Of a stretch of DNA of 44,628 nucleotides, positions 1 to 44,628 are shown in pieces (the stretch's first letter is position 1; each line of letters opens with the position of its first letter). The DNA comes from Bacteroidia bacterium. GTDB taxonomy: Bacteria > Bacteroidota > Bacteroidia > NS11-12g > UBA955. The notes beneath the pieces were generated by a model. It was not told where the DNA came from and searched no databases. It saw only the letters and a list, made by a program, of their open reading frames with translations. The position numbers and the translations under genes are program-made. Location of the stretch: NCBI GenBank assembly GCA_030158725.1, contig JAOASJ010000066.1:5995-50622 (forward strand). Direction: 5' to 3'.

Positions 1-1
1 T

Positions 2-841
2 TTATATTTTTATCCAATTTTGCGGTATTAATTCACTTGTATCATGTAAGTCTTTTGCAAACCATTTTTTTGGAGCAATAACTTTCTTTTTTGTATTTTT
101 ATTTAGCCAAGCAGCCCACCAGCTAAAGGAACTGTTGGCAATGATATTGTGTTCACATTGGCTCATCAAAATCAGTTCCTCAGCATCAGTAAGTTGCTCT
201 ATAATTTCTTTATCTTGTAAAAAGGAAAAGGCCTCTTTAGACCAAGCTTTATCGTCTGAAAAAATTAAATAAGTAAACTTAGTTGACGGATTATCAGTTT
301 CAATTCGTTTTATAGCCTCTTTGTAATAATCCAATGAACAAGTGCCGTGAACTTGGTTGGTGTGCAATTCGCTAACGTAATCTCCCCTTCTAACATGAAT
401 ACTTACTGTGTTCTGTCCATTGTACTTTTCAGACAATGTACAAAATGTTTTTCCAGGTTTTAATAATGAGAAAACTGAAATTATATCTTCTTTAAATGCT
501 TCAAAATAGCTCTGGTTTTGCCAATAACCAATTAGTCTGCTTTGTCCTTTAATTTGATTAAATTCTGAATCAAATTTAAATTCTACTTTTTCTTTTATGT
601 CTACAATGTTTCCAAAAATCCCAAGAGACACTTTTTTAAAAAAACTTAAATCCTTTGGGTTACTTGAAATACAAGTATTGTTAATGTTGAAAGCACCTAA
701 AGCATATGTTCTCTTGCCATCGTTTTGCAATTCAGATGTTTCTAAAATTAGCGTTTCGTTGTTTCTTTTAGAATAGGATAAACCACATGCATATTGAAAC
801 ATTTGATTTCCTAATCCACCTGAAAGCGAAACAAACACCAT
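2..841 (-). CDS. Alpha-1,2-fucosyltransferase-like glycosyltransferase, family GT11
   Basis: A 279-residue protein, complete: its TAA stop lies at bases 2-4. It opens with the GT11 N-terminal signature (SGGLGNQMFQYACG, residues 7-20), has HVRRGDY at 149-155 (the GDP-fucose-binding HxRRxD motif) and ends with the family block NIIANSSFSWWAAWL at 232-246. The family transfers L-fucose from GDP-fucose to a galactose or similar acceptor; the exact acceptor and linkage cannot be read from sequence. It has no signal peptide and should act at the cytoplasmic face. It is the last visible gene of the operon read from 5366 downward, and its ATG overlaps the upstream carbamoyltransferase stop as TAATG, indicating translational coupling. 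Role inferred: decoration of the O-antigen or capsule repeat exported by the adjacent Wzm/Wzt. The operon may continue beyond the window. Confidence 0.9.
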   Translation of the reverse strand: MVFVSLSGGLGNQMFQYACGLSYSKRNNETLILETSELQNDGKRTYALGAFNINNTCISSNPKDLSFFKKVSLGIFGNIVDIKEKVEFKFDSEFNQIKGQSRLIGYWQNQSYFEAFKEDIISVFSLLKPGKTFCTLSEKYNGQNTVSIHVRRGDYVSELHTNQVHGTCSLDYYKEAIKRIETDNPSTKFTYLIFSDDKAWSKEAFSFLQDKEIIEQLTDAEELILMSQCEHNIIANSSFSWWAAWLNKNTKKKVIAPKKWFAKDLHDTSELIPQNWIKI

Positions 842-2679
842 TACTTTCTAGTTATTAGATAACCTTCAATCATTACAAAATCCATATTGGTATCCAAGAA
901 ATCTTGAATTGCATCCTTTGGCGTTTCAACTATGGTTCGACCGTGCTTATTAAAAGAAGTATTAATACTAACACCGTATCCAGTTAGCTTTTTAAGTTCT
1001 TTTAGATACCTAAAATACATTGGATTGTCTTTCTCTTCAACAAATTGAGCCCTTCCAGTTCCATCAACATGCACAGAAGCTGGTATATTGTTTCTATGCT
1101 CTTGACGCATTCTAAATGCGCAAGTCATGTGCTTGTTAGGATAAGATTTTTCAAACAATCTTTCGCGTTCTTCCTCTAATATCGAAGGACAGAATGGTTG
1201 AAACAAGGGCCTATTTTTAATAGAACCATTAATTTTTTTAGTTATTTCTTCACTACGGCAATCAGCCACAATACTTCTATTACCCAATGCCCTAGGACCC
1301 CATTCCATTCTACCATGGAATATGGCACCTACCTTCCCCTCAGCTACTAATTGAGCTGTAAGTTCTGGCCATTGGTCATATTCATCTTTATAATTAATAT
1401 CCGCATGCTTTTTAAGCTCTTCAGATATTTGCTCTCTTGTGTATGATGTGCCAAAATATGGCATATACTTTTGCTTAAGCCATTTCAAATCTGAGATTGA
1501 ATTATTTTGACTTAAAAATGTTAAGTATGCTGCACCCTCTGCTGTTCCCTCATCGGTCATAGCCGGCACAATGTATAACTCTTGAGTCAATTCTTCATAG
1601 ACCCTTAAATTCAAGATCACATTAGCAAAAACACCACCGCTAAAACATAAAGTCTTTATGCCTGTAGCTGCCATTAATTGCTTAATGTAAATAAGCATAA
1701 ATTCTTCCAAGAACTTTTGAATCGCTGCACATATATCTTCCTTTTTGTAAGATGACATAAAGCGGTTAAATTCATCCATAGAAAACAACAACTCAGCATC
1801 TTCTTGGAAGATTTGAATTTCATTGTTCTCTAATACTTTGAAGCACTTCCAAAGTTTATCATACACTTCGTTTTGATAATTCCCAAATGCTGCTAAAGCT
1901 TCAACTTTACCTTCATCTGCGTTTGGCGTGAAACCCAACATGTAGGTGAAATATGTATACATACCCCCTACTGAACTTTCGAATTCAATCTGGTTGTATT
2001 TTCCAGAAAATGTAAAAAACTTATTGGGAGAAATTGAAGATGCAAACAAACTCATTTGATTGCTTTTTACAGTATAAACACTAGAGAATCTATTGTGATC
2101 ACCTTGTGCATCCATTGTAATTAACAATGCGTCATTCTCGAAATTTGAAGTAAAATAACTAGAAACAGCATGACATTCTTCGTGGTCAAAATATTCGATA
2201 ACTATTTCTGCTTTAGGAAATGCCTTGCGCAGAACGGCATCCAACAATTCGGATTGATATTTTGTTTCAGTTGAATTGACTAAGTTTTGATAGGGTCTTA
2301 ATTTACTCTTCAAAAACAAAAATTTGTTTTTTGAAAAATCACTTAAAGACTTAAAATTTGAAAATGCTGTTTTATACCCTTTCAAATAAGGTTCTTTGAA
2401 AAGTTCACGATAGAATAAATCTCTATCGTACTGATTGCCATAAATTTTTAAACTTTTATGCTCTAATCGCGCATTACCACATACTACTTTACTTACTTGA
2501 TTAACATCCAAATTAGAATTTGAGATGTATTTATCTAAAGCAGAAACAGGAAAAATGGTGTCGTGTTTAAATCGGGTTATTCTTTCACTACTGATAGCGA
2601 AAACATCCTGTTTTTGAGGATCGATGACAAATATGGCCGAATCGTGGCCTAAAAAATTAACGCCTATAAATAATTCCAT
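841..2679 (-). CDS. Carbamoyltransferase, NodU/CmcH family
   Basis: A 612-residue protein of normal family length. The N-terminal Kae1/YrdC-like part carries DHEECHA (165-171, metal-binding His166 and His170), TMDAQGDH (188-195) and EGKVEALA (256-263), followed by CFSGGVFANV (345-354). The C-terminal carbamoyltransferase domain contains GRMEWGPRALGNRSI (456-470). Members transfer a carbamoyl group from carbamoyl phosphate, via carbamoyl-AMP, to a sugar or antibiotic hydroxyl. In this setting (Wzm, Wzt and fucosyltransferase neighbours) an O-carbamoylated surface sugar is the likely product; this is inference. The gene starts 3 bases after the wzt stop and its own stop overlaps the next ATG as TAATG. 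Confidence 0.92.
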   Translation of the reverse strand: MELFIGVNFLGHDSAIFVIDPQKQDVFAISSERITRFKHDTIFPVSALDKYISNSNLDVNQVSKVVCGNARLEHKSLKIYGNQYDRDLFYRELFKEPYLKGYKTAFSNFKSLSDFSKNKFLFLKSKLRPYQNLVNSTETKYQSELLDAVLRKAFPKAEIVIEYFDHEECHAVSSYFTSNFENDALLITMDAQGDHNRFSSVYTVKSNQMSLFASSISPNKFFTFSGKYNQIEFESSVGGMYTYFTYMLGFTPNADEGKVEALAAFGNYQNEVYDKLWKCFKVLENNEIQIFQEDAELLFSMDEFNRFMSSYKKEDICAAIQKFLEEFMLIYIKQLMAATGIKTLCFSGGVFANVILNLRVYEELTQELYIVPAMTDEGTAEGAAYLTFLSQNNSISDLKWLKQKYMPYFGTSYTREQISEELKKHADINYKDEYDQWPELTAQLVAEGKVGAIFHGRMEWGPRALGNRSIVADCRSEEITKKINGSIKNRPLFQPFCPSILEEERERLFEKSYPNKHMTCAFRMRQEHRNNIPASVHVDGTGRAQFVEEKDNPMYFRYLKELKKLTGYGVSINTSFNKHGRTIVETPKDAIQDFLDTNMDFVMIEGYLITRK

Positions 2680-2682
2680 GAA

Positions 2683-3930
2683 TTAGTTGATTGTAAATTT
2701 ACCTTGTGTTATTAAAAATCCAGCACCCTTTGACAGTGAGTATGTTTCACCCATGCGGTTAATTTCGAGAACTTCAAAATTTATGACTTTCTCACAGTAT
2801 TGAATTGACTTACCATTGTATAATAAATTGAAGGTAAGCGCATAATTACCTGGTGCGAGTTTAACTTGAATATTTTGATAATCAATTTCAAAAGTTCCAT
2901 TGTTTAACTCCATTAACTCTGAAACTTCAGAAAAAATATTGACATCTAAAGCACTAGCTATACCAATGCCTAATTGATAATTTCCTTGCGCTTGGCAATC
3001 GATATTAAATGCAAATCGCAGAGTTTCACCAGAAAGATATGCTTTTGTTTTTTGATCCTCTCCATTCAATAATCGTACTTGGGTAACACAAGCTGGAATA
3101 TCTTTATTAACTTTTAAATTGAGTTCATCTTCAGTTTTCAATTCATGACTCAAATAATAATTAATGATTTTATCTGTTTCACCTGTTTGCTGAATAGTTC
3201 CATGTTTTAAATAAATTGAACGGCTGCACAATGATTGAATTGCCCCCATGTTATGGCTTACGAAAAGAACTGTTCTTCCTTGCCCACTAACATCCTTCAT
3301 TTTACCTAAACATTTCTTCTGAAACTCAGCATCACCAACGGCTAACACTTCATCTACTATTAATATTTCAGGTTCCAAATGAGCAGCAACAGCAAATGCA
3401 AGTCTTACATACATTCCAGAACTATATCTTTTTACAGGCGTATCAATATACCTCTCAACTCCAGAAAAATCTACAATTTCGTCAAACTTTTTTCTAATCT
3501 CAGTTTTGGTCATCCCCATGATGGCACCATTTAAGAATACGTTTTCTCTTCCAGATAATTCTGGGTGAAATCCAGTTCCAACTTCAAGCAAACTAGCCAT
3601 TCTACCGTTCACAGTAATTTGACCAGTAGTTGGCGCAGTAACCCTTGATAAAATTTTTAGTAAAGTACTTTTACCAGCACCATTCTTTCCAATAATTCCA
3701 ATTACTTCACCTTGCTCGATATCAAAATTTATATCTTTTAAAGCCCAAACATATTCTGAACTTCCTTTTTGACTTCTATCATTTGTATCTCCAATTTTTA
3801 AAAAAGGATCTTCCTTTCCTTGCATGGTATATAACCAACGTTTAAAATCGTTGGCCAAAGTCTTTGTACCAATGGTTCCTAAGCGGTATTGCTTAGAAAT
3901 ATTTTCAGCTTTAATAACTATATTTCCCAT
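2683..3930 (-). CDS. wzt: ABC transporter ATP-binding protein, Wzt type, with C-terminal carbohydrate-binding domain
   Basis: A 415-residue ATPase of an O-antigen/capsule ABC exporter. The nucleotide-binding domain shows Walker A GKNGAGKST (81-89), signature YSSGM (169-173), Walker B ILIVDE (189-194) and the H-loop His in VSHNMG (about 226). Residues about 255-415 form an extra domain resembling Wzt_C, which in characterised systems binds the modified non-reducing end of the finished glycan and so couples chain termination to export. Its partner is the Wzm permease immediately upstream, with a TAATG overlap at 3928-3932. Family assignment is firm; which terminal sugar is recognised cannot be told. 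The carbamoyltransferase directly downstream is a plausible source of such a cap. Confidence 0.92.
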   Translation of the reverse strand: MGNIVIKAENISKQYRLGTIGTKTLANDFKRWLYTMQGKEDPFLKIGDTNDRSQKGSSEYVWALKDINFDIEQGEVIGIIGKNGAGKSTLLKILSRVTAPTTGQITVNGRMASLLEVGTGFHPELSGRENVFLNGAIMGMTKTEIRKKFDEIVDFSGVERYIDTPVKRYSSGMYVRLAFAVAAHLEPEILIVDEVLAVGDAEFQKKCLGKMKDVSGQGRTVLFVSHNMGAIQSLCSRSIYLKHGTIQQTGETDKIINYYLSHELKTEDELNLKVNKDIPACVTQVRLLNGEDQKTKAYLSGETLRFAFNIDCQAQGNYQLGIGIASALDVNIFSEVSELMELNNGTFEIDYQNIQVKLAPGNYALTFNLLYNGKSIQYCEKVINFEVLEINRMGETYSLSKGAGFLITQGKFTIN

Positions 3931-4778
3931 TATACTGTATCTATAAATCCTTTTTCAACTTTATTAAAAACCAAAACACCAATAACCAAAATGATGGCTG
4001 TAAAAATGGTGCTATAGGCGAGGTAAAACCAACTAAAAATTCCTTGTCCTAAGAAAGAATATTTTATTGCTTCCATTAATGATACCAAAGGATTCAAAAA
4101 CAAAATCCATTGTTTATCTGCAGGTACAACTGATGCAGGGAATATTACAGCACTTGCATACATCAGCAATTGAACTCCAAAAGCAATTAAGAAGGTTAAG
4201 TCTCTATATTTTGTTGTTAAGGCAGAAAAAATTAAACCGAACCCAAGTCCCATAAGTGCAAAAACCAGCAAATAAAATGGCATTAGAAGTAATTCGATTT
4301 GAGGATGCACAGCATCACTATTTATGATGTAGTAAACCCAAACCATTAATAGCAATAAGAGTTGAATACCCAACTTCATCAGATTTGATATAATTACTGA
4401 TAAAGGAACTATCAATCGTGGGAAATAAACTTTACCAAATACTGAAGCGTTAGACACAAAAGTATTTGATGTAGAAGTTAAACAACTAGAGAAGTAATTC
4501 CAAAACGTTATGCCTGTTAAATAAAACAAAATCTCGGGTGCACCACCAGTAGAGATTTTGGCAACTTGTCCAAATATAATTGTAAAAGTTATGGTAATTA
4601 AAAGTGGTTGTATAAAGAACCACACAGGTCCAAGGATTGTCTGTTTGTATACCGAAATAAAATCTCGTTTAACCAACAAAAAAAGAAGATCTCTATATCT
4701 CCATATTTCCTTCAAATCAATTTCCCAAAGTGTTCTTTTGGGTTTGATTACAAAAGTGTAATTATTATTCTCTGACAT
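3930..4778 (-). CDS. wzm: ABC-2 type polysaccharide export permease, Wzm type
   Basis: A 282-residue integral membrane protein with about six hydrophobic helices. The N-terminal sequence includes the typical ABC-2 stretch RDLLFLLVKRDFISVYKQT just before the first membrane span, and FNKVEKGFIDTV closes the protein as in other O-antigen permeases (usual length 260-290). With Wzt it would move lipid-linked glycan across the inner membrane. It starts directly after the stop of the NusG-like gene with no intervening base (TAG then ATG) and overlaps wzt by one base, so regulator, permease and ATPase form one coupled transcript. Confidence 0.9.
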   Translation of the reverse strand: MSENNNYTFVIKPKRTLWEIDLKEIWRYRDLLFLLVKRDFISVYKQTILGPVWFFIQPLLITITFTIIFGQVAKISTGGAPEILFYLTGITFWNYFSSCLTSTSNTFVSNASVFGKVYFPRLIVPLSVIISNLMKLGIQLLLLLMVWVYYIINSDAVHPQIELLLMPFYLLVFALMGLGFGLIFSALTTKYRDLTFLIAFGVQLLMYASAVIFPASVVPADKQWILFLNPLVSLMEAIKYSFLGQGIFSWFYLAYSTIFTAIILVIGVLVFNKVEKGFIDTV

Positions 4779-5366
4779 CTATATTTTTTTAAGTGATTTA
4801 GGTGGTATTTTTACTTGTAAACTATTGCCAATATTTTCAAAATTTATTAGGAACCATTCATCTTGGTCAACCGATATTAAATCACCGCTCAATCCTTTAA
4901 GTGGACCCGCGATAACTAGAACCTTTGAACCCGTTTTCAATTCCCTCAAATCAGAGGCTTCTGAAATATCATATCCATGTTTTATAATCGTTTTTAAAAC
5001 ATCGATCTCATGCTGCCAAACTGGGGCTGGCTTACCATTGAAAGTTAAAAAAGTTACGAAAGCATTAAAATCTTTAAATCTACTTTTTTCATTCACACCT
5101 TTTACGAAAACATAAGAATTAAAAAGGGGTACTTCAATGATCTTTTTTCGGTCTGACCATTGAGAAGTTTTTCGAAGAAGTGGCAGATATACTTCCAAAC
5201 CGGCATCAGCAAGTTGAGTAGCTAAGACTTTTTCTTGTCTTGACTTAGTATATATTACAAACCAAGTTTCTGAGATATTCATTAACCAATGCGCTGCCCT
5301 CTCAGTCACATTTTTGCGATGAGCGGTTATCGAAAAAAGCTTGTCCATACCAATGGTATATGACAT
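4779..5366 (-). CDS. NusG-like transcription antiterminator, UpxY/RfaH-like specialised paralogue
   Basis: A 195-residue protein with an N-terminal NGN domain (TWFVIYTKSRQEKV followed by a VYLPL block) and a C-terminal KOW domain (GSKVLVIAGPLKGLSGDL). The divergent NGN and the position as first gene of a capsule/O-antigen operon fit UpxY-family antiterminators, which in Bacteroides act on the 5' leader of their own polysaccharide operon; that parallel is inference here. The start is uncertain. The ATG at 5366 gives a 28-residue tail before the NGN core, while an in-frame ATG at 5280-5282 would give 167 residues, closer to UpxY length. A 366-base gene-free leader precedes it, where an antitermination target would be expected. 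Confidence 0.83.
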   Translation of the reverse strand: MSYTIGMDKLFSITAHRKNVTERAAHWLMNISETWFVIYTKSRQEKVLATQLADAGLEVYLPLLRKTSQWSDRKKIIEVPLFNSYVFVKGVNEKSRFKDFNAFVTFLTFNGKPAPVWQHEIDVLKTIIKHGYDISEASDLRELKTGSKVLVIAGPLKGLSGDLISVDQDEWFLINFENIGNSLQVKIPPKSLKKI

Positions 5367-5732
5367 TTTGGAAATTCAATTCAAAAACAAAATAGATAAG
5401 GCTTGAAAGTGAATTTTAATTGCTTCTACAACAATAAATACTTCTAGAGAGAATCTTCACACAACTTATCCAAAGCGTTCCTATTTTTTAGAAATAAAAA
5501 CTCCTCATAATGTGAAAGATAAGTTCACTGAGAAAACCTAATAAATACAAGGGTTCACCTCACTACCAAACAGGTTAAAATGCAAGATTCATCAATTAAT
5601 CAAAACCAATATTAAAATATTGCCAAGAGATATTCACAATAACAAGCTGAAAAATTCTCAAATTCAGCCAAGTAGCTACAAAATAATAAAAAAACTTAGG
5701 GCTTAAAGTAAATCCTAAAAACTATTGAAAAA
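5367..5732 (-). other. 366-base leader/intergenic region upstream of the NusG-like gene
   Basis: There is no credible gene. On the transcribed (minus) strand this separates the stop of the GT2 gene from the antiterminator. I see no exact TAnnTTTG box on the minus strand. Visible structure: an 8-base inverted pair AACTTATC (5463-5470) and GATAAGTT (5518-5525), a tight CAATATT/AATATTG hairpin (5607-5622) and a GCTGAA/TTCAGC stem (5646-5651 with 5663-5668). It probably holds a promoter and the leader on which the antiterminator acts, but no specific site can be named. Confidence 0.45.
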
Positions 5733-6458
5733 TTACTTCTTTGAAAAGATATTGTATTTTAAAATACAGTAAATGGCTCTAAAACCATCTTTTGCGCCAA
5801 TTTTTTTCCCTTCAAAATAGGTTCGTCCATAATAGGAAATCCCTACCTCATAAATTCTAATTTTAGGAACTCTAGAAATTCTAGCTGTAACTTCAGGTTC
5901 AAAACCAAAGCGCTTTTCTTGAAAATTGAATGACTGAATTAAATCAGTTCTAAACAGTTTGTAACAAGTTTCCATGTCTGTCAAGTTAAGATTGGTTAAC
6001 ATATTGGATAGAAAAGTTAAAAATTTATTTCCTATCGAGTGCCAGAAAAATAAAATTCTATGTGGCTTTCCGCCCATAAAACGACTTCCGTATACAACAT
6101 CGGCGAATCCGTCAACAACAGGTTTCAACAAAATATTATATTCTGATGGGTCATATTCCAAATCTGCATCTTGAATAATTAAATATTCTCCTGTTGCTTT
6201 TTTAATTCCAGTATGCAAGGCGGCACCTTTTCCCTGGTTAATTTCGTGTTTATGGTATTGTATATCTACAGAAGAATTATTATCAATATATTCTTTAATT
6301 GACTCCTCTGTATTATCTGTAGAACAGTCGTTTACAATAATAATTTCTTTTTCAATATTGTCTAGTAAATGGACATTTTTGACCTTATCTAGAATCAAAT
6401 GAATTGTTGAACCTTCATTGTATGCCGGAATTATTATTGATAATTTTTTAATAATCAT
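5733..6458 (-). CDS. Glycosyltransferase family 2, polyprenyl-phosphate (DPM1-like) type
   Basis: A 241-residue GT-A glycosyltransferase. It starts with [14 protein letters not shown], then [30 protein letters not shown] and the metal-binding DxD-like stretch QDADLEYDP, with VYGSRF further on; this is the order seen in DPM/DPG-synthase-like enzymes that load a sugar onto polyprenyl phosphate. No C-terminal membrane helices are present, so it is the short soluble type. It overlaps the upstream oxidoreductase stop as TAATG (6456-6460), forming an operon with it and the ABC flippase. Donor and acceptor are unknown; a role in making a lipid-linked sugar for the surface glycan is inferred. Confidence 0.87.
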
Positions 6459-7483
6459 TACTTTTTAATCTTCAAATATGGGTTTCCATTGTAAATTCTC
6501 TCTATAATTTCAACCACTTTAAATCCATCTTTAGCGTTAGTGTCTATTTCCATATCATTAATGAGAACATCCAATACATTCTGGTAAACAAAATGATGGT
6601 TAGCTGCAGAACCTTTGTATGTTCCGTAGTCATTGGCTGGACTTGATTTCTCTAATACAGGCATTTCGTAGTTTTTGATGTGACAATATTCAATTTCATT
6701 CATATACTGTCCACCTATTTTAACAGAACCATTTTCGCCAATAATACTTATACTGCTTTCCATATTGGTATCCCAAACAGAAGTAGAATAATTAATACTG
6801 CCCATTCCGCCATTTAAAAAATCAAATTGGATAATACCTGAATCTTCAAAATCACTTAAATTTTTATGGTTAAAATCATTAAACCTTGATTGAATATTGG
6901 TAATATCACCAAACAACCAGAACATCATATCTATGAAATGAGAAAATTGCGTAAACAAGGTGCCGCCATCTTGGGCTAAATCTCCTCTCCAATTTTTACC
7001 CGTATAATAGCGTTCGTCCCTGTTCCAATAGCAATTAATTTGTACAGAATAAACATCGCCTAAAATACCTTGATCTAGAATTGATTTTATCCATTTTGAA
7101 GGTGGAGAATATCTATTTTGCATGACACAAAATACTTTCTTCTTATTTCTGTCTGCTTGATCTATAATATCTTGGGCGTCTTGAGAATTCAAGGCCATTG
7201 GTTTTTCTATGATAACATGTTTACCGGCAGACAAAGCTTTTATAGCAATTGAGGCATGTGAGCCATTTGGAGTAGCTATAGACAAGACGTCAAATTCTGG
7301 ACTACTTAATAAAAGTTGTTCTAAATTGTCAAAAAGAGGAACATTATATGCCGCAAGGTTGTTTTCCTTGTCAATATCACAAATTGAAACCAATTTGGAA
7401 TCTGCATGCCTAGAAATCATTTCAGCATGACGTTTTCCAATATGTCCTAAACCAATAACGGCAAATTTAATAGGTACTTTCAT
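6458..7483 (-). CDS. Gfo/Idh/MocA-family NAD(P)-dependent sugar oxidoreductase, WlbA/WbpB-like
   Basis: With the start at 7481-7483 ([19 protein letters not shown]) the protein has 341 residues and begins, as the family does, directly at the Rossmann strand with GLGHIG. An upstream extension to 7561 is possible but would run deep into the ABC gene and add 26 residues without family similarity. The EKP motif (IIEKPMALN), present in the catalytic cleft of this family, and the [21 protein letters not shown] segment are visible; the latter resembles WlbA/WbpB enzymes that oxidise UDP-GlcNAcA at C3. That exact substrate is a guess from similarity and context. It overlaps the ABC gene by 17 bases and the GT2 gene by TAATG. 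Confidence 0.85.
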
Positions 7484-9209
7484 TAACTTGCTTTTCGAGG
7501 TCTTCTTGATTGATGTGATAAGTGTGATCACATAAATCAATAATTCTCTTTTTATGTGCAATGATAACTAAAGTTACATTTTGTTTCTTAAGATTTTGTA
7601 AACTTTCTATCACGATATCTTCTGTTTCTGAATCAAGAGAGCTAGTTGCTTCATCAAAAAGTAAAACTGAAGATTCTTTATACAAGGCTCTAGCAATTGC
7701 TATTCTTTGCTTTTGGCCTTCACTTATACGTGAGCCCTGCTCTCCCAATAACGTATCTAATCCATTGGGTAGATGCTCTAGAAATCTTTGTAATCCTGAA
7801 TGCAGTATGGCCCTTTCCATTTTAGCTGCATCATAAGTAGAATTTAAAGATATGTTCTCATGTAAAGTTTTATTAAAAATAAAAGGATTTTGATGAACGA
7901 ATCCAATTTGATTTTGCCAAGATTGAATGTTTTTTGTGTTCAGCGCAACTCCATCTATGCTGATTTCACCCTTTTGAGGAAGTATTAAACCAGAAATCAT
8001 TTTCATTAAGGTGCTTTTCCCACTGCCACTAATTCCACTAATTCCAAAAATCTCCCCTTTCTTAATTACAAAACTGACATCATCTATCAATTTTTGTTTT
8101 TGGTCGTATTCGTATGATACATTTTTAATCTGCATTTCTGAGTTAAAATGCATAGGAACTGTCGTTTTGATTTTATTCTGTAGGGTATTATGGTATAAAT
8201 AATCAATAGTATGTTGATGCAGCTTAAGCTTCATTAATCCAATTAAAAGTCTATTGATTGCCGGCACCAACCTAAATACAGAAAGTACAAAAATTGCTGC
8301 CAAAGCCCTCAATCCGGCAGGATTGTCAGAAAAAAAGTATCCATAGATAACTAAAATTATTACCCCAGCTAATACAACGATTTCATTAGCTCTAGAAGGT
8401 ATACCTTGGTAAAAGATTGATTTGAAATCAGAGTCTATTAGAAATTTCTGCTTCTTTAAAAAATCCTTGATAAAAAAACCAGATGAATGATTCACTTTGA
8501 TATCAACCAAACCATTTACACCAATATTCAAACTCTCTATTGTTTCTTCCCTTTTTCCTTTGGTTTCCTCACCTAACTGATAAATTTTTTGCTTAATGCT
8601 GCTGCTTATAAAATAAAAAGCAGGTGCAGTTACCAAAACAATTAAGAAGAAAATAGATGGGTTAAACCAAATAATGAAAATTAGAATAAATAAAATAACT
8701 AAGCTCTCTCCAATAATATTGACAAAAGGCAAAAGAATACCAGTTGCAAAATACATCGAATTAAAATGGATTTTATTTAAAAAATCAGATGTGCCTTTGG
8801 CTACAATCTTTTCAAAGGACTGGTTTATTACATGATAAAACGTGTTTTCTGTAAAATTTTGAACCAGTTTGGTACTCAATTTATGAATGCTTTTTTGAAT
8901 TAAAACCGCAAAAATGTTTTTAATTAGAAAAAAGAAAGCAACTAAAGCAATTAGAGTTAATAAAAAATCTGATTCCTTTTCAATTCCAATAAATTGATGG
9001 ATAGCCCTTAATTTTCTACTTTTAGCTAGAAAGTCACCATCTATAGCCAACATCAAAACAGGAACAACTGCAGCCAATGCTATAACATCAGCAACGGAAA
9101 CGATAGCAGTCATGATGACCAATCGCCTTCCCTTTCTTAAGCTAGGTTTGTCTAAAAGTAAACCTATACTTTTTATGGTTTCTATAAATGCATTTCTTTC
9201 TGAGGACAA
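7467..9209 (-). CDS. ABC transporter with fused membrane and ATPase domains, PglK-like flippase
   Basis: A 580-residue half-transporter. About six membrane helices occupy residues 30-320, followed by an ATPase domain with Walker A GISGSGKST (392-400), signature ISEGQKQR (495-502), Walker B LLFDE (516-520) and switch His in IIAHKK (about 552). The N-terminal layout resembles PglK, which flips lipid-linked oligosaccharides, more than lipid A flippase MsbA; this is a judgement from overall pattern. The start is uncertain: the frame opens with TTG at 9207-9209 and no ATG occurs before residue 33. It leads the operon with the oxidoreductase and GT2 genes and is divergent from the gene at 9276. Confidence 0.83.
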   Translation of the reverse strand: MSSERNAFIETIKSIGLLLDKPSLRKGRRLVIMTAIVSVADVIALAAVVPVLMLAIDGDFLAKSRKLRAIHQFIGIEKESDFLLTLIALVAFFFLIKNIFAVLIQKSIHKLSTKLVQNFTENTFYHVINQSFEKIVAKGTSDFLNKIHFNSMYFATGILLPFVNIIGESLVILFILIFIIWFNPSIFFLIVLVTAPAFYFISSSIKQKIYQLGEETKGKREETIESLNIGVNGLVDIKVNHSSGFFIKDFLKKQKFLIDSDFKSIFYQGIPSRANEIVVLAGVIILVIYGYFFSDNPAGLRALAAIFVLSVFRLVPAINRLLIGLMKLKLHQHTIDYLYHNTLQNKIKTTVPMHFNSEMQIKNVSYEYDQKQKLIDDVSFVIKKGEIFGISGISGSGKSTLMKMISGLILPQKGEISIDGVALNTKNIQSWQNQIGFVHQNPFIFNKTLHENISLNSTYDAAKMERAILHSGLQRFLEHLPNGLDTLLGEQGSRISEGQKQRIAIARALYKESSVLLFDEATSSLDSETEDIVIESLQNLKKQNVTLVIIAHKKRIIDLCDHTYHINQEDLEKQVNESTY

Positions 9210-9275
9210 ATTGATTTCAGAATTAATTTTGAATTGAGTTACTTTGCAAAGGTAGAATAATTATTCATTTTCATT

Positions 9276-9851
9276 GTGTTTGAAATAACCCCAAAAGAGC
9301 AATTGCTTAAAAATGTTAGAAAAGGTTTGGTTCAACCTCTATCTAATAAATACCCTTTGTTAAATTTTGACAAGCAATTGGTTAAGACAAATTTAATAAG
9401 AACTGATGAAAGCTTTGTTGCTTCATGGGTGGGAAAAGGTTTTTTCTTTGCTGTTTACAATGGAATCTTTGATTTAATGAATCAATTAAACAATTTACAA
9501 GAGGTATATAATCTTGGAACACTAGCTATAGATGACAAAACATTATGCAGTTTGTTTAAAGAAAATGAAATACAGTTTCTACCACTTGAAGGTATTCAAA
9601 AGACTTTATGCAGTGGATTTTCAAAATTAGAGACCACTAGTGATACCTTATATTTTGGTTCAGAACTCCATCCGATTAAGTACTTTAGCAAATGTGAAAA
9701 TCTTATTTTGTTTGGTAAATCAAGTCAAATCGAATTACCTGACGATAATAAATATTTCACTGAAATTATGCTGAAAAATGATTTGAAAGTTGAATTGCCA
9801 ATTGAATATTTTCAACGTTTTAATTCAGTATTCCTCTTCATTGAAGAATAA
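9276..9851 (+). CDS. Uncharacterised protein, possibly a divergent LUD (LutC-like) protein
   Basis: A 191-residue protein read from a GTG (9276-9278); no nearby ATG is in frame. The opening (EITPKEQLLKNVRKGLVQPL) and the closing hydrophobic strand (VFLFIEE), together with the length, recall LUD-domain proteins of Bacteroidota, which begin with a similar helix and end in VYVFLVDE-like strands. The middle is poorly conserved, so the assignment is tentative and no function is claimed. No signal peptide or membrane span. It is the only plus-strand gene inside the glycan locus, facing away from the ABC flippase and ending 5 bases before the stop of the convergent deacetylase gene. A weak -7-like box TTACTTTG lies at 9239-9246. 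Confidence 0.6.
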   Translation: MFEITPKEQLLKNVRKGLVQPLSNKYPLLNFDKQLVKTNLIRTDESFVASWVGKGFFFAVYNGIFDLMNQLNNLQEVYNLGTLAIDDKTLCSLFKENEIQFLPLEGIQKTLCSGFSKLETTSDTLYFGSELHPIKYFSKCENLILFGKSSQIELPDDNKYFTEIMLKNDLKVELPIEYFQRFNSVFLFIEE

Positions 9852-9856
9852 ATCAA

Positions 9857-10792
9857 CTATTCTCTAATTTGACCAAACTTAAATTGATTGCAATCATAGC
9901 GGGGTAGTTCTTGCTTATGATTCAGTAAATCTGATTGAACGATATCTCTATGTTCCACATTAAATGAAAACAAACAATCATTTTCATTTAAAACATTCAC
10001 TGTATCTTGATTAAAAGAGTGAAATCCGCCATATGGATAACAAAATGTTTTATAAGGTAAACCTTTACAAGTTTGTTCTAAAAAACTAAAAGAATTTATA
10101 ATTTCTTTGGTTTGATCAACCCTATTTAATTTAGATAATACAGGATGACTAGCTGTATGACTACCTATGGTCATTCCATTTTCTTGCATTTCTAAAATTT
10201 GTTCTTCGGTAATATAAAACTTACTTCTTTGTCTATTTTGCTCAGGGATGAATTTCTCCATCAACTGATCAATTATAGTTTCTCTAAATTCATAACTAAT
10301 AAAGTAATTAAGTATACGCTTTACTAAGTTGGTATAAGAATCGTTTTTTTGTGTATTGTAGGTTAGTGTTTTAAATTCTATTTTTGAGGCATCAGTGCAC
10401 ATTTCATCCGTTACCAGATTTATCAATTCATTATAAATTAATTGACTTTCAACCATTCCAAGTAAAATATGTATTCTGTGTACATCAAGAATTTTATCAG
10501 ACGAGTACATTAATGTTGGCACATAAAAGATGCCCCATAAATTCCTTCTTTTTAATTCTTTATAAACAAAATCATAATGACAAGAAAGCGCATCATCAAA
10601 CGTTAACACAACTCCCTTTACAGCTTCTCCAGTTCGCAAAGAATTAATAAATTCATCTTGATTTATTATACCGTAAGTATTCTCAAAATAATCCAATTGA
10701 AGTTTAAAATCATCAAAGTGCAAATGTTTTAAAAACGGTAAATTAGCGTCACTTGGTCGCACATAATGGTACATGATAGCCTTCATACTCAT
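9857..10792 (-). CDS. Polysaccharide deacetylase, NodB-homology (CE4) family
   Basis: A 311-residue protein with the CE4 motifs: LTFDDA with the catalytic/metal Asp pair at about 66-67, the zinc-binding SHTASHP (His212, His216) and the YPYGG block near residue 250. The family removes N- or O-acetyl groups from sugars. The insert between the first and second motif (residues about 95-200) is long and helical. No signal peptide is visible, so it is probably cytoplasmic and acts on a precursor or nucleotide sugar; this is inference. Its ATG overlaps the stop of the formyltransferase gene (ATGA at 10789-10792), which makes the two genes a coupled pair. Confidence 0.88.
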   Translation of the reverse strand: MSMKAIMYHYVRPSDANLPFLKHLHFDDFKLQLDYFENTYGIINQDEFINSLRTGEAVKGVVLTFDDALSCHYDFVYKELKRRNLWGIFYVPTLMYSSDKILDVHRIHILLGMVESQLIYNELINLVTDEMCTDASKIEFKTLTYNTQKNDSYTNLVKRILNYFISYEFRETIIDQLMEKFIPEQNRQRSKFYITEEQILEMQENGMTIGSHTASHPVLSKLNRVDQTKEIINSFSFLEQTCKGLPYKTFCYPYGGFHSFNQDTVNVLNENDCLFSFNVEHRDIVQSDLLNHKQELPRYDCNQFKFGQIRE

Positions 10793-11634
10793 AATTCAAT
10801 TCCTGGATTATTGATTATACTTACTTGGCTGGTCAATTGATTTGAACTCTTTAAAAAATTAGAAATTAAATCATTCTTAAAGTTTTCATACATAGTGGCT
10901 AAAGATTGCTCATTAAAATCTGTTTTTTTATAATACTTCACTGATTCCTTTGGAAATGGAATTTGAGGCATTTTTTGCAAGTTGTCAAATTGATTTATTA
11001 ATTTTATACAAACTTCACTCATATCCACTATGAGGCGATTGCCAATCTGGTGAATGTTATCATTTGGATAAATTCTTGGTCGAATTTGATGGATTATTTC
11101 TCCAGTATCTATGCCCTTGTCGATATACATATAAGTAACCCCAACATACTCCAATTCATTATTTACAAAAGGCCAAAAATTAGTTCCACTTCCCCTGTAA
11201 TAAGGCGATAATCCAAGGTGGATATTTATAAATCGCCCATTGAAAAAACTTAATAAAGGTTCTCTAATAATTGAACATCCATAAGATATAATTAAGTCTG
11301 GATTTAGTTCCATCAATTCTTTTACTATAGGTTCAGAATTAATCTCATTTTTTTTGATATAACTTGGATTTGATAGGTCGACAACTTTATCACAAAATGA
11401 TTTAAAAAAATCAATTTCAGTTTGAGTTCTCATTGCGATATGATCCATTCTAGAAGAATTATCATCTGAGGACTCAACAACCTTTTTTAAAGAGTCGCCT
11501 TCTGATTCACAATAAGATTTCAATACTTGTATATTGTCGTCTAGTGCTATATTTTTTCTAAAAAATATATGCCTTAGCTCATTTCCAGTAATAACTACAA
11601 TTTTCTTTTTTTCCATTTTTCTTAAACCCATCAA
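10789..11634 (-). CDS. Formyltransferase-fold enzyme, probable sugar N-formyltransferase
   Basis: A 281-residue protein with a Formyl_trans_N domain. The catalytic Asn-His-Asp triad is visible as INIHLG (Asn137, His139) and GIDTGEI (Asp176), and YYRGSGTNFWPF stands where methionyl-tRNA formyltransferase has its YRG block. It lacks the full C-terminal tRNA-binding domain of Fmt and sits with glycan genes, so N-formylation of an amino sugar (as in WbkC/VioF-type enzymes) is more likely than tRNA formylation. Starts at 11634, 11631 or 11616 are all ATG. A TAAATTTG box 16 bases upstream favours the first ones. It overlaps the deacetylase gene by 4 bases. Confidence 0.8.
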   Translation of the reverse strand: MMGLRKMEKKKIVVITGNELRHIFFRKNIALDDNIQVLKSYCESEGDSLKKVVESSDDNSSRMDHIAMRTQTEIDFFKSFCDKVVDLSNPSYIKKNEINSEPIVKELMELNPDLIISYGCSIIREPLLSFFNGRFINIHLGLSPYYRGSGTNFWPFVNNELEYVGVTYMYIDKGIDTGEIIHQIRPRIYPNDNIHQIGNRLIVDMSEVCIKLINQFDNLQKMPQIPFPKESVKYYKKTDFNEQSLATMYENFKNDLISNFLKSSNQLTSQVSIINNPGIEL

Positions 11635-11650
11635 TAGAGTTGAGAGGATA

Positions 11651-11658
11651 CAAATTTA
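11651..11658 (-). promoter_or_regulatory. -7 promoter box TAAATTTG for the formyltransferase-deacetylase pair
   Basis: An exact match on the minus strand to the Bacteroidota -7 consensus TAnnTTTG, ending 16 bases before the ATG at 11634. No clear TTG at the -33 position was found. Confidence 0.55.
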
Positions 11659-11794
11659 TTTTAAAATTGTATTTAACCACTATTTTTTTTCTAAATTAGA
11701 GGAGCTGAGAATAGATTTTTATGATATTCATCATTTTCGGGTGATACCGTGTTTTTTAGTGATTCACATCATTTTTTAAAGAAGTAAGGCAAGT

Positions 11795-11802
11795 TATTCT
11801 TG
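11795..11802 (+). promoter_or_regulatory. Probable -7 box TATTCTTG for hmgA-hpd, overlapping a small inverted repeat
   Basis: One mismatch to TAnnTTTG, ending 17 bases before the hmgA ATG. The box lies within GCAAG-TTATT-CTTGC (11789-11803), a 5-base inverted repeat that could be an operator overlapping the promoter; the repeat is short, so this is tentative. Confidence 0.35.
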
Positions 11803-11819
11803 CGTAAATTTTTTAAATT

Positions 11820-12986
11820 ATGCCATTATACCGTCAAGTAGGGAAGATTCCTCATAAAAGACACACAGTTTTTCGCCGTCCAGATGGACAATTATACCAT
11901 GAAGAACTTTTTGGAACGGAAGGTTTTGGAGGAATTTCTTCTTTAGTTTACCATCTTTATCCTCCAACCCTTGTAAAAGAATTTGGAGAACCATATAGCG
12001 TTAGGCCAGAAATTGCAGTAGAAGAGAATTTAAGGGCACGCAGTTTTACTGGATTCGATTTAAAACCTGAAGATGATTATGTAAAAAGTCGTACAGTACT
12101 TTTTGTAAATGATGATTTACACATTGGATTAGCGGCACCTAAATATGGAACCAAAGGATATTTTTTCAAAAATGCTGATGCTGATGAAATGCTATTCGTT
12201 CATAAAGGTGAAGGTTTGTTAAAAACCATGTATGGTAATATTCCTTTCAAATATGGCGATTATATTATTATTCCTAGAGGAACAGTATATATGATTGAAT
12301 TTGAATCTGAAGACAATAAAATACTGTTCGTTGAATCTTTTAGTCCGATTGAAACCCCGGCTAGATATAGAAATCAATACGGTCAATTCATGGAAAACGC
12401 CCCTTTTTGTGAACGCGATTTGAAATTACCTGAAAACCTTGAAACCCATGATGAGCAAGGAGAATTTAAAATATTAATTAAAAAAAGAGGCATTATTCAT
12501 CCTTATGTTTATTTAAATCATCCTTTTGATGTTGTTGGTTATGATGGATGTTCATACCCTTATGCAATGTCAATTTTTGATTTTGAACCAATAACGGGTA
12601 GAATTCATATGCCACCTCCAATTCACCAACATTTCCAAGCCAGTCAATTTGTGGTTTGTTCTTTTGTTCCACGTTTATATGATTACCACCCAGATGCAAT
12701 ACCTGCGCCATACCATCACAGTAATGTAGACAGCGATGAATTATTGTATTATGTTGATGGAGATTTTATGAGCAGAAACAATATACAAAAAGGTCAAATT
12801 ACTCTACATCCAGGAGGTTTACCACACGGTCCACATCCAGGAGCAATTGAAAGAAGTATTGGTAAAAAAGAAACCCATGAACTAGCAGTAATGATTGATC
12901 CTTTTAGACCAGTAAAAATTACCAAAGCCGCTTTGGGTATTGAATTACCTGATTATTATCTATCTTGGTTAGAAGAAAAAAAATAA
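11820..12986 (+). CDS. hmgA: Homogentisate 1,2-dioxygenase
   Basis: A 388-residue cupin-type dioxygenase that opens the ring of homogentisate to maleylacetoacetate in phenylalanine/tyrosine breakdown. RPEIAVEENLRARSFTG (62-78) and the C-terminal metal region are recognisable: PAPYHHSNVDSDELLYYVDG (about 296-314, candidate His and Glu iron ligands) and HPGGLPHGPHPG (330-341, His336). It is shorter than the roughly 440-residue human and Pseudomonas enzymes and belongs to the compact bacterial branch, for which the exact substrate has been less studied. hpd, the enzyme that makes homogentisate, follows after 13 bases, which strongly supports the assignment. Confidence 0.88.
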   Translation: MPLYRQVGKIPHKRHTVFRRPDGQLYHEELFGTEGFGGISSLVYHLYPPTLVKEFGEPYSVRPEIAVEENLRARSFTGFDLKPEDDYVKSRTVLFVNDDLHIGLAAPKYGTKGYFFKNADADEMLFVHKGEGLLKTMYGNIPFKYGDYIIIPRGTVYMIEFESEDNKILFVESFSPIETPARYRNQYGQFMENAPFCERDLKLPENLETHDEQGEFKILIKKRGIIHPYVYLNHPFDVVGYDGCSYPYAMSIFDFEPITGRIHMPPPIHQHFQASQFVVCSFVPRLYDYHPDAIPAPYHHSNVDSDELLYYVDGDFMSRNNIQKGQITLHPGGLPHGPHPGAIERSIGKKETHELAVMIDPFRPVKITKAALGIELPDYYLSWLEEKK

Positions 12987-12999
12987 AAATAATATTGAT

Positions 13000-14160
13000 A
13001 TGAACACAACAGATTTAACACAAGTTAAGAATTATAACTATTCTGAAACTGAAAAAATATTTGATAAAGCACAAGATTTCTTACCTATAAATGGAACCGA
13101 TTATGTAGAATTTTATGTTGGAAATGCAAAACAAGCTGCGCATTTTTATAAAACAGCATTGGGTTTTCAAGATTTAGCCTATTCCGGGTTAGAAACAGGT
13201 GTTAGAGACAAGACTTCTTATGTTTTACAACAAGGTAAAATTAAACTTGTTTTAACCAGTCCATTTGACAACGATAGTGACATCAGTGAACATTTAAAAA
13301 AACACGGTGACGGGGTTAAAGTAATTGCATTATGGGTAAATGATGCTTACGATGCTTACGAGCAAACCGTTTCCCGTGGAGCAAAATCTTATTTAAAACC
13401 TGAAACAATTAAAGACGAGCATGGTGAAATAAGAAGAGCGGGTATTCACACTTATGGGGATACCATACATATGTTCATAGAAAGGAAAAATTACAATGGT
13501 GTTTTTCTTCCAGGTTTTGAAAAACTTAAAACAGAATATAATCCAATACCTACAGGTTTAAAATATATTGACCATATGGTTGGTAATGTGGAATTAGGCG
13601 AAATGGATATTTGGGCTAATTTTTATGCCAATACTCTTGGTTTTGCAAATTTGGTGACTTTTGATGATAAAGACATTTCAACTGAATACACTGCTTTGAT
13701 GAGTAAGGTTATGACAAATGGAAATGGATATATTAAATTTCCAATAAATGAACCAGCGATCGGCAAAAAGAAATCACAAGTTCAAGAATATTTAGATTTC
13801 TATCATGGACCTGGTTGTCAGCATATAGCTGTTGCTACAGATGATATAGTTTTTACAATTTCTGAAATGAAAAAACGTGGGGTCGAATTTTTGTACGTAC
13901 CAGGCACATACTATGATACAGTTAAAGAACGTGTAGGTATAATCGAAGAAGACTTAGAAGAACTTAAAAAATGGGGAATCATGGTTGACCGTGATGAAGA
14001 AGGATATTTGCTTCAGATATTTACTAAACCTGTTGAAGATAGACCAACCTTGTTTTTTGAAATTATACAACGAAAAGGAGCAAAATCATTTGGCAAAGGA
14101 AATTTCCAGGCCCTTTTCGAGAGTATAGAAGCAGAACAGGCGCGAAGAGGCACCTTGTAA
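13000..14160 (+). CDS. hpd: 4-hydroxyphenylpyruvate dioxygenase
   Basis: A 386-residue Fe(II) enzyme converting 4-hydroxyphenylpyruvate to homogentisate. Two vicinal-oxygen-chelate halves are visible: YVEFYVGNAKQAAHFYKTA (35-53) and YIDHMVGNV (189-197). The 2-His-1-Glu iron triad is complete: His192, His275 in GCQHIAVATDDI, and Glu354 in LFFEIIQRKG. The family C-terminal helix, with GKGNFQALFESIEAEQARRG, closes the protein. It is co-transcribed with hmgA upstream, so the cell can take tyrosine-derived hydroxyphenylpyruvate to maleylacetoacetate; the later steps are not in this window. Confidence 0.96.
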   Translation: MNTTDLTQVKNYNYSETEKIFDKAQDFLPINGTDYVEFYVGNAKQAAHFYKTALGFQDLAYSGLETGVRDKTSYVLQQGKIKLVLTSPFDNDSDISEHLKKHGDGVKVIALWVNDAYDAYEQTVSRGAKSYLKPETIKDEHGEIRRAGIHTYGDTIHMFIERKNYNGVFLPGFEKLKTEYNPIPTGLKYIDHMVGNVELGEMDIWANFYANTLGFANLVTFDDKDISTEYTALMSKVMTNGNGYIKFPINEPAIGKKKSQVQEYLDFYHGPGCQHIAVATDDIVFTISEMKKRGVEFLYVPGTYYDTVKERVGIIEEDLEELKKWGIMVDRDEEGYLLQIFTKPVEDRPTLFFEIIQRKGAKSFGKGNFQALFESIEAEQARRGTL

Positions 14161-14230
14161 TTTACTTCATTGATACCGTTACCCAAATTTGAATTGGGAT
14201 GAACAAATTATTCAAACTATATTTGAAGCC

Positions 14231-14238
14231 TAAGTTTG
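14231..14238 (+). promoter_or_regulatory. -7 promoter box TAAGTTTG for tryptophan 2,3-dioxygenase
   Basis: An exact TAnnTTTG match in the 88-base gap after hpd, with its last base 10 bases before the ATG at 14249. It suggests the dioxygenase gene has its own promoter instead of depending on hmgA-hpd transcription. Confidence 0.6.
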
Positions 14239-14248
14239 CGCAATTAAA

Positions 14249-15172
14249 ATGACAGAAAATCAAGAACAACTATTAAAGCGTTTAGAGGAAAAATATCAAG
14301 CAATTGGACAAAATCCTGATACCCATTTGGAGGGTCTAGTTTGGGCGAAACCTATAACCTATTGGGATTATATTCAACCTGAAGCATTATTAAGTTTACA
14401 AATTCAACGCACAACTTTACCTGATGAAATGGTATTTATTATGTACCATCAAATCAACGAATTGTTGTTTAAAATGATTTTATGGGAAATAGATCAGGTT
14501 TGTAGCAAAGACGAAGTTAGCGCTAAGTTTTTTTCGGATAAATTAACACGCATAAGTAGATATTTTGATATGCTTAGTTCTTCTTTTACCATTATGGGTG
14601 ATGGTATGGAAGTTGAGCAATACATGAAATTTAGAAATACTTTAACCCCTGCTTCTGGATTTCAAAGTGCTCAATACAGATTAATAGAATTTGCTTCAAC
14701 TGAAATTATTAATTTAATTGATTTTAGATTTAGAGCAACAATTGACCGCAACACACCTATTGAACATGCTTATGACCACTTGTATTGGCAAGCTGCAGGT
14801 AAAGACCATAAAACTGGCAAGAAAAATACTTTAATTACTTTGTTTGAAGAAAAGTATAAAGATGATTTTTTGCGTAAAATGGAAACTTACAACACCAATA
14901 ATTTATGGACAAAGTTTAAAAGCCTACCTTCAGATATCAAATCTGATGAATCATTAGTAAAAGCCATGAGACATTATGATTATACAGTAAATGTTACATG
15001 GGTTATGGCTCATTATAGTGCCGCTGAAAAGTATCTAGAAAGTGGCCCTAAAAAAGCAGAGGCTACTGGTGGTAGTGATTGGAAAAAATATATGCATCCA
15101 AAATACCAAAGAAGAATATTTTTCCCTGAACTTTGGTCAGCTGAAGAGCTAGAGAAGTGGGGTGAGTTCTAA
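14249..15172 (+). CDS. kynA: Tryptophan 2,3-dioxygenase family protein
   Basis: A 307-residue heme dioxygenase, the first step of tryptophan breakdown to N-formylkynurenine. The family motifs are in order: YHQINELLFKMILWE (66-80), FRNTLTPASGFQSAQYRLIE (128-147, the SGFQS block), the probable proximal heme ligand His255 in WVMAHYSA, and ATGGSDWKKYM (272-282) matching the GTGGSxG substrate loop. It is divergent from the well-studied enzymes in the first helix region, so substrate preference is inferred. It follows the tyrosine-catabolism genes but has its own promoter box. No kynurenine hydrolase or kynurenine formamidase is visible here. Its stop abuts the stop of the convergent lipoprotein gene (TAATTA at 15170-15175). 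Confidence 0.88.
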   Translation: MTENQEQLLKRLEEKYQAIGQNPDTHLEGLVWAKPITYWDYIQPEALLSLQIQRTTLPDEMVFIMYHQINELLFKMILWEIDQVCSKDEVSAKFFSDKLTRISRYFDMLSSSFTIMGDGMEVEQYMKFRNTLTPASGFQSAQYRLIEFASTEIINLIDFRFRATIDRNTPIEHAYDHLYWQAAGKDHKTGKKNTLITLFEEKYKDDFLRKMETYNTNNLWTKFKSLPSDIKSDESLVKAMRHYDYTVNVTWVMAHYSAAEKYLESGPKKAEATGGSDWKKYMHPKYQRRIFFPELWSAEELEKWGEF

Positions 15173-15652
15173 TTATCGTATAATTTTTACTGATTTTTGG
15201 TCTGTAAAAATTACCCCTTTCGAGTTTTTGGCTTCAAGGTTAAAAGTATAAATGGAGTCAAGCATTAAGTAACTGTTATTTATTTGATAATAAGTCTCAC
15301 TAAATTCTTCATTTGAATTTATAAATGAAAATAAAAGTTGATTACCTGGTTTAATGGTATCTATTTGCCTATCGCAGGTTAATTTTATACTTGATTTTAA
15401 AATTGGATTTAATGTTATGTCCATTGCCTTTTCTTTATTGTAGGTTAAACAAAAACCTCTTTTTGACTCGTTTATCTGTTCGATTGTCTTTATTTTAAAC
15501 CAAAAATATGAGGAACCATTAATAGAATGTGTATCTGAAAATTCATGAAAATTAAGTCCTTTTATTTCTCTAGTATCAGCAGGAGCGGTGCACATACATG
15601 AAGAAAAAAAATTTAGCAATACACAAAAAAACAAACTACTTATTAATTTCAT
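15173..15652 (-). CDS. Hypothetical lipoprotein
   Basis: A 159-residue protein of unknown function. The N-terminus is a hydrophobic signal with a lipobox-like FSSC (Cys about 19), followed directly by MC, so a Bacteroidota lipoprotein is likely. The rest is predicted beta-rich, with no motif I recognise. A TAAATTTG box on the minus strand (15657-15664) ends only 4 bases before the ATG, supporting this start and a very short or absent leader. It is convergent with the dioxygenase gene with no bases between the two stop codons. Confidence 0.7.
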   Translation of the reverse strand: MKLISSLFFCVLLNFFSSCMCTAPADTREIKGLNFHEFSDTHSINGSSYFWFKIKTIEQINESKRGFCLTYNKEKAMDITLNPILKSSIKLTCDRQIDTIKPGNQLLFSFINSNEEFSETYYQINNSYLMLDSIYTFNLEAKNSKGVIFTDQKSVKIIR

Positions 15653-15656
15653 TACA

Positions 15657-15664
15657 CAAATTTA
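15657..15664 (-). promoter_or_regulatory. -7 promoter box TAAATTTG for the lipoprotein gene
   Basis: An exact TAnnTTTG match on the minus strand, 4 bases from the ATG at 15652. If transcription starts at the usual distance from the box, the mRNA would be leaderless or nearly so. Confidence 0.6.
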
Positions 15665-15730
15665 AATAATCTAGGTCATAAATGCATGTATCCACATTTT
15701 GTGGTGCATATTCAAGCTTGCTAATAGACT

Positions 15731-15738
15731 TATTTTTG
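15731..15738 (+). promoter_or_regulatory. -7 promoter box TATTTTTG for the M16-ybeY-mnmG operon
   Basis: An exact TAnnTTTG match, ending 4 bases before the GTG taken as start of the first M16 gene. It is the only good box seen ahead of the six coupled genes 15743-23649. No -33 TTG is found at the usual distance. Confidence 0.6.
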
Positions 15739-15742
15739 CAAG

Positions 15743-16978
15743 GTGATATCATATAAAGTTAAACACCTCAACAACGGACTAACATTTATTCATCATTACG
15801 ACCCAAATACTAATCTTTGTGTCAGTAATATATTATACAATGTAGGTGCTAGAGATGAAGATCCTAGTAAGACAGGGTTCGCACATCTTTTTGAACACTT
15901 AATGTTTGGAGGATCTGTGAATATTCCTTCGTTCGATACCCCATTGCAAAAAGCGAGTGGAGAAAACAATGCTTTTACCAGTAATGATATAACCAATTAT
16001 TACATTACCCTACCGTCAGATAATATAGAAACAGCGCTATGGTTAGAGAGTGATCGTATGTTGCGCTTAGATTTTTCAGAAAAATCTTTAAATACACAAA
16101 AAGGAGTCGTTATTGAAGAGTTTAAACAAAGATATTTAAACCATCCATATGGAGATGCCTGGCTTCATTTAAGGCCATTGGCTTACAAAACCCACCCATA
16201 TCAATGGCCAACCATAGGAAAAGAGATTTCTCACATTGAAAACGCAAAATTGGAGGAGGTTATAGCCTTTTTTGAATCTTATTACAATCCAAGCAATGCT
16301 ATAATATGTATAGCCGGTAATATAGAATTTGAAAAAGCATATGAATTAACATTAAAATGGTTTGGAGATATCCCAGCTGGACCGGAAAATAAAAACATAT
16401 ATCCTATTGAAGAAACACCAACAATTAGAGTTGAAAAAACAATAATTAGTGATGTTCCACAAGATTCTATCTACATGGCATTTCAAATGGTAGATAGAAT
16501 GCATCCAATGTATTTTGCATTCGACATGCTATCAGATATATTATCTGGATCAGAATCATCTAGATTCACCAATATACTTGTAAAAGAAAAAGAAATATTC
16601 TCTCATATACATGCGTACATTACTGGAGATATCGACAAAGGCCTATTTGTTGTTGAAGGAAAGCTAAATTCAGGGATAGACTTTGATAGAGCTGAGGCTT
16701 CTGTTTTAGAGATTTTAAATGAGATCTCTGTAAATGGATTAGACCACGAAGAATTAACCAAGGTAAAAAATAAATCACTTACTAGCAACCTATTTGCCAA
16801 AACATCTGTCTTAAATAAAGCAATGGCACTTTGCTATTCATACCGATTGGGGGATGTAGAATTAGTAAACACTGATATTGAAAGAATTAAAAACCTACAA
16901 AAATCAGATATTCAAAATATTTGTAAAGAATATTTATTAAATAATACGCAAGCAGTATTAAAATATAAAACAAAATGA
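15743..16978 (+). CDS. M16-family zinc metallopeptidase, catalytic partner
   Basis: A 411-residue M16 peptidase with the inverted zinc motif HLFEH (48-52) and the third ligand Glu in VVIEEFKQ (Glu126). The start is a GTG at 15743-15745; no ATG precedes the conserved LNNGLTFIHHYDP strand. No signal peptide is visible, so it probably acts in the cytoplasm, unlike many Bacteroidota M16 proteins that are periplasmic. It overlaps the following gene by ATGA (16975-16978). That gene encodes an M16 protein lacking the zinc motif, so the two likely form the usual active/inactive heterodimer that degrades or processes peptides; the substrate is unknown. Confidence 0.92.
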   Translation: MISYKVKHLNNGLTFIHHYDPNTNLCVSNILYNVGARDEDPSKTGFAHLFEHLMFGGSVNIPSFDTPLQKASGENNAFTSNDITNYYITLPSDNIETALWLESDRMLRLDFSEKSLNTQKGVVIEEFKQRYLNHPYGDAWLHLRPLAYKTHPYQWPTIGKEISHIENAKLEEVIAFFESYYNPSNAIICIAGNIEFEKAYELTLKWFGDIPAGPENKNIYPIEETPTIRVEKTIISDVPQDSIYMAFQMVDRMHPMYFAFDMLSDILSGSESSRFTNILVKEKEIFSHIHAYITGDIDKGLFVVEGKLNSGIDFDRAEASVLEILNEISVNGLDHEELTKVKNKSLTSNLFAKTSVLNKAMALCYSYRLGDVELVNTDIERIKNLQKSDIQNICKEYLLNNTQAVLKYKTK

Positions 16979-18225
16979 TAGATAGAACTATAGCTCCAGA
17001 GATAAAAAACATAAGTCATATTAATACTGGGTATCCCATTTCGGAAACCAATATTTTTAGAGTTGACTCTGAGGAAGAAGTATTTAAATTAGAAATTGTA
17101 TTCCCAAAAGGAGGATATAGCTTGCTGGATAACAAGTATTCAGGAATTTATGCAATGGATTTACTTTTTAGTGGAACCCAAGAAAAAAATGCTCAAAAAA
17201 TTGCAGATGAAATAGATATTCTAGGAGGTTATATTTTCAAAGGCTGCGACTATTATACCTCTTCAATTACAATTTTTGGTATATCAGAAAACATAAAATC
17301 TCTAATTAAAATTGCTAAATACTGTCTTGAAAATTGTGTTTATCCTTTGGATGAGATAAACATACTTAAAAATAAAAAGAAGAGTGAGTTAAATATTAAT
17401 TTGAATAAGACAAATTATCTTGCAAACAGACAAATTAACCAGATGGTTTTTGGTAAAAACCATCCTTATTCAGTCCCATTAACTGAACAAATTATAGATG
17501 CCTTAAACTCTAAGGATTTTTTAGATTATATTAACACAAGACTAGTTGACCCCTATTTTATATTTACAGGTTCTAAGTCTATGAACATTGAAGAAATATT
17601 AGAAGAATATGGATTCAGTAAAAGACGTTTTGATATTGAACTAAGCTCTGAAGAGCAGGCTGTTGAAGAAGTTGCAAATGAGTTAATTATCAAATCGGGA
17701 AGCACCCAAAACTCTATAAGAATGGGGAAAAAGTTACCATCTAAAAAAGATCCCGATTTTTTCAAAATAAGTTTGGTGAACCTAATTCTGGGTGGATACT
17801 TTGGCTCACGTTTAATGAAAAACATAAGAGAAGAAAAAGGATTAACTTATGGTATACATTCAAGTATAACGCCCTTTAAAACATATAGTATCTTTAAGAT
17901 CAGCAGTGAGTGTAACAACAAACTAACTGAACAAGTAAAAACTGAAATTATCTCTGAAATGAATATACTTAGAACAGAGTTAGTTGAAATAGAAGAACTT
18001 ACGGTTGCAAAAAACTATCTTTTAGGTGCAATTAGCAGGAATTTTGATGGTGCTTTTAATATTAGTGATAGATTTAAAACGTTTTTAGAAATTGACAATG
18101 ACTATGATTATTACACCAAATATTTTAAAGCAATTACAGACATAAGCGCTGAAGACATAAGAGAGTGTGCAAACAATTATTTTGATCCAAATTCGTTAAA
18201 GTATTGCGTAGCAGGTGAGATGTAA
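16975..18225 (+). CDS. M16-family peptidase homologue lacking the zinc site, non-catalytic partner
   Basis: A 416-residue protein with the M16 fold. At the place of HxxEH it reads YAMDLLFSG (about 60-68), so no zinc can bind in the standard way. The C-terminal half keeps the R/Y substrate-binding block (GSRLMKNIREEKGLTYGIHS), which in paired M16 enzymes is supplied by the inactive subunit. It overlaps the catalytic gene by four bases, which supports a fixed 1:1 complex. It also overlaps the next gene by 11 bases. Confidence 0.9.
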   Translation: MIDRTIAPEIKNISHINTGYPISETNIFRVDSEEEVFKLEIVFPKGGYSLLDNKYSGIYAMDLLFSGTQEKNAQKIADEIDILGGYIFKGCDYYTSSITIFGISENIKSLIKIAKYCLENCVYPLDEINILKNKKKSELNINLNKTNYLANRQINQMVFGKNHPYSVPLTEQIIDALNSKDFLDYINTRLVDPYFIFTGSKSMNIEEILEEYGFSKRRFDIELSSEEQAVEEVANELIIKSGSTQNSIRMGKKLPSKKDPDFFKISLVNLILGGYFGSRLMKNIREEKGLTYGIHSSITPFKTYSIFKISSECNNKLTEQVKTEIISEMNILRTELVEIEELTVAKNYLLGAISRNFDGAFNISDRFKTFLEIDNDYDYYTKYFKAITDISAEDIRECANNYFDPNSLKYCVAGEM

Positions 18226-19975
18226 GACATTAATATTGATCATATTTTTTCTGGGTTTAATATTTAACACATATGGTGTTGAAAATAGACCCAAGATGAG
18301 ACGTGCGTGTCTTAACCGATTGGATTCAACACTTGATTTACAATGGAACAAACCCACAGATGTATGTGGAACCTTTACACATTTTGACCTATATGGAAGA
18401 GACAATAATCTTGCTGTATTTCAAAACCTAGGAAGGTATAACTCATTTATATTAAGCAATTTAAGTATCAAACTCAGCAATTTAAAAAGTTGGGAATTCT
18501 ACTTAGTTTATCATAAAGCTTGTAATGGAATTGATAGCATATTTAGTGATACTGTTTTAATAGACAACTCCCCTCCTATTAACTCTGAACTTGATTCTGT
18601 AAGCGTAGAATTAAACAGCCAAAAAACAATACTTGGTTGGAATAAAAATTCTAGTGTTGATGTGAAAGGATATATTATATACCATGTTACTGGAACCAAT
18701 TCAGTAATCGCAGACACCAATTCAACTTTTTACATTGATAATGGAAATAGAAACCCTAGTCTGGGATCTGAAAATTATAGTATTGCTGCTTTTGATAGTT
18801 GCAATAACACATCTCTTATTAGCAATCCACACAGAACTATTTATATTCAAGGTACATTAGACCAATGTTTGAAGACGATAAGATTAAGCTGGAGCCCTTA
18901 TGTAGGTTGGAATGTTTCTTCTTATAGCATTTTTGTGAGCATAAATGGCGGCTCATTTAAATTAGCAGGAAATGTAATACAGAATATTACAAGCTTTACC
19001 TATAATTTTCCTGTGTTTGGTGATAATTATTGCTTCTATATTAGAGCATATAAAGATCTAAACAATAGCATAAGTTCAAGTTCCAATAAAATTTGTATTA
19101 ATACTGGTAGTATAGTTGCAAATAAAAACTCATATGTTGCCAAGGCAAGTGTAAATAATGATAAAATAGATTTGGTATTAATAACGGAAACGGGCAAATC
19201 TCTACAAAAAATAAACATTTATAAAAAAGAAGGCAATTCAAACTTTGTTCTGTGGCAAAGCATTAATACAAATGGAGGAATAATAAATATTACAGACCCC
19301 AATGTATATGTTCATAGCAAAACCTATAGTTACTATTTTACTACAGAAGGGCCATGTAATTTAGTTTTTGATACATCCCAAACAGCAACAACAATTCTGT
19401 TATCAGTATTGATGATATCACCTGGAGATCAAATACTAAATTGGTCGCTTTACAACAAATTCATCAAACAAACCAAAAAACAAGAGCTCTTATTGTCAAA
19501 TAGTCCAAACTTTAACTATAGTTCCACGTGGAACATGTTAAGCAGTTTAAACAATTCGACCATAAACACCAATGACAATACTAACTTTAGTTTAACACAA
19601 GATAAGATATGTTATTGTATTAGGGCAATAGAAAATGATCCAAACATAACATATACAAGAAGCGATACTAGCTATAGCAATATAGAGTGCTTAAATGCAG
19701 ATCCAATTGTATTCTTCCCTAATGCACTTCAGATAAATGGATACAATACCTCTTTCTACCCTAAAGGTGTATTTATAGACTATGACAAAAGCTCTTATCA
19801 AATATATAACCGATGGGGCCAATTAATATTTGAAACCAACGACATACGAACACAGTGGTTTGGTACATTTAATGATAAATTAGTAGATAGTGATGTATAC
19901 GCCTATAGAGCAATTATAATTGGACTAAACGGGAGTACACTTTATTATGATGGAACAATAACAGTATTGAAGTAA
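18215..19975 (+). CDS. Secreted protein with fibronectin III-like modules and a T9SS type B (CHU_C) sorting domain
   Basis: A 586-residue protein. The GTG at 18215 gives a signal peptide (TLILIIFFLGLIFNTYG) and overlaps the M16 gene by 11 bases. Several FN3-like modules follow, recognisable by repeated LxWN/LSWSP strands with -GYIIYH or -SYSIFV partners. The last ~90 residues (about 496-586) are the gliding-motility-associated C-terminal domain: FFPNALQINGYN, YQIYNRWGQLIFETND and the closing YYDGTITVLK. Such proteins are exported by the type IX system and attached at or released from the cell surface. Function unknown. One GTTCCACGTGGAAC palindrome (19521-19534) lies within the reading frame as Ser-Thr-Trp-Asn. 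Its stop overlaps the ybeY ATG. Confidence 0.85.
   Translation: MRCKTLILIIFFLGLIFNTYGVENRPKMRRACLNRLDSTLDLQWNKPTDVCGTFTHFDLYGRDNNLAVFQNLGRYNSFILSNLSIKLSNLKSWEFYLVYHKACNGIDSIFSDTVLIDNSPPINSELDSVSVELNSQKTILGWNKNSSVDVKGYIIYHVTGTNSVIADTNSTFYIDNGNRNPSLGSENYSIAAFDSCNNTSLISNPHRTIYIQGTLDQCLKTIRLSWSPYVGWNVSSYSIFVSINGGSFKLAGNVIQNITSFTYNFPVFGDNYCFYIRAYKDLNNSISSSSNKICINTGSIVANKNSYVAKASVNNDKIDLVLITETGKSLQKINIYKKEGNSNFVLWQSINTNGGIINITDPNVYVHSKTYSYYFTTEGPCNLVFDTSQTATTILLSVLMISPGDQILNWSLYNKFIKQTKKQELLLSNSPNFNYSSTWNMLSSLNNSTINTNDNTNFSLTQDKICYCIRAIENDPNITYTRSDTSYSNIECLNADPIVFFPNALQINGYNTSFYPKGVFIDYDKSSYQIYNRWGQLIFETNDIRTQWFGTFNDKLVDSDVYAYRAIIIGLNGSTLYYDGTITVLK
19520..19535. promoter_or_regulatory. parS-like ParB-binding palindrome, site 1
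   Basis: The 14-base perfect palindrome GTTCCACGTGGAAC (19521-19534), flanked by A on both sides. It matches the core of the chromosomal parS consensus TGTTtCACGTGaAACA, and Pseudomonas parS sites use the CCACGTGG version. It lies inside the CHU_C protein gene. Confidence 0.75.
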
Positions 19976-20406
19976 TGATAAAATTCAATGGTAAAACAAA
20001 GGCAGTTAAGGAATACGCATCTTGCCTCAAACAAACAATAAAACAAATAGCAATTGATCATAAATTTAAAATAGGGTCAATTGATTATATTGTTGTTACA
20101 GATGAAAGGATACTTGAGATTAACAATAGCGCTTTACAACATGACTATTACACAGATATAATAACTTTTGATTATACTGAAAACAAGCAATTAGAGGGAG
20201 AGATATACATTAGTATTGATAGAATATTGGATAACTCTAAAAAATATAACGAAAAGTTCCACGTGGAACTATCTAGAGTAGTGTTTCATGGCATACTACA
20301 TATGGTAGGCTACAAAGACAAAACCAAAAAAGACATCTCAAAAATGAGAGAGATGGAACAAAAATACATAGAACAATTTTTAAAAGCGTTCCACGTGGAA
20401 CAATAA
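19975..20406 (+). CDS. ybeY: Endoribonuclease YbeY, 16S rRNA maturation
   Basis: A 143-residue metal-dependent endoribonuclease needed for 16S rRNA 3'-end maturation and ribosome quality control. The catalytic block is [11 protein letters not shown] (His105, His109); the third His of the E. coli motif HGxLHLxGYDH is replaced, as I recall for Bacteroidota YbeY in general. [16 protein letters not shown] (52-67) matches the conserved family segment. The start overlaps the previous stop as TAATG. The protein reads FHVE twice, at residues 95-98 and 139-142, because two parS-like palindromes fall in the same frame; the second forms the very C-terminus, ending FHVEQ. mnmG follows after one base. Confidence 0.93.
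20255..20270. promoter_or_regulatory. parS-like ParB-binding palindrome, site 2
   Basis: A 16-base perfect palindrome AGTTCCACGTGGAACT inside ybeY, with the same 14-base core as sites 1 and 3. It is 735 bases from site 1 and 132 bases from site 3. Confidence 0.78.
20388..20401. promoter_or_regulatory. parS-like ParB-binding palindrome, site 3
   Basis: A perfect GTTCCACGTGGAAC covering the last sense codons of ybeY and ending 6 bases before the mnmG ATG. Besides serving ParB it could affect translation initiation of mnmG, since a 14-base palindrome can fold in RNA. Confidence 0.77.
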
Positions 20407-20407
20407 T

Positions 20408-22261
20408 ATGAGAAAAGAATACGATGTCATTGTTATAGGAGCGGGTCACGCAGGCTGTGAAGCAGCACATGCGGCAGCAACTATGGGTTCAAGAGTAATA
20501 CTAATTACAATGAACATGGAAACAATAGCCAAAATGAGTTGCAATCCTGCAATGGGTGGTGTTGCTAAAGGTCAAATAATTAGAGAGATAGACGCATTAG
20601 GTGGTATGTCTGGTATAATCACAGATAAGACCATGTTGCAATTTCGCATGCTAAACAGATCAAAAGGCGCTGCGATGTTTAGCCCTAGAGCACAATCAGA
20701 TAGAATGCGCTTTTCGGAAGAATGGAGATTAGAACTTGAATCAAATCCTAACATAGATTTTATGCAAGACAATGTAACTTCATTATTTGAAACATCAGGT
20801 AGAATATCTTCTGTAAAAACTAGTATGGGTTATGAAGTATTTGGCAAAGCTGTTATAGTAACCAGTGGTACTTTTCTAAATGGCTTAATTCACATTGGCA
20901 CAAAAAACTTCGGTGGAGGTAGAATGGCTGAAACGAACAGTGTTGGAATAACTGCAGACCTTGTTAAATTCGGTTTTGAAGCTGGTAGAATGAAAACAGG
21001 AACTCCACCTAGAATAGACGGAAGGTCTTTAGACTATACAGTAATGGAGAGGCAAGATGGGGATGAGAACCCAGGTAAGTTTTCATTTTCAAATAAAACT
21101 CAGTCATTGAAGAATCAACTGCCATGCTATATTACTTATACGAATGAAAATGTTCATGATATATTAAGAGAAGGATTTGACCGTTCTCCTATGTTTAATG
21201 GTAGCATTTCGGGATTAGGTCCGAGATATTGCCCTTCTATAGAAGATAAGATTAATAGATTTGCAGAAAGAGATAGACATCAAATTTTTGTTGAACCTGA
21301 GGGATGGAAAACAGTTGAAATGTATATTAATGGCTTCTCAACCTCATTGCCAGAAGACATACAAGAAAAGGCTTTAAGACTAATTCCTGGGTTTAAAGAT
21401 GCAAAAATATTTAGGCCTGGATATGCTATTGAATATGACTTCTTCCCTCCTACCCAATTAAAAGCTAATCTTGAAACCAAAATTATTAATAATTTATTTT
21501 TTGCTGGTCAAATAAATGGTACAACGGGTTATGAGGAGGCAGCATGCCAAGGCTTGATGGCTGGTATAAACGCTCATCTAAAGATAAACGATAAACAAGA
21601 ATTTATCCTAAAAAGATCTGAAGCATATATCGGAGTACTAATAGATGATCTAATTAATAAGGGTACAGAAGAACCCTATAGGATGTTTACTTCTCGAGCT
21701 GAGTTTAGGATATTATTAAGACAGGACAACGCTGATAATAGACTAACTCAATTAGGATACAATATTGGTTTAGCAAGTCAAGAAAGAATTGAAGATCTTA
21801 GTATAAAAAATGATAAAGTAAAATCTTTAATACATTATATAAAAAATCATTCTTGCGAACCCAATGAGGTTAATCCACTTTTAGAATCTAAACAAACTAG
21901 TCAAATTGATCAAAAAGTAAAATTAGATAAGATTGTATTAAGACCTCAAATAGAAATAAATGATTTTAATACTATCTATGATAGAATTTCTGATGAAGAT
22001 GACGAGATAAAAGAAGAGGCAGAAATATTAATAAAATATGAAAGCTATATTGAGAAAGAAAAACAAATGGTTGAGAAAGTATTAAAATTAGAACATTTAA
22101 AATTGAGTTCAGAATTTGATTATAGTACTTTAAAAACATTGAGTTTAGAAAGTAGAGAAAAATTAAATAAGATTAAACCAGAAAATATTGGGCAAGCTTC
22201 AAGAATAAGTGGTGTTTCTCCATCAGATATTTCAGTTTTATTAGTACATTTAGGAAGATGA
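20408..22261 (+). CDS. mnmG: tRNA uridine-5-carboxymethylaminomethyl(34) synthesis enzyme MnmG
   Basis: A 617-residue FAD enzyme that with MnmE modifies the wobble uridine of several tRNAs. The dinucleotide-binding motif GAGHAGCEA (11-19), the [11 protein letters not shown] block (45-55, including the conserved Cys), [24 protein letters not shown] and [23 protein letters not shown] are all present, and length is normal. The C-terminal helical domain ends with [19 protein letters not shown]. The ybeY-mnmG order is common in Bacteroidota. The three parS-like palindromes just upstream fit the frequent closeness of gidA/mnmG to the replication origin in other phyla, although this alone does not place the origin. 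Confidence 0.97.
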
Positions 22262-23649
22262 AATATTTCAATATAATTTTAATTTTAATTCTATTCTATT
22301 CTTGCGCTAATGTTGGGACATTAGGAGGTGGTCCAATAGATGATAAACCACCTATTCTTTTAAAAAGTAATCTAACCAAAGATAATTTTAATAGCAGAAC
22401 AATAACACTAGAATTTGACGAATATATAAGCTTAAATAATGCTGAGAAGAATATTTTAATTTTACCTAAAACATGTAATTTGAAAATATCTTCAATAAAT
22501 AAAAAAGTAACTATACAACTGGATAGTCAGCTAAAAAATGATGTAACCTATAATCTAATAATAAATGGAGGAATAATAGATAACAACGCATCAAATAAAT
22601 TTATATACAATTATATTTTTTCAAAAAACGTATTAGCTGATTCGTCCATAATACAGATAAATCTATCCAACTTAGAAAATAATAAAAATACTAAAATTTG
22701 TATTAACTCAAATACTGGAATAGATAGCTTTAAAAATTTCAACATAGACTATATGATGCCTGTTGAAACTGAAAAAATAATATATAGAGGAATTAATAAT
22801 CCTTCAATAAATCTTTGGTTGTATACTGATAAAAATAATGATAATAAACCAGATCTATATGAACCAATTAATTTCATTAAAAATATAAATAAAGATAGTA
22901 CATATAATATATCATTGATAAACTGGAAAAAGCCATTTAAAGTAAACAAGGTTATAAATGATGAAACTTTTAGTTATATAAAACTTTACTATGACAAGGA
23001 GGAAAATATTAGTGAGATTATCTCAAAGATAAACATTGAAAGTAGTAAGTTAATTTTAATTACATCGGAATATGCAATCGCTAAAAAAGATAATAATTCA
23101 TTAGAATTTACCATTGATACATCGGTAAAATTTAATTATAAAGATGATTTAAAAAATTACATATTAAAATCTATTCAAATTCTAAAAATTAGAAATAATT
23201 ATATTGTTCAATATAAATTACCGTATGACATTAAGAATTATGAAAAAAATCATCATTTAAACGTCATTAGACGAACTTTAAATATAAAACCTGATACATT
23301 TATCATATCAGATAAAAATGTAGGCATACAAGATACTTTTAATTTAAAGAATATAAATATCGATGAAGAACAAAAATTATCACATTTAACGGTTTCAATT
23401 AATAGCAGCACTTCAAATTATTTTGATATTAAAATTACAAAAAATGGAAAATATTTTAAGACAATATTTAATACAAATTTAATTGATGAATATTTTGAAC
23501 CAAATGTGTATAAAATTGAAATTTACAAGCATAATTATGAAAATGAATTTAATCCTTTAAATATGATTAAAAACACGCAACCTATATACGAAAAAACCTT
23601 GTATTTAAAGGCATCTTGGGAAGAAAAACTTGATGTAAAAGTTGATTAA
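22258..23649 (+). CDS. Lipoprotein with N-terminal Ig-like (Big_5/SbsA-type) domain
   Basis: A 463-residue lipoprotein with a signal ending in FYSC (Cys16). The segment [19 protein letters not shown] followed by [18 protein letters not shown] is the hallmark of a widespread Bacteroidota family annotated as Ig-like domain-containing protein. The C-terminal two thirds is beta-rich, very rich in Asn, Lys and Ile, and carries no motif I know. The start overlaps the mnmG stop as ATGA, making it the last of six coupled genes. Function unknown; outer-membrane attachment is inferred. Base composition is even more AT-rich than its neighbours. Confidence 0.82.
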
Positions 23650-23757
23650 TTTTCAACATAATTAACAACATAATCATGTATAAATTTGAGGTATTAGAAT
23701 ATAGCTTATGTGGAACATTTCTGATGTTTGTAAGAGTGAAAATAAGTGTATAATTAT

Positions 23758-23780
23758 AGGATAAATAGTAGGTTTATCCT
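23758..23780. repeat. Perfect 8-base stem inverted repeat
   Basis: AGGATAAA (23758-23765) and TTTATCCT (23773-23780) with a 7-base spacer. It could be a transcription-factor site or an RNA hairpin; there is no T-tract. Confidence 0.5.
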
Positions 23781-23806
23781 CAAAAGTAATAAATCTGTAA
23801 ACTGGT

Positions 23807-23832
23807 ATTCACATAAATGTTAATATGTGAAT
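23807..23832. repeat. Perfect 9-base stem inverted repeat
   Basis: ATTCACATA (23807-23815) and TATGTGAAT (23824-23832) with an 8-base spacer, 27 bases after the preceding hairpin. TGTGA/TCACA half-sites recall Crp/Fnr-type operators, but the orientation and spacing differ from the E. coli Crp consensus, so no regulator is named. Confidence 0.45.
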
Positions 23833-24046
23833 TAAGTAGTCAAGACACTAGTAAAATATAGAAAATTAGATGAAATTTAGCGTTGGTAACTAAGTTAAAA
23901 ATTAAAATATTCAATATAAAAAACACTAAAATAATGAGTTATCACGATATCAACAGTACTATACTAATACAATATATTATTTAAATAAATCTTTTATTAT
24001 TCTTATCCGTTGAAAACCCAACTAAACTGAAATTAAAACTTTAAAC

Positions 24047-24054
24047 TACTTTTG
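24047..24054 (+). promoter_or_regulatory. -7 promoter box TACTTTTG for pheS
   Basis: An exact TAnnTTTG match with its last base 4 bases before the pheS ATG (24059). This predicts a leaderless or one-base-leader pheS transcript. Confidence 0.65.
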
Positions 24055-24058
24055 TACC

Positions 24059-25072
24059 ATGCTTGAAAAAATTGAAGAACTGAAAAATAAAGCAAAGAAT
24101 TTCACAATTGAAAATTTAGAATCTTTAGAAAATTATAGATTAGCATTTTTATCAAAAAAAGGTTTTCTAAATAATTTATTTGAAGATTTTAAAATTATAA
24201 GTGGTGAAGAAAAAAGAGAAATTGGTAAACAATTAAATATACTAAGACAAGAAGTTGAATCGATTTTTAATGAAAATCGCGAAAAATTTTCCGGCGCAGC
24301 CGGTGTTAATAAACTTAACATAGATGAATCTTTGCCTGTATTTGCTGAAAAAATTGGTTCCACACATCCAATATCAATTGTAAAAAACAATATTTTAGAA
24401 ATATTTGAAAGCATAGGTTTTACAGTAGAAAATGGTCCAGAGATAGAAGATGATTGGCACAATTTTACGGCTTTAAATTTCGCGGAAAATCATCCAGCGC
24501 GCGATATGCAGGATACTTTTTTTGTTAATAAAGAACCTATTGGAAATTTTGCTTTAAGAACCCATACTAGTAGTGTGCAAGTTAGATTAATGGAAAATGA
24601 GAAACCTCCAATTCGAGCATTAATGCCAGGAAGAGTATACAGGAACGAAGCAGTTTCATCGAGATCCAATTGCTTTTTTCATCAAATAGAAGGTCTATAC
24701 ATTGATGAGAAAGTAAGTTTTGCTGATTTAAAACAGACACTATACTATTTTGTTTCACAGTTTTTTGGTGAAAGAGAGATTAGGTTTAGACCTTCTTATT
24801 TTCCTTTTACAGAACCAAGTGCAGAAATGGATATCTTTTTAGGGACTGCAACAGAACAAGACAAAAGGCTTACAAAAGGTACCGGTTGGCTTGAAATTCT
24901 TGGATGTGGTATGGTAGATCCTAATGTTCTACAAAATTGTGGTATTGATCCAGAAAAGTATTCAGGTTTTGCTTTTGGTATGGGTATAGACAGAATTACT
25001 ATGTTAAAATATGGTATTAAAGATATACGTCAAATGTTTGAGAATGATGTTCGATTTTTAGAACAATTTTAA
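24059..25072 (+). CDS. pheS: Phenylalanyl-tRNA synthetase alpha subunit
   Basis: A 337-residue class II synthetase subunit with an N-terminal coiled-coil arm (residues 1-90) and the catalytic core: FHQIEGLYIDEKVSF (motif 2 region), PFTEPSAEMDIF, GWLEILGCGMVDPNVL and the motif 3 FGMGIDRITMLKYGI. All class II motifs are intact and length is normal. It charges tRNA-Phe together with PheT, which is not in this window. A small secreted protein gene follows after one base. Confidence 0.97.
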   Translation: MLEKIEELKNKAKNFTIENLESLENYRLAFLSKKGFLNNLFEDFKIISGEEKREIGKQLNILRQEVESIFNENREKFSGAAGVNKLNIDESLPVFAEKIGSTHPISIVKNNILEIFESIGFTVENGPEIEDDWHNFTALNFAENHPARDMQDTFFVNKEPIGNFALRTHTSSVQVRLMENEKPPIRALMPGRVYRNEAVSSRSNCFFHQIEGLYIDEKVSFADLKQTLYYFVSQFFGEREIRFRPSYFPFTEPSAEMDIFLGTATEQDKRLTKGTGWLEILGCGMVDPNVLQNCGIDPEKYSGFAFGMGIDRITMLKYGIKDIRQMFENDVRFLEQF

Positions 25073-25073
25073 G

Positions 25074-25487
25074 ATGAAAAATAGCTTACTTTTAATACTG
25101 GTACTTTTACTATTTACCGACTTTAAACAAGTAAGTAAAAAGCCTTCGAATACAATTGAAATTCGTTTTGGAAAAGGCGGTGGGATAACGGGTTTATATG
25201 AAAAGTATGTACTTTCAAAAAATGGGGTTTTATGGAAATACTCCGAGTCTGATAACACCAAAAAAGTAATCAAGACTATTACCAAAACTAAACACAATTA
25301 CATACTAAAAAAGATATCAAGTAAAGGTCTACAATCAATAAACTTAAACGAAGCAGGAAATATGAATTCATACATTGAATTATCAAAAGGCCTTAAAGTG
25401 TTTAAGAGATTTCAATGGCCAACAGATAAAAAGGATATTCCAGTTCAAATTAAGGAACTTGATTCTCTTTTAAATACTTTGTTATAA
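25074..25487 (+). CDS. Small secreted or membrane-anchored protein of unknown function
   Basis: A 137-residue protein beginning with a hydrophobic segment (MKNSLLLILVLLLFTDFK) that may be a signal peptide or anchor; there is no lipobox Cys. The body contains FGKGGGITGLYEKYVLSKNG and a late FQWPTDKKDIP stretch, a pattern I recall from short uncharacterised Bacteroidota proteins. It starts one base after the pheS stop, so it is probably co-transcribed with pheS. No function is proposed. Confidence 0.65.
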   Translation: MKNSLLLILVLLLFTDFKQVSKKPSNTIEIRFGKGGGITGLYEKYVLSKNGVLWKYSESDNTKKVIKTITKTKHNYILKKISSKGLQSINLNEAGNMNSYIELSKGLKVFKRFQWPTDKKDIPVQIKELDSLLNTLL

Positions 25488-25515
25488 GCTTATTAGTTTC
25501 ATTCTAAAATAAACA

Positions 25516-25547
25516 TTGAATACATCGGTAAACCTTGTTTATATTTG
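25516..25547 (+). promoter_or_regulatory. Promoter of bshA: TTG-N21-TATATTTG
   Basis: The -7 box TATATTTG (25540-25547) is exact, and a TTG (25516-25518) lies 21 bases upstream, within the spacing expected for Bacteroidota promoters. The box ends 9 bases before the ATG at 25557 and argues against the alternative TTG start at 25545, which would lie within it. Confidence 0.65.
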
Positions 25548-25556
25548 CATTTTATC

Positions 25557-26684
25557 ATGAATATAGGTATTGTTTGTTATCCAACATTTGGCGGTAGTGG
25601 TGTTGTTGCAACAGAGTTAGGAAAAGCACTAGCAGCTAAAAATTACAATGTCCATTTTATTAGCTATAGTCAGCCAGCTCGCTTAGATTTCTTTAATCCA
25701 AATGTGTTTTTTCATGAAGTTTCTATATATAAATATCCTTTGTTTGAATATGTGCCATATGAAACTATTTTAGCTAGTAAAATTGTAGATATAGTAAAGC
25801 AAAATAAGATTGACATACTTCATGTACATTATGCCATACCTCATGCAAGTGCAGCATTAATGGCTAAGAATATTTTGGAAGAGCAAGGTATTCATGTTCC
25901 AATTGTTACCACTTTACACGGTACAGACATTACTTTGGTTGGTAAAGATCCAACATTTGAACCAGTGGTTTCGTATTCAATAAATCATTCTGATGCGGTT
26001 ACAGCAGTATCAGAGAGTCTGAAGCGCGATACACTCAATAATTTCCATATTCAAAAAGATATACATGTAATTCCGAATTTTATTGATTTTTCTAGATTTA
26101 CAAAACAAAAGAAAGAACACTTTAAAAAGGCTATAGCACCTTTAAATGAAAAAATTTTAGTTCATACTTCTAACTTTAGAAAAGTTAAAAGGGTTGAAGA
26201 TGTGGTTAAGGTTTTTGCATTGATAGCGGATAAAATACCATCAAAATTATTACTCATAGGAGATGGACCAGAGCGAACCAACATTGAATTGCTTTGCAGA
26301 GAGACCGGTGTCTGTGATAGAATTACATTTTTGGGCAAGCAAGAACAAATAGAAGAAATTTTATCAGTATGTGATTTGTTTTTATTGCCTTCTGAAACTG
26401 AAAGTTTTGGATTGGCTGCATTAGAAGCAATGGCATGTGAGGTTCCGGTAATTAGTACAAATACTGGAGGTATTCCAGAAGTAAATATAGAAGGAATAAC
26501 TGGGTTTTTAAGTGATGTTGGAGATATAGAGTCTATGGCAAAAAATGCTTTGTATATTTTATCTGATGATTCCATACTAAAAACATTTAAAAGCAATGCG
26601 CTAAAACAAGCTCAATCTTTTCATATAGACAAGATTTTGCCAATGTATGAAGAAGTGTATAAAAATTTGATGAAACAGCCTTAA
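25557..26684 (+). CDS. bshA: N-acetyl-alpha-D-glucosaminyl L-malate synthase BshA
   Basis: A 375-residue GT4 glycosyltransferase that joins UDP-GlcNAc and L-malate, the first step of bacillithiol synthesis. The start ATG at 25557 gives the family N-terminus MNIGIVCYPTFGGSGVVATELG. HVHYAIPHASAA, TTLHGTDITLVG, FIDFSRF and the sugar-nucleotide site SETESFGLAALEAMACEVPVI are typical. The enzyme is cytoplasmic. bshB and bshC are not in the window. It is monocistronic, with its own promoter and a convergent gene downstream. Confidence 0.93.
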   Translation: MNIGIVCYPTFGGSGVVATELGKALAAKNYNVHFISYSQPARLDFFNPNVFFHEVSIYKYPLFEYVPYETILASKIVDIVKQNKIDILHVHYAIPHASAALMAKNILEEQGIHVPIVTTLHGTDITLVGKDPTFEPVVSYSINHSDAVTAVSESLKRDTLNNFHIQKDIHVIPNFIDFSRFTKQKKEHFKKAIAPLNEKILVHTSNFRKVKRVEDVVKVFALIADKIPSKLLLIGDGPERTNIELLCRETGVCDRITFLGKQEQIEEILSVCDLFLLPSETESFGLAALEAMACEVPVISTNTGGIPEVNIEGITGFLSDVGDIESMAKNALYILSDDSILKTFKSNALKQAQSFHIDKILPMYEEVYKNLMKQP

Positions 26685-26701
26685 ATGGCTTTAAAATAGC
26701 C

Positions 26702-26724
26702 TTAAACACACTGTTTAAAGTTTT
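26702..26724 (+). terminator. Weak intrinsic terminator after bshA
   Basis: TTAAACA (26702-26708), a 3-base loop and TGTTTAA (26712-26718), followed by AGTTTT. The stem is AT-rich and the T-run short, so it is only a possible terminator in the 38-base convergent gap. Confidence 0.35.
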
Positions 26725-27613
26725 ATTGGATATTACATACAAATGGCTTTAGTTTTTTATCTCCAACCCATTGTATTTTACAAATTATATCATCAACAAT
26801 AATAACATCGTTTTTACTAAGACTTTTAATTATAGATTTTAAATTTTCACTTAATAAATTACCTTTTAGAGAGTGCTTTTGAGCAATATTATTTTTAATT
26901 ATTGTAATACTAAACGATGTGATTTGATAGTTCAAATTAAATGGCAGCATTTTAATGTCTTTTAAAATATAGAGACTATCCGGAACAACTATATTTGGTT
27001 TGGATGAATTAAATTGTACTGTAGGAAGTTCAATTTCTAAAACCCTCAATTTATATCCCCCCATTTTTCTTGAAGTTCCATCTGGTAATTTAGCGCTGCA
27101 TAAAGCTGAAACACTTCTTACACCCGAATCAGGTTTGATGGTGTATTTTCCATTAATATTTGAAATTATCTTGGCGCCTTCTAAGGTTAATGTTGTTGAA
27201 TTTGGCGAAACCCCTGGTATTGAAACGTATAAAATCTGTTCAATGTTGGCATATAAAATATTCGAATTGGGTCCATCCCAATATACCATAGGCATCATTA
27301 CGAGGTAAGAATATGTTTGATGAATGGTTTCAACAAAAGTATTGTTTTTGTAGATGTCAGCAGTCGCATTTATTTTATAAATACCCACCCCGGAACTAAC
27401 TGTTTTGTATACGCAAGAGTCTAGTTTGCTGCCATTTACTTTATAAACAACCTTCTCTCCAGGGTTTATTGGGTTAACCGATAGATTAAAACTTGAACTT
27501 ATTCCTGATATAAATACCGCATCATCAGAGGTAATAGATAGCGTTTTACATTGACTAAAGACTACGTTTAAATAGCAAAAGAATAATATAAACAGAATAT
27601 TTTTTAGAAACAT
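26723..27613 (-). CDS. Secreted protein resembling the C-terminal half of GldM, without the membrane anchor
   Basis: A 296-residue protein with a signal peptide (residues 1-20). Residues 107-192 resemble the third domain of the T9SS motor protein GldM: MVYWDGPNSNILYANIEQ, VSIPGVSPN and AKLPDGTSRKMGGYKLRV. The remainder (193-296) looks like the fourth GldM domain, ending with VDDIICKIQWVGDKKLKPF. GldM itself is about 510 residues with an N-terminal inner-membrane helix and two further domains; these are missing or replaced by a short beta domain (21-105). gldK, gldL and gldN are not adjacent. It might bind GldK/GldN-like partners in the periplasm; this is inference. A TAATTTTG box ends 4 bases before the ATG. 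Confidence 0.7.
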   Translation of the reverse strand: MFLKNILFILFFCYLNVVFSQCKTLSITSDDAVFISGISSSFNLSVNPINPGEKVVYKVNGSKLDSCVYKTVSSGVGIYKINATADIYKNNTFVETIHQTYSYLVMMPMVYWDGPNSNILYANIEQILYVSIPGVSPNSTTLTLEGAKIISNINGKYTIKPDSGVRSVSALCSAKLPDGTSRKMGGYKLRVLEIELPTVQFNSSKPNIVVPDSLYILKDIKMLPFNLNYQITSFSITIIKNNIAQKHSLKGNLLSENLKSIIKSLSKNDVIIVDDIICKIQWVGDKKLKPFVCNIQ

Positions 27614-27617
27614 TCTT

Positions 27618-27625
27618 CAAAATTA
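27618..27625 (-). promoter_or_regulatory. -7 promoter box TAATTTTG for the GldM-like gene
   Basis: An exact TAnnTTTG match on the minus strand, 4 bases from the ATG at 27613; another predicted leaderless start. Confidence 0.6.
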
Positions 27626-27717
27626 GGGAATTAAATTTCTAAAAAGTTAGGGTTATTTTTATTTCAATTTGATACTTTAAAATATTAACTCTTATTTCGA
27701 AGATTAATAATTTAAAA

Positions 27718-30700
27718 ATGAAAAATTCTTTATTGTTACTAGTAGTGGTCAGTTGTTTTAAGATCAATGCACAAAAACAAGCAGCGCCGCAAACCTCAGC
27801 AAACAATGCATCAATTAATTATGAAACAGTTTTAAATGCTTTGACATTTAGAAGTATTGGACCAGCTGTAACATCTGGTAGAATTTCAGATATAATTGTT
27901 AATCCATTAGACAAATCTGAATGGTATTTGGCCGCGGCAAGCGGAGGTGTATGGAAAACCAATAATGCCGGCACTAGTTTTTCGGCAATTTTTGAATCGC
28001 AAGCTTCTTTTTCTATAGGTTGTTTAAAAATGGATCCTAAAAATCCACATGTAATATGGGTGGGTACAGGTGAAAATAACAACCAAAGAAGTGTGGCTTA
28101 TGGTGATGGAATATATAAATCTGAAGACGGTGGAAAGACTTGGAAAAATATGGGTTTGAAAAATAGCGAGCATATTGGAATGATTGCTATAGATCCAAAT
28201 AATACAAACATCATATATGTTGCGGCGTATGGACCATTGTGGAATTCTGGGGGTGAGAGAGGTATTTACAAGTCGATTGATGGAGGAACAACATGGAACA
28301 GAGTACTAAACGTTAGCGAGCATACAGGTTTTAATGAAGTTCATATTGATCCAAATAATCCCAATATTTTATATGCAAGTGCCCATCAAAGACAACGCCA
28401 TGAGTGGACTTATGTAGGTGGTGGACCTGAATCAGGATTGTATAAAAGTACAGATTTTGGAGTTACATGGAGTAAATTAGAAAATGGATTGCCAAAAGGT
28501 GATGTTGGTAGGATTTCAATTGCGGTTTCACCTGTAAAGAGTGACTATGTCTATGCTTTAATTGAGGCAAGCAATGGAAATCAAGGTCTTTATTTTTCTA
28601 GTGATAGAGGCGCAAGTTTTGAAAAAAGAAGTTCGTATTCAAGTGCTGGAAATTATTATGTAGAAATATTTGCTGACCCTGTGAATTCAGATAAAATCTA
28701 TTCTATGAATACTTGGGCAGAGGTAAGTAATGATGGGGGACGAACTTTTCAAGGAATAGGTGAAAACAACAAGCACGTAGACAATCATGCTATTTGGGTA
28801 GATAAAGATAACACAAACCACTTTTTATTGGGATGTGATGGAGGTTTATACGAGACTTGGGACAAAGCTGCAACATGGGATTTCAAATCTAATTTACCAA
28901 TCACACAATTTTACAGGGTTACGGTTGATAATGCTAAACCATTTTACAATATTTATGGAGGAACCCAAGACAACAATACTTTAGGTGGTCCTTCAAGAAC
29001 AATCAGTGCGAGTGGTATTCATAATTATGATTGGTTTGTCACAGTAGGAGGTGACGGTTTTAAAACTGTAGTTGATCCTAAAGATCCAAATATCGTATAC
29101 TCTCAATGGCAATATGGAGGTTTGGTTAGATTTAATAGAAAAACAGGAGAGGCATTTGACATAAAGCCCCAAGAAATAGGAAATGAGCCAGCTTTTCGCT
29201 TTAATTGGGATGCTCCAATTGTTTTGAGTTCTCATGACAATTCAACTTTATATTTTGCTGCACAAAAACTATTTAAAAGTACCGACAAGGGTAGTTCATG
29301 GAAGATTATTAGTCCTGATTTATCAAGAGGATTAGATAGAAACAATTTAACGGTGATGGGTAAAGTTTGGAGTATGGATGCGGTTGCAAAGAACCAATCA
29401 ACCAGTATTTATGGAAATATTACCGCTTTATCTGAATCGCCAATTAATTCAAAATTATTATTTGCTGGAACAGATGATGGCTTGATTCACATTACAACTG
29501 ACGGAGGGTCGAACTGGCTTAAAATTGATAATATTCCAGGAGTACCAAAACAAACCTTGGTTCAAAATATATATGCATCAAAGCACGATGAGAATGTTGC
29601 TTTTGTTGTTTTCAATAACCACAGAAATGGAGATTTTAAACCGTATATTTTTAAGACGATTGATAAAGGAAAAACATGGTTGCCAATTCAAAATAATTTA
29701 CCTGTAAGAGGTTCTGCACAATGCATCGCGGAAGATCATAAAAACAAAGATTTGTTATTTTTAGGAACAGATTTTGGTTTATTTTCAAGTATAGATGGTG
29801 GCAAAAACTGGGTAAGCTTTAAAGGAGGATTACCAACAATTTGTATTAAAGAAATTGCTATACAAGAGAGAGAGAATGATTTGGTTTTGGCAACTTTTGG
29901 AAGAGGCTTTTATGTTTTAGACGATTACACGCCGCTGCAAAACTATATGGTTCAAAAACAAGTTTTAGAAACTAATGCTGCAAGTATTTTCCCAATCAAG
30001 GAAGCATTGGTTTATGTACCATCTCAACCATTGGGACACAGAGGAAAATCTTTTCAAGGAGAGAGTTTTTATACTGCTAATAATCCCGCAATTGGAGCTG
30101 TAATTACGTATTCAATTAAGGATGAGTATAAAACAATTAAAGAGATTAGGAAAGCTAAGGAGGAAAAACAAATAAATGATTTTTATCCAAGTAAGGATAG
30201 CATTAGAAAAGAGGATTTGGAATCAGAATTTTATATACTAGCTGAAATTAATGATTCTTTGGGACAATCTGTTAAACAATATAAGTTACCAATAAGTAAA
30301 GGAGTAAATAGATTTATTTGGAATGGAAGATACGATAAAACAAGCCCAATTAGTTTCTATACTCCTGATCCAAACAACCCATATGAAAGTGATGATCAAG
30401 GTGCATTAGCTATACCTGGATTGTATACTGTTAGAATTAAGATTATGAAAGGTTATGATTTGATGTATACTTCAAAAGATCAATCTTTCAGGCTTACTAC
30501 ATTATTTGAAATGGGCAATTCTAATACTAAATTTAATTCTGATTTAGCCGAGCTTAGAAGGGTAATATTAGGCACGAATCAATATTGTGATGTTTTGGAA
30601 AACAAATTAAACTTCATTAAAGCAGGAATACCTTACATCAAAGACCTATCAATATTGAAAAAAATTAAAGAATTGGAAGAACTATTGACAAAAATAAGGT

Positions 30701-30975
30701 TCGAATTAAATGGTAATGGAACTTTAGCTTCACGTGAATTTGAAGTATTGCCGGGAATAATAGGATCAATAGAGGGCATAGTTGGAAATTTATGGTCAAC
30801 TAGTCAGGTTCCTTCAAAAACATATGAAGATAAATTAGATGACATAAAAAAGAAATTTACTCCAGTTTATGGAGAAGTAGTTAATCTTAAAGAAGGAATT
30901 GAATTATTAGAGGTATTGCTTGAGCAATTGAAATTCCCTGCAACTCCTGGCAGATTGCCAACTTGGAAAGGATAA
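27718..30975 (+). CDS. Secreted Asp-box/VPS10-like beta-propeller protein
   Basis: A 1085-residue secreted protein with signal peptide MKNSLLLLVVVSCFKINAQ. It opens with LTFRSIGPAVTSGRISDI, the usual start of the sortilin/VPS10-like or BNR-repeat glycosyl hydrolase family found in Bacteroidota. At least ten Asp-box motifs (S/TxDxGxxW) are spread through residues about 130-710, for example KSEDGGKTW, KSIDGGTTW, KSTDFGVTW, KSTDKGSSW, ITTDGGSNW and KTIDKGKTW, indicating two linked propellers. A C-terminal beta domain and a helical stretch (about 950-1080) follow; no T9SS sorting domain is seen. Called hydrolase in databases, but no catalytic residues can be assigned. It is monocistronic and ends at a strong terminator. 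Confidence 0.88.
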   Translation: MKNSLLLLVVVSCFKINAQKQAAPQTSANNASINYETVLNALTFRSIGPAVTSGRISDIIVNPLDKSEWYLAAASGGVWKTNNAGTSFSAIFESQASFSIGCLKMDPKNPHVIWVGTGENNNQRSVAYGDGIYKSEDGGKTWKNMGLKNSEHIGMIAIDPNNTNIIYVAAYGPLWNSGGERGIYKSIDGGTTWNRVLNVSEHTGFNEVHIDPNNPNILYASAHQRQRHEWTYVGGGPESGLYKSTDFGVTWSKLENGLPKGDVGRISIAVSPVKSDYVYALIEASNGNQGLYFSSDRGASFEKRSSYSSAGNYYVEIFADPVNSDKIYSMNTWAEVSNDGGRTFQGIGENNKHVDNHAIWVDKDNTNHFLLGCDGGLYETWDKAATWDFKSNLPITQFYRVTVDNAKPFYNIYGGTQDNNTLGGPSRTISASGIHNYDWFVTVGGDGFKTVVDPKDPNIVYSQWQYGGLVRFNRKTGEAFDIKPQEIGNEPAFRFNWDAPIVLSSHDNSTLYFAAQKLFKSTDKGSSWKIISPDLSRGLDRNNLTVMGKVWSMDAVAKNQSTSIYGNITALSESPINSKLLFAGTDDGLIHITTDGGSNWLKIDNIPGVPKQTLVQNIYASKHDENVAFVVFNNHRNGDFKPYIFKTIDKGKTWLPIQNNLPVRGSAQCIAEDHKNKDLLFLGTDFGLFSSIDGGKNWVSFKGGLPTICIKEIAIQERENDLVLATFGRGFYVLDDYTPLQNYMVQKQVLETNAASIFPIKEALVYVPSQPLGHRGKSFQGESFYTANNPAIGAVITYSIKDEYKTIKEIRKAKEEKQINDFYPSKDSIRKEDLESEFYILAEINDSLGQSVKQYKLPISKGVNRFIWNGRYDKTSPISFYTPDPNNPYESDDQGALAIPGLYTVRIKIMKGYDLMYTSKDQSFRLTTLFEMGNSNTKFNSDLAELRRVILGTNQYCDVLENKLNFIKAGIPYIKDLSILKKIKELEELLTKIRFELNGNGTLASREFEVLPGIIGSIEGIVGNLWSTSQVPSKTYEDKLDDIKKKFTPVYGEVVNLKEGIELLEVLLEQLKFPATPGRLPTWKG

Positions 30976-30980
30976 TAAAT

Positions 30981-31018
30981 AAAAAGCCTGCTTATATTCT
31001 AATAAGCAGGCTTTTTTT
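30981..31018. terminator. Strong bidirectional intrinsic terminator
   Basis: A 15-base perfect stem (30981-30995 with 31002-31016), 6-base loop ATTCTA, GC-rich core AGCCTGCTT, an A-run on the left and seven Ts on the right. It separates convergent genes ending at 30975 (plus) and 31021 (minus) and can serve both. Confidence 0.93.
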
Positions 31019-31020
31019 AA

Positions 31021-31455
31021 TTATAAACCTTCGAAATAATAGGTGTAGGTATCAGAACCACTTGAAGTTTTAAGCCAAAGTTCTTTACTTGCCAACCTTT
31101 GAATATTATAGATTGTTGGATTGTTTGAAATGGTAATTTTAACATCTTCATCATCATTTACAAATTCCCAATTACCATCTTTTACCGATTTGGTTGGAAA
31201 GCCAAATATAGAACCTTCTATAGTTTGGGTTAAAGTGCCGGAATTAAAAACAATATAAGTATAGGTACTTCCACTAATATCCTGTGTGGTGCCATTTTTT
31301 TCATATTTTGTTAAAGTCCAAGTATTTGTAAATCTATCTTTCCTGGTTTTTAATGAAACTACAGGGTCATCACTGCCTTTTTTACAAGATGTAGAGCCTA
31401 CAATAGTAATAAGCGCAATTGCCATTAATAAAATGGATTGGTGGATTTTTTTCAT
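31021..31455 (-). CDS. Lipocalin-like lipoprotein
   Basis: A 144-residue lipoprotein: signal MKKIHQSILLMAIALITIVGSTSC with lipobox Cys24, then KKGSDDP. The body begins FTNTWTLTKYEKNG and contains YTYIVFNSGTLTQ and GNWEFVNDDEDVKITI, the pattern of the Bacteroidota lipocalin-like (DUF4923-like) domain built on strands ending in W. Function unknown. The gene is transcribed toward the strong terminator. A GACTTTTG word at 31491-31498 on the minus strand is a one-mismatch -7 box, 35 bases upstream. Confidence 0.75.
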   Translation of the reverse strand: MKKIHQSILLMAIALITIVGSTSCKKGSDDPVVSLKTRKDRFTNTWTLTKYEKNGTTQDISGSTYTYIVFNSGTLTQTIEGSIFGFPTKSVKDGNWEFVNDDEDVKITISNNPTIYNIQRLASKELWLKTSSGSDTYTYYFEGL

Positions 31456-31571
31456 TTTGAATTTTTAATATGTGTTAAAGTTTAACAATGCAAAAGTCGT
31501 TTTAAGTCTAAGTTAAAGTGTTACAAATGAGAAAACTATATTTATATTAATGCCACATTAAATCAATTCTA

Positions 31572-31579
31572 TATTTTTG
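31572..31579 (+). promoter_or_regulatory. -7 promoter box TATTTTTG for the YARHG lipoprotein gene
   Basis: An exact TAnnTTTG match ending 7 bases before the ATG at 31587. Confidence 0.6.
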
Positions 31580-31586
31580 TATAATT

Positions 31587-32528
31587 ATGAAATTCATCTT
31601 TAGTATTTTCTTTAGTCTAATTCTATTTGCTTCTTGCCAAGAAGCCATAAAGAAGAAGCCAGTTCAAAAGGAAGAGCCGGCCGTTGTAAATACAAGTTAT
31701 TTGTATTCTATGGAACCCAGAAATGTTAGCAATAATCTAATTGTTAAAGATATTTCTGATCTTATAGGTTATTGGGTAGGAGACTTTGAGCCTGATGAAA
31801 ATGATAATTTAATCAAGGAGTTTATGGAAACGGATAAGTCGGCCTGGAAATTTTATAAAAAATTGAATCTTTCTATTGATTCAATCTCAGGTGATTCGGT
31901 TTTTGGGCACTCTGTTGTTTCAGGAACTAGAAGACCATTGAACGGCAATTATAAAAAAGAAGGTAATTCTTATGTCTTTTTGTTATTAGAACCTGGAGAT
32001 GATAAATTTGATGGTAAATTTCAATTTACGATCAATGAGAATGATAGTGAAATAGTTGGAACATGGAAGTCATTTGGAAAGATAAAAGTGTTTTCACGCA
32101 CATATAATTTGAGAAAAATATTGTTTAAGTATAATGCTAATAATGCATTAGAGAGTAGATACATTGATGGCAACAAAATGAAGGAAAACAAACTAAAGTA
32201 CGAAGATGAGGAATACATTGAAGAATCATATTTTTCTACAAGTGAATTGGTGTTTGATTATAATTCAAGTTTAAAAGAATTAAAAATTAAAGATGTTGAA
32301 AATCTTAGTAAAGCTGATATTTATATCTTGCGAAATTCTATATATGCCAGACATGGTTATTCCTTTAAAAGCATTCAATTATCTAATTATTTTCAAGAAC
32401 AAAGTTGGTATTATCCAGTAAAGTCTGATATCAAAAAAGAGCTAAGTGCATTGGAAAAAAAGAATATAAGTTTGCTTATGCGCTATGAAAAGAATGCTGA
32501 AGAATATTATGATGTATTCGGCCGATAA
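31587..32528 (+). CDS. Lipoprotein with C-terminal YARHG domain
   Basis: A 313-residue lipoprotein: signal peptide ending LFASC (Cys17), then a lysine-rich linker. The middle (residues 55-180) is a beta-rich unknown domain with repeated GYWVGDFEPDE and GTWKSFGKIKVFS strands. The last ~70 residues form a YARHG domain: LSKADIYILRNSIYARHGYSF, then the FQEQSWYYP block and KKNISLLMRYE. YARHG domains occur in extracellular or envelope proteins and their role is unclear. The DUF2306 gene follows after 5 to 17 bases, depending on its start. Confidence 0.83.
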   Translation: MKFIFSIFFSLILFASCQEAIKKKPVQKEEPAVVNTSYLYSMEPRNVSNNLIVKDISDLIGYWVGDFEPDENDNLIKEFMETDKSAWKFYKKLNLSIDSISGDSVFGHSVVSGTRRPLNGNYKKEGNSYVFLLLEPGDDKFDGKFQFTINENDSEIVGTWKSFGKIKVFSRTYNLRKILFKYNANNALESRYIDGNKMKENKLKYEDEEYIEESYFSTSELVFDYNSSLKELKIKDVENLSKADIYILRNSIYARHGYSFKSIQLSNYFQEQSWYYPVKSDIKKELSALEKKNISLLMRYEKNAEEYYDVFGR

Positions 32529-32545
32529 AAAGTTTGAGATTTAGT

Positions 32546-33184
32546 ATGGTTTTAACAATAAATAAAAGAGACGTTAAATGGGTTGTCTTTTATTTATGCT
32601 TGTTGTATTTCACCTATTTGATGGTGCTAATTACTTTACAATATGTTCCAATCAATTTTGATGTAGCTTTTCTCAGAATTAAACAGGAGCAAATTGTTTA
32701 TATGCATTATAAAATTGCATTTTTTTCTCATGTTTATAGTTCAATTTTCGTATTGTTGGCGGGCTTTACACAGTTTTCCGAACATCTAAGAAAACGCTGG
32801 CGAATAGTACATAGAGTTGGAGGATATCTATATCTATTTTTAATTTTAATAGTGGCAGCACCAAGTGGATTTATTATGGGAATTCATGCAAATGGGGGAT
32901 TGAGTTCTAAGATTGCTTTTTGTATTCTTTCTATTTTATGGTCTGTGTTTACATTTAAAGCATTTTTATCTGCCCTCAGGAGCGATTTTAAGGCTCATAG
33001 AGCCTTTATGTATAGAAGTTATGCCCTAACTCTTTCTGCAATTACTTTGAGGGCTTGGAAATGGCTTATTATAAATGTGTTTGAAACTGCACCAATAGAC
33101 ACCTATAAAATTGTTGCATGGTTGGGATGGGTTTTGAATTTACTTGTTATCGAATTGTATTTAAGGATTGATAGAAAAGGGTAA
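32546..33184 (+). CDS. DUF2306 membrane protein
   Basis: A 212-residue protein from the ATG at 32546; a TTG at 32534 would add four residues and is less likely. About six hydrophobic helices are present. The segment LRKRWRIVHRVGGYLYLFLIL, then APSGFIMGIHANGG and the later FKAHRAFMYRSYALTLSAITLRAW match DUF2306. The His residues at conserved helix positions suggest heme or metal binding, as proposed for related cytochrome b561-like folds; this is not proven. Probably co-transcribed with the YARHG lipoprotein. Confidence 0.78.
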   Translation: MVLTINKRDVKWVVFYLCLLYFTYLMVLITLQYVPINFDVAFLRIKQEQIVYMHYKIAFFSHVYSSIFVLLAGFTQFSEHLRKRWRIVHRVGGYLYLFLILIVAAPSGFIMGIHANGGLSSKIAFCILSILWSVFTFKAFLSALRSDFKAHRAFMYRSYALTLSAITLRAWKWLIINVFETAPIDTYKIVAWLGWVLNLLVIELYLRIDRKG

Positions 33185-33202
33185 TTTTATAAAAAACAGT
33201 AT

Positions 33203-33210
33203 TATTTTCG
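33203..33210 (+). promoter_or_regulatory. Probable -7 box TATTTTCG
   Basis: One mismatch to TAnnTTTG, ending 4 bases before the ATG at 33215, the same spacing as at pheS. Confidence 0.4.
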
Positions 33211-33214
33211 CACC

Positions 33215-34003
33215 ATGAGGCTACTAATATTCACTATTTTAAGTTTATTTTTAATTCAAGCAAATGCTCAACCGAGCGATAAAGAATTGGCTAAACATGC
33301 AGAGAAAGTTGCGAAAAGTAAAGACAAGTCAAAAAATCTAGTAAGTTTAGATACCTTATTTGCATCAGGTAAACCTTATTGTTTAATGATAGGTTCCAAA
33401 AAAATATTAGGTGGATATGGGGCATATAGTGTTCGACCTTTAGGAATGCCGGAGCATGAATCTATTTATTTAGAAATGGAATGTGAAGGTTCTGGCTCAA
33501 CAGCTATTTGGTATTGGAACATGATTTTTGTGGATCAAGGTCAAAAAATTAGATTTAGAAACGGTACTATGGATCTTGAAAATACTATCGTAGATTATAA
33601 TTTATTAAATGAAACTGGAATTAATATTTCAGGTATGAATAAATTAGTATTACTGAAAGGTGATAAACCAATGACTCAGCCTGCACCTGTGCAAAGCAAT
33701 CGTTTGGTGGATAGAAATAGAAACGGAATGATTCAAATATTCGGAAATAGCATTCAGCAATCTGGTGTTCAAATTGGCACGATAACAAAAGAAGTGAAAG
33801 CAGAAAGTGGAGGAGTAATTACGCATTATACCATAAATTTGCCAAGTGGTGAAGTTATAGCAACTGCTAAAAATTCAGGTGCAACTGACCATGTATGGCA
33901 GATTGTGATGGCTAAAGACAATACCAATAGTACCATAAGTTCATCACTTGGTAATGATGAAAAGGATATTGTTAAATATCTAGTTGAACAGCTTTACTTA
34001 TAA
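33215..34003 (+). CDS. Secreted protein of unknown function
   Basis: A 262-residue protein with a clear signal peptide (MRLLIFTILSLFLIQANAQ). A charged helix (KELAKHAEKVAKSKDKSKN) is followed by two beta-rich halves, about 45-150 and 165-262, joined by a Pro/Gln-rich linker (KPMTQPAPVQSN). I recognise no domain. The gene ends 11 bases before the convergent yifB stop, leaving no room for a separate terminator. A TATTTTCG box precedes it. Confidence 0.65.
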   Translation: MRLLIFTILSLFLIQANAQPSDKELAKHAEKVAKSKDKSKNLVSLDTLFASGKPYCLMIGSKKILGGYGAYSVRPLGMPEHESIYLEMECEGSGSTAIWYWNMIFVDQGQKIRFRNGTMDLENTIVDYNLLNETGINISGMNKLVLLKGDKPMTQPAPVQSNRLVDRNRNGMIQIFGNSIQQSGVQIGTITKEVKAESGGVITHYTINLPSGEVIATAKNSGATDHVWQIVMAKDNTNSTISSSLGNDEKDIVKYLVEQLYL

Positions 34004-34014
34004 GTAAAGATACA

Positions 34015-35562
34015 TCAACCGCCCCAATTTTCCCTATCCAAACTTCTATATTGAATGGCTTCAGCGAGGTGTTCGGTTTTAATTTCATTACTATTGTCAA
34101 GATCTGCTATGGTGCGTGCAACTTTTAAAATTCTATCGTAAGCCCTTGCGCTTAGGTTCAGCTTTTGCATAGCGTTTTTAAGAAGTTCAGTACCTAGTTC
34201 ATTAATTGTACAAATATCTTTAATTTTATTTCCTGGCATTTGTGCATTGCAATAAATTCCTGTGTTTTCAGAATAGCGCTCAGATTGAATTTTTCTAGCA
34301 ATTATTACCCTTTCACGCACGCTAGAACTAAATTCATTACTCCTTTTTCTACTTGATAGTTCTTCAAAACTTACGGGCGTCACTTCAATATGAATGTCTA
34401 TTCTATCTAGTAGTGGTCCACTTATTCTACTTAAATATTTTTGTACTATTCCTGGACCGCAAACACATTCTTTTTCGGGATGGTTAAAGAATCCGCAAGG
34501 GCAGGGGTTCATGCTTGCTACCAACATAAAGCCCGCTGGATAATCAACGGAAAATTTTGCTCTAGCAATATTAACTCGTCTATCTTCAAGAGGTTGTCTC
34601 ATTACCTCTAAAACAGTTCGTTTAAATTCTGGTAATTCATCTAAGAAAAGTACACCGTTATGGGCTAAGGAAATTTCTCCAGGTTGAGGCGTATTACCTC
34701 CTCCTACAAGCGCGACATCGCTTATCGTATGGTGTGGCGCTCTAAAAGGTCTTTGTGAAACCAATCCTTTAGAATCAATAAGCCTACCAGCAACAGAATG
34801 AATTTTTGTTGTTTCTAACGCCTCTTCAATTGTCATAGGAGGAAGGATTGAAGGAAGCCTTTTGGCCAGCATTGTTTTACCAGCACCTGGTGGGCCAATA
34901 AGAATAATATTATGACCACCTGCAGCTGCAATTTCCATTGCACGTTTTATATTGTCTTGACCTTGTACATCTGAAAAATCTAAATCGAATTGATACAAAG
35001 CTTTATTGAAATCTTCATTAGATGTATTGGGCTCAGGTAAGAGGTCTGTCTTTTTCCGAAAGAAATTTACAATATCTCTAATATTATCAATCCCATAAAT
35101 ATTTAAACCTTTTACAATTGAAGCTTCAGCAGCATTTGCTTTTGGTAAAATAAATCCTTTAAAACCTTCTTTAAGTGCTTGAACTGCTATAGGCAGAGCG
35201 CCTTTAATAGGCAATACAGAACCATCAAGGGATAATTCACCCATGATAATATACTTTTCAAGTTCAAATGAATCTGATATTTGTTCATCAGCCGCCAATA
35301 AGCCAATGGCAATTGTAAGGTCATAAGCACTACCTTCTTTTTTGATGTCTGCTGGAGCTAAATTTACTACAACTTTTTTACGAGGGAATGTGTATCCATT
35401 ATTTCTAAAAGCTGTTGTAATTCTGGTCCAACTTTCTTTAACGGCATTATCGGGAAGACCGACCATAATAAATTTTGCGCCATCGAGAGATACATTAACT
35501 TCAATTGTGACTGTGTAGGCATTTACGCCGAAAACGGCAGAGCCATAAGTTTTGATAAACAT
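34015..35562 (-). CDS. yifB: YifB/ComM-family Mg chelatase-like AAA+ ATPase
   Basis: With the start at 35560-35562 ([13 protein letters not shown], the family N-terminus) the protein has 515 residues. An upstream start at 35595 would include the promoter box and is rejected. Domains: N-terminal ChlI/Lon-protease-like half (residues 1-180), AAA+ core with Walker [13 protein letters not shown] and Walker [11 protein letters not shown], a Cys-rich [15 protein letters not shown] insert, and the C-terminal Mg-chelatase helical lid. ComM homologues act as hexameric branch-migration helicases in natural transformation; whether that applies here is inference. Confidence 0.93.
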
Positions 35563-35577
35563 AGTATTAGTTTTAAC

Positions 35578-35585
35578 CAAAGTTA
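35578..35585 (-). promoter_or_regulatory. -7 promoter box TAACTTTG for yifB
   Basis: An exact TAnnTTTG match on the minus strand, 15 bases from the ATG at 35562; it supports that start. Confidence 0.6.
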
Positions 35586-35740
35586 AGAAATACATTGTAT
35601 TAAAAAAAGACTGAAATCAATAAATAATGTATTTTTTAAGATGTTTTTAGATATTAATAATGTCAACAAGTATAGCTTGATGTTAGAAAGGGTTAAAGTG
35701 TGGTATTTTTTGTCAAAAAAGTTCTTTAATTTATTCTTGA

Positions 35741-35767
35741 TATTCAATGGATTAAATCCATTGAATA
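35741..35767. repeat. 27-base interrupted palindrome
   Basis: Two perfect 13-base arms, TATTCAATGGATT and AATCCATTGAATA, around a single A. No T-run follows on either strand, so a terminator is unlikely. It sits 64 bases upstream of the TPR gene -7 box and could be an operator or an RNA hairpin. Confidence 0.8.
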
Positions 35768-35831
35768 CTAACTGTCTAATTATCAAAACAAGTCAATATT
35801 ATTCGTTAAAACGATGAAAAAAAAGCTAGTT

Positions 35832-35839
35832 AAATTTGA
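35832..35839 (+). promoter_or_regulatory. -7 promoter box TAAATTTG for the TPR gene
   Basis: An exact TAnnTTTG match ending 31 bases before the ATG at 35871. Confidence 0.5.
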
Positions 35840-35870
35840 AATTTATTAGCAATCTATAAAATCCAAACAA

Positions 35871-36413
35871 ATGAATATTACCGAATCATATTTTCTAAAG
35901 GCTTTAAGTAATTATCCCAAAGATATAGAAAAGGTAATTGAAAATTTAAATCAATCACTTTCTTCTGATTATAGGCATGCACCTTCTTTGTGTTTAATGG
36001 GTAAAGTTTTCGCACAAGAAATTAAAGATTATTCTTTGGCAGAGCATTATTTTAAAAAGGCTTTAAAAGCAGATTTTAATTACGCAGAAACCCACATTAA
36101 TTATATCAAATTGCTATTGATTTATGGGAATCTTGATTTAATAGATAAACAGATTGAAATTTCAAAACAAGTAGTAGGTGTAAACCTATGTGAGTTGTAT
36201 CTAGTTAAAGCCAAAGCATTGGAGATGAATAGACATTTTAATGAAGCTATTCAAAACATTGAATACTCCTTAACTTTATCATGTACAGATGAAATAGATA
36301 AGGAACTCGAGGAGTTTAAAAAGAGAATTTTAAGGAAGATGAAAACAAACTTGCTTACTACTAATAATGATGAAATTTCTTTGTACCGTTGGTCAAAGAC
36401 CTACAGTTACTAG
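35871..36413 (+). CDS. Tetratricopeptide-repeat protein
   Basis: A 180-residue all-helical protein with about three to four TPR-like units; the clearest are [39 protein letters not shown] and [28 protein letters not shown] (fragments within residues 40-150). No signal peptide, so it is cytoplasmic, probably a scaffold; the partner is unknown. Its TAG stop at 36411-36413 and the TAG stop of the convergent gmhA gene share the palindrome CTAG (36410-36413). Confidence 0.8.
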
Positions 36414-36976
36414 TTAATGTTTCTCTCAATATAGTCAATAAGGCTATGAATACACTTTATATGTATTTCTTGAGCTCTATCAGCAAATTCAGAATGAGGT
36501 GCTCTAATTTCTACATCACATAAATTGGCCATTTTTCCGCCATCTTTTCCAGTTAAACCTATAACTTTCACCCCAATTTTTCTTGCTACCTCAATTGCAT
36601 TAATAACATTTTTAGAATTACCACTGGTGCTAATAGCTAGTAAAACATCACCTTTTTTTCCTAGAGCTTCAAGATATCTAGAGAAAACAAACTCATATCC
36701 ATAGTCATTTCCTACACAAGCCATGTGACTAACATCTGATATAGCAATTGCAGGAAGAGCCGGTCTATCATTTCTATATCTACCGGTTAATTCTTCTGCA
36801 AAATGCATGGCATCGCAAAGACTTCCGCCATTTCCACAACTGATAATTTTACCGCCATTTTTAATAGATTCCACCATGGTTTTTCCTGCATTTTCCAAGG
36901 CAGTAAAATTCTCTGAATTCGCCAAAAATGTATTTAGAATACTTTGTGCTTCTTCAAAATGTGCTTTAATACTCAT
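36410..36976 (-). CDS. gmhA: Sedoheptulose-7-phosphate isomerase GmhA
   Basis: A 188-residue SIS-domain isomerase making D-glycero-D-manno-heptose 7-phosphate, the first step of ADP-heptose synthesis for LPS. Strong likeness to the E. coli enzyme: [20 protein letters not shown] with catalytic His58 and Glu62, [10 protein letters not shown] (115-124), [10 protein letters not shown] and the C-terminal QEIHIKCIH with His172 and Gln169. It begins 3 bases after the dsbD stop and is therefore co-transcribed with it. Confidence 0.93.
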
Positions 36977-36979
36977 ATT

Positions 36980-39148
36980 CTATGGATTTCTTTTTTTAAA
37001 TTCTGCCAAACCATTTTCTAAGAATTTCAAGAACTCTTCAGTGTCAAATTGTTTTTTGTTGATTTCACTTCCTACGGGTGTTTGCAATAAACTTTCAGAA
37101 CCGTCAAGTAAACAATATAAAGGTTGGGAAGTCTTTCCAAAATAACAGATTTCAATTTCTGCATTTTTGTTACCAAGAGTTTTTATTTCTTTTCTGCTAT
37201 ATCTGCCGGTAAACCATTCGTTTGCTGGCAGTTTAACCTTTTTATCATCTACATAAAGGGAAGCAATAACATATTCTTCATTCAGGATTTTTAATACCCT
37301 TGGATCGCTCCAAACCATTTCTTCCATTTTTCTACAATTAACACAACCATGTCCTGTAAAGTCAATAAATAATGGTTTCTTAAGTTCTTTTGAGCATGCT
37401 ACAGCTTCATCATAATCATAGTAACCATTTAGGCCATGTGCAATATGAAAGTCTTGAGAATAATTAGGCTTTTTGCAAACATTTCCTTTAATACCTTGCG
37501 CTTCTCTAATATTTCTTGAAATATCAAAGTCTTGAGTGCTCATAGGTGGTAGATATCCAGAAAGGAATTTAAGTGGCGCTCCCCATAAACCTGGTATCAT
37601 GTATACTACAAATGACAAAGTGCATACAGCTAATAGTAGTCTAGGTACTTTTAGATAAGGCATATCGCTATCATGAGAAAACTTAATTTTACCAAGCAGA
37701 TACAAACCCATTAAAGCAAAAATTATAATCCAAAGACTTAAATAAACTTCTCGATCTAATATATGCCAATGGTAGGTTTGGTCTACAATACTTAAAAATT
37801 TAAGAGATAGAGCAAGCTCTAAGAATCCGAAAATTACTTTTACACTGTTTAACCAACCACCAGATTTTGGCAGATTACTTAACCAATTTGGAAATATAGC
37901 AAATAATGAAAATGGAAGAGCAAATGCCAATCCGAAGCCCATCATTGCAATAACCGGTCTGAGAAATTCACCACCAGCACTTTGAACTAAAACTGAACCA
38001 ACAATTGGACCTGTGCAAGAAAATGAAACAATTGCCAAAGTTAAAGCCATAAAGAAAATTCCATATAGACCTCCTTTATCTGCTTGCCTATCAACTTTAT
38101 TAGTTAGTGATGTCGGAAGTACAATTTCGAATGCTCCGAAAAAACTAAAAGCAAAGATTAAAAATATTATAAAGAATAAAATATTTGGAAGCCAATGGGT
38201 TGAAATAAAATTACCAGCATCTGCTCCAAATGCAAAAGCGGTAAGTGTTCCAATTACAACGTAAATACCTATAATTGAAATACCAAAAAACAACCCGTTC
38301 AATATTGCTTTTCTTTTGCTTTTCTTGTCCTTGAGAAAAAAGGACACTGTCATTGGAATCATTGGGAAAACGCACGGAGTTAACAAACCTGCTAGACCAG
38401 ATAAAAATGCTAAAAGAAATAAGCCCCAATTACTTTCTTTGTCGGTTTCTGATTGTTCACCGTTAAATGTTTTGTTTATACATTTGCTTTTATCTTCAAA
38501 ATTACTAAGTCTGTAAGAACAGTTTTTGCATGAAGAATCAACAATGACCTTATTAGAATCTGAGGCAGAGGTATTCTCAATTTTAACCACTGTATCAATT
38601 GATTCAACAACTATTGGAGTTTCTAATACTTCAGTTTTTTGATCACATTTTGTAGGATTTCCAGTGGCTTTTAAATTTGCCGAGAAAGGAAGGGGAATTA
38701 GTCCTCCAAAGTTAAAACATTGGGTTTCAGTGCACCATTGACCTTCAATATTTCCTTTAATTAATACAGAGTTGCTCAGTATTTTAATTTTTTGATGAAC
38801 TTCTGCTTGATTAAAAAATTCACCTAATTCACATTTAAAAATATCATCTATGATTTTTTTATCTCCTACGCTAAATGGCTCACCAACTAGGCAAAAGCTT
38901 GAGTTTTGTGTGAAATTAAAAATAAGTTTTAGAGGCCCAATGTCGCATTTGTTAAAGGTGCTATACATGTGAATTCCAGCCGGAATCTTCGCCTTAAAAA
39001 TAATTTCCACTACATCGCCAGTTTTAGGGCTATTGTTATTAAAACTAATTTTAAAAACAGGGTCTGGAGGTGCATCATTTTGAGCAACAGACAATTGGCT
39101 AAACAAAAAAGTGCTTATGCAAAGAAATAATAATTTTAAATGACTCAT
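36980..39148 (-). CDS. dsbD: Thiol:disulfide interchange protein DsbD-like
   Basis: A 722-residue membrane protein from the ATG at 39146-39148 (MSHLKLLFLCISTFLFSQ signal peptide); an upstream in-frame ATG at 39280 would add 44 residues covering the promoter and is rejected. Layout: N-terminal periplasmic DsbD-alpha-like domain with CTETQC, a central eight-helix DsbD domain with the redox cysteines in LTPCVFPMIPMT and SFSCTGPIVGS, and a C-terminal thioredoxin-like domain with CVNC (in GHGCVNCRKMEE). It carries electrons from cytoplasmic thioredoxin to periplasmic substrates. gmhA follows. Confidence 0.93.
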   Translation of the reverse strand: MSHLKLLFLCISTFLFSQLSVAQNDAPPDPVFKISFNNNSPKTGDVVEIIFKAKIPAGIHMYSTFNKCDIGPLKLIFNFTQNSSFCLVGEPFSVGDKKIIDDIFKCELGEFFNQAEVHQKIKILSNSVLIKGNIEGQWCTETQCFNFGGLIPLPFSANLKATGNPTKCDQKTEVLETPIVVESIDTVVKIENTSASDSNKVIVDSSCKNCSYRLSNFEDKSKCINKTFNGEQSETDKESNWGLFLLAFLSGLAGLLTPCVFPMIPMTVSFFLKDKKSKRKAILNGLFFGISIIGIYVVIGTLTAFAFGADAGNFISTHWLPNILFFIIFLIFAFSFFGAFEIVLPTSLTNKVDRQADKGGLYGIFFMALTLAIVSFSCTGPIVGSVLVQSAGGEFLRPVIAMMGFGLAFALPFSLFAIFPNWLSNLPKSGGWLNSVKVIFGFLELALSLKFLSIVDQTYHWHILDREVYLSLWIIIFALMGLYLLGKIKFSHDSDMPYLKVPRLLLAVCTLSFVVYMIPGLWGAPLKFLSGYLPPMSTQDFDISRNIREAQGIKGNVCKKPNYSQDFHIAHGLNGYYDYDEAVACSKELKKPLFIDFTGHGCVNCRKMEEMVWSDPRVLKILNEEYVIASLYVDDKKVKLPANEWFTGRYSRKEIKTLGNKNAEIEICYFGKTSQPLYCLLDGSESLLQTPVGSEINKKQFDTEEFLKFLENGLAEFKKRNP

Positions 39149-39164
39149 AATATTATTGAGGATA

Positions 39165-39194
39165 CAAAAATAAGAAGTATGGAGCAGTTGGCAA
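39165..39194 (-). promoter_or_regulatory. Promoter of dsbD-gmhA: TTG-N19-TATTTTTG
   Basis: On the minus strand an exact -7 box TATTTTTG (39165-39172) is preceded by TTG (39192-39194) with a 19-base spacer. The box ends 16 bases before the dsbD ATG and fixes that start. Confidence 0.7.
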
Positions 39195-39299
39195 TGAAAA
39201 GCATAAAACTGTGTAATAAAGTGAAATATTTTTAAGTTAATGAAATAAAGGGTAGTGTATATGTTGACAATATAAATCAATCATTAGTTGCTTTGGATA

Positions 39300-39307
39300 T
39301 ATTTTTG
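39300..39307 (+). promoter_or_regulatory. -7 promoter box TATTTTTG for the GH73-LysM gene
   Basis: An exact TAnnTTTG match ending 9 bases before the ATG at 39317. Confidence 0.6.
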
Positions 39308-39316
39308 TGCGAATAA

Positions 39317-40552
39317 ATGAAGTTTAGAATATTCCTAATATTATCTTTTCTAATATTTAAAAATGCTGTATCACAAACAATTACAGTTAAACAATATATA
39401 GATACATTCAAAAACATTGCAATGAAAGAGATGTTGGAATATAAAATTCCAGCAAGTATTACTTTGGCTCAAGGTTTATTGGAAAGTGGAAGTGGAAATA
39501 GCAGATTGGCTAAACAAGGCAATAATCACTTTGGGATAAAATGCAAGAAAGATTGGACTGGATGTACAATTTTGGAAGATGACGATGCTTTGCAAGAATG
39601 TTTTAGATGTTATTCAAAAGCAGAAGATTCATATAAGGACCATTCTAGGTTTTTAAAAGAAAATAAAAGGTACGCCGCATTATTTACTTTGGATATTTCT
39701 GATTATAAATCTTGGGCGAAGGGTTTATTAGCAGCAGGTTATGCTACGAATCAAAAATATGCTGAGTTGTTGATCAGTACAATTGAGAGAAATAAATTGA
39801 TGCAGTATGATTCAATGATTTTGTCAGGTTATAATCCTTATAACACTCAAGTTCCTGCTCGTATTGATATAGTATATAATAAGGTTCCTTCTACAGTGGT
39901 TCAACAAAATGAAACTATAGATAAAATTGCAAATGTTAATAATAAGACAATTAATAAAATAATTAAATACAACGACTTAAATTTTCATTCGAACATCGAG
40001 CCAGGTGATGTACTGTATTTGAAACCGAAGAAAAGAAAGGCCAGTGTATCTAATCATGAAGTTAAAGAGGGAGAGACCATGTGGGAAATTTCCCAGAAGT
40101 ATGCCATTAGGATAAGCTCTTTGTATAAAAAGAATTTGATGGAAGTGGGAACAGAACCTAAGGCAGGAGTAATTTTAAATTTACAAAGTAAAGCTAGTTC
40201 TAGACCAGATACTATCAGTAGTGATGAATCTCAAAGAATAACGGATAATTTTATAATACATTATGTGTCTATGGGCGAAACTCTATATAGTATCTCTCAA
40301 AAGTATAATGTAACAGTTGAAGAAATCAAACTTAAAAATGGTCTTAAAAATGATCAAATTAGTTTGGGCATGGAATTGAAAATAGAGAAATCTAAAAAAG
40401 GTGCAATAATTGTTTATAAAGTTCAATCAGGAGATACACTATATAGTATTTCTAAGAAATTTAATGTTTCTGTTGAGGAAATTAAACTTTGGAATAAAAT
40501 CACCGATAATTCTATAAATGTGGGCCAAAACATTGAGATAAGAACACGATGA
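39317..40552 (+). CDS. Glucosaminidase (GH73) with four LysM domains
   Basis: A 411-residue secreted cell-wall hydrolase: signal peptide MKFRIFLILSFLIFKNAVSQ, then a GH73 glucosaminidase domain (25-165) with the catalytic Glu56 in LAQGLLESGSGNS and NHFGIKCKKDW. Four LysM peptidoglycan-binding modules follow; the first two are divergent, while the third (GETLYSISQKYNVTVEEIKL) and fourth (GDTLYSISKKFNVSVEEIKL) are near copies, also at DNA level, which points to a recent duplication. It would cleave beta-1,4 linkages after GlcNAc in peptidoglycan. It is divergent from dsbD. Confidence 0.92.
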   Translation: MKFRIFLILSFLIFKNAVSQTITVKQYIDTFKNIAMKEMLEYKIPASITLAQGLLESGSGNSRLAKQGNNHFGIKCKKDWTGCTILEDDDALQECFRCYSKAEDSYKDHSRFLKENKRYAALFTLDISDYKSWAKGLLAAGYATNQKYAELLISTIERNKLMQYDSMILSGYNPYNTQVPARIDIVYNKVPSTVVQQNETIDKIANVNNKTINKIIKYNDLNFHSNIEPGDVLYLKPKKRKASVSNHEVKEGETMWEISQKYAIRISSLYKKNLMEVGTEPKAGVILNLQSKASSRPDTISSDESQRITDNFIIHYVSMGETLYSISQKYNVTVEEIKLKNGLKNDQISLGMELKIEKSKKGAIIVYKVQSGDTLYSISKKFNVSVEEIKLWNKITDNSINVGQNIEIRTR

Positions 40553-40577
40553 TTGATTGTTAACAATGATAATAATG

Positions 40578-40613
40578 TGACAAAAATTTAAGTATTTTAT
40601 CATTTTTTTGTCA
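40578..40613. repeat. Inverted repeat after the GH73-LysM gene
   Basis: TGACAAAAA (40578-40586) and TTTTTGTCA (40605-40613), 9 bases each, with an 18-base loop. It may act as a poor terminator for the preceding gene; the stem is almost all A-T. Confidence 0.35.
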
Positions 40614-40639
40614 TAATCTTAGTTAAAGGCAAATATTTA

Positions 40640-40670
40640 TTTGTTTTTTTTGATAACTTGTCTATTTTTG
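40640..40670 (+). promoter_or_regulatory. Canonical promoter TTTG-N19-TATTTTTG of the giant surface-protein gene
   Basis: TTTG (40640-40643), 19-base spacer, exact -7 box TATTTTTG (40663-40670). Both elements match the Bacteroidota consensus, the best promoter in the window, in line with the strong codon bias of the gene. The box ends 28 bases before the ATG. Confidence 0.75.
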
Positions 40671-40698
40671 GACCATAATAATTATTACAATCTGCATT

Positions 40699-43600
40699 AT
40701 GAAAAAATTAATTACAAATTTAAAAATGCTAAAGCTTATGCTTGTAGCCTTACTGCTGAGCGCAGTGGGACTAGACGCAAATGCCCAAGCAGCACCGTGG
40801 TGTGACGGTTATCACATGTACAACAACACGACCAATTACACGTCGAGTAATTACATCTTTGCTCTAGAGCAAATTCGTATTAGTGTTGGAACTCAAGTTA
40901 TTTATAACCACGCTGCTGACGGATATAGCGGTGGTTCTTCTTGTGGTCTTGAGTGGAGATTATCTAATAGCCCTTCAAGAGCTTTAGATTTAACAGCTGG
41001 TAATACTTACACAGTAGAAGCTAGTGGTTCTAGTGGATCTTATGCTTATGGCGGATCAATTGGAGTATTTATCGATTTTAACAACGATAAAGATTTTCTT
41101 GATGCTGGTGAGTATTTAGGTAGTTTTTCTGTTCCTGGAACAGTTCAAGTTCCTTCAACTTTAGGATCAAAAACTTTTACTATCCCTTGTAACGTTACAC
41201 CTAGTGCAACTCGTATGAGAGTAGTAGGTAACTATTCAGGTTATCCAATGAATGCTTCTTATGGTTGTTCAACTTGTTCAGGTCCTCCATATTATGGAGA
41301 AACTGTAGATTTTAGTATTAACCTTGTATTACCTACAAGTGTTTCTGCTAATTTTGTTGCTCCAAGCAGTGTTTGGGTAAAAACAGTTAACAAATTCATC
41401 AATAGCAACCAATCAGGTTATACTGAACATGCATGGGATGCTAACAATGATGGAACTTGGGAACAAAGAGGTGTTACTCCAAACTATAGCAATTCTCAAT
41501 TCTTATGGTCAACTCCAGGAAACAAATGTGTAAAATTAAGAAGCACAAACTGTTTAGGTAGAGATAGTATTGTTAAATGTTTTAACGTAGTAGCTCCAAC
41601 AGCAATTCCAGTTGTTGATTTTGTTGCTGATAGAGTTTTAATCGAGCAATATGAATCAATGCAATTATTTGATTTGTCATCTAATGGACCATATGATTGG
41701 ACATGGGATGTATATGACTCAACTACTTACGCTTCATCAGGATACTATCCAAACTTAACCGATGGTGATTTGTATTCAGATCCTTGGGGTAATGGTAACA
41801 ACGAATTTACAAGAAACCCTGAGTTTGCGTTTGACGTACCAGGATGCTATACTGTTGTTTTAACAGCAAGAAATGATGTTGGTCCTTCAGCTCCAAAAAG
41901 AAAAGTATGTTATGTAACTGTAACATTACCTACTCAATATAACTTAGGTTATGGTACTTATGGTCCAAACAACGACAACGTTGTTGGAAGTCCAAGTGGA
42001 ACTATTTTTGATGATGGTGGTCCAAACTTAAGCTACGGTGGTGGTCAAGGTTTAGGAACTCGTTCATATTTACAAATCACTCCATGTAATGCTTCTAAAA
42101 TTGTGTTAAAAATGACTCAATTGAAGTTTAAAGATGCAGCTGATAAATTAAGTGTTTGGGATGGTAAAACACCAGGTGGACCAGGAACAACATTGTTGGC
42201 TTCATGGGGTTCAAATTCTAAAGCACCTCAAACTGTAACTGCAACAAGCGGTAGCATGTATTTGTTATTCGAATCTGATGCTGCTGGTACTGACTCTGGA
42301 TACGCTGGATCATATACTTCAGAATTAGGACCTGCTTCATTGCCAGTTCCATCATTCTCTACCAACACTGTTCCAAGCTATAATGCTACACCAGTATTGT
42401 TCACAAACACAACTTCAAACATTGTAGGTGTTCCAACTTGGGAATGGACAATTGATGACAATCAAGTTGCTAGAAATGCAAACAAAGACTTTAGATATAC
42501 TTTCTACACAGATGGTCAATACAAAGTTTGTTTAGAAATTAAATCTTGTGTTGGAAATAACAAATCTTGTACAACTATTGACGTTGTTACTCCAAGCACA
42601 CAAACAACTTTAGATTTCATCGCTTCTAACCGTCGCCCGAACATCAACGTTGATATAACTACATTGAGACCTCTTAGCGATAAAGCTAACAGATTTGAAT
42701 GGACTATATTCCCAGCTACATATACTTTAATGAACCCACCTGCAGGTCCATCTACATATGGCACAGGTTTCATTAAATATAATGCTACACCAGGTGATAG
42801 TATCCCAACTCCAAGATTGAAATTTACAAGCCCTGGATGTTACACTATTACTTTAAAAGCTTACAACTCATTAGACCCAACCAATACAACAAAAACTGTA
42901 GTTAAAAACAAGTTTATTTGTGCTTTGGATTACTGCTCACCTTCAGCTTATATCTTAAGCAGTGACGTAGGAATCAACAGAGTAAAAGTATTAGATGGTT
43001 CTACTGAATTAATCAACAACTATTCTACTTCAGGTGTTGCTAGTTACACTAACTACAGCAATACAATTCAAGCTAATTTAACTTTCGGTAAATCTTACAG
43101 CTTAGAAGTTTCTAGAACTGGTACTGTTGACCCAGCTAACAGAAAAGCATGGATTGACTGGAACATTGATGGTGACTTTGATGATGCTGGTGAGCAAATT
43201 TTAACTGAAGGCAGCACATACAACTCTACAGTTAATGTATCATTCACTGTGCCTGCTTTAGCTCAATCTTTTGAAGGTTTAACTAAATTGAGAATTGCTG
43301 CAAACTACAACAACGAAAGCACCACTAACTGTGGTCCAATCACTGCTGGTGAGTTTGAAGATTATGGTATCGTTTTATACAACGACAACAATCCTCCAGT
43401 AATTACTTTGAATGGTAATGACACTGTTAGAATTGAAGTAGGTACTTCATACACTGACGCTGGTGCTACTGCATATGATGCTTCAGAAGGTCCATTGACT
43501 CCAATTGGAACAACTGACTTAGATGCAACTGTTACTGGTTTATACACTTATGAATATAACGTAACTGATAAATCTGGTAACAAAGCTGCTCCTGCAATTC

Positions 43601-44628
43601 GTACAATCATTGTTGTTAATGACTTAACAAAACCAGTTCTAACTTTAAATCCTGGTAATGCAGGTTGTATCGAAGCTAGAAGAGACAATGCTCCTTATGT
43701 TGATCCAGGTGCAACTGCAACTGATAACAAAGCTCCATTTAACTTAACTTCTTCAATTCTTACAACTGGATCTGTTGATTCACGTACAATTGGTAACTAT
43801 GTAATCACCTACACTGTAAAAGACGTAGCTGGTAATATGGTTAGTAAAACAAGAACAGTTTGTGTTGAAGATACTAAAGCACCATCTATCGATACTGCAG
43901 GTGACAATAGAATCCAAATCGGTAGTGTTTGGTTTGACCAAACAACTGCACTTGATGCTTATGACAATTCACCAGTATTAGTAAAAACTTGGGGCTTCAA
44001 TGGTCCAGTTAACACTTTATTGAGAAGAACATATCCAGTTGTTTACACTGCATACGATCAAAGTTCAAATCAAGCAACTGCAATTACTAGAAACTACAGA
44101 GTAGATGACTTTATTGCTCCGATTATTAGCTTGAACACTTTTGATATTGTTTATCATGAAGTAAGAACTCCTTACAACTCAGTTACAGCATCTGTAACAG
44201 ACAACTACTACACTGTAGGTCAAGTTAGTTTGGTTAAAATCTTCAGCGATGTTGATGCTACTAAATTAGGTACTTACACTGAAGTATTCGAAGCTGTTGA
44301 TGGTTCTGGAAACAAAACTCAAAAGACCCGTACAGTTAAAGTAGTAGATACTGAAGCTCCAAGAATCTGGGGTGAAATCATCCACGGTTGCGTAGGTGAA
44401 AATATCTGGCCAATGTATGGAATTTCTACTACTGACAACTACTACAGTCCTGCAGACTTGAAACCTTTGGTTGAGATTGTTAACCAAAACGTTAATATCT
44501 GGGAAGAAGGTATCTATTCTATCACATATAGAGTAACAGATCCAAGTAACAACACTTCAAACGAATTCACTAGATTGGTATACTATACTTACTGGCCAAA
44601 ATGCTTTAACAGCACTGTATCAGTAAGC
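40699..44628 (+). CDS. Giant secreted multi-domain surface protein, incomplete at the window edge
   Basis: An open frame of 1310 codons with no stop before the end of the window. Signal peptide at residues 1 to about 29 (KLMLVALLLSAVGLDANA). Domains in order: GEVED 1 (about 95-205, with FIDFNNDKDFLDAGEYLG and GETVDF), two PKD-like domains (about 211-410), a CUB-like domain (about 420-545), two more PKD-like domains (about 545-740), GEVED 2 (about 755-890, WIDWNIDGDFDDAGEQ and GEFEDY), then at least five consecutive DUF5011/HYR-like Ig domains (from about 900, 978, 1060, 1140 and 1221). Such proteins are usually T9SS cargo, but the sorting domain would lie beyond the window. Codons ending in C (AAC, TAC) and GCT/ACT are far commoner than in neighbours, suggesting high expression. 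Adhesion is inferred. Confidence 0.85.
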   Translation, partial: MKKLITNLKMLKLMLVALLLSAVGLDANAQAAPWCDGYHMYNNTTNYTSSNYIFALEQIRISVGTQVIYNHAADGYSGGSSCGLEWRLSNSPSRALDLTAGNTYTVEASGSSGSYAYGGSIGVFIDFNNDKDFLDAGEYLGSFSVPGTVQVPSTLGSKTFTIPCNVTPSATRMRVVGNYSGYPMNASYGCSTCSGPPYYGETVDFSINLVLPTSVSANFVAPSSVWVKTVNKFINSNQSGYTEHAWDANNDGTWEQRGVTPNYSNSQFLWSTPGNKCVKLRSTNCLGRDSIVKCFNVVAPTAIPVVDFVADRVLIEQYESMQLFDLSSNGPYDWTWDVYDSTTYASSGYYPNLTDGDLYSDPWGNGNNEFTRNPEFAFDVPGCYTVVLTARNDVGPSAPKRKVCYVTVTLPTQYNLGYGTYGPNNDNVVGSPSGTIFDDGGPNLSYGGGQGLGTRSYLQITPCNASKIVLKMTQLKFKDAADKLSVWDGKTPGGPGTTLLASWGSNSKAPQTVTATSGSMYLLFESDAAGTDSGYAGSYTSELGPASLPVPSFSTNTVPSYNATPVLFTNTTSNIVGVPTWEWTIDDNQVARNANKDFRYTFYTDGQYKVCLEIKSCVGNNKSCTTIDVVTPSTQTTLDFIASNRRPNINVDITTLRPLSDKANRFEWTIFPATYTLMNPPAGPSTYGTGFIKYNATPGDSIPTPRLKFTSPGCYTITLKAYNSLDPTNTTKTVVKNKFICALDYCSPSAYILSSDVGINRVKVLDGSTELINNYSTSGVASYTNYSNTIQANLTFGKSYSLEVSRTGTVDPANRKAWIDWNIDGDFDDAGEQILTEGSTYNSTVNVSFTVPALAQSFEGLTKLRIAANYNNESTTNCGPITAGEFEDYGIVLYNDNNPPVITLNGNDTVRIEVGTSYTDAGATAYDASEGPLTPIGTTDLDATVTGLYTYEYNVTDKSGNKAAPAIRTIIVVNDLTKPVLTLNPGNAGCIEARRDNAPYVDPGATATDNKAPFNLTSSILTTGSVDSRTIGNYVITYTVKDVAGNMVSKTRTVCVEDTKAPSIDTAGDNRIQIGSVWFDQTTALDAYDNSPVLVKTWGFNGPVNTLLRRTYPVVYTAYDQSSNQATAITRNYRVDDFIAPIISLNTFDIVYHEVRTPYNSVTASVTDNYYTVGQVSLVKIFSDVDATKLGTYTEVFEAVDGSGNKTQKTRTVKVVDTEAPRIWGEIIHGCVGENIWPMYGISTTDNYYSPADLKPLVEIVNQNVNIWEEGIYSITYRVTDPSNNTSNEFTRLVYYTYWPKCFNSTVSVS

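Follow-up and report, generated by a model that had tools for sequence, protein, structure and literature searches.

Three copies of a 14-base palindrome lie within 0.9 kb of coding DNA beside mnmG in this Bacteroidia genome, and the question is what holds them there: a protein that binds them, the proteins they encode, or chance. We propose that the three palindromes are chromosomal parS sites, which together would form the centromere of the genome, that the origin of replication is probably located in the gap at 23650-24058, and that selection acts on the DNA and not on the encoded proteins. On the comparative sequence evidence, we regard this combined reading as very probable. The window, meaning the whole stretch of 44,628 nucleotides that was analysed, represents most of contig C66 (50,622 bp). 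The sites and their surrounding genes are as follows.

18215-19975, plus strand: gene encoding a T9SS (CHU_C) sorting-domain protein, host of site 1 (PF13585, 2.9e-07, over the cut-off; TIGR04131, below the cut-off)
19521-19534: predicted parS site 1, GTTCCACGTGGAAC, in the T9SS sorting-domain gene, read as STWN
19975-20406, plus strand: ybeY, rRNA maturation RNase, host of sites 2 and 3 (TIGR00043, 5.2e-24; PF02130)
20256-20269: predicted parS site 2, in ybeY, read as FHVEL; a 16-base perfect palindrome with its flanks
20388-20401: predicted parS site 3, at the 3' end of ybeY, read as FHVEQ; ends 6 bases before the mnmG start codon
20408-22261, plus strand: mnmG (gidA) (TIGR00136, 7.6e-251)
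22258-23649, plus strand: gene encoding an Ig-like (Big_5) protein, between mnmG and the gap before pheS (PF13205, 2.1e-08)

Elsewhere in the window, genes for tyrosine and tryptophan breakdown were found at 11820-15172, with 4-hydroxyphenylpyruvate dioxygenase over the cut-off, a weak match to homogentisate dioxygenase and a match to tryptophan 2,3-dioxygenase below the cut-off. The region 2-11634 carries mainly minus-strand genes, resembling a polysaccharide cluster by eye (ABC exporter, glycosyltransferase-like genes), including an UpxY-family antiterminator over the cut-off. At 40699-44628, a 1310-aa open frame, cut by the end of the window, resembles by eye a large repeat-bearing surface protein.

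The preliminary description had placed copies of GTTCCACGTGGAAC at 19521, 20256 and 20388, all of them within genes and with no further copy in the window, and had called site 2 a perfect 16-mer. All three copies are present at these coordinates, site 1 in the T9SS sorting-domain gene and sites 2 and 3 in ybeY, and the flanks of site 2 do give A-GTTCCACGTGGAAC-T (those of site 1 are A...A, and those of site 3 C...A). The claim of uniqueness can be extended, as these are the only exact copies in the entire assembly (2.67 Mb in 131 contigs, rated 90% complete), clustered within 0.9 kb and not spread over the genome. Places with two mismatches number eight in the assembly, compared with four for a reversed-pattern control. 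A chance origin had been judged unlikely, and this was borne out: the window contains six matches at three or fewer mismatches (the three exact sites and three with three mismatches), whereas 100 shuffled sequences gave a mean of 0.57 and a largest count of 4. Consistent with parS, the palindromes match GTTYCACGTGRAAC, the copies are few and clustered (three exact, in 0.9 kb), and the same genome encodes one ParB of the chromosomal type.

The exact form was present in 19 of the 70 genomes of the same family (own included), and its reversed control in none of the 70. In a draw across the phylum, in which all genomes other than our own were at least 95% complete, GTTYCACGTGRAAC was found in 76 of 80 genomes (own included) and the reversed control in 4 of 80. 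Of the 75 other positive genomes, 29 yielded a locus; mnmG was present in 26 of these and ybeY in one more, such that 27 of the 29 inspected loci hold one or both genes. Among mnmG loci, 76 were fetched and 75 analysed, after L092, which was without the mnmG start, had been dropped. Between -1300 and +1950 of the mnmG start, 49 of the 75 loci contained exact GTTYCACGTGRAAC (93 sites in total) and 60 contained a site within one mismatch, and only five exact sites were found elsewhere in the same 1.28 Mb: three in the gap before pheS (L040, L063 and L079) and the others in L027 and L086. Six decoy palindromes gave no match near mnmG and one elsewhere.

To describe conservation at base level, the window was aligned with L070, L024, L025 and L094, in which all three sites are exact. 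Over 4,060 columns, 46% of them invariant, the sites are the only invariant runs of 14 columns or more; because the five sequences were chosen for their exact sites, the information lies in the absence of any other such run. When L028, L038 and L098 were added, the invariant runs left were site 2 (shifted by one base) and site 3, the run at site 1 being lost because site 1 has changed in those three, to GTTCCCCGTGGAAC (as also in L084). Site 2 was seen at its place only in close relatives, and the most widely kept of the three is the site just before mnmG, at the place of site 3.

No site within one mismatch was found near mnmG in 15 of the 75 loci, 14 of which are labelled Saprospiraceae, Saprospira or Aureispira. 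Six genomes from among these 15 were searched, and all six have exact sites elsewhere. In five of them (Saprospiraceae or Aureispira) the sites form clusters, located beside homoserine kinase in L313, L314, L315 (just under the cut-off) and L317 (partial, weak), and nearest to mtnB in L316. A single exact site was found in the sixth, G187 (Prolixibacteraceae), within a DNA polymerase I-like gene approximately 10 kb beyond mnmG. The record of Saprospira grandis Lewin begins at dnaA; mnmG follows near 0.72 Mb, ParB at 0.78 Mb and the cluster at 2.04 Mb. The two inspected loci of the phylum draw with neither mnmG nor ybeY (L245 and L246) have thrB and thrC instead. The neighbourhood of homoserine kinase, with threonine synthase in L245 and L246, can be a second home of the parS cluster when it is not at mnmG.

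Variants of parS with one half changed (GTTCCCCGTGGAAC, GTTCCTCGTGGAAC and GTTTCACGGGAAAC) were observed in L026, L029, L035, L072, L083, L097 and L080, and in the genomes G070, G071, G074 and G077. These four genomes have no zero-mismatch site (their one-mismatch reversed controls gave 2, 4, 1 and 0 matches, respectively), and G075 has one exact site. GTTCCCCGTGGAAC occurs 13 times near mnmG, once in reverse orientation. The C at position 6 of the changed half-site is the Noc-type base, yet the aligned ParB proteins keep R173 and G201 by eye, so that these ParB specificity residues do not explain the GTTCCCCGTGGAAC sites.

Does replication begin near the sites? Proximity to oriC had been suggested from the parS cluster and from mnmG, and GC skew agrees. 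In all four relatives sampled, a sign change occurs beside the sites, within approximately 65 kb, as judged from samples of G003 (C1, 1.79 Mb of a 2.5 Mb genome in three contigs), G095 (C1, 2.41 of 2.5 Mb), G163 and G135 (single contigs) and not from a continuous reading of whole chromosomes. The sample just to the right of parS in G135 (882-902 kb) was -0.007, followed by positive values, and two samples near contig ends in G095 were faintly of the opposite sign (-0.003 and -0.018). The skew of the window's own contig is consistent with this position but noisy: 5-kb bins from 9 kb onwards gave -0.150, +0.044, -0.031, +0.166 and +0.290, so that the stretch from 14 to 24 kb has no settled sign and only to the right of the following gap is the skew clearly positive.

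23650-24058: candidate oriC, AT-rich gap before pheS (409 bp, GC 0.23)
23650-23658, plus strand: TTTTCAACA, DnaA-box-like word in a conserved block
23939-23955, plus strand: TTATCACGATATCAACA, conserved block that includes DnaA-box-like words; 15 of 36 gaps have a block of this type
24059-25072, plus strand: pheS, on the far side of the candidate origin (TIGR00468, 4.3e-93)

A gap of 281-475 bp, with a GC content of 0.13-0.36, precedes pheS in all 36 sequences that hold this gene (window included), and the skew pooled over the 36 flips at the gap. For plus-strand genes, pooled third-codon skew is -0.283 over the 1.5 kb leading up to the gap centre and +0.150 over the 1.5 kb beyond it, a comparison of orthologous genes to which gene-specific codon use may contribute. 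Farther to the left the pooled skew remains negative for plus-strand genes, and the balanced value is near zero beyond approximately 12 kb. The DnaA-box consensus is TTATCCACA. Words within one mismatch of it number 33 in the 14.3 kb of the 36 gaps (2.31 per kb), compared with 16 in the 53.8 kb of 156 other AT-rich gaps (0.30 per kb); 23 of the 36 gaps have at least one such word and 13 have none. The window's own gap has one. Single-genome clusters of DnaA boxes are weak and the enrichment appears in the pooled gaps only; across the window, strict boxes (TTWTNCACA) number 2 against 9.6 expected, fewer than by chance. AT-rich non-coding DNA at a change of skew sign is what an oriC should look like, and the gap at 23650-24058 is likely to be the origin. 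A half parS (GTGGAAC) is present inside it at 23709-23715; the same gap holds the full sites of L040, L063 and L079, and one-mismatch sites in L039 and L099.

The competing explanation that survives best accepts the sites as parS and places the origin elsewhere, for example at dnaA, with the cluster simply located on a chromosome arm. In other phyla the origin is often marked by dnaA, and the window's contig, at only 50.6 kb, has noisy skew. However, dnaA is 1.09, 0.85, 0.75 and 0.87 Mb from parS in G003, G095, G163 and G135, respectively, and in these four genomes the skew has the same sign on either side of dnaA (with the G135 contig taken as circular) and changes beside parS. Moreover, dnaA itself is near the mnmG sites in G158, G169 and G109, and in G181 if that record is circular. 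We consider an origin away from the cluster improbable. The distance from dnaA to parS is 7-9 kb for G158 and G169 (with G181 equally close, if circular), approximately 16 kb for G109 and approximately 0.43 Mb for G114. A DnaA search of our own assembly did not find dnaA.

If the palindromes are parS, the genome should encode a ParB, and the search for a homologue returned one gene, at C8:5764-6300, directly after a ParA gene. Profile search identified the ParB_N, HTH_ParB and ParB_C domains, and ParB was also found in 32 of the 35 genomes reached via mnmG loci (the misses being G075, G083 and G094). The ParB contig cannot be placed relative to the window in our assembly. In two relatives parAB is not beside the sites: ParB and parS are 1.26 Mb apart in G003 (with G091 taken to be the same record), and in G095 the distance is at least about 1.05 Mb. 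Proximity of parAB to parS is common but not defining. ScpA was not found in our genome in a search with one family against the 90%-complete assembly, for which 9 of 14 control genomes were positive, Bacteroides ihuae not among them; one report, in its available part, found none of the known condensins in two gut Bacteroidetes (PMC10197239).

Might the palindrome be bound by a regulator other than ParB, either a Noc-like protein or a repressor of mnmG? The protein matches solved Noc chains as well as ParB and Spo0J chains, and the Noc model hits it with an E value of 4.8e-68. However, the Noc score of 229 is below the Noc cut-off of 315, whereas the ParB model is over its own, and R173 and G201 (Caulobacter numbering, equivalence by eye) are ParB and not Noc residues. 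Noc binding sites (NBS) differ from parS at half-site positions 1 and 6, according to the portion of PMC7383237 available, and the window sites carry G1 and A6. A regulator of mnmG misfits both the site in the upstream gene and the thrB/thrC sites of other genomes. Binding by such a protein is in our judgement slightly less probable still than an origin elsewhere, and ParB remains the predicted ligand.

The reading frames of the sites argue for selection on DNA. A ybeY match was obtained in 62 of the 77 sequences searched, and frames were tallied by hand. Frame 2 is used for the site next to mnmG in 14 of the 62 (FHVE- or FHVK-type tails), frame 1 in 11 (CST in ten and FT in one, then a stop codon provided by the site) and frame 0 in three (VPRGT, VSRET-like); in 20 the site starts only after the ybeY stop codon, and the remaining 14 have no site in the scanned stretch or one farther upstream only. 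Because all three frames are used, or the site lies beyond the stop, it is the DNA that is conserved and not the protein. The usual reading of site 1 is STWN, FTWN or SPWN. That the sites arose by chance, or are kept for the protein sequence, would fit their location in coding DNA and the recurrence of W and N of STWN at site 1. This reading has next to no probability, given the three frames, the 20 sites past the ybeY stop, the alignment with no other invariant 14-column run, and the codons at site 1, where ACG (12.4% of Thr codons in these loci) and TCC (10.9% of Ser codons) are rare yet recur. An RNA hairpin in the ybeY-mnmG transcript, as a perfect palindrome near the mnmG start might suggest, can be dismissed with equal firmness, as half-changed forms near mnmG that break pairing in the sense RNA (GTTCCACGTGAAAC, 14) are about as frequent as those that keep a wobble (GTTTCACGTGGAAC, 15) and an Rfam search of the window gave no family at its gathering score.

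In the ParABS system, as described in the available part of PMC7333895, ParB nucleates at parS and covers nearby DNA, and ParA moves the complex. The mechanism here is probably the same, by analogy with ParABS. We infer that ParB, encoded with ParA on another contig, would load at each predicted site and spread along the surrounding DNA, mnmG and the origin included; ParA would then move the newly copied origin region apart. Replication would probably begin in the gap at 23650-24058, approximately 3.2 kb from site 3, and the end of YbeY would be a passenger, read from parS in whatever frame results.

Across the phylum, we lean towards a broader reading with moderate confidence: the Bacteroidota centromere may largely have stayed at ybeY-mnmG, with the origin before pheS in many lineages and dnaA and parAB far away in several. 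The DNA would have been kept in any frame, dictating the tail of YbeY and in some cases its stop codon, while in some lineages the cluster would have been relocated (to thrB/thrC or other loci) and in some the site itself altered, giving asymmetric half-variants such as GTTCCCCGTGGAAC. If it is conserved in this way, the parS cluster would be a simple sequence mark of the Bacteroidota origin, even in fragmentary metagenome assemblies, in which dnaA can mislead. The locus would also show cleanly how a DNA-binding code can override a protein code, and the altered sites would form a natural set in which to study the evolution of ParB specificity.

As an element, a parS cluster at a probable origin is of a known kind. 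What deserves attention here is that many relatives keep it in place whatever the reading frame, and that in several it is separate from dnaA and parAB. In searches combining parS or oriC with Bacteroidetes, Bacteroides, Flavobacterium or gidA/mnmG, this layout was undescribed in the titles and opening lines of abstracts among the matches listed, which is weak evidence of absence. Noc binding sites are alike in protein family (ParB/Noc) and similar in sequence, but carry A and C at half-site positions 1 and 6, where the window sites have G and A. In the available part of PMC4755523, the oriC region of Bacteroidetes is described as commonly far from dnaA, with a skew sign change and DnaA boxes at a distance from that gene, as here; we propose a specific gap, before pheS and next to parS. 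Another precedent is PMC10197239, in the covered text of which parS clusters mark ori in Bacteroides caecimuris and other gut bacteria, the parS consensus is printed as TGTTTCACGTGAAACA and Livny 2007 is cited as a survey of parS sites. That system resembles ours in having a Bacteroidetes parS cluster at an origin that is not always at dnaA; it rests on Hi-C, whereas the present case rests on comparative sequence, and the same portion of the paper gives no gene context for the sites. With chromosomal ParABS in general, the locus shares the palindrome core, the clustered copies, the encoded ParA and ParB and a position by the change of skew sign. It differs in that its sites lie in the coding DNA of ybeY and the gene upstream of it, and in the position of parAB, over 1 Mb from the sites in G003/G091 and G095, and of dnaA, which five relatives have at a distance of 0.43-1.1 Mb and others close by.
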